Below are positions 1-64,000 of a stretch of 64,000 nucleotides of DNA, piece after piece (the stretch's first letter is position 1; the number at the start of each line of letters is the position of its first letter). Location of the stretch: the NCBI RefSeq assembly GCF_006538365.1, contig NZ_BJKN01000001.1, positions 186,001-250,000 on the forward strand, read 5' to 3'. A program made the translations under genes and the position numbers. Below the pieces are notes generated by a model. It was not told the DNA's origin, ran no database searches, and saw only the letters and a list, made by a program, of their open reading frames with translations. Origin of the DNA: Moorella sp. E308F (GTDB taxonomy: Bacteria; Bacillota; DSM-521; Neomoorellales; Neomoorellaceae).

Positions 1-1
1 C

Positions 2-478
2 GAGGTCTTGCCCCGGGATAAAGCCGAGGAAGTAAAGAAACTCCAGGCCCAGGGTCTTAAAGTGGCCATGGTGGGTGACGGCATTAACGACGCTCCGGCC
101 CTGGCCCAGGCTGACGTCGGGATTGCCATTGGCTCCGGAACCGATGTGGCCAAGGAAACAGGTGACATCATCCTCATCAAAGACGATATTCGCGATGTGG
201 TGGGAGCCCTCGAAATCGGCCGCGCCACCATGCGCAAGATCAAGGAGAACCTGGTATGGGCTTTTATCTACAATATATCGGGTATTCCCATTGCAGCCGG
301 CCTGCTGTACCCCTTTACCGGGCTGATTGTCAGCCCCGAACTGGCGGCGTTCTTCATGGCCATAAGTTCGGTTTCGGTTACACTAAATACACTCCTTTTA
401 AAGCGCTTCCAGCCCTCCCTGCGGAAAGATGCCGCCAAAGCAGAACATCATAGGCAGCTGGCCCACCAAATGGGTTAA
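2..478 (+). CDS. copA: Copper-translocating P-type ATPase, C-terminal part (cut by window start)
   Basis: Only the last ~159 residues are in the window; the frame is open from base 2, so the gene starts upstream. The P1B-ATPase hinge motif GDGINDAP is followed by two C-terminal membrane helices carrying the YN pair (YNISGIPIA) and the MxxSSxxxxxN signature ([11 protein letters not shown]). These are the Cu(I)-binding motifs of P1B-1 pumps, so the likely role is ATP-driven Cu(I) export at the cytoplasmic membrane. The small membrane protein at 496 follows after 17 bp and is probably co-transcribed. Family assignment is strong; the N-terminal metal-binding domains cannot be seen. Confidence 0.9.
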
Positions 479-495
479 TGAGGAGGTAAAACAGG

Positions 496-714
496 ATGCA
501 AGATCTGGAAGCGAAAGCCGCAAGGCAGGCGGCGACAATTTACACCGGTATCTCGCTGGCGCTGGCCCTGCTTTTCCTGGTAATCACCTTCCTTGACGGG
601 AGAACCTATACGGCTGTGGCCCGTATAGGCGGAACGATATGGGTTTTCATCTTGACCATGATTATTACCATGCCCATTATCATTCCTTACGTCAAGAAGA
701 AAGTGCTGGGATAA
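496..714 (+). CDS. Small two-helix membrane protein next to copA, function unknown
   Basis: This 72-residue protein has an ideal ribosome site (GAGGAGG, ending 9 bases before the ATG). The sequence shows a charged N-terminus, a hydrophobic helix at about residues 15-33, a short polar linker and a second helix at about 43-66, ending in a lysine-rich tail. I do not recognise a family. Position right after a copper ATPase suggests co-expression and possibly an accessory role, but nothing in the protein binds metal in an obvious way (no Cys, no His cluster). It is probably real because of the ribosome site and the terminator that follows. Confidence 0.7.
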   Translation: MQDLEAKAARQAATIYTGISLALALLFLVITFLDGRTYTAVARIGGTIWVFILTMIITMPIIIPYVKKKVLG

Positions 715-748
715 GGGGTTGCCAGAGCTAATTTTACAGGTTATAGCG

Positions 749-776
749 GGGACAGGTTTCCACCTGTCCCTTTTCA
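749..776 (+). terminator. Rho-independent terminator after the copA operon
   Basis: The perfect 8-bp stem GGGACAGG/CCTGTCCC (749-756 with 763-770) has a 6-base loop and is followed by TTTTCATTT. It lies 35 bp after the stop of the small membrane protein. Confidence 0.8.
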
Positions 777-906
777 TTTCCATTATTATCAGCGGCAACT
801 GGATACGTTTTTTAAGGCAGCAGTATACCAAGAGTGTTGTTATGCCCATGTAAATTAGGATAAAATAGGTAGGGACACAGCACGTAACGTGGAGGTCAAA
901 AGATAT

Positions 907-1812
907 ATGAGTTTACTGGAAACCTCCGGCAGGGCGCAAGCTATAATGAGCCGCTACTTCTGGCGTTATCTTTTTTTAAGCCTGCGTCCCAAACAGTGGA
1001 CGAAAAATGCCTTTGTCTTTGCCCCCATCCTTTTTTCCCGCCACCTGCTGGATTTTCCCCTTCTGGTACGCACCATCCAGGTGTTTGTCATTTTTTGCCT
1101 CCTATCCGGAGGCACTTATCTGGTTAATGACCTGGTCGACCGGGAAAGGGACCGCCGCCATCCCCGCAAGAAGCACCGCCCCATTGCCGCCGGCCTGCTG
1201 GCTTCCCTACCGGCGGCTGCGGCAGCCGTCATCATCCTGGCCGGTAGCCTCACCTGGGCCTTCACTTTGAGCTGGCAGGTGGGCCTAATAAGCCTCACCT
1301 ATGCCCTCCAGACCCTGGCCTATTCCTTTTATTTAAAGGATATGGTCCTCATTGATGTCTTCATCGTCGCCCTTGGTTTCGTCCTACGGGTGACGGCCGG
1401 CGCGGCGGCCATCATGGTACCGGTTTCGGCCTGGTTGCTCATTGCTGTTATCCTTCTGGCCCTTTTCCTGGCTTTATGTAAACGCCGCCATGAATTAGTC
1501 CTCCTGGACAACGCTACCGCCCACCGGCGAATCCTGGCTGAGTATTCCCTGGTACTCTTGGACCAGCTTATCGCCACAGTTACCTCGGCCACCGTTGTCG
1601 TCTATGCCATTTACACCTTTATCGGCGCTGCCCGGCCCCAGCTAATGTATACCGTACCCCTGGTTCTCTTTGGCATCTGCCGCTACCTGTACCTGACCTA
1701 CCACCGCCAGGGCGGCGGCGAGCCGGAAAGCCTGGTCCTCAAAGATAAGCCCCTGGCAGCCACCATCCTCCTCTGGGCGGCCAGCTGCTTTGTCATCCTG
1801 TACTGGTTATAA
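907..1812 (+). CDS. UbiA-family prenyltransferase, decaprenyl-phosphate phosphoribosyltransferase-like
   Basis: This 301-residue polytopic membrane protein has the UbiA signature: RPKQWTKN near the N-terminus, then NDLVDRERDRRHP, whose Asp residues bind Mg-diphosphate, followed by KHRPIAAG. This motif set matches decaprenyl-phosphate 5-phosphoribosyltransferases, which join phosphoribosyl diphosphate to a polyprenyl phosphate to make a lipid-linked pentose donor. The frame opens with GTG at 889, but GGAGGT at 891-896 is correctly spaced for the ATG at 907, which I chose. It precedes a membrane glycosyltransferase gene, suggesting a shared role in an envelope polysaccharide. The true substrate is not shown by the sequence. 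Confidence 0.8.
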   Translation: MSLLETSGRAQAIMSRYFWRYLFLSLRPKQWTKNAFVFAPILFSRHLLDFPLLVRTIQVFVIFCLLSGGTYLVNDLVDRERDRRHPRKKHRPIAAGLLASLPAAAAAVIILAGSLTWAFTLSWQVGLISLTYALQTLAYSFYLKDMVLIDVFIVALGFVLRVTAGAAAIMVPVSAWLLIAVILLALFLALCKRRHELVLLDNATAHRRILAEYSLVLLDQLIATVTSATVVVYAIYTFIGAARPQLMYTVPLVLFGICRYLYLTYHRQGGGEPESLVLKDKPLAATILLWAASCFVILYWL

Positions 1813-1878
1813 GGTTGTGAAGCCTCTGATACCTAAAATAAAAACAGCAGCAGCGAGCGGCAACCGGAGGGTTGGTAT

Positions 1879-3708
1879 TTGAACTGGATGGCCTTTACTA
1901 GCGGCAATTTAATAGTTCTTCTCACGGCCTTTTTCTTGACCCGTCGCCGGAGTCTGGCCCCCGCTGAAAAGTTTCTGGCTATTTTTACCCTGGCTGCGGG
2001 GCAAATCGTATTCACCATGCTCCTGGCCGGTACCGTATTGCGCCTGACAACTGCCAACCTGCTGGTGTTAAATTTAATTCTGCTTGCCGCTGCAATCCTC
2101 ATGGAGCGCCTCTTCCCTGGCCCCCGGTATCCTTACCAATTCCGGCTTTATGCCTGCTGGCGCCATAATTTCTGGGCCAGGCTTTTACTTTTCCTGGCCT
2201 TGCTGGAAACCATCTGGCTCATATTCCTGGGATACCTGTTTCCCCCCTATGCCTGGGACAGCCTCTATTATCACCTGACGGCAGTGGCCACCTGGCTAAA
2301 GGCCGGTCGGATTGTTTTAAGCCCCTATACCATCTGGGCCAACGTGTATCCCATGAATACCGAGCTTATCTTTGCCTGGAACATGCTGCTTGCCGGCAGC
2401 GACCTTCTGGTTGACCTGACCCAGCTGCCCTTTGCCCTGGCCGGAGGAGTGGCCGTCTATGCCCTGGGGCGCGCAACCGGTTTGCGACAGACCAACAGCG
2501 CCGTAGCAGCCTGCCTTTTTTTCCTGACGCCCATTGTCCTGGTCCAGAGCAAGACCTGCTATGTGGATGTCGCCTTTGCGGGCATGTTCTTGGTGGCCTT
2601 TTACTTTGCTTACCGCTATTACCATGACCCGCGGCGCGCCTATTTACTCCTGGCCGCCCTGGCCGGCGGCCTGACTTTCGGGATAAAGGCTTCCGCCGCT
2701 CCCTATGTGGCGGTAGTTTTTCTCTTTATCATCGCGGGCAACCGGGCGGCCAGGCGGGCAGCCAACCAGCCTTACAGGCAAAACCTGCTCCTTTCCCTGG
2801 TTATCTTTGCCGGAGCCCTGCTCGTGTGGGGCAGTTTCTGGTACCTGCGTAACTGGCTGGCGTACGGCAACCCCTTTTTCCCCTTTACGTTTAAAGTGCT
2901 GGGGTATACCCTCTGGCCAGGCCAGGGCAGCGTAACCGACCTGGTTATGGTCAAAAATACGCCTCCGGAACTGGCAGGCCTGCCTTTCTGGCAGCAGTTA
3001 TTGCGTTCCTGGCAGGAAACCAGTGGTCCCTACACCTTTGACCAGCGCCTGGGAGGCTTCGGCCCTCAGTGGCTCTACCTGGAAGCGCCGGCCCTGCTTG
3101 TGACCCTTATCCTGGCGCTGGTCGAGAGGCAGCGGCGCCTCCTGCTCATCCTCCTGCCTCTGACCCTGCTGTTCTCGCTCCAGCCGTCCAGCTGGTGGAC
3201 ACGTTATACCATCTTCATTGTCGCCGCCGGGACTTTGAGCCTGGCTTACCTGGAGGAGAGGTTGCCCCGTTTTTGGGCGCAGCCCTTGCGGGCCGCTACC
3301 CTGGCCCTGGTTCTCATCTCCCTGGCCGGCAGCTTAACCCACGGTTATTTCACCCCCCAGGTAATAGCCCGCTTCCTGGCCCTGCCCTCGGAGCAACGTA
3401 CCTTTTTCCAGATCACACCCTGGGGTGATGAGTTGGCCTGGGTTGATCGGGTGCCTCCTGGTTCGCGCATCGCTTTTACGGAAACAGCCTTCCCCTACCT
3501 GCTGTTTGGCCCCCGCCTGGAAAACCGGGTCTACCGCGTCATTGCTACTTCGGAAGCGGACATGCTGGCCCAACTGCAAGCCTGGGACAGCCAGTATTTC
3601 TTAACAACAACTACCTCCCTTTATTACCGCTGGGCGCAAAAAAATCCGCAGGTCTTACAGCCCTTTTTTACCTGCGGTGATTATGTAACCTTTAAGGTGA
3701 TGAAGTAG
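1879..3708 (+). CDS. Polytopic membrane glycosyltransferase, GT39/PMT-like
   Basis: This 609-residue protein has roughly a dozen hydrophobic segments. After the first few helices comes the loop motif AWDSLYYH, whose acidic residue resembles the catalytic Asp of GT-C fold (ArnT/PMT, GT39) glycosyltransferases, which take sugars from polyprenyl-phosphate donors on the outer face of the membrane. The start is TTG at 1879, preceded by GGAGG with 8-base spacing. It sits 66 bp downstream of the UbiA-type gene, which could make its lipid-linked pentosyl donor (inference). No exact subfamily is claimed. Confidence 0.65.
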   Translation: MNWMAFTSGNLIVLLTAFFLTRRRSLAPAEKFLAIFTLAAGQIVFTMLLAGTVLRLTTANLLVLNLILLAAAILMERLFPGPRYPYQFRLYACWRHNFWARLLLFLALLETIWLIFLGYLFPPYAWDSLYYHLTAVATWLKAGRIVLSPYTIWANVYPMNTELIFAWNMLLAGSDLLVDLTQLPFALAGGVAVYALGRATGLRQTNSAVAACLFFLTPIVLVQSKTCYVDVAFAGMFLVAFYFAYRYYHDPRRAYLLLAALAGGLTFGIKASAAPYVAVVFLFIIAGNRAARRAANQPYRQNLLLSLVIFAGALLVWGSFWYLRNWLAYGNPFFPFTFKVLGYTLWPGQGSVTDLVMVKNTPPELAGLPFWQQLLRSWQETSGPYTFDQRLGGFGPQWLYLEAPALLVTLILALVERQRRLLLILLPLTLLFSLQPSSWWTRYTIFIVAAGTLSLAYLEERLPRFWAQPLRAATLALVLISLAGSLTHGYFTPQVIARFLALPSEQRTFFQITPWGDELAWVDRVPPGSRIAFTETAFPYLLFGPRLENRVYRVIATSEADMLAQLQAWDSQYFLTTTTSLYYRWAQKNPQVLQPFFTCGDYVTFKVMK

Positions 3709-3727
3709 GCATACCAGCTTTCTAGAT

Positions 3728-3767
3728 AGAAAAAAGCCGCCTCGCTTCGCTCTCGAAGCAAGGCGGC
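3728..3767. terminator. Bidirectional terminator between convergent genes
   Basis: A long hairpin has arms GCCGCCT-C-GCTTCG and CGAAGC-A-AGGCGGC (3736-3767, one mismatch) around CTCT. On the minus strand it is followed by TTTTTT, so it terminates the ygeW operon well. On the plus strand, where it would end the glycosyltransferase transcript, the T tract is poor. Confidence 0.85.
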
Positions 3768-3829
3768 CTCGCTGCTGGGCAAGAGCCACGCAGCCAGCAA
3801 ACCGGGCGGCTCCGGCGTAGTTGCAACCT

Positions 3830-4810
3830 TTACCTCATCGTTGCCGCCAGGAGGGCCTTGATGGTGTGCAGACGGTTTTCGGCTTCATCGTAGATTACCG
3901 ATTGCGGGCCGTCCATAACTTCTTCCGTCACTTCAACGCCCCGGTCGGCCGGCATACAATGCATGTAAATAGCATCCTTATGGCCGAGCTTCATGCGGCG
4001 GCCATCCATTACCCAGGTATTGTATTTTTCAATCAGATCCAGGCCTTCCTCCCTGCTGCCGGTATAGGCAATGGGGCCCCAGCTCTTGGCATAAATAATA
4101 TGGGCATCTTTACAGGCTTCGTCCATGTCATGGACAATATTAAATTTGACGCCGTTTTCTTCCGCATTTTTCTTCGCCTGTTCTACAATTTCAGGTAATA
4201 AATGGAACTCGGGCGGATGGGCCAGGGTGACATTCATGCCAAAACGGCTCATCAGGAGGATAAGGGATTGGGGCATGGACAGGGGCCGGATATAATTAGG
4301 TGCGTAAGTCCAGCTAATGGTGAAATTGAGGCCTCGCGTGTTTTTACCGAACTTCTCCTGGATGGTCATGATATCAGCCAGGGCCTGGGTGGGATGGTAT
4401 AAATCGCACTGCATGTTGATAACGGGGATGCGGGAATATTTGGCCAGCTCCCGGATATAGGCGTTTCCTTGTTTGTAAGTGCAGTAACGTACGCCCAGAC
4501 CATCACCAAAGCGGCTTAAGACTTCTACCGTATCCTTGGCCGTCTCGCCATGGCCAATCTGGGTTGCCGAGGGAGTCAAGAAAATGGCATGCCCGCCCAG
4601 TTGGGTCATACCGGTTTCGAAGGCGTTACGGGTACGGGTGGAGTTTTCAAAAAAAAGCATATAAAAGGTTTTATCCTCGAGAAGGCGGTGTTTTTCTCCT
4701 AAGGCTTTACGCCTTTTTAGATCAAAGGCAATATCCAGCACCGTATCGATTTCTTCTTTGGTCCACTCCTGCAGGGTAATCAGGTGTCTCCCGCGTAAAT
4801 CGGTCTGCAT
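3830..4810 (-). CDS. ygeW: YgeW-type carbamoyltransferase
   Basis: This 326-residue protein belongs to the aspartate/ornithine carbamoyltransferase superfamily. Visible are the carbamoyl-phosphate motif STRTR (FFENSTRTRNAFE), HPTQALAD, and HCMPADRG near the C-terminus. The sequence most resembles YgeW, the carbamoyltransferase of selenium/molybdenum hydroxylase gene clusters, rather than biosynthetic ArgF. In this context it probably phosphorolyses an N-carbamoyl or ureido compound to carbamoyl phosphate (inference). It is the last gene of the xanthine dehydrogenase block, 100 bp after the hydantoinase, and has the ribosome site GGGGGGAACAAT before its ATG. A weak internal promoter (TTGAAT) may lie in that gap. 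A strong terminator follows. Confidence 0.8.
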   Translation of the reverse strand: MQTDLRGRHLITLQEWTKEEIDTVLDIAFDLKRRKALGEKHRLLEDKTFYMLFFENSTRTRNAFETGMTQLGGHAIFLTPSATQIGHGETAKDTVEVLSRFGDGLGVRYCTYKQGNAYIRELAKYSRIPVINMQCDLYHPTQALADIMTIQEKFGKNTRGLNFTISWTYAPNYIRPLSMPQSLILLMSRFGMNVTLAHPPEFHLLPEIVEQAKKNAEENGVKFNIVHDMDEACKDAHIIYAKSWGPIAYTGSREEGLDLIEKYNTWVMDGRRMKLGHKDAIYMHCMPADRGVEVTEEVMDGPQSVIYDEAENRLHTIKALLAATMR

Positions 4811-4910
4811 ATTGTTCCCCCCGTTAAGCTAAATTTTGCTTAATTAATTAAATCACGTTTAATCCAATTCAACTTTTTTTAGTAAAATCCTGCCGGGTAA
4901 AGAAAAAATT

Positions 4911-6266
4911 TTAAACACGGCCGGGAATAAAGCGGCCCTGGCCGGCCTGACCCAGGAAACGTCCGTGATCATAAATAAGCCGGCCCCGCAGGTAGGTTGC
5001 TTCCGGGTAGCCCAGAAGGTTAAAACCTTCAAAGACAGTGTAACCGGCCGCCGAATGAAGGTTTGCCGCCGTCAGGGTAATCTGCCGGCGGGGATCAAAA
5101 ATTACCACGTCGGCGTCGCTCCCCGGCCTGAGGCTTCCCTTGCGCGGGTAAAGGCCGAAAAGGCGGGCCGGGTTGGTGGATAGCACCCTCACCAGCTGGG
5201 GCAGGGTCAGCCAGCCGTTGCGGACCCCAAAGGAATAAAGCAGGGGTAATAAAGTTTCCGTCCCAGGTACGCCGGAGGGAGTGTTATAAAAGGCCGTACC
5301 GGCGGCCTTCTGCTCCCGGCTGTAGCTGCAGTGATCGGTAGCCACCACCTGGAGGGCGCCGGCGGCCAGGTGTCGCCAGAGGCTCTCGTTATCGGCTGCT
5401 GTTCTTAAAGGCGGGCACATCAGGTAAAGGCGGCTGTCCGGTCCGGCGTATTTATCCCCGGTCAGGAGCAGGTAATGGGGGCAGGTTTCGCCGTAGACCT
5501 GCTGGCCTTTGCTGCGAGCGGCGGCAATGGCTTCCGCGCCGCCCATGGTTGAGACGTGAACGATATAGACAGGTGCTCCGGCTTCCCCGGCCAGGGCAAT
5601 AACGTCCTGGGTAGCCTTGACCTCTGCCGTTGCCGGGCGGCTCAAGGCATGGTAGGCCGGGTCCGTCCGGCCGGCGGCGATTAACTCTTCCCTCTTAGCT
5701 GTAACTATTTCATGATCCTCACAGTGAACCGTGACCAGGGCCCCGAGCCGGCGCGCTATTTTCAGCAGGCGGCCTATGGCGGCAAGGCTCAGGCGCTGGG
5801 CATAGGTGGTAAATACCTTGAAGCTGGTAACACCCTTGTCAACGACCGCCTTGAGTTCCGCTTCATCTTCCTCCTGGCCGGGCAGGACCACCTGGTGCAG
5901 GCCGTAATCGACGCAGGCCTGTTCCCTGGCTTCATCCAGGCGCTTGTTCAGGGATGCAGTCAAAGATTCCGCCGGGCTTGCCGGCTCGGCATAATCGATG
6001 ACGGTAGTGACGCCACCGCAGGCAGCCAGCCGTGTCCCGGTAAACCAGTCGTCGGCCGTCATGAGCTCACCGATGGGCATCTGGTAATGGACATGGGCAT
6101 CAATGGCTCCGGGCATTATATATTTGCCGGTTACGTCCCGGACTACCGCACCTTCCGCAGTCAAATCCGCACCTACGGCGGCAATCTTTTCTCCCTTAAT
6201 GGCCACGTCGGCCTGCTCGACCCGTTCGGCGGTGACAACCCACCCGCCCTTCAGCAAGAGGTCCAC
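4911..6266 (-). CDS. hydA: Dihydropyrimidinase/hydantoinase-family cyclic amidohydrolase
   Basis: This 451-residue amidohydrolase has the full dinuclear metal centre: HVH in DAHVHYQMP, the lysine that becomes carboxylated in TSFKVFTT, His in VHCEDHE, His in VHVSTMGG, and the catalytic Asp in VATDHCSYS. It would open a cyclic ureide (hydantoin, dihydropyrimidine or a purine-derived ring) to an N-carbamoyl amino acid. The start is GTG at 6266, preceded by GGGGGAGGGG. Its neighbours, xanthine dehydrogenase upstream and a YgeW-type carbamoyltransferase downstream, suggest a purine or ureide breakdown route in which the carbamoyl group is recovered. Exact substrate unknown. Confidence 0.85.
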   Translation of the reverse strand: MDLLLKGGWVVTAERVEQADVAIKGEKIAAVGADLTAEGAVVRDVTGKYIMPGAIDAHVHYQMPIGELMTADDWFTGTRLAACGGVTTVIDYAEPASPAESLTASLNKRLDEAREQACVDYGLHQVVLPGQEEDEAELKAVVDKGVTSFKVFTTYAQRLSLAAIGRLLKIARRLGALVTVHCEDHEIVTAKREELIAAGRTDPAYHALSRPATAEVKATQDVIALAGEAGAPVYIVHVSTMGGAEAIAAARSKGQQVYGETCPHYLLLTGDKYAGPDSRLYLMCPPLRTAADNESLWRHLAAGALQVVATDHCSYSREQKAAGTAFYNTPSGVPGTETLLPLLYSFGVRNGWLTLPQLVRVLSTNPARLFGLYPRKGSLRPGSDADVVIFDPRRQITLTAANLHSAAGYTVFEGFNLLGYPEATYLRGRLIYDHGRFLGQAGQGRFIPGRV

Positions 6267-6359
6267 TTTAACCCCTCCCCCAAAAGTAGGGTTCTGCCAG
6301 AAATGTACCTTCTGGTGGGGATATGACCCTGCGCCGCTCAGAAGCTCCGGGACATATCC

Positions 6360-7616
6360 CTACCCATAATTGGGCAATTTTAAATCCCCCAGTGCTTTAT
6401 GAAGGGCCTCCAGGGAGGGTGCCACCCGGACGGGCTCCCCGGCAGCCTTGATGGCATTGGCCACGTCTTTGAGTCCATTGCCGGTTACCAGGACGACTAT
6501 CCTTTCCCCCGGCTTAATAATCCCTTCCCGGACGGCTTTGATGAGGCCGGCCGTACCGGCCACCCCGGCCGGTTCACCGAAAACGCCGCTCGTCCGGCCC
6601 AGGACCCGCATGGCCGCCAGTATTTCTTCATCGCTAACATTAATCATAGTCCCTCGGGAATCACGAACGGCCCGCAGGGCCTTTTCGGGATTGCGGGGTA
6701 CGCCGACGGCAATGCTGTCTGCCAGGGTATTTTCTTCCATAGGACGCACCCTGGTGCCCTCCCGGAAGGCACGGGTAATAGGACAGCAGCCTTCGGCCTG
6801 GACCCCCAGCATCCGTGGCAGCTTCTCAATCCAGCCAGCTTTTTTCAGGTCCACCCAGGCCTTCCAGGCCCCGGCCATGGTACAGCCATCACCCACTGAA
6901 AGCACTACCCAGTCGGGTACTTCCCATTGCAGCTGTTCGGCCACCTCCAGGCAAGCGGTCTTCTTGCCTTCCACCAGGTAGGGGTTAATGGCTGCATTGC
7001 GGTTATACCAGCCGTGTTCCTCTATGGCGGCCGCCGACAGGCGAAAGGCGTCTTCATAGGAGCCCTGGACGCTAATGACCGTAGCCCCGAAGATCAAGAG
7101 CTGGGCCACCTTGCCCTGGGGTGCCCGGCCGGGGACAAAGATCACGGCCTTTAGGCCCACGGAAGCCGCCGCTCCGGCGAGGGAGGAAGCGGCATTGCCG
7201 GTGGAAGAACAGGCCACCACCCCCGCCCCTTCAGCCAGGGCCCGGGCCACGGCCACGGCCGAGGGCCGGTCCTTCAGGGAGCCAGTAGGATTAATCCCAT
7301 CATCTTTAATATATAACTCCTTTAAACCCAGCTCGGCCGCCAGGCGCCCGGCCCGGTAGAGGGGACTCCAGCCTACCCTTAAAGGCGGCAGGGGTCCCTC
7401 CTGGGCCACCGGCAGGAAAGGACGGTAGCGCCACATAGAAGGCTCCCTGTTGCCGGCCAGGCTCTCTTTAGAAATATATTTGTTAATATAGTCATAATCA
7501 TATTCCACGTCTAAGATACCGTCAGTTGATCCGCAGATGGGGCAGGTATAAAAGCCGGGCCGGGGCTGATAAGTCCGGCTGCAATTAATGCAGCGCAACT
7601 GGGTTATATTGCTCAC
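6360..7616 (-). CDS. Threonine-synthase-like PLP enzyme with N-terminal zinc ribbon
   Basis: This 418-residue fold-type-II PLP enzyme has an N-terminal zinc ribbon (CINC at ~9-12, CPIC at ~25-28) and the PLP lysine in GSLKDRPS. The phosphate-binding loop reads SSTGNAAS and a C-terminal glycine motif follows, as in threonine synthases. It is embedded between xanthine dehydrogenase and hydantoinase genes, so the true reaction may be a beta-elimination or ammonia-lyase step in nitrogen-compound catabolism rather than threonine synthesis. E. coli-type ygeW clusters carry a PLP ammonia-lyase (YgeX) at a comparable place, which is context only. I therefore give no gene symbol. Confidence 0.75.
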   Translation of the reverse strand: MSNITQLRCINCSRTYQPRPGFYTCPICGSTDGILDVEYDYDYINKYISKESLAGNREPSMWRYRPFLPVAQEGPLPPLRVGWSPLYRAGRLAAELGLKELYIKDDGINPTGSLKDRPSAVAVARALAEGAGVVACSSTGNAASSLAGAAASVGLKAVIFVPGRAPQGKVAQLLIFGATVISVQGSYEDAFRLSAAAIEEHGWYNRNAAINPYLVEGKKTACLEVAEQLQWEVPDWVVLSVGDGCTMAGAWKAWVDLKKAGWIEKLPRMLGVQAEGCCPITRAFREGTRVRPMEENTLADSIAVGVPRNPEKALRAVRDSRGTMINVSDEEILAAMRVLGRTSGVFGEPAGVAGTAGLIKAVREGIIKPGERIVVLVTGNGLKDVANAIKAAGEPVRVAPSLEALHKALGDLKLPNYG

Positions 7617-7651
7617 CTCAGGTCATCTCCTACGAAAATAACTGATCAATC

Positions 7652-10219
7652 TTACTTCCCATTTCGCGCATACGGTGTTCCTTCCAGGGGCAGGTGCAGG
7701 CGCAATTTGCCGTCGCGGCGGTAGTAGGCGCCGGCGACGGCCGCCGCCGTGGGAATGGTCGCCAGCTCGCCAATACCCTTGGCGCCATAGGCATAGGGAG
7801 TGCCGCCCTTTTCAATCAGGTGCACCTCCATCTGCGGTACCTGGTGGCTCCGCAAGAGCCCCAGCCTGCCGAGAGTCTGGCGTACAGGTATTCCATCCTG
7901 TACCGGAAAGTCTTCCGTCAGGGCATAGCCCAGGCCCATGACAATGCCCCCTTCAATCTGACCCTCCAGGTTTAAGGGGTTAATGGCCCGGCCCACATCA
8001 TAGGCAGCCACTACTTTAGCCACGCGTCCCTCCTCATCCAGAATGGCTACCTGGGTGGCATAGCTGTAGCCGACATGGGTTACAGGGTGCTCCTTGTTGG
8101 AATTAAGGGGATCAGTGGCGCCGTAGAATTCGCCCTGGAAAACCCGGCCTTCCAGGTCGGCAAGGGTTCGGCCTTTCAAGGCTGCCGCCAGGTCCGCCGC
8201 CGCCCGGCGGGTTGCTTCCCCGGTAAAGAGGCTCTGGCGGGAAGCCGTGGTGCAGCCGGCGTCGGGAGTCCGGGCCGTATCGGCAAGGACGCAATCAATG
8301 AGCGTTGCCGGCAGTCCGGTAGTCTCGGCGACAATCTGGATGAGGACCGCCTCCAGTCCCTGACCCATGCAGGCCGCACCGGAGTAGATTTTTACCCTTC
8401 CGCCGCTGACCGCCAGCCTGGCCCGGCCCACATCGCGAGTACCAACACCGAGGCCGACATTTTTAAAACCGCAGGCAATGCCGGCGTAAGGGCTGCTTTC
8501 AAAGGCTTCCTTGACGGCCAGCAGGGTGTCTTTCAAGCCGATGTCGGCGCTGACTACCTGCCTGGTGCCCAGGGTGTCGCCCGGTTCCAGGGCGTTCTGC
8601 CAGCGGATTTGCCAGGGGGATAGGCCGGCAGCTTCTGCCAGGAGGTTCATCTGGCTCTCCATGGCAAAGTTGGACTGGGGTACCCCAAAACCGCGGAAAG
8701 CCCCGGCCGGGGGGTTATTGGTATAGACGGCCCGGCCGCGAATGGTCACGTTGGGGATGCGGTAGGGACCGGTAGCATGGGTGCAAGCCCGCTCCAGCAC
8801 CTGAGCCCCCAGGGAGGCATAAGCGCCGGTGTCGGCCACCAGATCGGCCACCAGGGCCACCAGGTTACCTTTCTCATCGCACCCTGTCGTCATGGTAATG
8901 GTCATGGCATGGCGCTTGGGGTGGCAGAGGATACTTTCCCGTCGGGTCCAGGTGAGCTTCACCGGTTTCTTGGTTGCCCAGGCCAGCAGGGCGGCATGGT
9001 GCTGGACGCTCAGGTCCTCTTTGCCGCCAAAAGCGCCGCCAACACACTTGTTGACAACCCGTACCTTTTCCGGCGGTAAGTTCAGGAGAGAAACCAGCTG
9101 GGTATGGATCTCGTAAACGCCCTGGGTGCTAGTGTATACCGTCAGGCCGCCGTCCTCCGGTACCGCCAGGGCACTCTCCGGCTCCAGGAAGGCGTGTTCC
9201 GTAAAGGGCGTGGTATAAGTATTGGTTACCACGTGGGCGCAGGACTTTAAGGCTGCCTCAGCGTCACCTTTTTTGACCACCGTTTCGCTTAATAAATTAC
9301 CTTTGGGGTGCAGGGCCGGCGCCCCCGGCGCCAGGGAGTCTTGGGGCGAAGTCAGGTGGGGCAATTCTTCATAATCAACTTTAATATAGTCCAGTGCCGC
9401 CCGGGCTTCCTGTAAGCTTCTGGCCGCCACCAGGGCCAGGGCATCGCCGGCATAGCGGGTTTCCTCACCTACCGCCACTAGTGCCGGCCAGTCTTTAAAG
9501 ATATGCCCCTGATAGCGCTCTCCCGGGATATCGTCCGCCGTGAGGACGGCCACCACTCCGGGCTGCTCCTTAGCCGCCGTGACATCAATGGCCTTTACCT
9601 TCGCCCGGGCACAGGGCAGGCGAAAAACGGCGCCGTAAAGCATGCCGGGCACCTGCATGTCGTCGACAAAGACGGCTTCCCCCAGGACTTTTGCCCTGGC
9701 ATCGGGCCGGAAAAAGGCTTTGCCCATACCGGCCGGTTCACCTGCCCGGGGCTCAATCTCGCCCCTTAAAGCGCGGCCGGCCAGCAGTACAGCGTCAATT
9801 ATCTTCTGGTAACCGGTACAACGGCAGAGGTGGGCCTTGAAGGCCTGGCGGATTTCCTCTTCGCTTGGGAAAGGCTGCCGTTCGAGGAGGGCTTTGGCTT
9901 CCATGACCATCCCCGGCGTGCAAAAGCCGCACTGCACGGCCCCGGCCGCCGTAAAGGCAAAAGTATAAATCTCCTTTTCCCGCGGGCTCAAGCCCTCGAT
10001 GGTAATGATCTCCCGACCGGCGGCCCTGGCGGCCAGCGTCCGGCAGGCCCGAACCGCCTTTCCCCCCAGGAGTACAGTGCAGGCACCGCAGGTACCTTCG
10101 CCACAACCGTTTTTGGCCCCCGTTAGCCGTAAATCCTCCCGTAACACTTCCAGCAAGGTAGCGTCCGGGTGAACATCAACCACCCGTCGCTGGCCATTAA
10201 CCTGCAATTCCAGCCGCAT
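7652..10219 (-). CDS. xdh: Fused [2Fe-2S]/molybdopterin xanthine dehydrogenase, selenium-dependent type
   Basis: This 855-residue molybdenum hydroxylase joins two subunits in one chain. Residues ~1-155 hold a plant-type [2Fe-2S] centre (CGEGTCGAC) and a second one (CGFCTPG, then CRCTG). Residues ~165-855 form the molybdopterin domain with GGAFGGKE, AGAFRGFG and the catalytic Glu in GAKGIGEL. There is no FAD domain and no separate FAD subunit in the window. This two-domain fusion is the layout of selenium-dependent xanthine dehydrogenases. The nearby YqeB, YqeC-MocA and XdhC maturation genes support that class. It hydroxylates purines such as hypoxanthine or xanthine; the electron acceptor is unknown. 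Confidence 0.88.
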   Translation of the reverse strand: MRLELQVNGQRRVVDVHPDATLLEVLREDLRLTGAKNGCGEGTCGACTVLLGGKAVRACRTLAARAAGREIITIEGLSPREKEIYTFAFTAAGAVQCGFCTPGMVMEAKALLERQPFPSEEEIRQAFKAHLCRCTGYQKIIDAVLLAGRALRGEIEPRAGEPAGMGKAFFRPDARAKVLGEAVFVDDMQVPGMLYGAVFRLPCARAKVKAIDVTAAKEQPGVVAVLTADDIPGERYQGHIFKDWPALVAVGEETRYAGDALALVAARSLQEARAALDYIKVDYEELPHLTSPQDSLAPGAPALHPKGNLLSETVVKKGDAEAALKSCAHVVTNTYTTPFTEHAFLEPESALAVPEDGGLTVYTSTQGVYEIHTQLVSLLNLPPEKVRVVNKCVGGAFGGKEDLSVQHHAALLAWATKKPVKLTWTRRESILCHPKRHAMTITMTTGCDEKGNLVALVADLVADTGAYASLGAQVLERACTHATGPYRIPNVTIRGRAVYTNNPPAGAFRGFGVPQSNFAMESQMNLLAEAAGLSPWQIRWQNALEPGDTLGTRQVVSADIGLKDTLLAVKEAFESSPYAGIACGFKNVGLGVGTRDVGRARLAVSGGRVKIYSGAACMGQGLEAVLIQIVAETTGLPATLIDCVLADTARTPDAGCTTASRQSLFTGEATRRAAADLAAALKGRTLADLEGRVFQGEFYGATDPLNSNKEHPVTHVGYSYATQVAILDEEGRVAKVVAAYDVGRAINPLNLEGQIEGGIVMGLGYALTEDFPVQDGIPVRQTLGRLGLLRSHQVPQMEVHLIEKGGTPYAYGAKGIGELATIPTAAAVAGAYYRRDGKLRLHLPLEGTPYARNGK

Positions 10220-10288
10220 GCCGTTCCCCCCGTTCGGCTTGGTTTCCCGGTTGCTAGGTGCAGTCCCCTCCTGCAGGTAAAAGGGATT

Positions 10289-11647
10289 TTAACGCATCTC
10301 TTTTATTTTCGCGTCGTAATATTCAACTTTGGCGTACTCGTCATCCCAGAAGGAGGGGCTCTTCATGGCGTCCAGGTATTCTCTGGTGTACCCGAAGGGC
10401 AACCAGTCTTTCTCCTTCTGCTGGAAGAGCCGTTCCTTGGCCTCCGCCCTGCGGGTGTCCAGAATATAATGGGTATGGGCCTTGAGGAAAATATCTTTAA
10501 ACCAGCGTTCCAGGACAAAGTCCTCAATTTCCAGGGTCCGCCGAGCCAGGTCCTCCAGCACGGAAGGATAGCGGTCAAAACCGTCGGTGGCAACGGTCAC
10601 CACATTATCGCCGGGGCCTAAACGCAGGTATTTGGCCATCTTAATGGCGCCCAGGATGTTGCAAATGCCGGAAGGACCGAAATTGTCGCGTAAGGCCAGG
10701 GCATCGGCTTCTTTGACACCATTCTTCATCAGGACTTCGGTACCATCCTGAAAGACCTTCAAGCCCCGGACGGTATCTTCATCGTGGATGAGGACAATAA
10801 AATCCGTATTGAGGACGTTATGGATGAGGGTACACATCTTGTCGCCGATACCCTCAATGCGATGCTGGCCGCGGCCCCCGTTATACAGGGTGGAACACTC
10901 ATAGGGCTCCAGGGCCGCCACTTTACATTCCGGGAAAGCCTTCTTAATCTGGTCGCCGGCACCCAGCGTCCCCGCCGAACCGGGAGCCGAAATAAAGCAG
11001 GCGATACGGCCGTTACCGATACCCCGGACGGCCTCAATGGCGGCATTACCGGTAACGTGGCGGTGGAAGCGGTAGTTGGGCAACAGCTCAAACTGGGCCA
11101 GAGCATAATTTTTCGGATCTTTTTTCAGCTCATAGGTGCGCTGCAGGGTCAAAATAACGTCGGACTCCGTGCCGGGAGTGAGGTCCAGCTCGCCGCCGTA
11201 CTTGCGGATGCGTTCATAACGTTCCTTGCTCATGTTGTCGGGCATGATGACTACCGCCCGGAAGCCCAGGAGCTTGCAGATATAGGCCACGCCGATGCCG
11301 AAATTACCCGTTGAGGGCCCCAGGATGGTATGTTCACCGGGCTTGATGACGCCGTCAACGCAGCCTTCAATCAGGGTAGCGTAGGCCGGGCCCACCTTGT
11401 GGGAGCCGGATGGGAAGCCCCGGCCCAGGAGGACAACGATATTGGCGTCCACCCCAGTTACTTCCGGGGGCAGCACCATTTTCCGCACCTGGTTGTTTCC
11501 GTCTTTCCAGGTGATGTTGAACAGGTTAATGGGGTCCAGCTCATCCTCCTTGAGGGCTTTTAAGGCCCGCTGTCTTATTGCCGGGTCAATTTGCGCCGGG
11601 TCGCACATCTCCGTGAAGGTCGGGCCAAAGGGAATTTTACCCGCCAT
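10289..11647 (-). CDS. Cysteine-synthase-like PLP enzyme of the xanthine dehydrogenase operon
   Basis: This 452-residue fold-type-II PLP protein has the PLP lysine probably in SGSHKVGP, the phosphate loop in GPSTGNFG, and SAPGSAGT-type glycine contacts later. It is longer than O-acetylserine sulfhydrylases and carries extra N- and C-terminal segments. I chose ATG 11647, preceded by GGAGGG at 6-base spacing, over the in-frame ATG at 11686, which has no ribosome site. It is the first gene of the block ending with ygeW. Context suggests a lyase acting on a nitrogen-rich intermediate, but the substrate is unknown. Confidence 0.75.
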   Translation of the reverse strand: MAGKIPFGPTFTEMCDPAQIDPAIRQRALKALKEDELDPINLFNITWKDGNNQVRKMVLPPEVTGVDANIVVLLGRGFPSGSHKVGPAYATLIEGCVDGVIKPGEHTILGPSTGNFGIGVAYICKLLGFRAVVIMPDNMSKERYERIRKYGGELDLTPGTESDVILTLQRTYELKKDPKNYALAQFELLPNYRFHRHVTGNAAIEAVRGIGNGRIACFISAPGSAGTLGAGDQIKKAFPECKVAALEPYECSTLYNGGRGQHRIEGIGDKMCTLIHNVLNTDFIVLIHDEDTVRGLKVFQDGTEVLMKNGVKEADALALRDNFGPSGICNILGAIKMAKYLRLGPGDNVVTVATDGFDRYPSVLEDLARRTLEIEDFVLERWFKDIFLKAHTHYILDTRRAEAKERLFQQKEKDWLPFGYTREYLDAMKSPSFWDDEYAKVEYYDAKIKEMR

Positions 11648-11667
11648 ATGGTTCCCTCCAGTTAAAT

Positions 11668-11722
11668 GTAATATTACTGAGTGCAAAAAACTTCACTCAT
11701 ACTTATGGTATAGTTCGACGTG
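11668..11722 (-). promoter_or_regulatory. Dyads in the leader of the xanthine dehydrogenase operon (candidate operator)
   Basis: Between the pgpA terminator and the PLP-enzyme start, the minus strand shows ACTATAC-N5-GTATGAGT (imperfect) followed by GAGTG-N10-CACTC. These are the only ordered elements in this short leader, where the operon promoter must lie. I cannot name the binding protein; the XRE-cupin regulator encoded at 14672-15208 is one candidate. Speculative. Confidence 0.25.
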
Positions 11723-11728
11723 GAAAAA

Positions 11729-11767
11729 ATAAACCCTCCTTTTATTGCTAAAAAGGAGGGTTTTTTT
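11729..11767. terminator. Terminator after pgpA (bidirectional shape)
   Basis: AAACCCTCCTTTT and AAAAAGGAGGGTTT form a long stem around a short loop, with T runs on both sides. On the minus strand it lies directly after the pgpA stop and separates pgpA from the xanthine dehydrogenase operon. Confidence 0.9.
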
Positions 11768-11772
11768 CATCC

Positions 11773-12294
11773 TCACTTCAGCAGCCCGTCCCGGTCGCGG
11801 TGGGCCAGGCGGGAGGAAGCGGCGGCGGCGATGGCGGCCACCAGGTCATCGAGGAAAGTGTTGACCTTCTCGTTTTTCTTGCTGTTGACCACGCCGATGA
11901 TGCCCGGCTTGACCTTGTCCAGGTAACCGAAGTTGGTAAAACCGATGGAACCGTAAATATTGATGATGCTCAGGGCCAACACCTCGTCAATGCCGTAAAG
12001 GCCGTCGTCACTCTTTAGCATGGTGGCCAGGGGTTCGGCCAGTTGCCCTTTTTCGGCCAGCTCATCAATGGCTATGCCGGTAAAAACGGCGTTCTGGACC
12101 TCCCGCTTTTCCAGCACCCGCTCAACGCTTTCGCGACAGGCGGCCATGGTAAGGTTAGGAATATATTTTTGCTGGACTTCATATACCAGGCAGGCGATAT
12201 CTTCCAGCGATACCCCCCGCCGTTCCATCCAGGTTATGGCCAGCTGCTTGAGCAGCAGGGAACTGGCATATTGATTTTCCTTCGGCTGTGCCAC
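11773..12294 (-). CDS. pgpA: Phosphatidylglycerophosphatase A family protein (YutG-like)
   Basis: This 173-residue protein is similar throughout to the short, soluble PgpA/YutG family of Firmicutes, with conserved GLYGIDEVLAL, INIYGSIGFTNFGYLD and NTFLDDLVAA blocks. PgpA dephosphorylates phosphatidylglycerophosphate in phosphatidylglycerol synthesis. The in-frame GTG at 12300 lies only 3 bases from AGGAG, whereas GTG at 12294 has 8-base spacing, so I use 12294. It is bracketed by its own promoter-like sequence and a strong terminator, so it is probably a separate transcript between the two xanthine dehydrogenase-related blocks. Confidence 0.8.
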   Translation of the reverse strand: MAQPKENQYASSLLLKQLAITWMERRGVSLEDIACLVYEVQQKYIPNLTMAACRESVERVLEKREVQNAVFTGIAIDELAEKGQLAEPLATMLKSDDGLYGIDEVLALSIINIYGSIGFTNFGYLDKVKPGIIGVVNSKKNEKVNTFLDDLVAAIAAAASSRLAHRDRDGLLK

Positions 12295-12335
12295 ACTCAC
12301 TACTCCTGTCCCCCCTCGTTATAAGAAGTAACCCT

Positions 12336-12344
12336 ATTATAACA
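12336..12344 (-). promoter_or_regulatory. Extended -10 promoter for pgpA
   Basis: The minus strand reads TGTTATAAT, a perfect TATAAT with the TGn extension, ~40 bp before the pgpA start. No good -35 is visible. Confidence 0.5.
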
Positions 12345-12358
12345 TAAATTCATTATTT

Positions 12359-13156
12359 TTACCGCAGCTTTTCCCGCAGGTGCAAAATAGCCTCCAGCAC
12401 ACCCCCGGCGATGGCCCGGGCTTTATCGGAAATGGTGAAGCAGTAGTCCCGTTCACCGCGGGGGTCGATGTCGCCGACCTTCATTCCTCTGGTGACTTCC
12501 AGGCCGTCGTGGAGGATACCCCGCAGCACGCCGCTGATCCGCGCCGGCAAGGGCACTTCGCCAACCATGGCCACTGTTTCGCCGGTGGTTACCAAGTCAC
12601 CGATTGCCTTGCAACCCATAAATATTCCATCTGCCGGCGCCCTCAAGACCCTTTCTTCGGTATAGCCCATGACTTCACCCGGGATACCGGTATTAGGAAG
12701 GGCTTCGCCCTGCCAGATGACCCGGCCGAGATAATGACCGCGCCTGGTCTCCACTACCGCGTGGGCGTCCCGGCCGGCCGTAAAGCCAGGCCCCAGGGCG
12801 ATAACAATGGGAGCCTGCTCCATACTTGTCCCCAGGTTGGTCTTGGCCATGATGGCATCTACGACAATTTCCGGCCGGAGGGTCGCAATAACCCCGGCCC
12901 GGGGATCCACCAGCACGGCAATTTCTCCCCGCGTGGCTTTCGTCAGGGCCTCCTCCGGGCCGGTCACCAGGCGGGCCGTAACTCCCTCTACAGTAACGGC
13001 GCCGGAATAAACCGCTTCCGCAAAGGCCACGGCCCGGCGGATTACCGTTGGCCGGGGTATCTCCGTCATGATTACCGGAAAACCGGCTTGATGGAGACGG
13101 TGGGCCACCCCGCTGGCCAGGTCCCCCGCCCCTTTGATAACCACCAGATGCCGCAC
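12359..13156 (-). CDS. yqeB: YqeB-type selenium/molybdenum hydroxylase maturation protein
   Basis: This 265-residue protein starts with a Rossmann-like KGAGDLASGVA motif and contains VDPRAG, GPGFTAG and a C-terminal PADGIFMG...KIGD-like lipoyl/biotinyl-style segment. This matches the YqeB (EF2563) family found only near selenium-dependent molybdenum hydroxylases. Its biochemical role is unsettled; the family is thought to help make or insert the labile selenium cofactor. It follows the YqeC-MocA fusion by 68 bp and is the last gene of the maturation run. It is the strongest local marker that the xanthine dehydrogenase here is of the selenium type. Confidence 0.85.
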   Translation of the reverse strand: MRHLVVIKGAGDLASGVAHRLHQAGFPVIMTEIPRPTVIRRAVAFAEAVYSGAVTVEGVTARLVTGPEEALTKATRGEIAVLVDPRAGVIATLRPEIVVDAIMAKTNLGTSMEQAPIVIALGPGFTAGRDAHAVVETRRGHYLGRVIWQGEALPNTGIPGEVMGYTEERVLRAPADGIFMGCKAIGDLVTTGETVAMVGEVPLPARISGVLRGILHDGLEVTRGMKVGDIDPRGERDYCFTISDKARAIAGGVLEAILHLREKLR

Positions 13157-13224
13157 TTTCCTGCCCCCTGTAAATTAGAAATCAGAGGTGTTGGTAGAAA
13201 TATCGACCCGCTTTTTGGCAAAAG

Positions 13225-14586
13225 TTATTGCCTCCCCAGCCAGTCCTGGTAATCAGCCGGGGTATCGATATCCTGCACCACTCCGGGGCAGTCCACTTCT
13301 ACCGCCAGCACTTCCTCCGGATGAACCCGGATAATCTCCCTGGCCCCCACATCTCCCTGCTGGGCCATGATTTCCGGCCAGAGAGCGCGGTCGATGAGAA
13401 CCGGATTGCCCCGCCGTCCCTGGTAAACGGGGACAATAATCTTTTTCCCTCCCTGCCGGTAAGCGTCACACAACCGGGTGATGACTTCCGGCGTGACTCC
13501 CGGCTGGTCGGCCAGGACAAAAAGGGCGGCCCGGCTTTCCGGCCCGAGGGCGGCCAGCCCGGTCTGCAGGGAGGTGCTGAGGCCCTGGCGGTAGCCGGGG
13601 TTGTAAGCCAGATTTACCCGTAAGCCTTCCAGGGCCGCTACCACCCTGCCGGCCTCGTGACCCAGGACCACGACAACATTCCCCGGTAAAGCTGCCAGGG
13701 CCGTGGCTACCACCCGTCGTACCATAGGCTGGCCGGCTATTGACAATAGTTGCTTGCCGCCGCCAAAGCGCTCCCCGGCCCCGGCGGCCAGGACAACTAA
13801 TCCCACCGGCGCGGGCGTTCTCGTTGCCTGTCGCAGTATTACCTGGCGCACCGGCGCCGGGGTGGCCACCGCACCCAGGATAACCTTCTCGCCGCCGGCG
13901 GCGAAGACGGCCCCGGCCACGGACCTGCCCGCCCGCAGCAGTTCATAATCTTCAGCCTGGTTTAACAAAACCACCCATCGCGCTGCCGGTGGCACCCCTT
14001 TACGCCCGCCGCGAGGATGGACCAGGAGCCGGGCCACATCATGCGCCGTCACCAGGAAGCCTTCTTCCCGTCCCAGCAGCCCTGCTGCCAGCCGGGGGCG
14101 ATGGACAAAGGGGGCAGCCAGGGGCCGCCCCAGCACCGGCAGGCCGGCCACCGTCACCACCATGGTTGTTACCGGCGGGATGACCGGCTCGTGGCCCGCC
14201 GGGACCTTGAGGAGGGCTCCCGCCGCTCCATCTCCCTCGAGGAGGAGGTAATCAATATCCAGTTCTGCCAGCGCCGTTACGCCTGCCGCGTCCAGGCCCT
14301 TAACCTTGCCCTGGTCAGTAACCCCAGACCCGCAGGTGACCAGATTCCCCCTCTTTAGACCGGTTGCCACACCTGCTGCCAGGCTGGCGGTATCGCTGGT
14401 AATGACCGGTTCTGCCAGCTGCCGGAGCTGGCTTAAAAGCATTTTTGTGGTCGGGGCAACAACAACCCGGCGCCCCGCGGCTGCCAGTTCGCGGGCCAGA
14501 CAAATAAGGGCCGAGGTTTTACCCCCTGCCCCGACAACAGTAATGATCTCTCTGGCCTGCAACCCCAGGGCCTGGTATAAGCGCAT
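13225..14586 (-). CDS. YqeC-MocA fusion: selenium-cofactor protein YqeC joined to molybdenum cofactor nucleotidyltransferase
   Basis: This 453-residue protein has two recognisable halves. Residues ~1-215 match YqeC, with the N-terminal P-loop-like VVGAGGKTS and a VVVAPTTKM motif. Residues ~260-453 match MocA/MobA nucleotidyltransferases, with LAAGAGERFGGGKQLL (the NTP loop), LADQPGV and GNPVLID. MocA enzymes put CMP on molybdopterin to give the cytosine dinucleotide cofactor used by many molybdenum hydroxylases. In E. coli yqeC and the mocA-like ygfJ are separate genes. I chose ATG 14586, preceded by GGGGGA at 8-base spacing, over the upstream ATG at 14634. Confidence 0.85.
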   Translation of the reverse strand: MRLYQALGLQAREIITVVGAGGKTSALICLARELAAAGRRVVVAPTTKMLLSQLRQLAEPVITSDTASLAAGVATGLKRGNLVTCGSGVTDQGKVKGLDAAGVTALAELDIDYLLLEGDGAAGALLKVPAGHEPVIPPVTTMVVTVAGLPVLGRPLAAPFVHRPRLAAGLLGREEGFLVTAHDVARLLVHPRGGRKGVPPAARWVVLLNQAEDYELLRAGRSVAGAVFAAGGEKVILGAVATPAPVRQVILRQATRTPAPVGLVVLAAGAGERFGGGKQLLSIAGQPMVRRVVATALAALPGNVVVVLGHEAGRVVAALEGLRVNLAYNPGYRQGLSTSLQTGLAALGPESRAALFVLADQPGVTPEVITRLCDAYRQGGKKIIVPVYQGRRGNPVLIDRALWPEIMAQQGDVGAREIIRVHPEEVLAVEVDCPGVVQDIDTPADYQDWLGRQ

Positions 14587-14671
14587 CGAAAAAATCCCCC
14601 AAAAAGAACACTTACATAAATAATAAACCGGCATTATAAACAGCTAAGGGCGCCGGCCTCCATCAGGGATT

Positions 14672-15208
14672 CTAAAACTGGGGGGGCGTAATGGCCGAAA
14701 TAAAGACCAGGTCTTCGTTGCCGACACTCCACAGCTTGTGGGGGATGGAGGCGTAATAGTAGATGCTGTCCCCCGCTTCCAGCCGGTATACTTCCCCGCC
14801 GATGTCGATTTCCATAATTCCCTCGAGGACGACAATACACTCTTCCCCCGGGTGCGCCAGGGGCTCGTCGCAGCTGGCCGCTCCCGGCTCCAGGCGGGCC
14901 ATCATCACTTCCATCTTACGGTTTAAATCCGGCGACAAGAGTTCATAGGTCAAATGGGACTGGGGAAAACGCAGGACCTTGCGCTGGTCTTTCCGCACTA
15001 CCGGGCTGTGGTCTTCATGGTTTAACAAGAAATAAAAAATAGGGATATCGAGAGCCTCGGCAATTTTGCGTAAAGAGGTAATAGAGGGATCGGCCAGATC
15101 CCGTTCCACCTGGCTCAAAAAACTGGAAGTAAGGCCGGTTTTTTCCGCTACCTCCTTGAGGCTCATGCCTCGCTCCCGGCGTAAGTTGCGTATCTTCTCT
15201 CCAAGCAC
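14672..15208 (-). CDS. XRE-family regulator with C-terminal cupin domain
   Basis: This 178-residue protein has a Cro/C1-type helix-turn-helix at residues ~1-62 (LREKIRNLRRERG-type start, SLKEVAEKTGLTSSFLSQVE) and a cupin sensor domain at ~105-178 containing HPGEECIVVLEG and IPHKLWS. Such regulators bind a small ligand in the cupin and control adjacent catabolic or transport genes. It lies 3 bp after the short xdhC gene and upstream of yqeC-mocA, so it is translated within the maturation operon and probably controls the xanthine dehydrogenase genes. Ligand and operator are not shown. Confidence 0.85.
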   Translation of the reverse strand: MLGEKIRNLRRERGMSLKEVAEKTGLTSSFLSQVERDLADPSITSLRKIAEALDIPIFYFLLNHEDHSPVVRKDQRKVLRFPQSHLTYELLSPDLNRKMEVMMARLEPGAASCDEPLAHPGEECIVVLEGIMEIDIGGEVYRLEAGDSIYYYASIPHKLWSVGNEDLVFISAITPPQF

Positions 15209-15211
15209 TCT

Positions 15212-15529
15212 TTACCCTCCCAGTGGCTCGATAAATACATCCATAATCCCGCCACAGACCATGCCTTCGTCGGCAGCCGTGTCGGCCGTCAGGTCCAGGT
15301 GATATATTTCCGGCTCCCCCTTTTCCAGGACCAGCAAAGCCCGCTGGCGAACGGCCGCTTCGGCACAACCGCCGCCGATGGTTCCCAGGGTTTGGCCCCC
15401 GGTGGTAACCAGCATCTGGGTGCCGGCTTCCCGGGGCGCCGAACCCTTGACCCGGATTATAGTAGCCAGGGCACAAGGCTTTCCCTGCTCTATTAATTTA
15501 ACCGCCCCTCGAATAAGTTCCCGGTCCAC
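15212..15529 (-). CDS. Short XdhC/CoxI-family protein (N-terminal domain only)
   Basis: This 105-residue protein consists only of the XdhC_CoxI domain: GSAPREAGTQMLV, GTIGGGCAEAAV and the conserved CGG in GMVCGGIMDV. The C-terminal Rossmann domain of full-length XdhC is absent, and the next gene begins 3 bp later, so this looks like a designed short form rather than a frameshift. XdhC proteins bind molybdopterin cofactor and assist its sulfuration and insertion into xanthine dehydrogenase. The full-length paralog at 15677-16426 could supply the missing domain in trans (inference). GTG start, preceded by GGGGGAG. Confidence 0.82.
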   Translation of the reverse strand: MDRELIRGAVKLIEQGKPCALATIIRVKGSAPREAGTQMLVTTGGQTLGTIGGGCAEAAVRQRALLVLEKGEPEIYHLDLTADTAADEGMVCGGIMDVFIEPLGG

Positions 15530-15639
15530 CTTCTGGGCTCCCCCGCTTAAGGCAACTGAACTCCTTAAGTATTTATTACAACATATTTAACTCTTTTCCT
15601 TCTTCGCCGGCGATCTTTATCCTTATTTTTTCGCTGCCA

Positions 15640-15672
15640 AAAAATAACCGCCGGCTCTTAAAGAGGGGCGGT
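15640..15672 (-). terminator. Terminator after the long xdhC gene
   Basis: On the minus strand ACCGCC and GGCGGT pair, with inner CTC-TTTAA-GAG pairing, followed by TATTTTTT, 4 bp past the stop of the 249-residue XdhC gene. The next ~110 bp before the short xdhC presumably hold its promoter; no clear -35/-10 pair was seen. Confidence 0.7.
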
Positions 15673-15676
15673 AGAT

Positions 15677-16426
15677 TTAAGCTCCACGCCGGTAGACCCG
15701 GATAATCTCCGCCAGGATACTGACGGCGATTTCCGCCGGCGTTTCAGCACCGATGTCCAGGCCGATGGGAGCATGAATTCGCTCCAGGGCCGCTTCGCTT
15801 ACACCCTCGGCCAGCAGGCGTTCTTTAACCCCCTGGACGCGCCGCCGACTGCCGATCATGCCGATATAGGCCGCCGGGGAGGCGATTACGGCCCGCAGGC
15901 AGTCATAATCATAGCGGTGCCCCCGGGTGACGATAACGATAAAAGTGGCTGGAGTGATCTTAATATCCTGCAGGGCCGCCGTAAAGTTATTACAAATTAT
16001 TCTATCGGCTGTTGGGAAAAGGGCGCGATTTGCGAAGTCAGGACGGTCGTCAATTACGGTTACCCGGTAGCCGGCCAGTTTGGCAACTGTAGCAACCTTC
16101 TGGCCCACATGGCCGCCCCCCAGGACGATAACTTCCGGTTCGGGGAGCACCGGTTCCAGGAAAAGGGTTACGCTACCCGCATCCAGGTCTATGGTTTCCA
16201 ACCGGGGCCGGCGCCCGGCTAAAACCTCCCTGGCCCGTTCAGCTACAGCGGCTTCCAGATTTACCGATCCCAGGCTGCCGTAATGACCCTCCGGAGTCCA
16301 TAGGAAACGGTTGCCAGGTGCCACTCCCGGCAGGCCTGCTTCTACTTTAACTACCATAGCGGCTACCCCCGGCTGCTGACCCTCCAGGGCCGCCAGCAGC
16401 TGCCGGAAAAAGGCCAATTTATCCAT
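15677..16426 (-). CDS. xdhC: Full-length XdhC-family molybdenum hydroxylase maturation protein
   Basis: This 249-residue protein has an N-terminal XdhC_CoxI-type segment (~1-90) and a C-terminal Rossmann domain (~100-249) with VLGGGHVGQKVA, VIDDRPDFANR and the YIGMIGSRRR motif. XdhC family members chaperone molybdopterin cofactor to xanthine dehydrogenase. The N-terminal part lacks some residues present in the short paralog, so the two may have split roles. It is the last gene before a terminator in a run beginning with gatCAB and a HAD phosphatase. Confidence 0.85.
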   Translation of the reverse strand: MDKLAFFRQLLAALEGQQPGVAAMVVKVEAGLPGVAPGNRFLWTPEGHYGSLGSVNLEAAVAERAREVLAGRRPRLETIDLDAGSVTLFLEPVLPEPEVIVLGGGHVGQKVATVAKLAGYRVTVIDDRPDFANRALFPTADRIICNNFTAALQDIKITPATFIVIVTRGHRYDYDCLRAVIASPAAYIGMIGSRRRVQGVKERLLAEGVSEAALERIHAPIGLDIGAETPAEIAVSILAEIIRVYRRGA

Positions 16427-16515
16427 GGCTGCTCTCCTTCCTCCGTCAACCTAAACTTTTGCAGGCCTCTTAACCTGACTCCCAAAACATTTTCCGCTTA
16501 CCGGGGGGCTCATGG

Positions 16516-17217
16516 TCAGCCTTCATGAGAGAGGCGGCCGCAAACATCGGCCGCTGCCAAATTGCCTTCCAGGCAAAAATCTACAAACTCCGCCATGGTA
16601 TTTACGAAAGCGTCCGGACGGGCGGCCAGCAGGCGTTCCCGCGGGATCCTGCTCCACCCTGCTGCCACGCTCGTTACCCCACCCGCCCTTGCTGCCAGAA
16701 TATCGTGGGGGCTGTCGCCGATCATTGCTACATCAGCTGGAGCAAGCTGTAATAGCTCGAGACCGCGCCGGACCGGCTCCGGGGCCGGCTTGTGGCTGCG
16801 CACGTCTTCCATGGTAACAACTACCGGGAAAAATTTTTCCAGGTTGAAAAGGCGCAGGCCATAGAGGGTGGTATCCCGCACGCGAGAAGTAACGATACCG
16901 AGCTTGATACCTGCCGCCCGGAGCTCTTCCAGGCCTTCCCGCACCCCCGGGCAGGGCCGTACCAGAGTGGCAAAATGTTCCTCGCTGAAGCGGCGGTAAA
17001 TGGGGATCATCTCTTCTACGAGATTGGGTTGACCGGGTACAAAGGCGCTCAAGCCGTCCCGCAGGGGGATGCCAAAATAAGGGTAAATCTCTTCCGGGGC
17101 TACCGTCCGTCCCAGGTATGGCGCCAGGGTATGCTGGAAGGACTTGATCACCAGTTCGGAGGTATCCACCAGGGTGCCGTCAAAATCAAAAAGTACGCCG
17201 GCGAACAAAACCCTCAC
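16516..17217 (-). CDS. HAD-superfamily phosphatase (pyrophosphatase PpaX/phosphoglycolate phosphatase-like)
   Basis: This 233-residue haloacid dehalogenase-type hydrolase has motif I DFDGTLVDT (nucleophile Asp and acid/base Asp), motif II TSRV (ThrSer), a conserved Lys in SHKPAPEP, and motif IV GDSPHDI. A helical cap sits between motifs I and II. Closest families are PpaX and Gph, so the substrate could be pyrophosphate released by HPr kinase/phosphorylase or phosphoglycolate; the sequence does not decide. It starts 3 bp after the gatB stop and is probably co-transcribed with gatCAB. Confidence 0.8.
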   Translation of the reverse strand: MRVLFAGVLFDFDGTLVDTSELVIKSFQHTLAPYLGRTVAPEEIYPYFGIPLRDGLSAFVPGQPNLVEEMIPIYRRFSEEHFATLVRPCPGVREGLEELRAAGIKLGIVTSRVRDTTLYGLRLFNLEKFFPVVVTMEDVRSHKPAPEPVRRGLELLQLAPADVAMIGDSPHDILAARAGGVTSVAAGWSRIPRERLLAARPDAFVNTMAEFVDFCLEGNLAAADVCGRLSHEG

Positions 17218-17220
17218 CCC

Positions 17221-18651
17221 TTACAGCCGTTCCTTCAGCAGCTGGTTCACCAGACCGGGGTTGGCCTTGCCCCTGGTGGCCTTCATCACCTGGCCCACCA
17301 GGAAGCCCAGGGCCTTGTCTTTACCGTTGCGGTAATCCTCAACCACACCCGGGTTGGCGGCCAGGACTTCCTCGACAATCTGCGTCAGGGCGGCCACATC
17401 GCTGATCTGGACCAGGCCCTTTTCCTCGACTACCTGGCGCGCCCCTTTACCGGTGGCAAACATCTCTTCCAGGACCTGCTTGGCAATCTTGCCGCTGATG
17501 GTCCCTTCTTTTTGCAGTTGCAAGAGACTCGCCATTTCTTCCGGCGGTACGGGAGATTGTCCCGGTTCCAGGTTGCCGGCATTTAAAAGGCGCAGGAAGT
17601 CGCCCATGATCCAGTTGCTGACGGTCTTGGCGTCGGGATAGAGGGCCACCACCCGGTCAAAATAATCGGCGAGATCCCGCGAGCTGGTAATCACCCCGGC
17701 ATCGTAGGCCGGCAGGCCATAATCGTCAATCAAGCGGCGGCAGCGGGCGTCGGGCAGCTCGGGAAGCTCCCTGCGCACCCGCTCGATCCAGGCGGCATCA
17801 ATCTCTAAGGGCACCAGGTCGGGGTCAGGGAAATAGCGGTAATCCTGGGCTTCTTCCTTGGTGCGCATGACATACGTCACGCCGCGATTCTCATCCCAGG
17901 CCATGGTGGCCTGCTCCACCCGGCCGCCGCTTTCCAGGATGGCAATCTGGCGCTCAATCTCATACTCCAGGGCCCGCTGCAGAGAGCGGAAAGAGTTCAG
18001 ATTCTTTACTTCCGTCTTGGTACCGAAGGACTGGCTACCCCGGGGCCGTACCGACACATTGGCATCACAGCGTAACGATCCTTCCTCCATCTTGCAGTCG
18101 GACACGTCCAGGTACTGGAGGATGGTTCGCAATTTTTCCATGTAAGCCCGGGCTTCGGCCGGTGAGCGCAGGTCCGGCTCGGAAACGATCTCTAAAAGGG
18201 GCACCCCCGTCCGGTTGTAATCTACCAGGGAATAGCCCCCGTCGGGACCGTCGACGTGGATTAGCTTGCCGGCGTCTTCTTCCATATGCACCCTGGTGAT
18301 GCCGATAACCCGTTCTTCGCCGTCAACGGTAATCTTTAAATGGCCCCCCCTGGCCAGGGGCAGGTCGTACTGGGATATCTGGTAGTTTTTGGGTAGATCC
18401 GGGTAATAATAATTCTTGCGATCAAACTTGCAGAAGGTTGCCACCTGGCAGTTCAGCGCCAGGGCCGTCTTTAGCCCGAACTCCACCACCTGCCGGTTAA
18501 TGACCGGCAGCACTCCCGGCAGACCCAGGCAGACGGGGCAGACATGGGTGTTGGGTTCACCGCCGAAGGCCGTGGTACAGCCACAGAAAGCCTTGGCATT
18601 GGTTTTCAGCTCCACATGGACTTCCAGGCCAATTACTGCTTCGTATTCCAC
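17221..18651 (-). CDS. gatB: Aspartyl/glutamyl-tRNA amidotransferase subunit B
   Basis: This 476-residue GatB has the cradle-domain start [12 protein letters not shown], the zinc-binding CGC..CPVC pairs, and a C-terminal YqeY-like tail domain ending GLVNQLL. It binds misacylated Glu-tRNA(Gln)/Asp-tRNA(Asn) and activates it for transamidation with ammonia from GatA. I place the start at GTG 18651, one base after the gatA TAA stop, with GGGAG 9 bases upstream. The frame is open further upstream but only inside gatA. Operon order is gatC-gatA-gatB. Confidence 0.95.
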
Positions 18652-18652
18652 T

Positions 18653-20116
18653 TTAAGCCACTCCCAGCTCCGGCCGCCGCCGGTGATATTCGGTAGCTTG
18701 TTCAAAGGCGTAAGCTACCCGCAGCAGGGTTGCCTCATCAAAGGCTTTACCGATCAACTGCAGGCCAACGGGCAGCCCCTGGCTAAAGCCGCAGGGGATG
18801 GAGAGGGCCGGCAACCCGGCCATATTAACAGGAATAGTGCAGAGGTCAGACATATACATAGCCAGGGGATCCCCTGCTTTTTCTCCTAAACGGAAGGCGA
18901 CTGTAGGCGATGTCGGTGTTGCCAGCAGGTCGTATTTGCTAAAGGCGGCTTCGAAATCCCGGCGAATAAGGGTCCTTACTTTCAGGGCTTTCAGGTAATA
19001 AGCGTCGTAGTAGCCCGAACTCAAGGCGTAGGTGCCCAGCATAATACGCCGCTTTACCTCTGGTCCAAAGCCCTGGCTCCTGGTGTTCATATACATTTCA
19101 ATGATGTCTTTGCCCGGCACCCGGAGGCCGTAACTGACACCGTCATAACGGGCCAGGTTGGAGGAAGCCTCCGCCGGGGCCACCAGGTAATAGGCCGGCA
19201 GGGCGTATTCCGTATGGGGCAGGGAAGTCTCTTCGCAAATGGCCCCCATTTCCTCAAGTTTGGCAATGGCCCGGCGGACGACCTTCTCAACCTCTGGTTC
19301 TATGCCGGCGCCGAAATACTCCCGCGGTACACCTATTTTTAAGCCTTTAATTTCCGGTTGCAGAGCCGCCCGGTAATCAGGTACCGGCAGGTCGGCCGAG
19401 GTGGAATCAGAGGGATCATGACCGGCAATGACCCCCAGGACCAGGGCGCAGTCGGTGACATCCCGAGTAATAGGGCCGATCTGGTCCAGGGATGAGGCGA
19501 AGGCCACCAGGCCGTAGCGCGATACCCGGCCATAGGTCGGCTTCATACCGACGACGCCGCAGAAGGAGGCTGGCTGGCGGATGGAACCGCCGGTATCGGA
19601 CCCGAGGGCATAACAGGCCTCCCCGGCGGCCACGGCCGCTACCGAACCGCCGCTGGACCCCCCCGGCACCCGCTCCAGGTCCCAGGGATTACGGGTCGGG
19701 AAAAAGCCGGAGTTTTCCGTGGAGGAACCCATGGCAAACTCGTCCATATTGAGCTTGCCCAGTATTACCGCCCCGGCCGTTTTGAGGCGTCGGACCACGG
19801 TGGCGTCATAGGGCGGTACCCACTCGGCCAGCATCCGGGAAGCGCAGGTCGTCCGCACTCCTTCGGTGCAGAGGTTGTCCTTTAAGGCCATAGGCACGCC
19901 GGCTAGAATACCAGGGTCCTCGCCCCGGGCGCGGGCCGCATCAACGGCTTTAGCCTGCTCCAGGGCCTCTTCGGCCGTCCGGGTTAGATAAGCCTGCACC
20001 CGGCCATCGACGGCCTCGATGCGCTCGAGCATGGCTTCGGTAACCTCTACGGCGCTCACCTCGCGGCGCTGTAAAAGATCGCCCAGCTCATGGACGGTCA
20101 AATAGTGTAAATCCAT
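18653..20116 (-). CDS. gatA: Aspartyl/glutamyl-tRNA amidotransferase subunit A
   Basis: This 487-residue amidase-signature enzyme has Lys in VPMALKDN, the [12 protein letters not shown] signature loop, and the nucleophile-region Ser in [12 protein letters not shown], which complete the Ser-Ser-Lys triad. It hydrolyses glutamine and channels ammonia to GatB. I chose ATG 20116, preceded by GGGAGG at 8-base spacing, over the GTG at 20125. It lies 17 bp after gatC. Confidence 0.95.
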
Positions 20117-20133
20117 CTTCCACACCTCCCGGT

Positions 20134-20418
20134 CTAAACTACCCGCGGCACTTTAAACTGCCCTTCACTGGCTGCCGGTGCCCCGGCCAGGGCCTTTTCC
20201 CGGGGTAGCCCGGGCCGCGCTACGTCATCGCGGAATACATTGCGCAAGGGCAACACGTGGGCTGTAGGCTCCACATTTTCCGTGTCCAGGGCGTTCAATT
20301 TATCCATATATTCCAGGATGGCATTTAGCTGTTCGGTGTAGGCCGCCTTCTCTTCGGGAGTGAGTTTCAGGCGGGCCAGCAGGGCGACGTGTTCTACCTC
20401 GGCTGTCGTGATAGGCAT
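20134..20418 (-). CDS. gatC: Aspartyl/glutamyl-tRNA amidotransferase subunit C
   Basis: This 94-residue GatC wraps around and stabilises the GatA-GatB complex. Recognisable blocks are [16 protein letters not shown] near the N-terminus, [21 protein letters not shown] in the middle, and a [11 protein letters not shown]-terminal segment. The start ATG 20418 follows AAAAAGGTGG. A good sigma-A promoter (20459-20487) lies just upstream, making gatC the first gene of the gatCAB transcript. Confidence 0.93.
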
Positions 20419-20458
20419 ATATAATATAACCACCTTTTTAAGTTAAGGTTTTTGCCTA

Positions 20459-20487
20459 ATTATAACAAACGGAGCATCAGGGAGCAA
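20459..20487 (-). promoter_or_regulatory. Sigma-A promoter of gatCAB
   Basis: The minus strand reads TTGCTC, 17 bases, TATAAT. The -35 overlaps the 14-bp palindrome GGAGCAATTGCTCC (20481-20494), which could be an operator or just coincidence. The leader to the gatC start is ~35 bases. Confidence 0.75.
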
Positions 20488-20506
20488 TTGCTCCGAGTTA
20501 AAAGTT

Positions 20507-20956
20507 TTAAAGCCATGAGGCGAGATCAAAATCTGCTGCAAAGGGATTAACAAAAGAAATGCCTTCTAAAATAGAACCAGTGGCAAAATCCTCACTAAAA
20601 ACAGTACTAATTTGATTAAGACGGGCCGTAGCCCATATCTGGGCATCCCAGTATGATAGTTGATATTCGCGAACACCCCGTACGGCTTCAATTATAATTA
20701 ACGGCGTTACATCTAAAACGGTCCAAGAAGCAAGGTAATTTTGAATCCGTTTTTGTGCCTGTTCTAAAGTTAATGGTTCTTTAATTTTACGGGTTACAGT
20801 AACAAAAAACTCTGCCAGAACTTGCGCACTGATGGCACCTATCTTCCTGGTCGCTAATAAATCAAGGATTTGTAGGGCCTTTACTTGTTTTTCTGGTTCA
20901 GAACGATCATAGGCATATACCATAACATTGGTATCAACAAATATGCTAGCGTTCAT
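20507..20956 (-). CDS. PIN-domain toxin (VapC-like ribonuclease)
   Basis: This 149-residue PIN domain has the N-terminal acidic residue in IFVDTNVMVYAYD, the conserved Glu in AQVLAEFFV, and the C-terminal Asp in SYWDAQIW plus VFSEDF. These form the Mg-binding acidic centre of PIN nucleases, which cut tRNA or mRNA when freed from their antitoxin. It overlaps the upstream antitoxin gene by 11 bp. Codon use looks more A+T-rich than the flanking gat and lig genes, which hints at horizontal acquisition. Confidence 0.85.
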   Translation of the reverse strand: MNASIFVDTNVMVYAYDRSEPEKQVKALQILDLLATRKIGAISAQVLAEFFVTVTRKIKEPLTLEQAQKRIQNYLASWTVLDVTPLIIIEAVRGVREYQLSYWDAQIWATARLNQISTVFSEDFATGSILEGISFVNPFAADFDLASWL

Positions 20957-21203
20957 ACAGTTCTTCCCGCTTCCATGTGCGCTGTCCTTTAGCCGGTCCT
21001 TGTTTAATTAATTGCTGGATAAATTTTTTTTCTTCCTCCCACGCTCTAACATCTTTTTTTTGCCATTTAGCGGTACTTATATGACTGGTAATTGCACGGC
21101 GGACCAGTTCCGCTTCTGTTATCCCCATTTCCTTGGCCCTTTGTTTTAGAATAAAATTCTGTTCAGCATTGAGATATAACTGCTTACGTATCATACGTTC
21201 CAT
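20946..21203 (-). CDS. Antitoxin of the PIN pair, ribbon-helix-helix type
   Basis: This 85-residue protein has an N-terminal beta strand (RKQLYLNAEQ) followed by two helices (NFILKQRAKEMG, TEAELVRRAITSHI), the pattern of ribbon-helix-helix DNA-binding domains. A charged C-terminal tail (~50-85) would wrap and inhibit the toxin. The start ATG 21203 follows AGAGGTG. Such antitoxins repress their own promoter, and an AT-rich dyad over the -10 at 21230-21258 fits that. Confidence 0.8.
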   Translation of the reverse strand: MERMIRKQLYLNAEQNFILKQRAKEMGITEAELVRRAITSHISTAKWQKKDVRAWEEEKKFIQQLIKQGPAKGQRTWKREELYER

Positions 21204-21229
21204 TAGTTTTTCACCTCTTTCGCTTGTAC

Positions 21230-21258
21230 ATTATATTATACATTATCTGCTAATTCAA
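21230..21258 (-). promoter_or_regulatory. Promoter and probable operator of the PIN toxin-antitoxin pair
   Basis: The minus strand has TTGAAT, 17 bases, TATAAT (with a second overlapping TATAAT). The -10 region sits inside an imperfect dyad TGTA...TACA, a likely antitoxin binding site. It begins directly after the ligA stop codon. Confidence 0.7.
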
Positions 21259-23265
<2,007 letters not shown>

Positions 23266-23275
23266 TTACCTCCCC

Positions 23276-25441
23276 TTACACCTTCCTAACGGGAGCGTAG
23301 CGGACCATGAGGTGCTTGATACCTTTTTCGGGAAAGGCTACGCTGATAACTGTATCCTCGCCTTCGCCGCTGATTTTTACAACAACGCCGAGGCCAAAAC
23401 TATTATGCTGGACTTTATCCCCCAGTTGCCAGTCATACTGGACCCGGGGAGCCGTCTCGTTCCCGTGCCGGCTCTGCTGGCGGCCGGTCATACCACCCCC
23501 GGGACTTGCCGGCCCCGCCTGTCCATCCCTGGCGATTAAATCAGGCGGTATTTCCGCCAGGAAACGGGAAGGAGGGTTGCTCATGGTATTGCCGTAAAGG
23601 TTGCGGGTCCAGGCATGGGTCAGGTAGAGGACTTCTTTCGCCCTGGTCATACCCACATAGCAGAGACGGCGTTCTTCCTCCATTTCCTCCGGGTCCTCCA
23701 GGGAGCGAAAGTGGGGGAAGACCCCTTCCTCCAGGCCCGCCAGAAAGACCACCGGGAACTCCAGGCCCTTGGCCGTATGCATGGTCATAAAGACCACGGC
23801 GTTACCGCCGCTGTAGGTATCGCTTTCGGCCACCAGGGCCACCTGGGCCAGAAAATCGGCGAGCTCAGGTTTTTCACTACCCTGGTCATAATTCCTGGTG
23901 ACCGTCAGGAACTCCTTTAGGTTTTCCAGCCGCGCCTGAGCTTCCGGCGTTTTCTCCGCTTCTAACTCCGCCTGGTAACCGGTTTCCCGCAAAATGGCGG
24001 TCACCATAGCCGTTATTGTTAAGTTTTCCTGCTGCTGGCGCAGGTTATCCAGGAGGGTTATCATTTCCTGGAGTGCCTGCCGGCCTTTAGCGGGAATACC
24101 GGGGATGTTCTCCAGCTGTTGTAAAGCCCGGTAAAGGCTTAAGGCCCTGCTGGCAGCGAAGGCTTCCAGGCGGGCCAGGGAAGTTTCGCCGATGCCCCGC
24201 CGCGGGACATTGATTATCCTTAAGAGGCTCGTGGCGTCATCGGGGTTGGCTATCACCCTCAAGTAGGCCAGGATGTCCTTGATCTCTTTCCGCTGGTAGA
24301 ATTTCAGGCCGCCGACGATTTCATAGGGAATACCCGCTTGGAGGAAGGCCTCTTCTAAAGCCCGCGACTGGGCATGGGTACGGTAGAGGACGGCAAAATC
24401 GCTGAAGGGCCGGCTTTCCTGGCTGTGGCGGCGGTAAATTTCAGCAGCGATATAATTGCCTTCATCGCGCTCATCGGCGGCGCTGTAGAGGTGCAGCAGT
24501 TCCCCTTCCCGCCGCCGCGTCCAGAGGCGCTTTTCCTTGCGGCCCACATTATGCTGGATAACGGCATTGGCCGCCTTGAGGATGGGCTGGGTGGAACGGT
24601 AATTCTCTTCCAGGAGGATTACCCGGGCATTGGGGAAATCCTCTTCAAAGGCCAGGATATTACCAATGTCGGCCCCGCGCCAGCCGTAAATGCCCTGGTC
24701 CGGGTCGCCGACGACGCAGAGGTTTTCACCTTTACCGGCCAGCAAGCGCACCAGGACATACTGGGCATGGTTGGTATCCTGGTACTCGTCCACCAGGATA
24801 TGCTGCCAGCGCTGCTGATAGTAACGCAAAATCAGGGGGTTATTCTGCCATAAGGCCACCGTCTGCATGATGAGGTCATCAAAATCCATGGCATTGGCGG
24901 CTTTAAGCCTCTCCTGATAACGACGGTAGATAGTGCCCTGCTGCTGTTCTTTTACAGTGGCACTCCAGCCGAGGTATTGTTCGGGTGTCTGCAAGGAGTT
25001 TTTAGCATTGCTGATAACATGGGCTACCGAGCGGGGCGGGAACTTTTTCTCATCCAGGTTTAACTCCTTTAATACCTCGCGAATGAGCGCCTGCTGGTCA
25101 TCGGTGTCGTAAATGGTGAAATTGGACCGGTAACCTAGCAGGTGGGCATCCCGCCTTAAAATGCGCACACAGGCCGAGTGGAAGGTGCTGACCTGGAGGC
25201 GCCGGGCCGCGTTACCCACCAGCCCCTCCAGGCGTTCCTTCATTTCCTGAGCCGCTTTATTGGTAAAGGTCACCGCCAGGATATTTTCCGGTGCCACCCC
25301 TTCCTGGATCAGGGAGGCTACCCGGTAGGTCAAAACCCTGGTTTTGCCGCTCCCGGCACCGGCCAGCACCAGGAGGGGCGCACCGCGGTGCTTTACGGCT
25401 TCTTGTTGGGGCTTGTTAAGCAAGGCCATAAAGTCTGCCAA
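23276..25441 (-). CDS. pcrA: ATP-dependent DNA helicase PcrA/UvrD
   Basis: This ~721-residue superfamily 1A helicase has the Q-motif LNKPQQEAV, Walker A AGAGSGKT, motif II DEYQDTN, motif III GDPDQGIYGWRGAD, motif IV-V VFMTMHTAKGLEF and motif VI VGMTRAKE. A C-terminal Tudor-like segment (DKVQHNSFGLG) binds RNA polymerase in this family. It unwinds DNA in repair and removes recombinase filaments. The start is uncertain: the frame opens at ATG 25462 with no ribosome site, while AGGAG is 10 bases before TTG 25441, which I prefer. Confidence 0.93.
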   Translation of the reverse strand: MADFMALLNKPQQEAVKHRGAPLLVLAGAGSGKTRVLTYRVASLIQEGVAPENILAVTFTNKAAQEMKERLEGLVGNAARRLQVSTFHSACVRILRRDAHLLGYRSNFTIYDTDDQQALIREVLKELNLDEKKFPPRSVAHVISNAKNSLQTPEQYLGWSATVKEQQQGTIYRRYQERLKAANAMDFDDLIMQTVALWQNNPLILRYYQQRWQHILVDEYQDTNHAQYVLVRLLAGKGENLCVVGDPDQGIYGWRGADIGNILAFEEDFPNARVILLEENYRSTQPILKAANAVIQHNVGRKEKRLWTRRREGELLHLYSAADERDEGNYIAAEIYRRHSQESRPFSDFAVLYRTHAQSRALEEAFLQAGIPYEIVGGLKFYQRKEIKDILAYLRVIANPDDATSLLRIINVPRRGIGETSLARLEAFAASRALSLYRALQQLENIPGIPAKGRQALQEMITLLDNLRQQQENLTITAMVTAILRETGYQAELEAEKTPEAQARLENLKEFLTVTRNYDQGSEKPELADFLAQVALVAESDTYSGGNAVVFMTMHTAKGLEFPVVFLAGLEEGVFPHFRSLEDPEEMEEERRLCYVGMTRAKEVLYLTHAWTRNLYGNTMSNPPSRFLAEIPPDLIARDGQAGPASPGGGMTGRQQSRHGNETAPRVQYDWQLGDKVQHNSFGLGVVVKISGEGEDTVISVAFPEKGIKHLMVRYAPVRKV

Positions 25442-25579
25442 GATCTTCACACTCCTAAACATAACTTATATTCGCCCCGATAGATAAAAAACCTGCTACG
25501 CGGTTCTTTTCTTTCTCTCCATCCAGGACAGTGCTGCATATAATGCAGAAGATAATAAAGTATATGTGAGGTGAACAAA

Positions 25580-26143
25580 TTGTTTATAAGGGACGCAGAG
25601 AAGCAAGTATTCCGCCTGAATGCTCCTCAGCAAGAGAAAGACATCGCGGCTACACTGACCGGCCTGGAAGAAGATTACCAGGAAGGCGGTAAAAATGCCA
25701 GCGTCTCCAACCAGCTGGCAGACAGTACTCCTGCACCCGCAGAAGAAGAGCCGCCCTGCCCAACGCCAGGCCATGGCCAGCCCCTGACCCTGGCCGCCCA
25801 CAGCCAGGCCCTATTCCGGGAAGCTATTTTAAACGGCACCGTTAACCAGTTGCTGGATGAGTTGCGGGTCTGGATCGAAAAAATCCGGGCTTTCTTGCTG
25901 TATGCTGATACCGGTATCGAGACAACCGGTAACATTGTTAACATCGCTAAAGGCACCCTGGAAAAGGAACTGGGCCTGACTCCGGCCACCAGTACCACCA
26001 GCACCACTTCTATGCAGCTGCCGGCTTCATCCTTACAATTAGTGTGGAACCTCATTCGCACCCCGGAATTCCAGCAGTTTACCGGCCGTATGCTGGCCCA
26101 GGTCCTAAAGATGGGCCTCAACCCACCTGAAAATCGAGTTTGA
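25580..26143 (+). CDS. Hypothetical protein, low-complexity middle region
   Basis: I do not recognise this ~187-residue protein. It starts at TTG 25580 (GAGGTG six bases upstream; GTG at 25571 overlaps that site). It contains a charged N-terminus, a Pro/Glu-rich stretch around residues 50-65, a central helical region (LLDELRVWIEKIRAFLLYAD) and a Thr/Ser-rich linker before a C-terminal helical part (QFTGRMLAQVLKMG). There is no signal peptide or membrane helix. It is divergent from pcrA. A TATAAT lies within the palindrome CTGCAT-ATA-ATGCAG just upstream, which may be its promoter. Confidence 0.6.
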   Translation: MFIRDAEKQVFRLNAPQQEKDIAATLTGLEEDYQEGGKNASVSNQLADSTPAPAEEEPPCPTPGHGQPLTLAAHSQALFREAILNGTVNQLLDELRVWIEKIRAFLLYADTGIETTGNIVNIAKGTLEKELGLTPATSTTSTTSMQLPASSLQLVWNLIRTPEFQQFTGRMLAQVLKMGLNPPENRV

Positions 26144-26144
26144 C

Positions 26145-26164
26145 GGGGCGGTTATCCCCGCCCC
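26145..26164 (+). terminator. Possible terminator of the hypothetical gene
   Basis: GGGGCGG and CCGCCCC pair across a 6-base loop directly after the stop codon, but only a weak T-rich tail follows. Confidence 0.45.
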
Positions 26165-26224
26165 TCCTTCCACCCGGCATGCGGGTCCACATCATGAGGT
26201 TCAATACTATCCCGGGCATACATT

Positions 26225-26254
26225 AAAAAGGACCTACTAGCTTTTAGTAGGTCC
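26225..26254 (-). terminator. Terminator of the betaine transporter operon
   Basis: The perfect 10-bp stem GGACCTACTA/TAGTAGGTCC with a short loop is followed on the minus strand by TTTTTAATG, 28 bp after the substrate-binding protein gene. Confidence 0.88.
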
Positions 26255-26282
26255 AGTGAAGTAGATTTTATCTTACCCCCGT

Positions 26283-27140
26283 TTATTTCAACCAGCTCTC
26301 AACCACGTCCGCGTTTTCTTTCATCCAGCGGCGACCGGCCTCCACCGGCTCCATGCCTTCGTTAATATAACCTTCCAGTACGCCAAGCTGCTGGTCATTC
26401 ATTTTAAAGTTCTTTAATAGCCTGGCTACTTCCGGGGCGTCTTTCTCCAGACCTTTGCGGGCTATCTTGTCGATGCGCTCGGCTGCGCCATAGACACCCT
26501 TCGGGTCTTCTAAAAACTTCAGGTCCCAGCGGGCAAACATCCAGTGGGGAGTCCAGCCGGTAACTACCACCCACTCGTTTTTGTCGATAGCGTCTTTGAG
26601 GCTGGCTGTCATGGCCGCCTCGCTGCTGGCGACCAATTCGTAATCAAGGCCATATTCCTGAATAGCTTTGTTGGTGGCCTTCATAATACCTGCCCCGGCG
26701 TCGATGCCTATGATTTTACCTTTAAACTTATCTTTCACAGGGTTCATTTCTTCGATGGAGTTAATGTTTACATAAGCAGGCACCACCAGACCAATGCGGG
26801 CCCCTTCGTAAACTGTGCCGTAGTTGTCCACTTGATCTTTTACTTTGGCCATGTAGCTCTCGTGAGTTACCGGCAACCAGGTATCGACAAAGGCATCATA
26901 ATCCCCTTTGGCTACCCCGGTAAATACAACACCTACATCCGCCTGGGCCGTTTCTACTTCATACCCCAGTTTATCTTCAATAATAGCCTCCAGCAAGTGG
27001 GTCATGGCAATCCCTTCCGCCCAGCTTACATACCCCAACGTAATTTTTTTCTTTTGAGCGGGCTTGTTGCACCCGGCCACCGCCAGGGCTATTAAGCTTA
27101 AAACAACGACTAAAATGACACTCCTTTTAAAAGCTCGCAA
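26283..27140 (-). CDS. opuAC: Glycine betaine/proline-type ABC transporter, substrate-binding lipoprotein
   Basis: This 285-residue protein has a lipoprotein signal (basic MRAFKR, hydrophobic core, lipobox ending AGC at ~23) and an OpuAC-type binding domain. Trp residues in VTGWTPHWMF and DTWLPVTH fit the aromatic box that holds quaternary ammonium compounds. It delivers glycine betaine or a related compound to the membrane complex. In anaerobes of this group betaine can also be a methyl donor, so nutrition as well as osmoprotection is possible (inference). It is third in the operon and followed by a strong terminator. Confidence 0.88.
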   Translation of the reverse strand: MRAFKRSVILVVVLSLIALAVAGCNKPAQKKKITLGYVSWAEGIAMTHLLEAIIEDKLGYEVETAQADVGVVFTGVAKGDYDAFVDTWLPVTHESYMAKVKDQVDNYGTVYEGARIGLVVPAYVNINSIEEMNPVKDKFKGKIIGIDAGAGIMKATNKAIQEYGLDYELVASSEAAMTASLKDAIDKNEWVVVTGWTPHWMFARWDLKFLEDPKGVYGAAERIDKIARKGLEKDAPEVARLLKNFKMNDQQLGVLEGYINEGMEPVEAGRRWMKENADVVESWLK

Positions 27141-27154
27141 TAAAATAACCTCCT

Positions 27155-28021
27155 TTAGTGTTGATTGGCGTTGCCTTTAGAATGGCCGCCCTTCCCCAGC
27201 GATTCGGTTACCCGATCCAAAAACATCGCCACCAGCACCACGGCCAGGCCGCCTTCAAAGCCAGTGGCAATGTCCAGCTGGGTTACACCGTACAACACCT
27301 CCTTTCCCAAGCCAGGAGCCCCGACCATAGAAGCAATTACTACCATGGACAAGGCGAGCATAATTGTCTGGTTAATCCCGGCCATTATTGTCGGCAGGGC
27401 CATGGGGAGCTGCACCTTGGTTAAGAGCTGGTTGCTGGTGGAACCAAAGGCGTGGGCCGCCTCGATGACATCCTGCGGCACCTGACGAATACCAAGGTTG
27501 GTAAGGCGGATAGCAGGAGGCATAGCAAAGATGACGGTGGCAATCACTCCCGGCACGCGGCCGACGGTAAAGAAAAGAATAGCAGGGATAAGATAAACAA
27601 AAGCCGGCAGTGTTTGCATGAAATCCAGGATGGGGCGCAGCAAATTGTTTAACAAATTGCTCCGGGAGGCCCAGATGCCTAAGGGTATGCCAATGCCCAG
27701 GGCCACCAGGGTCGATATAATCACCAGGGACAGGGTTTGGAGGGTTTCGGTCCATAGGTCCATGCCAGCTATAACTGTAAAACCAATGACTGTAAAAATA
27801 GCCAGACCCCGGCCGGCCAACCGCCATGCCAGGAGCGCCATTAAAGCCACCATCAACGGAACAGGTATCAGCCCCAGGCCATTTTCCAAAGCCACTACCA
27901 GCGTATTTAGAACCACGGTAATAAGATTAAAGACCACATCTAAATTAGCATTCAGCCAGTTAACCAGGATTTCAAAGGCTTGGCCTACGGGCAAACGAAA
28001 CTCCCAACCTATCATACTCAT
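27155..28021 (-). CDS. opuAB: Glycine betaine/proline-type ABC transporter, permease
   Basis: This 288-residue membrane protein has about six hydrophobic segments and the inner-membrane component loop EAAHAFGSTSNQLLTKVQLPMALP, which couples to the ATPase. Family blocks WASRSN and GGLAVVLVAMFLDR are present. It overlaps the ATPase gene by 4 bp (ATGA) and precedes the binding-protein gene by 14 bp. Confidence 0.9.
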   Translation of the reverse strand: MSMIGWEFRLPVGQAFEILVNWLNANLDVVFNLITVVLNTLVVALENGLGLIPVPLMVALMALLAWRLAGRGLAIFTVIGFTVIAGMDLWTETLQTLSLVIISTLVALGIGIPLGIWASRSNLLNNLLRPILDFMQTLPAFVYLIPAILFFTVGRVPGVIATVIFAMPPAIRLTNLGIRQVPQDVIEAAHAFGSTSNQLLTKVQLPMALPTIMAGINQTIMLALSMVVIASMVGAPGLGKEVLYGVTQLDIATGFEGGLAVVLVAMFLDRVTESLGKGGHSKGNANQH

Positions 28022-29211
28022 GAACCAACCTCCTCTCCGGCCATGGCTGCCAGGATGTGCACCCTGGCAATTATACCCAGCAGGCGCCTCTTCTCATCCA
28101 CCACGGCAATAGGGACTTTGGTTTCAGCCGCCATCCCAAAGAGGTCCCGTACCGGCGTCTCCGGTGAAGTGGTTGGAATATCTGTTTCTATCAATTCACT
28201 TAGATCTTTTTTCTCCAGGTTTTCCCGGCGAATCAACTTATCGACCGTCACTAGTCCCCGCAGTTCCCGTTCTTTATCTACCACAAAGACGCTGGAAAGG
28301 CCCATCTCCCTCATTTTCCGCAACGCTACATGGGGGCCGTCCTTGGTCGAGATCATCACTTCGGGTTTTTTCATGATACTGCCTGCGGTCAATACTTTGC
28401 TACGGTCTACATCTTGAACAAATTCCGCCACATAGTCGCTAGCGGGATTTGTCAATATCTCTTCCGGTCTGCCGATTTGAACAATTACACCGTCCTTCAT
28501 CACCGCTATACGATCGCCGATTTTTAATGCTTCATCCAAATCGTGAGTTATAAAAAGAATTGTCTTTTTCATCTTGGCCTGCAAATCCAACAGTTCATCC
28601 TGCATCTCCTTACGAATCAATGGATCCAGGGCGCTGAAAGCTTCATCCATCAACAGGATGTCGGGATCGTTGGCCAGGGCCCGAGCTAATCCAACCCGCT
28701 GCTGCATGCCGCCGCTCAATTCGTGAGGATAGCTCTCGGCCCACCCTGCCAGCCCCACCAGTTCCAGGGCCGCCATGGAACGCCGACGCCGCTCGCCGGG
28801 ATCAACCCCCTGTATCTCCAACCCGTACTCTACATTGCGAATGATATTCCGGTGGGGAAAGAGGGCAAACCGTTGAAAAACCATGCCCATCTTCTTACGC
28901 CTGATGGTACGTAGTTGATCCTCGTTCATCTGGAGAATATCTTCACCATCAATGAGCATCCTACCCCGGGTTGGCTCGATAAGGCGGTTGACGCAGCGAA
29001 GGAGGGTAGATTTCCCACTTCCGGAGAGGCCCATAATAACAAAGATTTCACCGGCTTCAATATCGAAAGAGGCATTATTGACCCCCACGGTGTGGCCAGT
29101 TTTACGGAAAATATCCTCTTTGCTCATTCCTTGCTCCAGCAACTTCAAAGCCTTTTCGGGGTTAGGTCCAAATATCTTATATATATTTTGGGCCGACACC
29201 TTGGTTGTCAT
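28018..29211 (-). CDS. opuAA: Glycine betaine/proline-type ABC transporter, ATPase with CBS domains
   Basis: This 397-residue ATPase has Walker A MGLSGSGKST, the signature LSGGMQQRVGLARAL, Walker B ILLMDEAFSALD and the H-loop THD. The C-terminal ~120 residues form tandem CBS domains (starting near SIMKKPEVMIS), which in OpuA-type transporters sense ionic strength and gate transport. It is the first gene of the three-gene operon. Ribosome site AGGGGTG precedes the ATG. Confidence 0.93.
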   Translation of the reverse strand: MTTKVSAQNIYKIFGPNPEKALKLLEQGMSKEDIFRKTGHTVGVNNASFDIEAGEIFVIMGLSGSGKSTLLRCVNRLIEPTRGRMLIDGEDILQMNEDQLRTIRRKKMGMVFQRFALFPHRNIIRNVEYGLEIQGVDPGERRRRSMAALELVGLAGWAESYPHELSGGMQQRVGLARALANDPDILLMDEAFSALDPLIRKEMQDELLDLQAKMKKTILFITHDLDEALKIGDRIAVMKDGVIVQIGRPEEILTNPASDYVAEFVQDVDRSKVLTAGSIMKKPEVMISTKDGPHVALRKMREMGLSSVFVVDKERELRGLVTVDKLIRRENLEKKDLSELIETDIPTTSPETPVRDLFGMAAETKVPIAVVDEKRRLLGIIARVHILAAMAGEEVGS

Positions 29212-29285
29212 ATCCCCAATTCACCCCTTTCATCATCATCATTATTATTTAAAACGAATAGTCAAGTTAAAAACACCTACTTTCC

Positions 29286-29315
29286 AGTATATCAACGGTA
29301 AAAAGCTCTTGGCAA
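29286..29315 (-). promoter_or_regulatory. Probable sigma-A promoter of the betaine transporter operon
   Basis: The minus strand reads TTGCCA, 18 bases, TATACT, giving a leader of ~70 bases to the ATPase start. The rest of the gap between 29316 and 29440 shows nothing clear. Confidence 0.55.
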
Positions 29316-29444
29316 AAACCCGGAGTAAAAAATACCTAAAATATGCTGACCATAGTTCCCATATCCTCGCCTATCCTTCCTTAGATGGAGAGATGGCCAT
29401 CAAAAACCGGCCCTCGTGCAAGGAGTGGTCCTGGTTGCTTAAAA

Positions 29445-29531
29445 GCACCCTTGCCTATCTCTAGAAGGCTGGCGCTCCCCCGCCCGCAGCGGACTTTCAC
29501 CACCAAGTCAACGCCCATACCGGGCGTACAC
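29445..29531 (-). mobile_element. 5'-end remnant of a group IIC intron (domain I fragment)
   Basis: The minus strand from 29531 begins GTGTACGCCCGGTATGGGCG, then has GGTGAAAGTCC and ends in AGGCAAGGGTGC. This order closely follows the 5' end of group IIC introns (GUGU-GCCCGG-AUGGG, GGGUGAxAGUCC, GCAAGGGUG). It starts 8 bases past a terminator hairpin on the same strand, the known insertion preference of class C introns. No reverse transcriptase gene and no domains II-VI follow, so it is a dead fragment. The identification is from memory of the conserved 5' region, not an alignment. Confidence 0.6.
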
Positions 29532-29538
29532 AGAAAAG

Positions 29539-29560
29539 CTCTGGCTAAGCCAGAGTTTTT
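29539..29560. terminator. Terminator of the DUF438 gene
   Basis: CTCTGGC/GCCAGAG pair perfectly across a short loop (29539-29555). T runs on both strands (TTTTTT on plus, CTTTTC on minus) give a bidirectional shape. It lies 11 bp after the stop of the DUF438 protein gene. Confidence 0.8.
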
Positions 29561-29566
29561 TCTTCC

Positions 29567-30796
29567 CTACCAGTCCAGCAGGCGCTTTTCTCCTTCCAGG
29601 GCGCGGATGTCCGTCACGTCCTGAGTGACCTCTACCACGCCCCGGTAGCGACCCTCAGCATCGCGTACGGCGAAATAACGAATATGAATGAAACGGCCGT
29701 TCATGGTTAGCCAGAATTCAGCTTGGTCTTTGGTACCGTCCCGGAATTCGGCCAGAATCTTCTCCACCACATGAACGCTGACCGGGGGGTGGCAGTTCTG
29801 CACTTTACGGCCGATGATAGCCGGGCTGCGGGTAAAAATGCGGTGCTTACCGGCGGAATAATAGCGGACGTTGTCATTCTCGTCAACAAAGGTGATATCT
29901 ACAGGCAAATGGGTTAAAAGGAGGTTCACCTGTTCCTGGGTCAACTTGCCGGTAGCTAACTCGATTGCCCCTGCCGGGCCTTCTTTTTCCTGCGCATCCG
30001 GGGCGGTTCCGGCCGCCTGGCGCGGCCGCCATTCGTTCCCGGGAGAAACCAGGGCGTAGCCTATTTCCTCTTCACCCCGGCGTACCTCAACCCAGTCGGA
30101 GGGTGTAAGTTTTTCCAGGGCCATGGGGAAGAGGATGCTTTCTTCCTTATTAATCATTTCCGCTATAGCCGTGAGCAGTTCGTTTCCCTGGTTGATAACA
30201 GTAGCCAGATCATCTTCATCCACGGCACGGGTTACCTTTTTCAACATAGCCCTGATGTCGTCGTGGAGCTGCCACATGACCTTGGGCGGGCCGTATACTC
30301 CCCGCCGTTCCAGCAGCGGAAACAGCTGGTGCTCCTTGCGGAGGAAATGCTTGTCGATTTCCGCCAGGCGGGCCAGCTCTTTTTTAATTTCTTCCTTCCG
30401 CCGCCGGAAAACTTCCCGGCCTTCCTTATCTGCCGTCTTAATTTCCCCCAGGAGCTTCTTCAGGGCCTCCACCACGCTGCGTATGGCCTCGTTCTCCAGG
30501 CGGAAGGTGTGGACGGGGTGGCCGGGCGGGGTGGTATCCACCTGCTGTTCGGCCAGGGATTCTTTAAACAGGGCGACGTGAACATCGCATAAGCGCTTGA
30601 TCTCCTCTTCCGGCATGCCCTCGGCTATGAGCCGGCTTTCCAGGGCCGCAATTTCACCCGGGCTGACGTTACGAATCAGCCTAGCAAAGCGTTGTTTCAG
30701 CTCTTCCAGGTCCTTACCGGCATGTAAATCCCGGATAATCCCCTTTAAAATTTCCTGACGCTCTTCCCGGGCATCCAGCAGTTCACTCACGACCAT
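29567..30796 (-). CDS. DUF438 - hemerythrin - PAS domain protein
   Basis: This ~409-residue cytoplasmic protein has three domains. Residues ~1-70 match DUF438 (helical, ILKGIIRDLHAG). Residues ~75-215 match a hemerythrin-like four-helix domain, with histidines in HPVHTF, DKHFLRKEHQLFP and LHDDI and an EES..P motif, which could hold a di-iron site that senses O2 or NO. Residues ~285-400 match a PAS domain (DNVRYYSAGKHRIF). I use ATG 30796 (AAGGAG just upstream); GTG 30790 is equally possible. The frame is open to 30865, but that extension would contain the promoter. Likely a redox or gas sensor; no output domain seen. Confidence 0.8.
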   Translation of the reverse strand: MVVSELLDAREERQEILKGIIRDLHAGKDLEELKQRFARLIRNVSPGEIAALESRLIAEGMPEEEIKRLCDVHVALFKESLAEQQVDTTPPGHPVHTFRLENEAIRSVVEALKKLLGEIKTADKEGREVFRRRKEEIKKELARLAEIDKHFLRKEHQLFPLLERRGVYGPPKVMWQLHDDIRAMLKKVTRAVDEDDLATVINQGNELLTAIAEMINKEESILFPMALEKLTPSDWVEVRRGEEEIGYALVSPGNEWRPRQAAGTAPDAQEKEGPAGAIELATGKLTQEQVNLLLTHLPVDITFVDENDNVRYYSAGKHRIFTRSPAIIGRKVQNCHPPVSVHVVEKILAEFRDGTKDQAEFWLTMNGRFIHIRYFAVRDAEGRYRGVVEVTQDVTDIRALEGEKRLLDW

Positions 30797-30813
30797 TTCT
30801 CCTTTTCGCGTTA

Positions 30814-30841
30814 TATATATATTTAATGTTTCCCCGGTCAA
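30814..30841 (-). promoter_or_regulatory. Sigma-A promoter of the DUF438 gene
   Basis: The minus strand reads TTGACC, 16 bases, TATATA inside an AT run, ~17 bases before the start codon, so the leader is short. Confidence 0.65.
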
Positions 30842-30950
30842 AGTCCGGGTTATACATCTTCGCACTCAAAAAAGCCCTCTTTACTTGCACGCCAAGGTCG
30901 GCGCCGGGCACTGTTCGCACTATTTTGTTATTTTATTCCTTCCTTCCCGG

Positions 30951-30959
30951 TGGTATAAT
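30951..30959 (+). promoter_or_regulatory. Extended -10 promoter of the cupin gene
   Basis: TGGTATAAT (TGn plus perfect TATAAT) lies ~40 bases before the cupin start; no good -35 is visible. Confidence 0.55.
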
Positions 30960-30999
30960 AAACAAGTAAAAATCTCACAACAAAGTAGAGGTGAAGGAA

Positions 31000-31347
31000 A
31001 TGGAGCCGGATAAGAAACAGGCTGACAGCAAGCCCCTTGAAGCTCGGGCGGCCATTTTAAGCGAGCTGGTCGGTTACCAGGAGGGCTCTATCGTCAGCCG
31101 GACGATTATTGATAAAAAGACAGGTACGGTAACCCTCTTCGCCTTCGCTGCCGGCCAGGGCCTGAGCGAACATACGGCGCCCTACGACGCCCTGGTGTAC
31201 GTGCTGGACGGGGAAGTGGAAATTACCATCTCCGGCAGGCCCCTCCATGTAAAGACGGGGGAGGCCGTAATCATGCCCGCCAACCAGCCCCACGCCCTGC
31301 GAGCGCTAACAAATTTCAAGATGGTCCTGACCATGATCCGGTCTTGA
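31000..31347 (+). CDS. Small cupin-fold protein
   Basis: This 115-residue single-domain cupin has the first cupin motif around GLSEHTAPYDALVYVLDGEVEI and the second around GEAVIMPANQPHALRA, giving His and acidic metal-ligand candidates. I chose ATG 31000, preceded by GAGGTG at 6-base spacing; the GTG at 30991 is inside that site. Many such proteins are small-molecule sensors or sugar/metal-binding enzymes; the substrate here is unknown. It is divergent from the DUF438 gene and may share regulation with it. Confidence 0.82.
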   Translation: MEPDKKQADSKPLEARAAILSELVGYQEGSIVSRTIIDKKTGTVTLFAFAAGQGLSEHTAPYDALVYVLDGEVEITISGRPLHVKTGEAVIMPANQPHALRALTNFKMVLTMIRS

Positions 31348-31406
31348 GATAACTCGCCGCGATATCTTGGGCAGTTAATTCCTGACCGGAATGAAAAATA
31401 TAAATT

Positions 31407-31444
31407 AGGGCCTCAAAGCAAGCTGCCATTGAGGCCCTTAATTC
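31407..31444. terminator. Bidirectional terminator between cupin gene and xylose operon
   Basis: AGGGCCTCAA and TTGAGGCCCT form a perfect 10-bp stem around a 12-base loop; TTAATTCTT follows on plus and TAATTTAT on minus. Confidence 0.75.
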
Positions 31445-31491
31445 TTCCAGGAGATGCTCCGGCTTTCTTTGACGAATATAATCCGTTTCCC

Positions 31492-32655
31492 TTAATTTTG
31501 AGCCCTTGTTTTAGTTGCAATATCGATCCATACCGCCAGCACGAGAATCAAGCCTTTAACTATAAACTGCCAGAAAGGCGGGGTATTCATCATACTCAAG
31601 CCATTATCTAAACTGGCCATAACAAGTGCTCCTATAATCGCCCCACCAATACTACCTGTGCCGCCCATGAGGCTTGTACCACCAATAACGCACGCTGCAA
31701 TAGCATCAAGCTCAGCCATTTGACCCGCAGCTACTGAAGCAGCGTTCAATCTTGCTGTTAACAGGATGCCGCCCAGGGCAGCCATTAACCCACTGAGAGC
31801 AAAAACAGCCAGGACATTACGGCGAATATTAATACCGGATAAGCGTGCTGCTTCACTGTTGCCACCAATAGCATAGACATAACGCCCGAAGCGTGTCTTC
31901 GTCGCCAAACCCGTAAAAATAAGTGCCATCACCACTACGATAAGGACGGGTACAGGTATACCCTGGTAATCATTCAGTAGATAGACAAAAAGGCCAATAA
32001 GAACGGCATAAAAAGTAGTGCGCATTATTTCCAGAGTTAAAGAAGGCACAGTAAAACCGTACTTTATTCTAGTATACCGTTGCTTTACAGTAACATAGGT
32101 CACATAAATAATGCCGAGTGCTGCTAGCAAGAAGCCTATATTTTCAGGTACATAAGATTGGCCTATCTGTTTAAAACTATCCATGAGAGGCGATACAGTT
32201 TCGCCATGGCTAATTCCTATAAGAATTCCCCGGAATATCATCATACCGCCCAAAGTGACAATAAAAGCAGGAACCTTTTTATAGGCTACCCACCAGCCCT
32301 GCCATAAGCCGGCCAGCAAGCCGATTAAAAGGCTTACCAAAATGGCGGGAATGGTCTGCCACCCGTACCAGACCTGTAAAATTGCCGCTACCCCTCCGGT
32401 CAGTCCCATGAGCGAACCTACGGAAAGGTCAATATGACCGGCGACTATAACAAAGACCATACCAATCGCTAAAATAGAAGTCATTGACATCTGCCTGAAG
32501 AGGTTTGATAGATTACGGGAAGTTAAAAAAGCACCCTGGGTAGTATAAGTGAAAATAGCCCATATACCCAGCAAGGCTAATATCATTGTATAAGCGCGCA
32601 CATCTATTCTACTTAAAAACCCGCCTGCTTTAGGGTTAGATTGTACTTTAAGCAC
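31492..32655 (-). CDS. xylH: Xylose-type ABC transporter permease
   Basis: This 387-residue membrane protein of the ribose/xylose permease family has ~10 hydrophobic segments. It contains [16 protein letters not shown] and the conserved [21 protein letters not shown] block near the C-terminus. I chose GTG 32655, 8 bases after GGAGG, so it overlaps the ATPase gene by 8 bp; the upstream GTG 32676 would place that site inside the coding region. With xylF and xylG it forms a high-affinity sugar importer, xylose by context. The xylFGH genes look more A+T-rich than xylA and xylB. Confidence 0.88.
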
Positions 32656-34171
32656 TTGCCTTACCTCCAGTTGCACAGGCCATTATTTTTTCTTCTGTGG
32701 CTTCTTCACGGGAAAACTCGCCTGTTATTCTTCCTTCACATAACACCAGGATACGATCGCTCATACCCAATATCTCAGGTAACTCGGATGACACCATAAC
32801 AATGGCTACACCCTGACTAACTAAACTATTAATGAGATTATATATTTCATATTTAGCCCCCACATCAATACCCCGGGTTGGCTCATCAAGAATTAGGACC
32901 CTGGGTTTAGTCATCATGGCTTTAGCCAGGACTACTTTTTGTTGATTGCCACCACTCAAGTTTCCTACACAAGCTTCTACGGAGGGGGTCTTTATTTTCA
33001 ATTTATCAACATAGAATTCCGCATCTCTGATTTCCGCGCTTTCATTAAGCATAATATTATATGATCTTTTTAAGCTGGCAAGGGTTATATTTCTGCGGAT
33101 ATCCATATCCAGTACCAGCCCTTGACGCCGGCGATCTTCAGGCACGAGAGCTATCCTATTCGAAAGGGCGTCTTCACAATTCTTTATTTTTACCTTTTTC
33201 CCATCCAGCCATATTTCTCCTTCATTTTTACCTGGATAACCGCCATAAATGCTGGTAACTAATTCCGTGCGGCCCGAGCCAATAAGTCCGGCAATACCTA
33301 AGATTTCTCCCCGGCGGACATAAAAGCTGACATCTTTTACTATTTTTTTGCGGGGGTTATCTGGACTGTAGACGCTAAAATTACGAACCTCCAAAGTAAT
33401 TGCTCCAGGACTATGCTTTGTAGAGGGGAAAAGGCTGTTCAGTTCCCGGCCAACCATCATTGATATGATCTTATCCTGGTTCGTTTCGTCTTTTTTCACG
33501 GTACCAATGGTTCTCCCATCACGAAGGACGGTAATATTATCGGCAATTGCAAAGACTTCATTTAGCTTGTGGGAAATATAAATACAAGTGACTCCTTTAC
33601 TTTTTAGCTGGCGTAAAATACCCATCAGAATTTCTACTTCACTATCCGTCAAAGCGGCGGTAGGTTCATCTAGAACAAGAATACTGGCGTTCTTCACTAA
33701 AGCTTTGGCTATCTCGACCAGCTGCTGTTGCCCTACCCCCAGGTTTTTAATCTTAGTTCCCGGGCTTACCTCCAGGCCCACCTCTTTGAGCCATTTCGCC
33801 GCCTCCATATACATTTTGTCCCAATCAATCAAGTAATGATGCACAGGCTCATTGCCCAGAAAAATGTTCTCCGCTACAGATAATTCGCTAACTAAAGCCA
33901 GTTCCTGGTAAATAATAGCTATTCCGGCTCTTTCTGAATCCTTAATGGTATAGAACTTTTGGGGTTGACCGTTAAGCAAAATTTCTCCCTGGTAGGTGCC
34001 ATAAGGATATACACCGCTTAAGACTTTCATTAAGGTAGATTTACCAGCCCCGTTTTCGCCACATAAAGCATGTATTTCACCTTTCCTGGCCTTAAAATCA
34101 ACTTTGTCTAGTGCCCTGACGCCGGGAAATTGCTTTGTAATTTCCCGCATCTCCAGGATATAGTGGTCCAT
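32648..34171 (-). CDS. xylG: Xylose-type ABC transporter, double ATPase
   Basis: This 507-residue protein is a tandem ATPase of the sugar-import class. The first half has GENGAGKST, LGVGQQQLVEIAKAL and LVLDEPTAAL; the second has GLIGSGRTE (degenerate Walker A), LSGGNQQKVVLAKA and LILDEPTRGID. I chose ATG 34171 with AAGGGG upstream. It powers uptake through XylH. A strong hairpin lies between xylF and this gene. Confidence 0.92.
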   Translation of the reverse strand: MDHYILEMREITKQFPGVRALDKVDFKARKGEIHALCGENGAGKSTLMKVLSGVYPYGTYQGEILLNGQPQKFYTIKDSERAGIAIIYQELALVSELSVAENIFLGNEPVHHYLIDWDKMYMEAAKWLKEVGLEVSPGTKIKNLGVGQQQLVEIAKALVKNASILVLDEPTAALTDSEVEILMGILRQLKSKGVTCIYISHKLNEVFAIADNITVLRDGRTIGTVKKDETNQDKIISMMVGRELNSLFPSTKHSPGAITLEVRNFSVYSPDNPRKKIVKDVSFYVRRGEILGIAGLIGSGRTELVTSIYGGYPGKNEGEIWLDGKKVKIKNCEDALSNRIALVPEDRRRQGLVLDMDIRRNITLASLKRSYNIMLNESAEIRDAEFYVDKLKIKTPSVEACVGNLSGGNQQKVVLAKAMMTKPRVLILDEPTRGIDVGAKYEIYNLINSLVSQGVAIVMVSSELPEILGMSDRILVLCEGRITGEFSREEATEEKIMACATGGKASA

Positions 34172-34219
34172 AATAGACCCCTTCTTTCCCAATAGAATCA
34201 GCCGACTTTAAATTTAACA

Positions 34220-34246
34220 GGCAAGAGGCCATAGTGGCCTCTTGCC
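34220..34246 (-). other. Intercistronic hairpin between xylF and xylG
   Basis: A perfect 12-bp inverted repeat (GGCAAGAGGCCA/TGGCCTCTTGCC) with a 3-base loop lies 20 bp after the xylF stop. It is not followed by a T run, so it is probably a 3'-end protector or partial terminator that keeps binding-protein mRNA more abundant than the downstream xylGH mRNA (inference). Confidence 0.65.
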
Positions 34247-34265
34247 CATCTGTATTCTTGATTGT

Positions 34266-35366
34266 CTATTGCTTCGGCCACTTTTCTTTGGGGATGTTTT
34301 TGTAAACATCCTCAAGTTTGTGGAAACCATCTTTAATTACGGTCTGGACCATATTATCTTTGTCTACCATAATGGGTGTCAGCAAAATGGACGGCACATC
34401 TATCTTCCCATTGTTTACTTTACTATTAGGTTTAACATCCTCACCCTTGGCCAGAGCTACCGCAACCTCCGCGGCCCGGGTGGCCAGAGCCGTAATAGGT
34501 TTATAAACAGTCATAGATTGTGTTCCTTCAACAATACGCTGGCAGGCAGCAAGGTCCGCATCCTGGCCAGAAATAGCCACTTTACCAGCTAAGTTCTGAG
34601 CAGCCAAAGCTTGAATAGCTCCGCCCGCAGTACTGTCGTTAGATGCGACCACAGCATCAATCTGGTTATTATTGCTGGTCAGGGCATTTTCCATAATCTT
34701 CATGGCCTCTTCCGGCAGCCAATCTTTAACCCACTGATCGCCAACAACTTTAATGTCTCCCTTATCAATAAGCGGTTTAAGAACATTCATCTGCCCTTGT
34801 CTAAATAATTTAGCATTGTTGTCTGTAGGCGATCCACCCATAAGGAAATATTTACCTTGAGGAACCTTCTTGGTCAGGTACTCGGCCTGTAATTCACCGA
34901 CGCGGACATTATCAAAGGAAATATAGAGATCTACATCTGCATTTCTTATTAAACGATCATAAGCCAGGACTTTCACACCAGCTTTATGCGCCGCTTCGAC
35001 AATAGGAGCCATAGCATCGCCATTATGGGGTATTACAACTAAGACATCAATACCCTGGGAAATGAGGTTCTCAGCCTGGGAAAGCTGGGTAGCATCGTCA
35101 CCGTTTGCCGATTGTACCAGTACTTCAGCTCCGAGTTCCTTGGCCTTAGCCACAAACAAGTCTCTATCATGCTGCCAGCGTTCCAGGCGTAAATCATCCA
35201 TTGAGAGACCTATTTTTATCTTATCGCCACTTTTGGCCGAAGCGCCCTGATTACCTCCATTTTTGTTCGAATTTCCACCTTGACCGCAACCTATAAGAAT
35301 GGTCATAGCCAGCAGGATTAAAACTGCAGCCAGGGCAATTATCCTGGAGGTCCTCCTTTTTAGCAC
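34266..35366 (-). CDS. xylF: Xylose-type ABC transporter, substrate-binding lipoprotein
   Basis: This 366-residue periplasmic-binding-protein-like lipoprotein has a basic start, hydrophobic core and lipobox ending IGC at ~27, then a low-complexity Gly/Asn linker. The sugar-binding fold shows IGLSMDDLRLERW (the XylF-type ligand segment), GIDVLVVIPHNGDAM and VAISGQDADLAA. The Arg and Asp pattern is that of XylF rather than RbsB. It captures D-xylose outside the membrane. Confidence 0.88.
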   Translation of the reverse strand: MLKRRTSRIIALAAVLILLAMTILIGCGQGGNSNKNGGNQGASAKSGDKIKIGLSMDDLRLERWQHDRDLFVAKAKELGAEVLVQSANGDDATQLSQAENLISQGIDVLVVIPHNGDAMAPIVEAAHKAGVKVLAYDRLIRNADVDLYISFDNVRVGELQAEYLTKKVPQGKYFLMGGSPTDNNAKLFRQGQMNVLKPLIDKGDIKVVGDQWVKDWLPEEAMKIMENALTSNNNQIDAVVASNDSTAGGAIQALAAQNLAGKVAISGQDADLAACQRIVEGTQSMTVYKPITALATRAAEVAVALAKGEDVKPNSKVNNGKIDVPSILLTPIMVDKDNMVQTVIKDGFHKLEDVYKNIPKEKWPKQ

Positions 35367-35425
35367 TCTTAAAGCTCCTCCTTTTCACACTAAGAATTAA
35401 AGTCAAATTTATCCTTTTCTTAGAA

Positions 35426-36715
35426 TTAGAGGTACGTTTGGTAGTATTCATCCATACCTCCGGGATGGTCAATGACTAAATGAGCTTGCAGAGTTAGCAA
35501 ATTTTTGTTGGAAAAGGGCAGGTCTATTTTCCGGTTAATTTTTACCTCTTCTTGAGGAGATACGTCTCCTAAATCTTGTTGCCAAATAACGGTATGCCTG
35601 GCATCAGTTACAACTACCCACAACCTTCCTTTATAAAAAACACCGCCAGAAAGATTTATTATTAATTTCCCTTGTTGTAACCTGACGTCACCCCCTCTGG
35701 CTATATAACCCGCTGCTGTTACACTCGCAAATCCCCCACCCCCTTTAGCAACTCCCATTTCCAAAGGAAGAATCTGTATTTCCTCCGGCTTCAGCTTGCG
35801 GATGGGCCCCAATACTTCCGCTTCCAGGTGATAACCGGTTTCTTGCGAATAATCCTTGCCTGTCACTACACCGCGTCCCACCGTCCAGCATTCCACCGTG
35901 CAACCCCCGTCGGGATAGGCATCTTTCTCTCCCGGATAGTAGGGGTAACGCAGGCACCAGGTATAGCCTTCGGTACCATTGACAAAGGCCATCCAACCAG
36001 CCGGTGAATCGACGCCGATTTTACCAACATAGAACAGATAAGGTACTACTAAGAGGTCGTCTTCTCCTCGGCCCCATTGCGGGTTATCTTCTTCGCCAAA
36101 GATCACGCGATATCCTTTGGCGAACCTGCTCTCAGGGTTTAAAGGTATATAAAGGCGGCAATTAGTGTCATAGCCATTGTCACTTCTCAATCGTGTATCT
36201 AACTGGGTCACATTCCAGATACTCCAGGCGACCGGCCGGGAGCTGACATTCTTCATCCTTAACTCCAGCCACAGCTTGCTGCTGTCCTGCCGAATAGTAA
36301 CCTTGCGAAAAATCTTAATCCCCGTCCGGGGATCCGGCGGGCTTTCCACTTCATAGCTTACTTTTTCCGGACTGCATTCCAGCCATCGCCCCGTATATAC
36401 CCCGGTATCAAGCACCGGGTCCGGCGGGCCGTGCCATTCTTCCCCGGTATCCCACCCCTGGGGTGCCGGCCAGGTTTTATCGCCGCCGTAATTCTTCCAG
36501 GCGGCAATGGAACCATCGCCATAATTTTCTTCGGGCGTGAAAAGTTTGCCCTCTAACTCTTTATTAACGTAAAGGAAGGAATAATCACCAAGATCATAGG
36601 CCATAATTCTTCCGCCCAGGGCCGGGACCATCACCACCCGGATGAGGTCATTGCCGAACTCGACAGCGCCATCCCAGCCGCGGAAGTTTATTTCCCGCCA
36701 CCAGCAGGGGCTCAT
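35426..36715 (-). CDS. DUF4380-like galactose-mutarotase-fold protein in xylose operon
   Basis: This 429-residue protein is rich in beta strands, with early GNDLIRVVMVPALGGRIMAY, WPAPQGWDTG, and NVSSRPVAWSIWNVTQLD. This resembles DUF4380 proteins, which share the galactose mutarotase/aldose epimerase fold. No signal peptide is visible, so it would be cytoplasmic. It overlaps the LacI gene by 4 bp and precedes xylF, so it belongs to the xylose operon. A role in converting sugar anomers or binding a pentoside is plausible; the reaction is not established by the sequence. Confidence 0.6.
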   Translation of the reverse strand: MSPCWWREINFRGWDGAVEFGNDLIRVVMVPALGGRIMAYDLGDYSFLYVNKELEGKLFTPEENYGDGSIAAWKNYGGDKTWPAPQGWDTGEEWHGPPDPVLDTGVYTGRWLECSPEKVSYEVESPPDPRTGIKIFRKVTIRQDSSKLWLELRMKNVSSRPVAWSIWNVTQLDTRLRSDNGYDTNCRLYIPLNPESRFAKGYRVIFGEEDNPQWGRGEDDLLVVPYLFYVGKIGVDSPAGWMAFVNGTEGYTWCLRYPYYPGEKDAYPDGGCTVECWTVGRGVVTGKDYSQETGYHLEAEVLGPIRKLKPEEIQILPLEMGVAKGGGGFASVTAAGYIARGGDVRLQQGKLIINLSGGVFYKGRLWVVVTDARHTVIWQQDLGDVSPQEEVKINRKIDLPFSNKNLLTLQAHLVIDHPGGMDEYYQTYL

Positions 36716-37758
36716 GCCGGTTTACCTCCTTCTAGATACCCCTGGCTGCCGCGCCGGAAAACAGCACCGCAAGATTCCCTGATAACCAGGCTCGTCTTAA
36801 ACTCGGTTACTGTGGGCTGCATCTCTTTATTCTCGATCTGCTGGATCAGGGACCAGGCGGCCATGGAGCCGATCTCGTACCGCGGCTGGTGGATGGTGGT
36901 CAGGGGCGGCGTTACCAGGGACGCCAGCTCAATATCGTCATAACCCACCACAGCCAGGTCCTGGGGTACCTTTAAGCCCAGTTCGCGCGCCGCATGGATG
37001 ACACCATAGGCCATCAGGTCGTTGGCAGCAAAGACAGCAGTCGGCCGCTCAGGCAGGGATAATAGTTTTTTCGCCACCGGTATGGCCCCTTCGGTGGTAA
37101 AATCGCTGTAAACTACCAGGCTTTCGTCGTAGGGCACACCAGCTTCGGCCAGGGCCTGGCGGTAGCCGGCCAGGCGTTCTTGCGACACCCGGGCATTCTT
37201 ATGCCCCGCTACATGGGCAATACGGCGGTGCCCCAGGCCCAGCAGGTGCCTGGTGGCCAGGTAGCCTCCACCCCGGTTGTCGATGGCAATGAAGTTCGCC
37301 TTCAGATTATCGATCCAGTACTCTACCAGAACTATTGGAAATCTTTCTTCCACCATCTCGCGCACATAGTCTTCATTCCCTACGGTGTGACCCATCATGA
37401 GCAGGCCGTCTACCCGGCCGCTGCGTAAGAAATTAACATAGTTGTGCTTGATTTGCGGGTCCCAGCGCATGCTGGCATACACGATGCCGTAGCCAAACTT
37501 ATGGGCTACATCCTCCACTCCCTGGATGATGCGGGAGAAAAAGGGATCGGTGATGTCCGACAGGATAACGCCGATGGTGTCGGTTTTTTGCTTCACCAGG
37601 CTGCGGGCCAGGGCGCTGGGACGGTAGTTAAGCTCCCGGATGGCCTCCAGCACCCGGCGCCGGGTCTCTTCGTTGACGTCGTCTTTGCCGTTGAGAACCC
37701 TGGATACTGTAGTTCGCGATACTCCGGCTCTTTTAGCAACATCAGAGATATTTGCCAA
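36712..37758 (-). CDS. LacI-family transcriptional regulator of the xylose operon
   Basis: This 348-residue regulator has a LacI helix-turn-helix (NISDVAKRAGVSRTTVSRVLN) and hinge (YRPSALARSL), then a periplasmic-binding-protein-type sensor domain (~60-335) with DNRGGGYLATRHLLGLGHRRIAH. It lies between xylB and the DUF4380-like gene within the xylose operon, so it likely represses the whole operon until a pentose binds. A LacI-type dyad upstream of the xylA-like gene (40577-40593) is a fitting operator. It starts 7 bp after xylB. Confidence 0.9.
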   Translation of the reverse strand: MANISDVAKRAGVSRTTVSRVLNGKDDVNEETRRRVLEAIRELNYRPSALARSLVKQKTDTIGVILSDITDPFFSRIIQGVEDVAHKFGYGIVYASMRWDPQIKHNYVNFLRSGRVDGLLMMGHTVGNEDYVREMVEERFPIVLVEYWIDNLKANFIAIDNRGGGYLATRHLLGLGHRRIAHVAGHKNARVSQERLAGYRQALAEAGVPYDESLVVYSDFTTEGAIPVAKKLLSLPERPTAVFAANDLMAYGVIHAARELGLKVPQDLAVVGYDDIELASLVTPPLTTIHQPRYEIGSMAAWSLIQQIENKEMQPTVTEFKTSLVIRESCGAVFRRGSQGYLEGGKPA

Positions 37759-37765
37759 CTCTTTT

Positions 37766-39295
37766 TCACTCCGTCATCTTGGTCAAATCGTGCATGGTGC
37801 CCCGCAGGAGGGGATACAAGGACGTATACAGGGTATAAAGGCGGTCGTAGGTGCTAGCTTCTGACGGTACCGGTTCGGCCCGGCTGGTCACCTTGATGGT
37901 AGAGCTACAGGCAGCTTCCACGGAAGGGTAAATACCCGCCCCCACCCCGGCCAGCAAGGCGGCGCCAAAGGCCGGCCCATCGGTACTGTTCACCGTGGTC
38001 ACCGGGTGCTTAAAGACGCTGGCGAGAATCTGCCGCCATAAAGGACTGCGGGCGCCGCCGCCGGAAACGCGGATTTCTTCCACCTTCACCCCGGCCTGCT
38101 GTAAAAGTTCCAGGGAATCGCGCAGGCCGAAGGCCACGCCTTCCAGGACGGCCCGCACCAGGTGCCCCTTCCTGTGACGCATGGTGAGGCCGATAAATCC
38201 GCCCCGGGCTGCCGGGTCGGGATGAGGCGTCCTTTCTCCCAGCAGGTAGGGCAAGAACAGCAACCCTTCGGCACCCGGACCCGCGTCAACCGCCAGGGCC
38301 GTCAACAACTCATAGGGATCCGTGCCCGTTGCCGCAGCTTCCCTGACCTCTTCGCCGCCCAGCTGGTTGCGGAACCACTGTAATGAAGCCCCGGCAGCCA
38401 GCATCACGCCCATAAGGTGCCACTTGCCGGGAACGGCATGGCAAAAGGAGTGCAGGGTACTGCCCGGTTGGATACTCGGCTTAGCGGTCATGGCGAATAC
38501 CACGCCGGAGGTTCCCAGGGCCGCCGATAGAAGCCCTTCTGCCACAATGCCTGTACCTACAGCCCCGGCGGCCTGATCACCGCCGCCACCCACCACCGGC
38601 GTTCCGGCCGGGAGGCCGGTGGCGGCCGCGGCTTCCGGGGTGATCTGGCCGGTCACTTCCGGCGACTCGTATACCCGGGGCAGCCATTCCCGGGGGATAT
38701 CCAGAGCTTCCAGCATATCCTCCGACCAGCGGCGATGGGCCACATCCAGGAGCAACGTTCCGGAAGCGTCGGATACTTCGGTGGCCAGTTCTCCCGTGAG
38801 CCGGAAACGGATGTAGTCTTTAGGAAGTAACACATGGCGGATTTGATTATAAATTTCCGGTTCGTGCTTCTTCAGCCAGACCAGCTTTGGTGCCGTAAAG
38901 CCTGGCAGGGCGGGGTTCCCCGTCCACCGGTAGAGCTTTTCTTCCCCTATTTCCTCGTACATCCAGGTGCATTCCGCTCCGGTGCGCTGGTCGCACCAGA
39001 GGATGGCCGGCCGTAAAACCTGGTAGTTGGCGCCTAAAACTACGGCCCCGTGCATCTGGCCCGAAAGGCCAACGCCGGCAACCTCCCGGCCGTCAAGGCC
39101 GGTTTTAACCCAGATTTCCTGCACCGCCGCCACCACGGCCTGCCACCACTGTTCCGGGTTCTGCTCGGCCCAGCCCGGCCGGGGCTGGCTCAAAGGATAC
39201 TCTACATAGGAGGAAGCCGCTACCCTGCCGCCTTCCTCCACCAGTACGGCTTTGGTACCTGACGTACCGATATCGATCCCGAGTAAATACGGCAT
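37766..39295 (-). CDS. xylB: Xylulokinase
   Basis: This 509-residue FGGY-family sugar kinase has the N-terminal ATP-binding DIGTSGTKAVL, GLSGQMHGAV (typical of xylulokinase), WCDQRT with the catalytic-region Asp, GGGGDQAAGAVG with the second Asp, and the C-terminal RVSGGGARSPLWRQ. It phosphorylates D-xylulose to xylulose 5-phosphate, feeding the pentose phosphate pathway. It follows the xylose isomerase-like gene by ~100 bp. Confidence 0.93.
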   Translation of the reverse strand: MPYLLGIDIGTSGTKAVLVEEGGRVAASSYVEYPLSQPRPGWAEQNPEQWWQAVVAAVQEIWVKTGLDGREVAGVGLSGQMHGAVVLGANYQVLRPAILWCDQRTGAECTWMYEEIGEEKLYRWTGNPALPGFTAPKLVWLKKHEPEIYNQIRHVLLPKDYIRFRLTGELATEVSDASGTLLLDVAHRRWSEDMLEALDIPREWLPRVYESPEVTGQITPEAAAATGLPAGTPVVGGGGDQAAGAVGTGIVAEGLLSAALGTSGVVFAMTAKPSIQPGSTLHSFCHAVPGKWHLMGVMLAAGASLQWFRNQLGGEEVREAAATGTDPYELLTALAVDAGPGAEGLLFLPYLLGERTPHPDPAARGGFIGLTMRHRKGHLVRAVLEGVAFGLRDSLELLQQAGVKVEEIRVSGGGARSPLWRQILASVFKHPVTTVNSTDGPAFGAALLAGVGAGIYPSVEAACSSTIKVTSRAEPVPSEASTYDRLYTLYTSLYPLLRGTMHDLTKMTE

Positions 39296-39397
39296 AATCT
39301 TTTCCCTTCCTGCCAGGACTTGTTACAACCCATCTCAACGAACCTTATCCGGGGCTTGAAGGACTTTGGCAACCGTTCAGGGCTCCAGGAGATGGAA

Positions 39398-40540
39398 TTA
39401 TGATGTCGTGAAGGATAAAGGGCTCAAAATATCTGCCTTCCTGGCCCGGGCCCGGATGAGGATAGCCTCCAGGTAGCCGGCATAGCGTTCCGGATCCTGC
39501 AGGCAGGTAACTACCCGTTCATGATCCAGGCTGTTTATGCGGTCATTCATGGCCCGTAAGGCATCTATGCAGTTCAGCAGCGCCCTTTCTACCGGCATCC
39601 GCTCCGGGTTAATATCCAGGCCAAACCACCCCTGGTAGCCGTGCATCTTGAGGACGTAGAGGGCGGCCTCGGCCTGTTCCGGTGCTACGACGCCGACATT
39701 CAAATCCTGGTCGTAGTTACCCAGGGGCTGGCTGTTCCAGTGGGTATGCACCAGCCGGCCGTACTCCAGGGGCAGGCTCAACGCATAAGGCAAATCTTCA
39801 TAACCCATGAGGACATGACCGATCTCGGGGTTGAGCCCGACCAGGGTATAGCCCTGCTCCAGGAGTTGTTTATTTTCCTGGTTTTGCAGCAGCCCCTCCA
39901 CCTTCTCGGCCAGCAAAATCCCCTCCGCGGTGGTGCCGTAGATTATTCTCCCCCGGGGCTCATACGGTTTCGGCTCAATGGCTACCCGTACCCCGGGCAC
40001 AGCATCCATGGCTTCTGCCAGTCCGGTAGCGAAACGATGGCGCATTTCTATGAAATCGATACCGAAGGGGTTTTCATAGCCATCTATTCCAGGCCAGACA
40101 ACCATGAACTCTGTGCCCAGCTCTTTATTTATTTCCAGTGTTTCTTTAACGCGCTGGATGGCTGCCTGCCGGGCCGCCGGCAGGGGTGAAGATAAAGAGC
40201 CGTGGCGGAACTGTTCTTCATAGAAAAGATTGGGCACTACCGTTACTACCCGCATCCCGGTATCCCGGCAAAAATCCCGGTAAAGGGTCAGGTTATGTTC
40301 ATTGATCTCGTTGGGATAATGGGCCTCAATACCTTCCAGGCCATATTGTTTCAGAGCCGCGTATTTCTCCAGGCGTTCCTCAATGGTCAGTTCCCTGCCA
40401 TAGCGGGTATGAAAGCGGCTGTTGCTGCCGGAAAAGAACCATATGCCGGCTGAAAAGCGCAGTTTTAGCTCAAAATTTTGCAAGTGCCGGATTAACTCTG
40501 CCGGTGAACGGCGGGTGGTTTGATAACGCAAATCCTGCAT
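39398..40540 (-). CDS. xylA: Xylose isomerase-like TIM-barrel enzyme (short actinobacterial type)
   Basis: This ~380-residue protein carries the xylose isomerase metal-site blocks: VAIEPKPYEPRG (Glu and Lys), GLNPEIGHV (Glu and His), and NYDQDLNVG (Asp-x-Asp). The GLDINPE segment gives the last acidic ligand. It is shorter than the class II enzymes usual in Firmicutes and resembles class I enzymes of actinobacteria, but is diverged. The neighbouring xylB and xylFGH support D-xylose to D-xylulose isomerisation; another pentose is possible. I chose ATG 40540 (AGGGAG just upstream); the frame is open to 40642 but that would place the operator inside the gene. Confidence 0.78.
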   Translation of the reverse strand: MQDLRYQTTRRSPAELIRHLQNFELKLRFSAGIWFFSGSNSRFHTRYGRELTIEERLEKYAALKQYGLEGIEAHYPNEINEHNLTLYRDFCRDTGMRVVTVVPNLFYEEQFRHGSLSSPLPAARQAAIQRVKETLEINKELGTEFMVVWPGIDGYENPFGIDFIEMRHRFATGLAEAMDAVPGVRVAIEPKPYEPRGRIIYGTTAEGILLAEKVEGLLQNQENKQLLEQGYTLVGLNPEIGHVLMGYEDLPYALSLPLEYGRLVHTHWNSQPLGNYDQDLNVGVVAPEQAEAALYVLKMHGYQGWFGLDINPERMPVERALLNCIDALRAMNDRINSLDHERVVTCLQDPERYAGYLEAILIRARARKADILSPLSFTTS

Positions 40541-40576
40541 TTTCTCCCTCTTTTCTGCCCGGTTCGATTTAGTTTG

Positions 40577-40593
40577 CCGAAAACGGTTTCCGG
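40577..40593. promoter_or_regulatory. LacI-type operator dyad upstream of xylose operon
   Basis: CCGAAAACGGTTTCCGG is a 17-base dyad with one mismatched pair, and its AAACGGTTT core fits LacI-family operators. It lies 37 bp before the xylA-like start. A poorer copy, CCGAGATCGGTTCCGG, lies near 40654. The rest of the 279-bp gap to hypE holds the palindrome TCGGA-TTT-TCCGA (40766-40778) and AT-rich sequence; no sure promoter was identified. Confidence 0.6.
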
Positions 40594-40819
40594 GCTTAAT
40601 TGCTTTGATACATAAAGTTATGTTTAGCGCCAGGTGGTACATTTTCCGAGATCGGTTCCGGTTCGTTGATATATTTCGCCATTAAAATTTAGATTCCTGC
40701 TATTCCTTAACACTTTTTTAAAAAATTTTTCGGGAGATAGCGTTCCATCATCCTCCGGACGCATGTCGGATTTTCCGATCATCAAAACTTTGCCGATCAC
40801 ATTTCAGAAGGTACAGTAA

Positions 40820-41836
40820 TCAACAGATCCGTGGTAGAGGACTTCCAGCCATAAGATCTAAGAGTTTAGTACCTCCAAGGGATGTGGAGAGATAAACGTT
40901 CCCCTTGCCAGGTTTGACTTCGCCTATAATCCTGGCATCCCTTCCCAATTCATGCCCTTGCATTACCGCTACAGCTTTTTCTGCTTCTTCCGGGGTGACA
41001 ATAACCATAAACTTCCCCTCGTTGGCAAGGTAGAGGGGATCCAGTCCCAGCATCTCGGCGGCACCCTTTACCCCGGCATCGACAGGAATACAATTTTCGT
41101 CCAGCCAGATATCTAAACCGCAGGCTGACGCAATTTCTTTGGCGGTTGTTGCCAGGCCACCCCGGGTAAGATCCCGCATTATCTTGATCCCCCGAATTTC
41201 CTTTAAAAGCAGGCTAATTATACCGTTCAGCGGGGCACAATCGCTCATGACCTGTCCTGCAAAATCAAAGCCATACCGTTTACAAAGTACCGCGATACCG
41301 TGTTGCCCGAGGCTGCCGTTGACTAAAACTTTATCACCAGGTTTAATCCGGTGGTAACCCAAATCTACTCCTGGAAAAATATAACCGACACCGGTGGTGT
41401 TAATAAAAATTTTATCTAAATGACCTTTTTCAACCACCTTGGTATCACCGGTGACAATTTCTACGCCCGCGACCCCGCAGGCCCCGGCCATAGATTGGAC
41501 AATGCTTTCAAGATCGGCAAGGGGTAGTCCTTCTTCTAAAATAAAAGAAGCCGTGAGATAGACGGGCCGGGCGCCGCTGACCGCCAGATCATTTACCGTG
41601 CCGCAAACCGCCAGTTTTCCCACATCTCCCCCGGGAAAGAAAGGCGGATCGACAACAAAGGAATCCGTAGTGATGGCCATTCTCCCTTCATTTATGGAAA
41701 AAACCGCCGCATCGGTGAGCGTTTTCAGGATATTGCTTTCAAAGTGACAAAGAAAAAGGTTATTAATGAGTTCATGGGTAAGGGCACCCCCGTCACCGTG
41801 AGCCAGCAAAACAATATCCCTGCCATTCTCTTTCAT
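40820..41836 (-). CDS. hypE: Hydrogenase maturation protein HypE
   Basis: This 338-residue PurM-like protein has the N-terminal LLAHGDGGALTHELI and ends in the invariant PRIC, whose Cys carries the thiocarbamate that HypE dehydrates to thiocyanate, the source of the cyanide ligands of the NiFe site. I chose ATG 41836, two bases after the hypD stop; the longer frame to 41902 would overlap hypD. It is the last gene of the CO/hydrogenase operon. No clear terminator follows. Confidence 0.93.
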   Translation of the reverse strand: MKENGRDIVLLAHGDGGALTHELINNLFLCHFESNILKTLTDAAVFSINEGRMAITTDSFVVDPPFFPGGDVGKLAVCGTVNDLAVSGARPVYLTASFILEEGLPLADLESIVQSMAGACGVAGVEIVTGDTKVVEKGHLDKIFINTTGVGYIFPGVDLGYHRIKPGDKVLVNGSLGQHGIAVLCKRYGFDFAGQVMSDCAPLNGIISLLLKEIRGIKIMRDLTRGGLATTAKEIASACGLDIWLDENCIPVDAGVKGAAEMLGLDPLYLANEGKFMVIVTPEEAEKAVAVMQGHELGRDARIIGEVKPGKGNVYLSTSLGGTKLLDLMAGSPLPRIC

Positions 41837-41837
41837 C

Positions 41838-42971
41838 CTAAATGCCACCTCCAACTGGAGAAAAACGTTCAAATCGATAGTAAGCCGCGCAGGCCCCTTC
41901 ACTGGAAACCATACAGGGGCCTACAGGATGGACAGGTGTACATACATTACTAAATAGCCGGCATTCCGGGGGTAAAAGTTTTCCCCGTAAAATTTCTTTA
42001 CAGGCACAACCTGGCGGGTAATGAGATGTTGGCGGGGCCGGTTCTATATTTAGTTTAAATCGGGCATCGAAATCCCGAAAAGTTTCCCGTAGTGAAAGTC
42101 CGCTTTCAGGAATAACTCCAAGGCCGCGCCAGGGGACATCGACCTCCTCAAAACACTCCGCAATGCGCTTGCGGGCATCCAGGTTGCCTTCTTCCCGTAC
42201 TACCCGCGTGTACTTGTTCACAACCCGGGCCTCGCCCCGGAGCAATTGAAGCAAAAGCTCATGAAGGGCAATCAGAATATCCATGGGTTCAAAGCCGCTG
42301 ATTACTGATGGCAGGCCATACTCTTTAACGATAAAGTCAAACGCCCGCCTGCCAGTAATAGCGCTAACATGCCCCGGCAAGATAAGCCCGTCCAGTTTTA
42401 ATACTGGGTCACTGAGAACGGCGCGGATGGCCGGGGGGATGAGTTTATGGGCCGAAAAAATACTAAAGTTTTTCACCCCTTTAGCCCGGGCCCTCGTAAG
42501 GGTCGAAGCAACCACAGGGGCAGTCGTTTCAAAACCAATCCCTAAAAACACGACCTCTCTTTCCGGGTTGGCTTCAGCAAAGGCCACTGCGTCCAGGGGC
42601 GAGTAAAAAATGCGCACGTCGGCACCGCCAGCGCGTTCCCTCTCCAGGGAAGAACGGCTGCCGGGAACGCGTAACATATCCCCGAAGGTTCCCAGCGTAA
42701 CCCCGGCCAAGCGGGCCAGATTGACCATCATATCGATTTCCTGGTGATCGGTTACACAAACAGGACACCCGGGGCCGCTTCGCAATTCTACGCGACCTGC
42801 CAGCAAGCTCCGCAATCCCAGCCGGGAAATAGCCACTGTGTGTGTACCGCATACTTCTATAAAAACTGCCGGCCGCCCTAGGCGTTCCGCAACCTCATCT
42901 GCCAGGGCGGCAACCCGGCCCATGAGTTTCCTGCTTAGTTCCGTATCACAAAACCTGTCCAGGGGTGACAT
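41838..42971 (-). CDS. hypD: Hydrogenase maturation protein HypD
   Basis: This 377-residue HypD has the conserved VCGTHT, GPGCPVC and FSIFSAHKLIPPA motifs and a C-terminal [4Fe-4S] cysteine set (GCACKEIL, PPECRLF, CTPVHPVGPCMVS). HypD is the scaffold on which Fe(CN)2CO is assembled with HypC. It overlaps hypC by 26 bp and is followed immediately by hypE. Confidence 0.95.
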   Translation of the reverse strand: MSPLDRFCDTELSRKLMGRVAALADEVAERLGRPAVFIEVCGTHTVAISRLGLRSLLAGRVELRSGPGCPVCVTDHQEIDMMVNLARLAGVTLGTFGDMLRVPGSRSSLERERAGGADVRIFYSPLDAVAFAEANPEREVVFLGIGFETTAPVVASTLTRARAKGVKNFSIFSAHKLIPPAIRAVLSDPVLKLDGLILPGHVSAITGRRAFDFIVKEYGLPSVISGFEPMDILIALHELLLQLLRGEARVVNKYTRVVREEGNLDARKRIAECFEEVDVPWRGLGVIPESGLSLRETFRDFDARFKLNIEPAPPTSHYPPGCACKEILRGKLLPPECRLFSNVCTPVHPVGPCMVSSEGACAAYYRFERFSPVGGGI

Positions 42972-43188
42972 CGTTTAATTGTTCCTCCCACATTTTTACC
43001 ATCTGTTCTGCTTCTTTTAAATCAATCTTTTCTATGGCAAATCCGGCATGAACCAGCACATAATCGCCAACCTTTACCTGCCCCAGTAAAGCTATGGATA
43101 TCTCCCTGCGGGCGCCGTGAACATCAATTATCGCGGTTTCATCAGCCGCAGTTACCTTAATTACTTTACCCACAATACCTAAACACAT
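42946..43188 (-). CDS. hypC: Hydrogenase maturation chaperone HypC
   Basis: This 80-residue HypC begins MCLGIVGKV, with the essential Cys2 that binds the iron being decorated and contacts the hydrogenase large subunit. I chose ATG 43188, following GGAGGTGGCAACA, over ATG 43206. It overlaps hypF by 10 bp and hypD by 26 bp, so translation is coupled. Being in this operon it likely serves the HyfG/HycE subunit. Confidence 0.93.
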   Translation of the reverse strand: MCLGIVGKVIKVTAADETAIIDVHGARREISIALLGQVKVGDYVLVHAGFAIEKIDLKEAEQMVKMWEEQLNDVTPGQVL

Positions 43189-45482
43189 TGTTGCCACCTC
43201 CGGCAAGCGATTACTGCCTGGCCCAGGGAAAGCCCCCCATCATTGGCCGGTACCTGCCGGTGGACCAGCAGGCGATAACCGTCACCAGGCAGGATTTCTT
43301 TAGCAAGGCTGAAAAGATAGCGGTTTTGCCAGGCACCACCGCTAAGGGCTACAGTCTTTATATGTGTTCTTTCAGCAACCCGGCGTACCGCCTCGCGTAC
43401 CATCGCCAGGACCGTATTGTGGAAACGGGTGGCAATAATCTCCCTGGCAACTCCCCGTTCCAGGTCGGCCGCCACGCCGGCTATGACCCCGCCCGGATGG
43501 ATAACCTTTCCCTCGATAAAAAATGGATAGGGTATTAATTTTTTGCCCTCTGCCGGGTCCAGGACCATTTCTTCCAGCTCGATTGCCGCCTGTCCTTCGT
43601 AACTATTATGGTAGCAGAGGCCGAGGAGGGCCGAAACGGCGTCAAAAAGACGACCGCAGCTCGAGCTTAGCGGTGAATTAAAGCCTGTGGCGACGAGGCG
43701 TTTGATAACCTCAAGCTCCTGCCCCCTGCTTTGAAAAAGGCGGTCGGCAAGCGACTCGCCTTGCGCCGAAAGGTATTTCATTAAATAGGCTACTGCTGTC
43801 CGCCATGGGTAACGTACTGCCTGCTCGCCACCGGGCAACGGTACATAGGCCAGGTGATACTCCCTGGTAAAATCGGCACAATCCCCGGTAAGGATCTCAA
43901 AACCCCAGAGACGCCCGTCGGTTCCGTATCCGGTTCCATCAAGGATTACCCCGATTGCTTCCTCATCCACGCCATTGTCGGCCAGGCAAGAAACCATATG
44001 GGCGTGATGGTGTTGAACGGCAAAGTGCGCCTTGGCCGGAATTCCTGCCGCCAGGCGGGAGGAACGATAGCCGGGATGCAGGTCATAACCGACCACTTCA
44101 GGTTCGCAGCCGATGAGGTTTTTTAAATTCTCCAGGCTGGCGAAAAAGTGTGCTTCACCTTCCCTGCTGCCCAGGTCGCCGATGTGCTGGCTGACAAAGG
44201 CTTGATTGCCTTTTAAAAGGCAAAAGGTGTTTTTCATGTCCCCGCCGGCGCCCAGCACAGGGGAACTGGATTTAACCGCAACATTAACGGGCGAGGGGAC
44301 ATATCCCCGCGAGCGGCGCAAAATCTGAGCCGTATCACCTATCACCGCTACGACGGAATCGTCGCAGCGGTTGACAATCTCGCGATTGTGCCAGAGAAAA
44401 TAGTCGGCTATACCGCCCAGTTCCTCCAGGGCTCTCCCGTTGTCTTTTGCCAGGGGCAAACCGTTGCGATTACCGCTGGTCATGACTAAAATTTCCAGGG
44501 GACCGTTTAAAAGCATCAAGTGCAGCGGTGTATAAGGTAACATTATACCCAGGGTCTTCATCCCCGGGGCCAGCTCATCCGGCAAATTACAGTCGGCCCG
44601 TTTGGTAAGGATAACAATAGGTGCTTGAGGAGAAGACAGGAGTTTTTCCTCCTCCGGACCAACGTAACAGTACTTCCTGGCCGTCTCCAGGCGGCACATT
44701 ACCGCCAGGGGTTTGGCTTCACGGCCCTTGCGCCGGCGGAGGGTTTTCAATGCTTCCCTATTCTTGGCATCGCATACCAGGTGAAAGCCTCCCAGCCCTT
44801 TTACGGCTAATATCTTGCCGTCTTGCAAGAATCTCCAGCTCAGCTCCAACCAGTTGCCTTCCACCTTTCGCCCCTGCCTGTCCACCAGCTCCACCTGCGG
44901 CCCGCAGGCCGGGCAGGCGGCCGGCTGGGCGTGGAATCTTCTGTTGCCCGGATCGTGGTATTCCCGGGCGCATTCCGGACACATCGGAAACCGGGCCATG
45001 GAGGTTTTCGCACGGTCATAAGGTACGCCCCGTACAATGGTAAATCGCGGTCCACAATTGGTACAGTTGGTAAAGGGGTAGCCGTAATGCCTGTCCCGGG
45101 GGTCCATTATTTCCCGGGCACAATCAGCACACAGGGCTACATCAGGGGGAATCAGGGCTTCTTTTCCGAGCCCTTCGCCACTGGGGATAATAGCAAAGGA
45201 ACTATAGCCGCAGGGTTCCAGGACGTCCCATTCTAAAGCTGTTATCCGCGATAACGGGGGATGCTTTTCCTTTAAACTGGCCAGAAAAGCGCGTACTGTC
45301 TCCTCCTGGCCTTCGGCTTCGATAAGCACGCCCTGGCTGGTATTGGCAACAGTGCCCTTCAGGCGATAGAGCCTCGCCAGGTTATAAATAAAGGGGCGAA
45401 ACCCTACGCCCTGGACGATCCCTTTGACGATTATCCGATAGCGGACAATCCCCTTTTTCTCTGCATTGCTTCTTTGAGCCAT
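43179..45482 (-). CDS. hypF: Carbamoyltransferase HypF
   Basis: This ~767-residue protein has the expected order: acylphosphatase domain (~15-100, VQGVGFRPFIYN), two Cys4 zinc fingers (CADC..CGPR and CPEC..CPACG), a YrdC-like domain and a C-terminal Kae1-like domain with HHHAHM. It converts carbamoyl phosphate and ATP to a carbamoyl adenylate and moves the carbamoyl group to HypE. The start overlaps the end of hypB by ~52 bp; GTG 45488 is also possible. Full length indicates an intact gene. Confidence 0.94.
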   Translation of the reverse strand: MAQRSNAEKKGIVRYRIIVKGIVQGVGFRPFIYNLARLYRLKGTVANTSQGVLIEAEGQEETVRAFLASLKEKHPPLSRITALEWDVLEPCGYSSFAIIPSGEGLGKEALIPPDVALCADCAREIMDPRDRHYGYPFTNCTNCGPRFTIVRGVPYDRAKTSMARFPMCPECAREYHDPGNRRFHAQPAACPACGPQVELVDRQGRKVEGNWLELSWRFLQDGKILAVKGLGGFHLVCDAKNREALKTLRRRKGREAKPLAVMCRLETARKYCYVGPEEEKLLSSPQAPIVILTKRADCNLPDELAPGMKTLGIMLPYTPLHLMLLNGPLEILVMTSGNRNGLPLAKDNGRALEELGGIADYFLWHNREIVNRCDDSVVAVIGDTAQILRRSRGYVPSPVNVAVKSSSPVLGAGGDMKNTFCLLKGNQAFVSQHIGDLGSREGEAHFFASLENLKNLIGCEPEVVGYDLHPGYRSSRLAAGIPAKAHFAVQHHHAHMVSCLADNGVDEEAIGVILDGTGYGTDGRLWGFEILTGDCADFTREYHLAYVPLPGGEQAVRYPWRTAVAYLMKYLSAQGESLADRLFQSRGQELEVIKRLVATGFNSPLSSSCGRLFDAVSALLGLCYHNSYEGQAAIELEEMVLDPAEGKKLIPYPFFIEGKVIHPGGVIAGVAADLERGVAREIIATRFHNTVLAMVREAVRRVAERTHIKTVALSGGAWQNRYLFSLAKEILPGDGYRLLVHRQVPANDGGLSLGQAVIACRRWQQCV

Positions 45483-46096
45483 AAACACCAGGCCTCCAGG
45501 CCCTCGCCGGTTTTAGCTGAGGTTACGAAAAACTGCGCAGCAGGATTGGCTGCCTTTACTCCTTCTTCGACTGCTTTCAAGTCAAAGTCAGTATACGATA
45601 AGAGGTCCACTTTGGTAATGACCATTGCCCTGGCTTCGTGAAACACCAAGGGGTACTTGGCCGGCTTGTCGCTGCCTTCAGTAACGCTCAGCAGGGCCAC
45701 CTTGTAATCCTCTCCCAGGTCGAATTCGGCCGGGCAAACCAGGTTGCCTACGTTTTCGATAAATATAAGGTCCAGGCTGGAAGGGTCGAGCTCCTGCAGC
45801 GCTTTAGAAATCAAACTGGCATCTAGGTGACAAGCTCCTTCTGTATTGATCTGGACTACATCCACCCCTTGCCCGGCAATGCGCTCGGCATCAAGGGTGG
45901 TGGATATATCACCCTCAATTACTCCAATGGCAAGATCCTTCTTTAACGAAGCTATGGTTCTTTCCAGGAGGGTGGTTTTACCCGCACCGGGCGAACCTAT
46001 CAGGTTGACAGTTAGTATCTGGGATAGGTGCTTGCGGTTTTGCTCGGCTATATCTTGATTGGCCTGGAGAAGCTTTTGAGCCATTATTACTTTCAT
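45431..46096 (-). CDS. hypB: Hydrogenase nickel-insertion GTPase HypB
   Basis: This 221-residue SIMIBI-class GTPase has P-loop GSPGAGKTTLLE, GDISTTLDAERI, ENVGNLVCP (zinc/nickel site Cys) and VITKVDLL. It lacks the N-terminal His-rich nickel-storage stretch of some HypBs. It works with HypA to place Ni into the large subunit after the iron centre is inserted. It follows hypA by 44 bp. Confidence 0.94.
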   Translation of the reverse strand: MKVIMAQKLLQANQDIAEQNRKHLSQILTVNLIGSPGAGKTTLLERTIASLKKDLAIGVIEGDISTTLDAERIAGQGVDVVQINTEGACHLDASLISKALQELDPSSLDLIFIENVGNLVCPAEFDLGEDYKVALLSVTEGSDKPAKYPLVFHEARAMVITKVDLLSYTDFDLKAVEEGVKAANPAAQFFVTSAKTGEGLEAWCLWLKEAMQRKRGLSAIG

Positions 46097-46140
46097 TGAT
46101 ATTCCCTCCGTCTGTTTTTAAAGGGTTCCTCCTGGAATTT

Positions 46141-46482
46141 TCATTCGCCTTCATAAAAATCAATATAAAGCTCCCTTCCTTGATCTATGGCAACCCTCCG
46201 CGACCCGCAGGAAGGGCACATAATACACCAGTTATCCAGAACTACTTCAGCCTGGCAATCCTGGCAGTGTCCCCGCCCGGGCCTTTCCTCTATTTCTAAT
46301 TGGGCCCCCTCAAACAACGGACCTTCTTTAAGCGCGTAAAAAGAAAACTCCAGGGCAGACGGTAAAACCGAGGTCATTGCCCCTATCACCAGCTTAACTT
46401 TCCGGATGCGCTTTATACCTTTCTCCCGGGCATTGCGTTCTAATAGCTTTAATAACTCAGCCGTCAGGGCCAGTTCATGCAT
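46141..46482 (-). CDS. hypA: Hydrogenase nickel metallochaperone HypA
   Basis: This 113-residue HypA has the nickel-binding N-terminus MHELALT (His2) and a Cys4 zinc finger (CQDCQ..CPSCG). I chose ATG 46482, with GGGAGAGGA upstream, because nickel binding requires the Met-His start; the frame opens 7 codons earlier. It starts ~18 bp after hycI. Confidence 0.94.
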   Translation of the reverse strand: MHELALTAELLKLLERNAREKGIKRIRKVKLVIGAMTSVLPSALEFSFYALKEGPLFEGAQLEIEERPGRGHCQDCQAEVVLDNWCIMCPSCGSRRVAIDQGRELYIDFYEGE

Positions 46483-46499
46483 CCTATTCCTCTCCCTGC

Positions 46500-46952
46500 T
46501 CAATCGAGGTGCGGAAAATCGAGCTCCCCCGTTTGCAGCTTTTGGTACACAGTCTCAACGGCTTGTTTTACTTCAGGCGAAATCGGCAGACCGAAGGCGA
46601 CTACCGCCGGCTGGATACCGACAAAATAGACTTCCGGCACCAGTTCTTTCAAAGCCGAGATGAAAAATGACAGGGGTAACCGGTGGGTGGTCAGAAAAAA
46701 CTCCCAGGCAATATCCTTCTCCGATATGAGGCGTATGCTCCCGGCCTGCAGGTTCATTTCGCAGGCATCCACTACCACCACCGCTTCCGGTTGGAGATCG
46801 CGCACCTGGTGCAGGTAATTCTCCGGCGCCGCCCCGCCGTTGATTACCTCCCACCCGGGGAGGCGTTTTTCTTCCAGGAGACGGGCCAGCAACGGCCCGG
46901 CTCCATCATCGCCCATCAGTTCGTTGCCTACAGTAATCACCAGCCCCTTCAC
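46500..46952 (-). CDS. hycI: Hydrogenase maturation endopeptidase HycI type
   Basis: This 150-residue M52-family protease has the three nickel-sensing ligands in conserved contexts: Glu in GNELMGDDGAGP, Asp in VVVDACEM and His in TTHRLPLSFF. It would remove the C-terminal tail of the HycE/HyfG large subunit after Ni is in place, the last step before folding shut. It overlaps hycH by 4 bp. Confidence 0.92.
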   Translation of the reverse strand: MKGLVITVGNELMGDDGAGPLLARLLEEKRLPGWEVINGGAAPENYLHQVRDLQPEAVVVVDACEMNLQAGSIRLISEKDIAWEFFLTTHRLPLSFFISALKELVPEVYFVGIQPAVVAFGLPISPEVKQAVETVYQKLQTGELDFPHLD

Positions 46953-47359
46953 TTAGTCAGCCTCACCACCAGATATATAGCCGGTTCTTTTCCTATAGAT
47001 TGGAGATGCTGGAGCAGGCAGCCGGCCCATTGCTTCTCTTCGGGGAGGAAACTGGAAGCAGCGCCGGCCAGTGCCGCTACTAATGTTGAAACATGCTCTT
47101 TATTTATCTCCAGCTCTCCCCACCTGGCCAGGCCCTCCAGCTTGCTTCTGGCTTTACCCCGGGGCAGCTTGCTAATCCATTGAAAATAGTCCTCCTCGTC
47201 GATAACCATGACGGGCGACAAACAATCAACCACCCCTATATGGTGACCGATGGCCAGAGCGTAATACTCCAGTTGCTTAACCCGGGGCGGAGCGTCTTTT
47301 TCGTCTTTTTCGTCCACAAACCTCTTGCATAACTTGTAGAATCTTACCTTACCCGGCAT
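46949..47359 (-). CDS. hycH: Formate-hydrogenlyase maturation protein HycH
   Basis: This 136-residue protein matches E. coli HycH, also 136 residues as I recall it, along its length: YYALAIGHHIGVVDCL, LEGLARWGELEINKEHV and a C-terminal AIYLVVR. HycH helps assemble the formate hydrogenlyase-type hydrogenase, step unknown. Its presence supports the Hyc/Hyf class rather than the smaller Ech/Coo class. It overlaps hyfI by 11 bp and hycI by 4 bp. Confidence 0.85.
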   Translation of the reverse strand: MPGKVRFYKLCKRFVDEKDEKDAPPRVKQLEYYALAIGHHIGVVDCLSPVMVIDEEDYFQWISKLPRGKARSKLEGLARWGELEINKEHVSTLVAALAGAASSFLPEEKQWAGCLLQHLQSIGKEPAIYLVVRLTK

Positions 47360-48101
47360 TATGGCCTACCCTCTCCATCTTCTCCATATAAATTTTGTGC
47401 AAGCTCAAAAAAACTTCGGCCAGTCGCGGGTCTTTCTCCTGCTTGATCAGCTCTTTAATCTTCCGGTCGACCGCCAGCGGGTCTCCTTCCCTGACGAACT
47501 GGAGATATTGGGCGGCTATGCGCCGTCCATGCAGGTAACCGCTCAAAAGGCGGGCCTCCTGCTCAATCTCTTTGGCCAGTTCGGGGCAAACTCCATCATA
47601 TTGCGGAACGACCCTGGTAACCTCCGTTTCTGCAAACTGCTCTCCTTTTATCTTTTGTTGGAGTAAATCCAGGGCCATAGCCAGGCCGTACAACGTCGCT
47701 GCCGGAGTTGGAGGGCAGCCGGGAATATATACATCTACAGGGAAAATGCTGTCAGCCCCTCCCCACACACTGTAACAATCATGAAAGATACCGCCGCTAC
47801 AGCCACACGCGCCGTAGGCTACCACGATTTTGGGATCGGGGGCCGCCTGATACGCCCGTATGGCCGGCAGCCGCATGGCCCTGGTCATGGGGCCGGTGTA
47901 GAGAAGAACATCGGCATGCCGGGGAGAGGCCACCACCTTCATCCCCAGCCTCTCCGGGTCGTAAACAGGAGAGGTGGCGGCAAAAATTTCAATCTCACAT
48001 CCATTACACCCCCCGCAGTCCACCCGGTAGATATAGACAGATCGTTTGATGACTTTCTTTAGCCTTGCCTTTAGCTCCGCCAGTTTTACTTCCTGGTCCA
48101 T
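47349..48101 (-). CDS. hyfI: Group 4 hydrogenase small subunit (NuoB/HycG-like)
   Basis: This 250-residue protein has the proximal [4Fe-4S] ligands of the NuoB family: CGGCNGCE near residue 30, GACGCSGG in the middle and IPGCPP. It passes electrons to the NiFe site in HyfG. A C-terminal ~90-residue charged helical extension (EIEQEARLLSGYLHGRR region) goes beyond the core. Starts 1 bp after hyfH; overlaps hycH. Confidence 0.93.
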   Translation of the reverse strand: MDQEVKLAELKARLKKVIKRSVYIYRVDCGGCNGCEIEIFAATSPVYDPERLGMKVVASPRHADVLLYTGPMTRAMRLPAIRAYQAAPDPKIVVAYGACGCSGGIFHDCYSVWGGADSIFPVDVYIPGCPPTPAATLYGLAMALDLLQQKIKGEQFAETEVTRVVPQYDGVCPELAKEIEQEARLLSGYLHGRRIAAQYLQFVREGDPLAVDRKIKELIKQEKDPRLAEVFLSLHKIYMEKMERVGHNAG

Positions 48102-48102
48102 C

Positions 48103-48654
48103 TTACTGCCTCCCTCCCGGCATCCTGCCCGGGCACCCGAGGACTCCGGTTGCGCTCGCCGTCTGCCGGCGCCGGCACTCCGGGCATACCTTTAGGAGCT
48201 GTTTCCAGCCTTCATGGCCGCCCTCCGGCAATCCTGCCTGCTTGAGGCTGGCCAGCACGTATTCCAGTTCGCGACAGGGTGCAAAGTATGCGCCACAGGA
48301 GATACACTTACAAAGCTTGAGCTCAGCCCGGCAGTACAGGTCCTCCTTGCTGGCGGTGGCCAATTCAAACTCTGCCGAAAGAACGATGGCGCCTGTAGGG
48401 CAAACTTCCTCGCAACGGCCGCAGAAAATGCAGCGGCCGTAGTTTATATTCCAGGACTTAACCCCTCGCTCTAAATCCCAGTCCATGGTAATGGCATTGG
48501 GCGGGCAAGCAGTAGCACAGGCGCCGCAAGCTATACACTGGCTAAAGTCGTAAACCGGTTTACCGCGAAACCCTGGTGCCACCTCAACCGGTTTAAAGGG
48601 ATACTCAACAGTAGCCTCCCCGACCTTTAGTGCTTTTCTTAGCAATTTTAGCAT
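48103..48654 (-). CDS. hyfH: Hydrogenase polyferredoxin subunit (NuoI/HycF-like)
   Basis: This 183-residue ferredoxin-type protein has two classic [4Fe-4S] motifs (CIACGACATACP and CIFCGRCEEVCP) that link the ferredoxin arm to HyfI. The C-terminal third contains additional cysteines (CKCISCG, VCPECRRR) that are typical of HycF/HyfH and may bind zinc or another cluster. The C-terminal Gly/Pro-rich end is loosely conserved. Confidence 0.92.
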   Translation of the reverse strand: MLKLLRKALKVGEATVEYPFKPVEVAPGFRGKPVYDFSQCIACGACATACPPNAITMDWDLERGVKSWNINYGRCIFCGRCEEVCPTGAIVLSAEFELATASKEDLYCRAELKLCKCISCGAYFAPCRELEYVLASLKQAGLPEGGHEGWKQLLKVCPECRRRQTASATGVLGCPGRMPGGRQ

Positions 48655-48693
48655 CCTGGGAATCCCCCTTCCTTTTGCTCGCTTCTAGCCGGG

Positions 48694-50427
48694 TTAGGAT
48701 TTTAGCGGCGAGTTTTTTCTTTCCTGGCAGTACCGTTCCAGCTCCTTGTATTCGATCGTCTTCGCCTTCTTTTTACGCACATCGACCACGGTAACCCTTT
48801 CAGCACAGGAATAGCAGGGGTCGATGCTGGCCACGATGAGGGGGGCATCGGACACCGTATTACCCCGAAACATATACCTGAGGGACGGCCAGTTATTATA
48901 GGTAGAAGCTCGCGCCCTCCACCGGTACACCTGCTGATTGTTTCCTGTCATTACCCAGTGGACATTTTCTCCCCTGGGGGCTTCAGTATATCCGAGCGCG
49001 AAGGTGTACGGTTTATAAGCAAACCCTTCCACGAGGACCGGCCCGGGGGGCATTTCGGTCAGGCACCTCTCAATGATTTTTAAGGACTCATAAAGCTCTG
49101 CCGCCCGTACCAGTTCCCTGGAAAGAACGTCGCATCCATCCCTGGAAATAACATCCCAGGGAACCCGATCGTAGGCACCGTAGGGATGGTCAGCCCGCGT
49201 ATCCCGGGCATACCCGGAACCCCGCATATTAGGACCCACCGGGCTGAAGTCCCGGGCTACCCCGGGGTCCAGGCGTCCTACCCCCTGGGTTCGTGAGATA
49301 AAGTTGGTGGTATTCAGCAGCAAGTCAAGGAGTTCATCCAGTTCGCCCCGGATCTCTGCGATTAGCCGCAAAACCTGGTCCCTTTCATCTTTTAAAATAT
49401 CCCGGCGCACGCCGCCAATAAGGTTCATGCCGTAGGTTTTACGGCCCCCGGTAAGAATTTCGGCCATCTGCATGGCCTTCTCCCGTACCCGGAAGAAATG
49501 CATAAAACCCGCATCGAAACCCACCAGGTGGGCCGCCAGCCCCAGATTCAGGAGGTGGCTGTGCATCCTCCCCACCTCCAGCAGGATGGTGCGGACATAC
49601 TGGGCCCGCGGCGGCACCTCAATCCCGTTGGCAGTTTCCACCGCCGATGCGTACGCCACACTATGGGTGTAACCGCAGATGCCGCAGATCCGCTCGGCCA
49701 GGAAAGTAACCTGGTCGTAGTCCATGCGGTTCTCGGCCAGTTTCTCGATCCCCCGGTGCACGTAGAAAAGGCGGTAGTCGGCGTCCACTATATACTCGCC
49801 GTCGACGTAGAGCCGGAAGTGTCCGGGCTCGTCGGAAGTAATGTGCAGCGGCCCCAGGGGTACCTCGACAATACCCTCCCCTTCTACTTCGATAAACTTG
49901 TAGTTTTCTTCCTCTGCCACCGGGTCGGGGCGGAAGCGGTAATCCATGGCGTCCTTCCGCAGGGGATACAGGTTGTCCGGCCAGTCATCGGGCAATACCA
50001 GTCTCCGCGCATCCGGGAGGCCCACCGGTTCCAGGCCGAACATATCTCGCACCTCCCGCTCGTACCATACGGCGGCCGGCACCCGCGGGGTCACCGAAGG
50101 AAACTCCGGTTTATGGGAAGGAATCAGGGCCTTCACCGTCAACCAGAAGTTTTTATCGGAATCCCTCTCTTTTTCGATGGATAAAACGTAGTACACCGCA
50201 AAGTGGCCGTTCAAGCCGCGCTCATCATTGCCGACAACACTGGAGAGCCACCCTCCCTGCCGGTAATATGCCTCTTCCACAATTTCCGGGAGGGAGCTGA
50301 GTTCGACCGTCAGGGTTACCTGGTCCGGTGTTTGCCAGGCCTCGGCAAGAATCGCCGCCCCGAACTTAGACCGCAAGGCCTCCACAGATTTTTTCCTGTC
50401 CTGTCCGGGTTTCATTTCATTTTGCAT
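48694..50427 (-). CDS. hyfG: Group 4 [NiFe]-hydrogenase large subunit (HycE/HyfG, NuoC-NuoD fusion)
   Basis: This 577-residue protein has a NuoC-like N-terminal domain (~1-170) fused to a NuoD-like catalytic domain. The Ni ligands are intact: RICGICGYTH (C248, C251) and DPCYSCAER (C538, C541). A 33-residue tail follows Arg544, close to the 32-residue tail cut from E. coli HycE, so HycI in this operon should process it. It catalyses H+ reduction to H2. Cys, not Sec, is at all four positions. Confidence 0.96.
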   Translation of the reverse strand: MQNEMKPGQDRKKSVEALRSKFGAAILAEAWQTPDQVTLTVELSSLPEIVEEAYYRQGGWLSSVVGNDERGLNGHFAVYYVLSIEKERDSDKNFWLTVKALIPSHKPEFPSVTPRVPAAVWYEREVRDMFGLEPVGLPDARRLVLPDDWPDNLYPLRKDAMDYRFRPDPVAEEENYKFIEVEGEGIVEVPLGPLHITSDEPGHFRLYVDGEYIVDADYRLFYVHRGIEKLAENRMDYDQVTFLAERICGICGYTHSVAYASAVETANGIEVPPRAQYVRTILLEVGRMHSHLLNLGLAAHLVGFDAGFMHFFRVREKAMQMAEILTGGRKTYGMNLIGGVRRDILKDERDQVLRLIAEIRGELDELLDLLLNTTNFISRTQGVGRLDPGVARDFSPVGPNMRGSGYARDTRADHPYGAYDRVPWDVISRDGCDVLSRELVRAAELYESLKIIERCLTEMPPGPVLVEGFAYKPYTFALGYTEAPRGENVHWVMTGNNQQVYRWRARASTYNNWPSLRYMFRGNTVSDAPLIVASIDPCYSCAERVTVVDVRKKKAKTIEYKELERYCQERKNSPLKS

Positions 50428-50451
50428 GCTACTGGCAGCCTCCTTTACCCT

Positions 50452-51891
50452 CTAGCCTAACAGGATAAAAACAATGTACTGGGAAATCACGGTCATGATC
50501 ATGAGCACGGCGAGAACAAATTTGATCGCCAGAGGCGGTTCAGCCGCACTGGCAACTACCTCCGAGGGTGCCCCCAGGACGTTCGCTCCCATCCACTTCA
50601 GGAACCAGATGAAACTGCCAACGGATTCAAGAACCGTAATGATAATCAGGGCAAGGATCAGGGGGTAGTGCCTGCCAATCTCAAAACCGCTAATTATGAT
50701 CATAAATTTACTAAAAAAACCATTAAAAGGGGGGACGCCAGCAATGGCCATAGCAGCCGCAATATAACCCAAACCCACCACCGGGATTTTATTTAGAATT
50801 CCCTTGAGCAGCGAAAGCAGGCGGGTACCGGTTGTATAGGACAGCGTACCGGCAACCAGGAAGAAGAGCCCCTTAGCAAAAGCGTGGTTGAAGATGTGGG
50901 CCACCGCTCCGTTAAAGGCCATCCTGGAGCCGTAGATGGAAATGGAGAACGCCAGGAAAATATAAGAGAGCTGGGTGATGGTCGAGTAGGCGAGGAGTCG
51001 CTTCATATCATCCTGCGGGAAATACATGATAAAACCGTAGATCATGGTGACCACAGCCATGATGGCCCCGGCCTGGCCGATCACCTGGGGAACCGACCCC
51101 GTTGCCAGGACGGTCCGGGCAAAGATGTAGACGCCGACCTTAACCATCGAAGCGGCATGCAAATAGGCGCTCACCGGGGTCGGCGCCACCATCGCCCGGG
51201 GGAGCCAGGGATGAAAAGGAAGCTGGGCGGACTTACCCCAGCAGGCGATCAGGATCCCGGTAAAGGCAATGGTTTTCCCGGCGTCCGTTAATTTATTAAG
51301 GGCGGTCACCGCGTAGCTGCCGGTGTTTACATAGAGATAGGCAGTAGCCACATAGAGTCCCAGCGCGGCGATGTGAGTGAGTATAATCGCCCAGAGGGCG
51401 GAATTCCGGGATTTTTGATCCCCGTAAAATCCGATCAACCCCCATGAGCAGAGACCGGTCATTTCAAAGAAGAACAGGAGCCCGAGGAGCGTGGAAGAGA
51501 AGACCACGCCCGCCATAGAGCCGATAAAAAGCAGCATGAGGGCATAAAACCGGGGAACCCCTTCTTTAATAGGATGCTCTTTGTTGTCAGGGCTCATGTA
51601 CCCGGCCGAGTAGGTGCAGATCAGCCAGCCGAGAAAAACTACCATGAAGTTGACCAGGACACTGAGGGTATCTATAGTGACACCGTAGTAGTTAATACCG
51701 TTTAAAGTAACCAGTTCCCGGGTGAAGCTTGCGCGGTTGAACGCAAAAGCGATCAGTAAAAGCAAACCGCTGGTAAAAGCCAGGAGGGAGAAAATCTGGC
51801 TTGCCTTTTTCACGTGTCGCTCTGGTAAAAATAGGACCAGGGGGCTTCCTAATACCGGCAGCAAGATGCTTCCCAGCGCATACCAAATCAT
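50452..51891 (-). CDS. hyfD: Third antiporter-like membrane subunit of the hydrogenase (HyfD-like)
   Basis: This 479-residue polytopic protein of the NuoL/M/N-MrpA/D family has the ion-path Lys and His in WGKSAQLPFHPWLPRA, HAASMVKVGVY, and NHAFAKGLFFLVAG. E. coli HyfD has the same length as I recall it. It is one of three antiporter-like subunits here and would move H+ or Na+ when H2 forms. The gene lies between hyfF and hyfG, not between hyfC and hyfE as in E. coli, so the symbol is by analogy. Confidence 0.8.
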   Translation of the reverse strand: MIWYALGSILLPVLGSPLVLFLPERHVKKASQIFSLLAFTSGLLLLIAFAFNRASFTRELVTLNGINYYGVTIDTLSVLVNFMVVFLGWLICTYSAGYMSPDNKEHPIKEGVPRFYALMLLFIGSMAGVVFSSTLLGLLFFFEMTGLCSWGLIGFYGDQKSRNSALWAIILTHIAALGLYVATAYLYVNTGSYAVTALNKLTDAGKTIAFTGILIACWGKSAQLPFHPWLPRAMVAPTPVSAYLHAASMVKVGVYIFARTVLATGSVPQVIGQAGAIMAVVTMIYGFIMYFPQDDMKRLLAYSTITQLSYIFLAFSISIYGSRMAFNGAVAHIFNHAFAKGLFFLVAGTLSYTTGTRLLSLLKGILNKIPVVGLGYIAAAMAIAGVPPFNGFFSKFMIIISGFEIGRHYPLILALIIITVLESVGSFIWFLKWMGANVLGAPSEVVASAAEPPLAIKFVLAVLMIMTVISQYIVFILLG

Positions 51892-51946
51892 CTAAAGCGC
51901 ACCTCCAGTATCCCTCATTAATGGGATCGACCTTTTGCTGACAATT

Positions 51947-53434
51947 TTATTTACCTCCCAGGACAACGCTGGCTGCGCCCTGCAGTAATTGATTTAGCGG
52001 GGCCGGTACATGTATCCCCAGCCCGGCCATGAGCACGAACAGGATCCCGATGGGCAACAAGCACAGCCACCCGGCGTCACCCCGGGGGAGGTCCTCCGGA
52101 GGAAAACCGAGTACCGTGTCGCTTATAAGGATAATAAATGCGACAAAAACGATCACCAGAAGGACAAGAAAGAGTATCATCGGCCAGAAATACCCACCTT
52201 GCAGTCCGGCCGCCAGGGTCATAAACTCGCTTACGAAGATGCTGAAAGGCGGTGCACCGACCACAGCAAGAAGGCCGGCCATGAACATAAAACCAGTAAA
52301 GGGGGCCACCTTTAGCATTCCCCGGATCTTCTGGGCGTCCCTGGTACCATACTTGCGAGCCACATTGCCCACCGTGCAGAACAAAAGGGATTTAGTGAGG
52401 CTATGGTTGATGACGTGAAAGAGCGCGGCAAGTATTCCCAGCGGCCCTCCTGCGCCCAGACCGGTGGCGATGATGCCTACATGCTCAACACTACTGTAAG
52501 CCAGCTTCCTTTTAATGTCGTTCTGCACCAGGATGAAGAAAGCCGCGACACCCACCGAGAGAAGGCCGAAGATGAGGAGCAGGGTCTGGGGGAATTCCTT
52601 GCCGACGGCCTGCAAGGTAATGGGATAATATCTTAATATACCAAATAACACGCACTTCATCAGTACACCCGACAGCAGGGCGCTAACCGGGCTCGGGGCC
52701 TCGCTGTAGGTGTCAGGCAACCAGGTGTGCATAGGAACCAGGCCGACCTTGGCGCCGTAACCGATCAAGATGAAGACAAAGGCCAGTTTCATCACCTGCG
52801 GGTCGAGTCCCCGGGCCATCCCTGCTAACTCAGTCCATAGCATCGCCCTGTGGGCGTCCTGCACCACAGCAAAGGCACTGGAGTAGGTCAGGATGGTCCC
52901 GTACAGGGCAAAGGCCAGGCCGACGCTACAGATCAGGACGTACTTCCAGACAGCTTCCGCCGCAGTCTTGTGTTTATAGAACCCGACCAGGAAGGCCGAG
53001 CCCAGGGTGGTTGCTTCTATCGCAACCCACATAATAGCAATATTGTTAGATATAGCAGCAAAAACCATCGTCAACAAAAGTAGATGGTAAAAACCGTAGT
53101 AAGAGCAGACGCCCTTCGCATCAACCCGGCCCTGCGCCAGGTCATGTCGCAAATATCCTATAGAATAAAAACCGTCCAGAAACCCTACCACCCCGATGAT
53201 AAGAACCAGGAGCGCCGTGAGGCCGTCGGCGTAGAGCATCCCGTCCAGGGCCAGCAGCGTTTGTCCCCTCAGGACATACTGCACCAGCAGCAAGGAGAGA
53301 AGAGCCACGCTGCTAATCCCGGCCAAGTGCACAACCTCCACCATGCGCCGGGACCTTATCCCAAAAGCGATCAGGGCCGTTCCAAGGGGCACCGCGGGCA
53401 AGTAGTATAAAATATTCTCCCCCACTTCTATCAC
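51947..53434 (-). CDS. hyfF: Antiporter-like membrane subunit HyfF
   Basis: This 495-residue protein has ~14 membrane helices and the family signatures YGAKVGLVPMHTWLPD, PSPVSALLSGVLMKC and NHSLTKSLLFCTVGN, which include the conserved Lys residues of proton paths in complex I antiporter subunits. It is HyfF-like by position after hyfE. It starts 1 bp before the hyfE stop region, so translation is coupled. Confidence 0.87.
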   Translation of the reverse strand: MIEVGENILYYLPAVPLGTALIAFGIRSRRMVEVVHLAGISSVALLSLLLVQYVLRGQTLLALDGMLYADGLTALLVLIIGVVGFLDGFYSIGYLRHDLAQGRVDAKGVCSYYGFYHLLLLTMVFAAISNNIAIMWVAIEATTLGSAFLVGFYKHKTAAEAVWKYVLICSVGLAFALYGTILTYSSAFAVVQDAHRAMLWTELAGMARGLDPQVMKLAFVFILIGYGAKVGLVPMHTWLPDTYSEAPSPVSALLSGVLMKCVLFGILRYYPITLQAVGKEFPQTLLLIFGLLSVGVAAFFILVQNDIKRKLAYSSVEHVGIIATGLGAGGPLGILAALFHVINHSLTKSLLFCTVGNVARKYGTRDAQKIRGMLKVAPFTGFMFMAGLLAVVGAPPFSIFVSEFMTLAAGLQGGYFWPMILFLVLLVIVFVAFIILISDTVLGFPPEDLPRGDAGWLCLLPIGILFVLMAGLGIHVPAPLNQLLQGAASVVLGGK

Positions 53435-54085
53435 CTAACCCTTTAGTAGTGTGAACTTATCCGTATCCAGGGTGTCGAAGACCTTGAAGAGGCGCCTGGC
53501 GATGATAGTCATGATCAGGACCGCAAAAACCGCATCGGTCAGGATGCCGATTTCTACTGTCTCGGGGGCGTTATAAGCCATGATGGCCAGGGTCAAATGC
53601 GAGCCGTTTTCCATCAGGCAATAGCCCAATATCTGCTTGAGGGCATTTCTTCTAGCAAGTATGCAGAGCAACCCGAGGAGAAAATGGGCTATAGAAACCG
53701 CCAGCGCAACCTTCAACTTTAGTACCGCATGCATATGAAAAGGCTCGACTATCACGAACGATAAAGCCACCAGGCCCACCGCAAGAAAAACAGACGAGCT
53801 TGTCTCCAGTGCCGGCCCCTCCTCTTCCTGGTTCCCTACCGTTTTGAGGGTCCTGATGATGAGATAGGGCACCAGGAAGGTCTTGGTGATGAGGGCAGTA
53901 ATGGACCAGATGTACAGCGGTTCCGCCTGCATAAATACGGCCAGGGACAGAAAAATCGCCACCAGGACCAGGGACTGGATACTGTACATGTACGCCGCCC
54001 TCCGGAGCTTTCTGGTTTCCACCACCAGCATCGAGGTCAGGATGAGCAGCACAGCCAGGGCGTTGACTACGCTGGTACCGGACAC
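53435..54085 (-). CDS. hyfE: Membrane subunit HyfE (NuoK-like)
   Basis: This 216-residue membrane protein has about seven helices. Its C-terminal half is NuoK-like, with ALKQILGYCLMENGSHLTLA. It matches HyfE, which lies between the NuoH-like and antiporter-like subunits in hydrogenase-4 complexes and contributes to the ion-translocating channel. Starts ~23 bp after hyfC. Confidence 0.85.
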   Translation of the reverse strand: MSGTSVVNALAVLLILTSMLVVETRKLRRAAYMYSIQSLVLVAIFLSLAVFMQAEPLYIWSITALITKTFLVPYLIIRTLKTVGNQEEEGPALETSSSVFLAVGLVALSFVIVEPFHMHAVLKLKVALAVSIAHFLLGLLCILARRNALKQILGYCLMENGSHLTLAIMAYNAPETVEIGILTDAVFAVLIMTIIARRLFKVFDTLDTDKFTLLKG

Positions 54086-54108
54086 TATCAGATCCCCTCC
54101 CGCTTCTA

Positions 54109-55050
54109 TTAAACATTGGCCAGGTAGAAAACGAAGGACAGCAAGGCTATGCCGAAAGCCGCCCAGGTTACTGCGGGGGCCTTAAAAAGGAGTAATCTGG
54201 CCATGCTGTTTTCCAGCAGGGCAGCGATAACGTAAAAACCGGCAACCTTCAATAAAAAGACAGCCGTGGATACCAGGAGGGAGGAAGTACTGACCACCGC
54301 CGCGCTCCCATAGGGGAAGAAAACGGCCAGAAACAGGGCGATCACCACAACCTGCTTCATATATAAACCCCATTTCAGGAGGGCCAGGGAGCGACCGGAA
54401 TATTCCGTAAGGGGTCCCTCCTGGATTTCCTGTTCTGCTTCCGCCAGGTCAAAGGGCAGCTTGCCGGTTTCGATGAAGGTGGCGACAGCAAAGGAAGCCA
54501 TGGCCAACCAGACTGCCGGGCTAAAATATGATATCTCACCGGCCGCCACCTTCTGGCTGATTGTTCCCAGATCGGTCGTCCCGGCGAGAAGGGCGACCAC
54601 AAACAGCACCAGGATAATAGTTGGCTCTACGAGCACGGCCAGGGCCATCTCCCGGCTGGCCCCTATTCCGGCGAACCCGCTGCCGGAATCCAGACCTGCA
54701 AGGGCAAAGAAGAAGCGGACCACGGTGAACAGGTAAACGACAGCGATGAGATCAGCGGCCATCCCCAGGGGCGACTGCAGGGTTAAAATCGGAATCACCA
54801 TGGCAACGAGCAGGGTGGTTGCCATAACCACATAGGGAGTAAACCGGAAGACCCAGCTGGTCTGGGCAGGCACCACCTCTTGCCTTTTGATGAGTTTGAA
54901 GATATCCCGGTAGTTCTGCAAAATACCGGGACCTTTCCTGGAGTGCAGCTTTGCCCTTAAAGTGCGGGAAAAGCCCGTAAAAAGAGGCGCTACCAGCAGG
55001 ACGAGCAAGGCCTGCGCCAGGCCGATGGGGAGCAACTCGTTACCGGGCAT
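54109..55050 (-). CDS. hyfC: Membrane subunit HyfC/HycD (NuoH-like)
   Basis: This 313-residue membrane protein has ~8 helices and NuoH signatures: RAKLHSRKGPGILQNYRD near the N-terminus and ETGKLPFDLAEAEQEIQEG with the acidic residues that couple redox to ion movement. It anchors the hydrophilic arm (HyfG/H/I) to the membrane. Starts 12 bp after hyfB. Confidence 0.92.
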   Translation of the reverse strand: MPGNELLPIGLAQALLVLLVAPLFTGFSRTLRAKLHSRKGPGILQNYRDIFKLIKRQEVVPAQTSWVFRFTPYVVMATTLLVAMVIPILTLQSPLGMAADLIAVVYLFTVVRFFFALAGLDSGSGFAGIGASREMALAVLVEPTIILVLFVVALLAGTTDLGTISQKVAAGEISYFSPAVWLAMASFAVATFIETGKLPFDLAEAEQEIQEGPLTEYSGRSLALLKWGLYMKQVVVIALFLAVFFPYGSAAVVSTSSLLVSTAVFLLKVAGFYVIAALLENSMARLLLFKAPAVTWAAFGIALLSFVFYLANV

Positions 55051-55062
55051 CTTTCTCTCCTC

Positions 55063-57084
55063 CTATCTGACCGTTGCTACCAGCAGGACTACGAGCGTTA
55101 CGATTATATACAGGCAATACAGCCGGACATTCCCTATCTGGAGGGCTTGCACCCGTTTACCCAGACGTACCGTACCCCGTAACAGGGGACCGTAGAGGTA
55201 ATCTTTCCACAGCGACTCCACACGGGCGACGTAGACCACTGCTTCCTTGCCATACGCCGCAATGGTATAGCCCGGCCCCGCGAGGGTGGTCCTTAGCAAA
55301 TAGGCCGGGCGGAAAAGCACCCTTAATGGCTGGGCAAAGGCGGTAGCCGCGTACACCATCCGCGGTGAGTATTTATATCCGCATGCCCACGGCTCGGCAT
55401 CGATCCGCCGCCCGGCCTGCATCCCACCTTGCATCCCGGCAATTAACAGGGGTAACGTGACAAACCCCACCAGGAGAAGGGCAAGGAGGGGCGGGGAAAG
55501 CACCGCCCGGGCGCTGCTTGCCGGAAATACCAGCAGCCCGTCACTTACCCGGACCGGAGAGGCGCCCAGCAACGCCGCGGCCACATTGCCAATATAAGGA
55601 GCAACAACCGGTGCGCCCAGCCCGAGGGCAATGCAGCCAACCGCTAAAATCGCCGTCCCGGCAAGCATCGGCACCGGCACTTCCCTGGCCTCCCGGGCGC
55701 GATTGCTGCGCCAGGGACCGGTAAAAGTGACCCCATAAGCTTTTACAAAGCACATCGCCGCCAGGGCGCCCGTTAGAGCGAGCATAATTGCCAAAAGGGG
55801 TGACAGCACTTTGACCGCCAGGAAGCTGCTGGTGCTCGCCATTAACAGGGACTGGTATATAAACCATTCACTGACAAAACCGTTGAGAGGGGGAATAGCC
55901 GCGATGGCCAGAGCGCCGGTCAAAAAAGCCAATCCGGTCCACGGCATTCGCCTGGCCAGCCCGCCCATCTCCTCCATGTTTTTGGTGTGGAGGCGATAGA
56001 TTACCGAGCCTGCCCCGAGAAAAAGGAGGCCTTTAAAGGCAGCATGGTTTACCAGGTGATAGAGCCCCGCCAAGATGCCGAGCATTCCCAGAACGGGTTC
56101 TCCCCTGGCTATGCCAATCATGCCAGCACCGATGCCCATCAGGATGATCCCCACGTTTTCGATACTGGAATAGGCCAGCAGCAGCTTGAGATCATTTTCA
56201 TTTATTGCATAAAGCACACCCAGAACCGCCGAGATTGCTCCGAAGGCCAGGACCGTAAGGCCCCACCACCAAACGGAAGCGCCGAGGAAATCGACACTGA
56301 CCCTGAGTATGCCGTAGATAGCGGTTTTAATCATTACACCCGACATGAGGGCGGAAACGTTGGAAGGAGCCGCAGGGTGAGCCCGCGGCAGCCAGAAGTG
56401 GAGTGGCATAATACCGGCTTTGGCCCCGAACCCGAAGAAAGCCAGCAAGAAGGCCAGGTGTTTGGTAGCCGGCGGAAGGTTTGCATTGCGGAAGGAAGCA
56501 AAATCAAAGGTGCCCGTATAGACGAAAAATATAATAAATGACAGCATAATCATTACTTCCCCGGCATGGGCCACCAGGAAATAGATAAATCCGGCATTGA
56601 CACTCTCCGGGTTTTCCTGGTCGAAACTAACCAGGAAATAGGAAACCAGGGTCATCAGCTCCCAAAAAACGAGAAAATAGAAGGCGTCGCCGCTAGCAAC
56701 CACCAGGACCATGGACGCAAGGAAAATGTTATTCAAAAAGCCCAGTACCCCGGCGCCCCTCCCGGCATACTCCTCCTGATAAGCAAGGGAGTAAATAGCT
56801 GTAGCGGCGGCCAGCAGCGAAATGACCAGCACCATAAAGGCAGAAAGGAGATCGACCCGGATAACAAAGGGCGCAAAGGGAATAAACCCCGCCGCTGCCA
56901 TTGTAAAGCCCGTACCACGAGCGAAGACCGGGATGGCCGCAGCCATCCCGGCACTCGCTGCCACAAAGGCGCTTATTCCTGAAGTATAGTTGGCAATTTT
57001 ACCGGCTCTGTTCAGCGCCAGGGAGGCAACTGCTCCGGCGACATACAGGAGAATGGACAGCAGAAATAACTGCTGAACGATCAT
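55063..57084 (-). CDS. hyfB: Long antiporter-like membrane subunit HyfB (HycC/NuoL-like)
   Basis: This 673-residue protein (E. coli HyfB is about 672) has ~16 helices. Key residues are seen in FWELMTLVSYFLV (Glu), GAKAGIMPLHFWLPRAHP (Lys), SGVMIKTAIYGI (Lys) and NHAAFKGLLFLGAG. The C-terminal ~150 residues extend beyond the antiporter core, as in HycC/HyfB. ATG 57084 follows GGAGG at 9-base spacing. A 126-bp gap with a hairpin separates it from cooF. Confidence 0.92.
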   Translation of the reverse strand: MIVQQLFLLSILLYVAGAVASLALNRAGKIANYTSGISAFVAASAGMAAAIPVFARGTGFTMAAAGFIPFAPFVIRVDLLSAFMVLVISLLAAATAIYSLAYQEEYAGRGAGVLGFLNNIFLASMVLVVASGDAFYFLVFWELMTLVSYFLVSFDQENPESVNAGFIYFLVAHAGEVMIMLSFIIFFVYTGTFDFASFRNANLPPATKHLAFLLAFFGFGAKAGIMPLHFWLPRAHPAAPSNVSALMSGVMIKTAIYGILRVSVDFLGASVWWWGLTVLAFGAISAVLGVLYAINENDLKLLLAYSSIENVGIILMGIGAGMIGIARGEPVLGMLGILAGLYHLVNHAAFKGLLFLGAGSVIYRLHTKNMEEMGGLARRMPWTGLAFLTGALAIAAIPPLNGFVSEWFIYQSLLMASTSSFLAVKVLSPLLAIMLALTGALAAMCFVKAYGVTFTGPWRSNRAREAREVPVPMLAGTAILAVGCIALGLGAPVVAPYIGNVAAALLGASPVRVSDGLLVFPASSARAVLSPPLLALLLVGFVTLPLLIAGMQGGMQAGRRIDAEPWACGYKYSPRMVYAATAFAQPLRVLFRPAYLLRTTLAGPGYTIAAYGKEAVVYVARVESLWKDYLYGPLLRGTVRLGKRVQALQIGNVRLYCLYIIVTLVVLLVATVR

Positions 57085-57171
57085 TTAGCCTTACCTCCCG
57101 CCCCTCTAAATGACACTACATCAGCAACAACAGCACTTCTTCCGAGCTTGCTCAGTTTCAAGCCACGAAGC

Positions 57172-57188
57172 GGGGAAGGGGCTTCCCC
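57172..57188 (-). other. Hairpin in the cooF-hyfB intercistronic gap
   Basis: GGGGAAG/CTTCCCC pair across a 3-base loop in the only long gap (126 bp) among the structural genes. There is no T run, so it is more likely a processing or stability element than a terminator. It could set a different ratio of CODH to hydrogenase mRNA. Confidence 0.45.
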
Positions 57189-57210
57189 ACCCCGCCCCTG
57201 CCCTGAACCG

Positions 57211-57696
57211 CTATCTAAATGAAACAGCGGCCGCCAGGCGCCGTTCGGCTTCAAACTCCTCCACGGTCTGGAAGACCAGGGCCCCGGTGGGGCAGGCTCG
57301 CACACAGGCCGGTACGCCCTCCTCATCCAGGCACTCCCGGTCGCACTTTACGGCCTTACCTTCGCCCCGGCCCACTGCACCGAAGGGGCAGGCCATGGCA
57401 CACATCCAGCAACCGATGCACCGGCGCAAGGCGACCACGTTGACGCCGTCTTCCCGCCTGTGCATCGCGCCGGTGATGCAGACGGCCACGCAAGGCGGCT
57501 CCTCGCATTGCCGGCAGACGGCCGGAGCTTTCACCCTGCCTACCTGGTCCACATAGAGGCGCTTCTGCGGCCTTTCGCCCCCCAGTAGGGCTCCAAACAG
57601 ATTCCGGGCCGCGGTGTGGCTCACGGCGCAAGCCAGCTCACAGGAACGGCAGCCCGTACACCGTTCATAACGAACAAAGATCTCCTTCCGTTTCAT
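57211..57696 (-). CDS. cooF: Four-cluster ferredoxin subunit linking CO dehydrogenase to hydrogenase (CooF/HycB/HyfA-like)
   Basis: This 161-residue protein has four Cys groups: CTGCRSCELAC, CRQCEEPPCVAVC, CIGCWMCAMACPFGAV and a CDRECLDE..ACVRACP set, making about four [4Fe-4S] clusters. It is a member of the CooF/HycB/HyfA family that connects an electron-donating dehydrogenase to a membrane hydrogenase. It overlaps cooS by 4 bp (ATGA), so the two are translated together, which argues that CooS is its partner. Confidence 0.92.
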   Translation of the reverse strand: MKRKEIFVRYERCTGCRSCELACAVSHTAARNLFGALLGGERPQKRLYVDQVGRVKAPAVCRQCEEPPCVAVCITGAMHRREDGVNVVALRRCIGCWMCAMACPFGAVGRGEGKAVKCDRECLDEEGVPACVRACPTGALVFQTVEEFEAERRLAAAVSFR

Positions 57697-59627
57697 CGCC
57701 GGGCACCTCCCGGGACGTTGAGCCCCAGACCGGCCCGGCGCTCGTCGATGGCCGCCAGGAGCTTCTGGCCCGCAGACTCGGGATCGGGTTCCACGATGAA
57801 GTAACCGCCGGTCAAGTCCCGGACTTTATCCGTCAGCACCTGGGTGACGTAGCGGCTACCAACCACCGGCAACATGACCCCCACGTGGGTGGGGATACCG
57901 AGGGTCACCGCCCAGGTGCCGATGGCGACCGCTTTTTCAGCCGTCGCCTCAGGGGCCGAAGCGACCACGGGAAGTTGATCCGTGTCCACACCCAGCCGGT
58001 TGGCCAGGGGCACCGCCAGGGCCACCGCCCGCGAGGTGTCCACGCAGGAGCCCACGTGCAGCACCGGCGGCAGGGGCCCGCCCAGGCCGTTGGCCTCGCC
58101 GATGGCCGTCAGGACCGCCTTCAAGCCTTCCCCGCACACCTCATCCACACTGGCCGGATCCATAAACCCGTGGCGCATGAGCGCCCCCGCGCCGCAGCCG
58201 GAGGCTAAAACCAGCACGTTCTCCTTCAGGAGGCGGCGGGCCATGGTGACGAAGTTCCTATCTTGCGGAACCTTGACGTTGTTGCATCCGCAGAAGAGGC
58301 ACACCCCGCGAATGTTGCCGGCGACGATGTTGTCAAGCAAAGGCTTAAGGGGATCGTCGGCATTCAACTTAGAGAGGGCGTTTATGATGGCTTCCGCGGA
58401 GAAACCCGCCACCACTTTGGACCTGTTCTGCGGTATGTCCACCGGCTTACCCCGGCGCCGGATGAAGGCCTCGATGGCGTGGCGAATGATCTCCCGGGCG
58501 ATCTCTTTAGCCCTTTCTTCCGCGAAGGGGATGTGGATCGCACCGGGGATCTTCATGGTTTCCATGGTGGTGATCAGCCTGGTCCCCATGCACTCTGCCA
58601 CCGTAGCGAGAGAGGGCATGATGCACTGGTAATCCATCACGACGGCATCGAGGGCGCCGGTGATCAGGGCCATCTCCTGGCTGAGCGAATGGGTGCAGGA
58701 CGGAATGCCGTGGCGCATCAGCACCTCGTTGCCGGTGCAGCAGATGCCCACCACATTCACACCCCCGGCGCCGGCTGCCTTGGCTTCCGGCTTCATCTCT
58801 TCGGCTACTTGGACGATGATTTCGGATAAAACCGGGTTGTGGCCGTGGACCGCCACGTTAACCATGTCCGCTTTGAGGACCCCTAAATTGGCCTCACTGA
58901 CCACGGGCTGGGGCGTGCCGAAGAGGATGTCGGACAAGTCGGTACCCATGTGGCAACCCGCAAAGTCCGCAAGGGAGCAACGTATCCCCGCCTGGAGGAG
59001 GTTAATCGGGTCTGCGTCACAGCCGTAATGCGTCCGGTGCATAATATCGGCGATCTCGTAGTCTATCCCCTTAGGCATCAAGCCTCGTTCCATAAGGAGC
59101 TTGCTCCGCTTCTCGGTCACCGTGGTGGCCACCCACGTGACCGGCGCTTCCGTTGCTTTCTCGTTAAAGTCCGCCAGAGCCGCCTCGGCAACGGCCAGGC
59201 CAATCTCGGCCTCGCTCCTGCCTTTTGTGGGAATGCCGAGACGTTCAGCCACTTTGCGGAGCTTGGCTTTGTCTTTAATGGCGTAGTCCGGTGCCTTACC
59301 CCGAACCGCCTTTTTCAAGGTGTGGGCAATGTGCTTCGCATGGCCCGAGTGGGACGCCCCGCCGGCCGCGATGGCGCGATCCAGGCCTCGCGCGACGATG
59401 ACGTCCGCCGTAGCCCCGCAAATCCCCGCCTTGGGCTCGCCACCAAAAGGATCTATACGGCAGGGGCCCTGCAGGCAGTGCCGGCAACACAGCCCGGTTT
59501 CCCCAAAGCCGCACTGGGGAAGCATCGCCTGGTAGCGATCCCAGACCGTCTCCACCTCCAGGCGCCCGGCCTTTTCCACCATTTCGCAAACCGCCGGGTC
59601 CAGAGAAACCTTACACGACTTGGCCAT
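57693..59627 (-). CDS. cooS: Monofunctional nickel CO dehydrogenase catalytic subunit
   Basis: This 644-residue enzyme oxidises CO with water to CO2, 2 H+ and 2 electrons. With ATG 59627 (9 bases after GGAGG) the D- and B-cluster cysteines fall at 39, 47, 48, 51, 56 and 70, the same numbers as in the Carboxydothermus CooSII enzyme. C-cluster ligands are also present: His261 (AVHGHN), Cys in GICCTGN (~296), YQCIMP (~335), FCGC (~446), SGCGAG (~478) and GSCVD (~528). No acetyl-CoA synthase is in the window, so this is not the bifunctional complex. Confidence 0.96.
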   Translation of the reverse strand: MAKSCKVSLDPAVCEMVEKAGRLEVETVWDRYQAMLPQCGFGETGLCCRHCLQGPCRIDPFGGEPKAGICGATADVIVARGLDRAIAAGGASHSGHAKHIAHTLKKAVRGKAPDYAIKDKAKLRKVAERLGIPTKGRSEAEIGLAVAEAALADFNEKATEAPVTWVATTVTEKRSKLLMERGLMPKGIDYEIADIMHRTHYGCDADPINLLQAGIRCSLADFAGCHMGTDLSDILFGTPQPVVSEANLGVLKADMVNVAVHGHNPVLSEIIVQVAEEMKPEAKAAGAGGVNVVGICCTGNEVLMRHGIPSCTHSLSQEMALITGALDAVVMDYQCIMPSLATVAECMGTRLITTMETMKIPGAIHIPFAEERAKEIAREIIRHAIEAFIRRRGKPVDIPQNRSKVVAGFSAEAIINALSKLNADDPLKPLLDNIVAGNIRGVCLFCGCNNVKVPQDRNFVTMARRLLKENVLVLASGCGAGALMRHGFMDPASVDEVCGEGLKAVLTAIGEANGLGGPLPPVLHVGSCVDTSRAVALAVPLANRLGVDTDQLPVVASAPEATAEKAVAIGTWAVTLGIPTHVGVMLPVVGSRYVTQVLTDKVRDLTGGYFIVEPDPESAGQKLLAAIDERRAGLGLNVPGGARR

Positions 59628-59803
59628 CAGCATCGACCTCCTTGAGGAATATGCGGCAACGCCGCAGGATTGTAAACTTTATTACCTGCTTTCATATCAA
59701 AGCGTCAGCGGCCTTCCGTCCGGTCAACTTCCTGCAACTACTGCAGCCCTGAAAACGCGGGGAGTAAAACCAGGGAACGGAGGGTTTCTGCAGCAACTAT
59801 TCC

Positions 59804-59819
59804 TGCTGCACTCGTGCCC
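59804..59819 (-). promoter_or_regulatory. Second sigma-54-like promoter, upstream of cooS, with overlapping dyad
   Basis: The minus strand reads GGGCACG, 4 bases, CAGCA, with the invariant GG and GC exactly 10 bases apart. It would give a ~165-base leader to cooS. A perfect dyad TGCAGCA-N8-TGCTGCA (59789-59810) covers its -12 to +1 region. The remaining 203-bp cooC-cooS gap has no gene. Confidence 0.5.
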
Positions 59820-59836
59820 ATTATCACATGTCACAC

Positions 59837-60646
59837 CTAACCTCCACCTTTTATTTTTATGGTTATATTTGTTCCCCCTATGTCCGGGGCAATAGCCCGT
59901 CGGTTTAGCACCCTGGCAGCCAGCTCGGCAATACCTGCTGCGGTAAAAGACTGCTCACCGGTAAAACCAGCAGCTTGATCTAAAATTTCTGCTTGGAAGG
60001 GTATCAGGCCGATGACATCGTCCGGCGGCAGGTGGCTGAGGATAAATTCCTTATCCCGGGGTTGACGCAATTTGTTGCCTACAAACTTTATTCGCTTAAT
60101 ACCAAGTTCAGCGGCCAGTTTTTGGACGACCCGGGCGGTCTGGACGCTGACCAGGGTGGGCTCGGTAATAATCAACATCAGATCTACCCCCCGGGCCGTA
60201 CCCCGGGTCAGGTGCTCGATGCCAGCCCCCATATCCAGGACCACCATTTCCCGGTGTTTTAGGATTAGGGCATTAACCATGGCATTTAAGACGGCATTTT
60301 CCCGGCAATAGCAGGTCGATCCCCCGGGCTTGATGGCTCCCATTTTCAGAAAAAGGATATTTCCGTTCTTTATGGTATAATCTTGCAGCAGGCTATCTAC
60401 TTCCGGGTTTAGAGAAAAGAAGGCGCCGCTGCCGCCGGTGCGCTCGGCAAGCAATTCTCGCATCTCCACGATAGGTTTAATGGTACCGAGCCTTTCCTCG
60501 GGGAGCCCCAGAACCATACCCAGGCTGGTATCGGGATCGGCATCGACGGCGTATACCTGGTAACCCTGCCGGGCAAAATATTTAATTAAGCCGGCAGCGA
60601 TAGTGGTCTTGCCGACACCACCTTTCCCGGAAATGGCCAGCTTCAC
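59837..60646 (-). CDS. cooC: CO dehydrogenase nickel-insertion ATPase CooC
   Basis: This 269-residue MinD-type ATPase has deviant Walker A GKGGVGKTT and the CxC motif in STCYCREN, which binds Ni or Zn at the dimer interface of CooC. VVLDMGAGIEHL is the Walker B-like region. It loads nickel into the C-cluster of CooS. The start is GTG 60646, 7 bases after GGAGG. It is the first gene of the operon and lies ~190 bases downstream of a consensus sigma-54 promoter. Confidence 0.94.
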   Translation of the reverse strand: MKLAISGKGGVGKTTIAAGLIKYFARQGYQVYAVDADPDTSLGMVLGLPEERLGTIKPIVEMRELLAERTGGSGAFFSLNPEVDSLLQDYTIKNGNILFLKMGAIKPGGSTCYCRENAVLNAMVNALILKHREMVVLDMGAGIEHLTRGTARGVDLMLIITEPTLVSVQTARVVQKLAAELGIKRIKFVGNKLRQPRDKEFILSHLPPDDVIGLIPFQAEILDQAAGFTGEQSFTAAGIAELAARVLNRRAIAPDIGGTNITIKIKGGG

Positions 60647-60842
60647 TTGAACACCTCCTCTGTTCTGCTTCTCTTCTGTCCCTTGCTAAACAAGGCTAAC
60701 GCAGACATTATCCATACCAAAGGCCTTTACTTCACTCTGGCAATGGCCTTAAGTAAATTAGGTAAAAAGGTATAAAATCGAAGTTATAAAATCAAGTGTT
60801 TAACCAAGATGAAATAACGCAAAAGCTACCTTTGTGTTCTAT

Positions 60843-60858
60843 AGCAAAAAGCGTGCCA
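60843..60858 (-). promoter_or_regulatory. Consensus sigma-54 (-24/-12) promoter of the cooC-cooS-hyf-hyp operon
   Basis: The minus strand reads TGGCACG-CTTT-TTGCT, a perfect match to the sigma-54 consensus with GG and GC 10 bases apart. Transcription would start near 60831, ~185 bases before cooC. It directly abuts the T run of the regulator's terminator. Confidence 0.88.
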
Positions 60859-60889
60859 AAAGAAAAAGGCCGCCAAAGCTTGACGGCCT
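60859..60889 (-). terminator. Terminator of the sigma-54 activator gene
   Basis: AGGCCG-C-CAA and TTG-A-CGGCCT form a 9-pair stem (60867-60889, one mismatch) followed on the minus strand by TTTTTCTTTT. It isolates the activator transcript from the sigma-54 promoter just beyond. Confidence 0.88.
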
Positions 60890-60899
60890 AAGAACCTCG

Positions 60900-60937
60900 A
60901 TGTCAATTTAGTTTTACACGTTAAAAAGAGTTGACAT
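60900..60937. promoter_or_regulatory. Dyad in enhancer position, candidate activator binding site
   Basis: Perfect 7-bp arms ATGTCAA and TTGACAT are separated by 24 bases, with an inner TTTTA-N5-TAAAA dyad (60912-60926). It lies roughly 70-105 bases upstream of the predicted start of the sigma-54 transcript, where enhancer-binding proteins act. It could instead be an RNA element at the end of the activator mRNA. Confidence 0.45.
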
Positions 60938-62769
60938 TAATTTTTAAGCAAGCCATAGCTGGCCATTTTAGTATAGAGTGCCTGGCGGGAAAGGCCTAAT
61001 GCCTTGGCGGCCCTTGTTTTTTCTCCGCCAAAAGCTTCCAGGGCCTGAATGATGGCCTCCTTTTCCGCTTCTATCCGGACTTTATAAAGGGGGGAGATCT
61101 CCCTCAACCTTTTCTTTTTACCATGATAGCCTATCGTGAGGTGATGGGGATGGATTTCCTGGGTTTCAGCCAGGATGGCAGCCCTCTCCAGGACATTTTC
61201 CAATTCCCGGACGTTGCCCGGCCAAGAATAGCTTAGAAGACTCTCCATAGCGCCGGGAGTAAGCCGTAATTTTTTCCCATATTCTTTGTTTAGCCTTTGT
61301 AAAATGGCCTCTGCCAGGAGAGGTATGTCTTCCGGCCGCTCTTTAAGGGGTGGGAGCACTAGCGTGACCACATTTAAGCGGTAAAAGAGATCTTCCCGAA
61401 AACGGCCTTCATGTACCATTTTTTCCAAATCCTTGTTGGTAGCTGCTATCACCCGCACATCTATTTTTCTGGTCCGGGTGCTCCCCAACCGCTCAATCTC
61501 TTTATCTTGCAAAACCCTTAAAAGCTTGGCTTGCATATTAAGGGGCATATCTCCGATTTCGTCCAAAAAGATGGTCCCGCCGTGAGCCAGTTCAAACTTT
61601 CCAGGTTTGCCGCCCTTTTTAGCTCCAGTAAAAGCGCCTTCCTCATAACCGAAGAGTTCGGATTCTAGAAGTTCCGGTGGGATGGCTGCGCAGTCTACTT
61701 TTATTAAAGGCGCGTTACGGCGGGGGCTTTCCTCATGGATAGCCTGGGCCAGGACCCCTTTTCCGGTACCGCTTTCTCCCAGGATGAGTACAGTAGCATT
61801 GCTCCCGGCTGCTTTCTGGGCCAGGCTTAAAACGTCCCTAAAATAGTGATTTAAAGTCCGGATGTGGCGGAAATTGAAGAGGCACCCAGCGGGTTTGAAG
61901 TTTGCAGGGTTATGGCCAACTCTGGCTTCTACTTTTTTAAGCTGTTCCAGGAGAAGACGTACAGGCTCGCTTTCATCGGAAAAAAACTGGTACAGCACAC
62001 CCTCTATTTCGGATTGGATCCAAAGAGGCGTTCCTATGACGATGATAGTATTCCCCTTTGTTTTCTGGAATTCCCATACCCGTGGTCTGCCGGATTGGAT
62101 TATTTCGGAGTATTGGGCTATAGGGATTACTTCTTCCAACATGCGGCCTTGCACCCTTTGACCTGTAATACCCAGTATTTGGAGGCCGGCCTTATTTATC
62201 CCTACCACTCTCCCCTGGTTATCGGTAATCACCAGTCCCAGGGGTATTATATGGAAGATGGCTTCCCCGATGCTTAAAGGGAACCCTTTTACCTCTTTTT
62301 CGGACCCGAGGGTAGCCTGGCGGTAGCTTCTAGTTGCCAGCAAAGCCTGGAAGGTAAGATCTTTAAGCAATCTATTGTTTTTTTCGAGGGGAAAGAAGGA
62401 ATAAGGCTCATCAAGACCAGAAACAGGGGATATGGTTGCTTCCATCTGGCAATAATGTTCCCCTGTCCCCCAGCATTTGGTTTCTTCGACCTCTATTCTT
62501 TTTTTAAAGAGTTTGTTGAGAGCCCCGGCGAGCAGGCCCCCTTCCAAATAGCATAATTGCTGGCCTACAGGCGGAAAATGAGAACAAGTGAAACATTCAT
62601 TCCATTTAACGGTTATTTTACCGCCTTTTACACTTTTCAACTTAAGGTTTCCTATTCCCAGGGCGCTTATTTTATCCGGTATTTCTTCCAGGTCGTTTAC
62701 AGGAAGCTGACTGCCAATAGAATAGCCCGCCCGGTAATAAACTGTATTCTCCGGGGTACTGGCTAGCAT
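60937..62769 (-). CDS. V4R-PAS-AAA+-Fis sigma-54-dependent transcriptional activator
   Basis: This ~610-residue activator has four parts. A V4R domain lies at ~1-115, with a C-x22-E-x2-C-x7-C set (C73, E96, C99, C107) like the zinc site of phenol-sensing DmpR-type regulators. A PAS domain follows at ~165-280. The AAA+ domain (~310-545) has GESGTGKG and the sigma-54 contact loop GAFTGA. A Fis-type helix-turn-helix (TRAAKALGLSRQALYTKM) ends it. The gene directly precedes a sigma-54 promoter and the CO/hydrogenase operon, so it likely controls it. I chose ATG 62769 (GGGAG at ~8 bases) over 62793. Confidence 0.92.
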   Translation of the reverse strand: MLASTPENTVYYRAGYSIGSQLPVNDLEEIPDKISALGIGNLKLKSVKGGKITVKWNECFTCSHFPPVGQQLCYLEGGLLAGALNKLFKKRIEVEETKCWGTGEHYCQMEATISPVSGLDEPYSFFPLEKNNRLLKDLTFQALLATRSYRQATLGSEKEVKGFPLSIGEAIFHIIPLGLVITDNQGRVVGINKAGLQILGITGQRVQGRMLEEVIPIAQYSEIIQSGRPRVWEFQKTKGNTIIVIGTPLWIQSEIEGVLYQFFSDESEPVRLLLEQLKKVEARVGHNPANFKPAGCLFNFRHIRTLNHYFRDVLSLAQKAAGSNATVLILGESGTGKGVLAQAIHEESPRRNAPLIKVDCAAIPPELLESELFGYEEGAFTGAKKGGKPGKFELAHGGTIFLDEIGDMPLNMQAKLLRVLQDKEIERLGSTRTRKIDVRVIAATNKDLEKMVHEGRFREDLFYRLNVVTLVLPPLKERPEDIPLLAEAILQRLNKEYGKKLRLTPGAMESLLSYSWPGNVRELENVLERAAILAETQEIHPHHLTIGYHGKKKRLREISPLYKVRIEAEKEAIIQALEAFGGEKTRAAKALGLSRQALYTKMASYGLLKN

Positions 62770-62813
62770 ACCTTTTCTCCCCCCAGCGTCCATTTTTGCT
62801 TCCGCTCAATTCC

Positions 62814-62842
62814 ATTCTATCCTGTAAGATATGAAAAGTAAA
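62814..62842 (-). promoter_or_regulatory. Sigma-A promoter of the activator gene
   Basis: The minus strand reads TTTACT, 17 bases, TAGAAT, ~40 bases before the chosen start. This suggests the activator is made independently of sigma-54. Confidence 0.55.
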
Positions 62843-62921
62843 GAAGAAGGAACCCTCTGATTTCGAGCAGGCGGTTCTGTTCTTCAGGCCCGTCATTAGA
62901 GGCGCAGCCCATAAATGTAAT

Positions 62922-62950
62922 AGCGACCTGGAACTAAACCAGGTCGCTTT
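62922..62950. terminator. Terminator after the subtilisin-like protease gene
   Basis: AGCGACCTGG/CCAGGTCGCT form a perfect 10-bp stem with a 7-base loop right after the protease stop. The T run is better on plus (TTTTTATTT) than on minus (TATTACATTT). Confidence 0.65.
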
Positions 62951-62954
62951 TTAT

Positions 62955-64000
62955 TTAACTTGTCATGGAAGGTATCACATTTAAAGAAGTAACTGCCGGG
63001 CCTTCCCTGGCCTCATCATTAATACGGTTCCCGGCCGCCAGGAAAGAGGCGTTCACCAGCCCCGAACCCTGTTCTTCCGGCGTTAAACCCGGCAGCCTGG
63101 TGGCCGTGCTGGTGATGGTCTTTACTACCTGCCTGCCGGATATGTGCCCATCCCGGGACAGCACCAGGGCTGCAACCCCGGCAACATGGGGACAGGCCAT
63201 GGAGGTGCCGCTCATGGCCCGGTATTTACCGCCCCGGAAGGTGGAAAGGATATCAACGCCCGGAGCAGCTACCGTTACTTCCGGACCCCGGCTGCTGAAG
63301 CTGGCCAGGTTATTCTTCCGGTCAATAGCCGAAACGGCGATGACACCGGGGTAACGGGCCGGATACATGACGCTATTTTCTTTCCCCTCATTGCCGGCGG
63401 CCGCCACCAGGACCATGCCGGCCTGGACGCACCGGCGGACGGCCTCTTCCAGGGCTTGACTCGGCCGGGTGGTGCCGAAACTCATATTGACGACCTGCAT
63501 TTTATTTTGCAGCGCCCAGTCCAGGCCGGCAATGATCTCGGATATATAACCATTACCCCGGCGGTTAAAAATCTTGACGGCATAAATCTCCGCCCGGGGG
63601 GCTACCCCTACCACCCCAAAATTATTATTAAGCGCTGCAATTATCCCGGCCACATGGGTACCGTGGCCATTGCCATCCCCGGCCTCCCAGCCGGGAAATT
63701 TGATATTCTTGGTACCACGGATGTTAGCTTTCAGGTCGGGGTGGCTGGCATCAATCCCCGTATCCAGGATGGCCACCTTCACCTTCTCTCCGGCCGCCTC
63801 CTGCCAGGCCTTTGGTGCGCCAATACATTCCACTCCCCAGGGGATGGTCTGCTCCCTTTGCCGCAATTTAACTGCCGGCAGGGCTACTGTCTGGACCAGG
63901 AAATCGTCTTCAATTAAAAGGACATCCGGGTGTAAGCCCAGCTCTGCAAGGGCCTGCCCCTGTTCCGGTATCCTTACTGCCAGGGCATGCACCAGGGGTA
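62955..64000 (-). CDS. Subtilisin-family (S8) serine protease, N-terminus beyond window
   Basis: The catalytic domain is complete: Asp in VAILDTGID, His in GNGHGTHVAG, the oxyanion Asn in AAAGNEG and Ser in SGTSMACPHVAG. The visible N-terminal ~35 residues (HALAVRIPEQGQAL, HPDVLLIEDD) look like the end of an inhibitor I9 propeptide. The frame stays open to the window edge, so the true start and any signal peptide lie outside; the GTG at 63992 is probably not the start. Likely a secreted or spore-associated processed protease. Confidence 0.92.
   Translation of the reverse strand, partial: PLVHALAVRIPEQGQALAELGLHPDVLLIEDDFLVQTVALPAVKLRQREQTIPWGVECIGAPKAWQEAAGEKVKVAILDTGIDASHPDLKANIRGTKNIKFPGWEAGDGNGHGTHVAGIIAALNNNFGVVGVAPRAEIYAVKIFNRRGNGYISEIIAGLDWALQNKMQVVNMSFGTTRPSQALEEAVRRCVQAGMVLVAAAGNEGKENSVMYPARYPGVIAVSAIDRKNNLASFSSRGPEVTVAAPGVDILSTFRGGKYRAMSGTSMACPHVAGVAALVLSRDGHISGRQVVKTITSTATRLPGLTPEEQGSGLVNASFLAAGNRINDEAREGPAVTSLNVIPSMTS

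Follow-up and report, generated by a model that had tools for sequence, protein, structure and literature searches.

The CO-oxidizing, hydrogen-forming CO dehydrogenase (CODH) operon of the thermophilic anaerobe Moorella sp. E308F appears, with a probability of roughly 0.85, to be driven by a CODH-linked sigma-54 switch made up of three parts: a V4R-PAS activator, a paired operator, and a -24/-12 promoter. All three lie within the window, the 64,000-nucleotide stretch of DNA analyzed here. How would such a circuit operate? A CO-linked signal would reach the V4R domain of the activator, and perhaps its PAS domain as well. The activator would bind paired TGTCAA/TTGACA palindromes some 86 bp ahead of the start site, and its AAA+ domain would remodel the sigma-54 polymerase waiting at 60843-60858, thereby switching on cooC-cooS-cooF-hydrogenase-hyp. 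Transcription running on from the activator gene would be halted by a terminator between operator and promoter, leaving the operon off unless sigma-54 is activated. The parts of this circuit that can be read directly from sequence are the activator domains with their GAFTGA loop, rpoN, the promoter, the operator, their conservation, and the link to CODH. How hydrogenogenic Moorella, which lack known CO sensors, switch their CO metabolism had been left open in print (PMC7306483); there is now a concrete circuit, with an activator, a predicted operator, a promoter, and an inferred start site. Since it is tied to CODH and spans distant families, it may represent a general, non-CooA way of detecting CO, or the redox change that CO brings about. 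Syngas biotechnology, too, could make use of a defined promoter and activator.

The promoter was first proposed in the first-pass annotation as a near-ideal sigma-54 site before cooC-cooS-cooF-hydrogenase, a claim borne out by its sequence, spacing, and conservation. The site reads TGGCACG-CTTT-TTGCT and occupies 60843..60858 of the minus strand (plus strand, agcaaaaagcgtgcca; the 16-mer as read on the minus strand, TGGCACGCTTTTTGCT), with the -24 box at 60858-60852 and the -12 box at 60847-60843. Its GG and GC are 10 bases apart, and the textbook sigma-54 consensus is matched completely. It is placed between the end of the activator gene (60937) and the start of cooC (60646), all on the minus strand. 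The end of the -12 box is 196 nt from the GTG of cooC, and judging from the box positions, transcription would start near 60832.

How unusual is such a site? In genome-wide pattern searches, the exact motif TGGCACN5TTGCW occurs 7 times in the 3.06-Mb genome versus about 3 expected from base counting, and there are 101 matches with no more than one mismatch versus 38 for a reversed control. The full 12-base pattern with zero mismatches occurs once in the window. The bare motif by itself is therefore only moderately unusual; motif strength alone is suggestive, and it is the context that decides its significance. In that context, TGGCAY-N5-TTGC arose in 11 of 20,000 dinucleotide shuffles of the site's own intergenic region. 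The site is at the same place in all 10 genomes that carry the activator (seven close relatives, own genome included, and three genomes from other families), and the leader behind it (50 to 364 nt) is not conserved. All 16 bases are identical in six of the seven close relatives; the remaining one, G009, differs at a single spacer base. The genome encodes nine sigma-54 activators, and for seven of their genes a TGGCAY-N5-TTGCW site lies no more than 600 bp away, where chance would give 0.07. Placing activator genes next to the promoters they target is thus a habit of this genome, to which the CO operon conforms. The sigma factor itself, whose gene the first-pass annotation had named as a check on its proposal, is encoded: rpoN was found (PF04552, E 2.8e-59).

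Could the motif nonetheless be a chance match, with the operon driven by a sigma-70-type promoter in the leader? The moderate rarity of the bare motif in the genome would allow it, and an AT-rich leader of 190 nt could hide a weak promoter. However, a consensus scan of 60600-61000 found no sigma-70-type promoter, the terminator stops read-through, and the site is retained, adjoining a sigma-54 activator, in every one of the 10 genomes. Moreover, two of these (G016 and G017) leave just 50 nt between the -12 box and the gene. We regard a chance match as very improbable. The site is very probably a working sigma-54 promoter, and the operon would be sigma-54 dependent.

The operon behind the promoter, all of it on the minus strand, begins with cooC (59837..60646, GTG start), a CODH nickel-insertion ATPase of the Pfam CbiA/ParA type named by position and similarity. 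It is followed by cooS (57693..59633), encoding the Ni-CO dehydrogenase catalytic subunit (NCBIfam TIGR01702, 754 bits against a cut-off of 478), and by a cooF/hycB-like gene for a four-cluster ferredoxin (57211..57696, Pfam 4Fe-4S). A Hyc/Hyf-type membrane hydrogenase occupies 46500..57084 (hyfB, C, E, F, and D; hycE, F, and G; hycI). Its first three genes, hyfB, C, and E, were named from Pfam Proton_antipo_M, NADHdh, and Oxidored_q2, and its large subunit is NuoCD-like by NCBIfam; the other hyf and hyc names are from position and sequence reading. The hydrogenase maturation genes hypA, hypB, hypF, and hypD (41838..46503), identified by sequence reading and gene order, probably form the last part of this operon. 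Two close relatives are informative about what the promoter serves. In G005, cooC is missing (L187 15434-15898), and in G018 only its first third was found (L191 12565-12807); both retain the promoter, which therefore would serve the operon as a whole. Published Moorella clusters (PMC11328732) match in gene order and in the absence of cooC. In G005 (L187), the cooS, cooF, and hydrogenase proteins are 97 to 99% identical to those of the window and the activator 87%, a pattern suggestive of a recombination or transfer event whose breakpoint fell between the activator gene and cooS.

The strongest evidence within the window is the activator gene, which was absent from the first-pass annotation. 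It lies at 60937..62793 on the minus strand, ending just upstream of the promoter on the same strand as the operon, and encodes 618 amino acids. By Pfam, these comprise a V4R domain, a PAS domain, an AAA+ sigma-54 interaction domain, and a Fis helix-turn-helix (HTH); together with the GAFTGA loop, which is invariant among the aligned activators, this marks the protein as a sigma-54 activator. Orthologues sit beside cooS in 10 of 10 genomes. The protein falls short of the NCBIfam models for NorR (316.3 bits, cut-off 476), MobR (293.8 bits, cut-off 999), and FhlA (283.3 bits, cut-off 830). Just upstream, at 62955-63992 on the minus strand, is a gene for a subtilisin-like serine protease.

Directly behind the activator stop codon begins a predicted operator, a paired palindrome and putative upstream activating sequence (UAS) (TGTCAACTCTTTTTAACG followed by TGTAAAACTAAATTGACA; 60901..60936, minus strand), recognized by conservation and centered at about -86. 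TGTCAA-N24..27-TTGACA, 36 to 39 bp overall, is found between the stop codon and the promoter in all 10 genomes, 7 times exactly and 3 times with one mismatch. Several genomes have a second pair of inner arms, with which the operator reads as two adjoining TGTCAA-N6-TTGACA palindromes. The pattern appeared in 0 to 8 of 20,000 dinucleotide shuffles of the upstream parts of five genomes, and it occurs at only two places in the 3.06-Mb genome, the second without inner arms. From operator center to -24 box is 60.5 to 63, 70.5, or 81 to 82.5 bp across the 10 genomes. These are steps of about 10 bp, or one helical turn, and with only about three independent values they are suggestive. The adjacent activator is the likely ligand of this operator.

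Between operator and promoter lies the intrinsic terminator of the activator gene (60867..60889, minus strand), which is kept in the seven close relatives. It is the one terminator that a consensus scan found in 60600-61000, and it stands directly before the -24 box, so that the conserved block ahead of that box is partly terminator. Within 60859-60889, its T run leads straight into the -24 box, an arrangement shared by G059 and G389. In G248, a T run follows the operator palindrome, which could double as a terminator. A terminator just ahead of a -24/-12 site is also seen at several other activator genes of the genome.

How widespread is this arrangement? A cooS at least 82% identical is present in seven of 101 genomes (own included), and the activator, 82 to 99% identical to that of the window, is directly upstream in all seven. 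Further away is G059, to which a profile search of 398 phylum genomes added G389 and G248. Their activators are 36 to 39% identical, and they belong to other families than the close relatives. In each, activator, operator, and promoter precede cooF-cooS-cooC, with roughly 105 to 120 nt between the activator stop codon and the -24/-12 site; hydrogenase was not detected beside these genes in the stretches examined. All told, 10 full-length V4R-PAS activators were found in the 101 relatives and 398 phylum genomes, every one beside cooS. The recurrence of the three-part switch before the CODH genes of distant relatives suggests a regulator of CO metabolism unlike CooA and RcoM. No further case turned up in the class to which G059 belongs, where the expected layout had been fixed before the search; this neither supports nor weakens the proposal. 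When contigs were searched with the entire activator, most matches were AAA+ paralogues at 35 to 47% identity (maximum, 56%), none of them near cooS or spanning the V4R domain. V4R sequences were also seen in reading frames of 475 amino acids in G047 (L303 4311-4640) and 542 amino acids in G291 (L304 5537-5848), with no CODH gene in the stretch examined. The V4R of G291 is followed by sigma-54 activator sequence, and a hypD-like gene is nearby on the other strand.

Did the switch come with the hydrogenase or with CODH? The formate hydrogenlyase of Escherichia coli has a Hyc/Hyf-type hydrogenase under the control of FhlA and sigma-54, and the first-pass annotation proposed a formate hydrogenlyase ancestry for the sigma-54 switch. 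On this account, an FhlA-type promoter would have been kept when CODH replaced formate dehydrogenase, and the Hyc/Hyf type of the hydrogenase in the window is in keeping with it. The hydrogenase also resembles the Fdh-Ech cluster of Moorella thermoacetica (PMC13040438). However, the nearest Fdh-linked relative, G004, whose large subunit is 85% identical, does not carry the switch: focA and fdh are upstream of its hydrogenase, the closest regulator looks like a repressor of the ArsR type, and neither the activator nor a -24/-12 site was found before focA. The distant relatives, as mentioned, carry the switch with CODH and no detected hydrogenase. Nor is the activator an FhlA, as it fails the FhlA model and has no GAF match in Pfam. 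FhlA senses formate with GAF domains, whereas the activator here is of the V4R-PAS type and CODH linked; what the two would share is control of a Hyc/Hyf-type hydrogenase by a sigma-54 activator, proposed in the present case. The ancestry claim thus fails, and a formate hydrogenlyase relic is highly unlikely. By comparative sequence evidence, the switch travels with CODH, not with the hydrogenase.

What might the activator sense? A full-length AlphaFold model is poor (pLDDT 54), and a V4R-only model built with 18 sequences reaches a pLDDT of 89. The latter superposes on the sensors of the phenol degradation regulators PoxR (Z 16.7), MopR (Z 15.7), and DmpR (Z 15.0). H-NOX heme sensors are weaker matches to the fold (Z 8 to 9) and were not counted as evidence for heme. 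C81, E104, C107, and C115 of the Moorella activator align with the zinc-ligand positions of this group, as seen against MopR; the cysteine spacing is C-x25-C-x7-C, and the Glu lies three residues ahead of the middle Cys. The zinc ligands of DmpR have been described (PMC7264223). A CxxC formed by C67 and C70 is invariant in eight aligned activators and not found at the aligned MopR positions. Neither the V4R nor the PAS part of the aligned activators has an invariant histidine, which gives no indication of a heme of the CooA or FixL type. The phenol pocket of DmpR includes His100 and Trp128. Overall, DmpR, PoxR, and MopR share with the Moorella protein the plan of a one-component sigma-54 activator (V4R sensor, AAA+, and Fis HTH), the V4R fold (Z 15 to 17), and the C, E, C, C pattern of zinc ligands. 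They differ in that the Moorella activator has a PAS domain between V4R and AAA+, the extra CxxC, a sensor only 16 to 19% identical, and CODH as its probable target.

Known CO sensors were also sought. CooA was not found in the genome, as far as tested. Comparisons were made with CooA of known structure and with the CODH-adjacent CRP-family protein of G068, since a regular expression for CooA ligands can overlook divergent forms. The genome's only CRP-family protein scores 125 bits to general CRP/FNR entries versus 68 to CooA and is 29% identical to the G068 protein. No RcoM (PAS-LytTR) was found either, as all three LytTR proteins of the genome begin like CheY-type response regulators. According to Inoue et al. 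(PMC7306483), none of the known CO-sensing factors is encoded by hydrogenogenic Moorella. Like the activator here, for which control is proposed, CooA and RcoM are encoded beside the Ni-CODH operons they control, but CooA is of the CRP type and RcoM is a PAS-LytTR protein, both with heme. The operators differ too: TGTC-N8-GACA for CooA (PMC7306483) versus TGTC-N10-type arms here.

The balance tips modestly toward a signal linked to CO. Whether this is CO itself or a CO-caused redox change, read by C67, C70, C81, C107, and C115 plus E104, is uncertain. Alternatively, the switch could be genuine and its activator respond to some other cue, such as nickel, a metabolite, or a different gas, with control by CO exerted by another route; we take this possibility seriously, at somewhat worse than even odds. 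V4R activators known so far bind phenols, many V4R-only proteins share the C67/C70 motif, and one published annotation calls the gene norR; against this stand the failed NorR model, the lack of any other CO sensor found in the genome, and the strict CODH linkage in all 10 genomes, some of whose operons consist of cooF-cooS-cooC alone. One tentative and rather doubtful extension is that the V4R cysteine cluster constitutes a third type of CO sensor, based on a metal or on thiols instead of heme, and governs CODH operons through sigma-54 in several Bacillota families.

The activator gene itself has been noticed before. A "RocR-like" activator upstream of Moorella CODH-ECH clusters was suggested to respond possibly to CO (PMC7306483), and a gene upstream of the Moorella CODH-ECH cluster was annotated norR (PMC11328732). 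Both are very probably the same gene, in the same order, as in the window. Neither paper mentions a V4R domain, an operator, a sigma-54 promoter, or relatives with CODH alone. The present evidence supports the CO-response proposal of PMC7306483, adding a promoter, an operator, a sensor domain, and phylogenetic linkage. A literature search that did not extend to subscription papers and supplements found no publication joining sigma-54 with a Ni-CODH promoter and no report of the promoter, operator pair, or V4R sensor of this system. A survey of Clostridiales sigma-54 regulons lists V4R activators and does not mention CO dehydrogenase in its text.

Two repeats were seen elsewhere in the genome (G000). 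TGGCATTGTTTTTGCT is present five times (C1:607664, 608874, 844559, and 1027242; C3:204206) and may belong to a repeated element. At C2:1129384-1129465, three copies of TGGCTCAGCTTTTGCT spaced 33 bases apart form a short tandem array.
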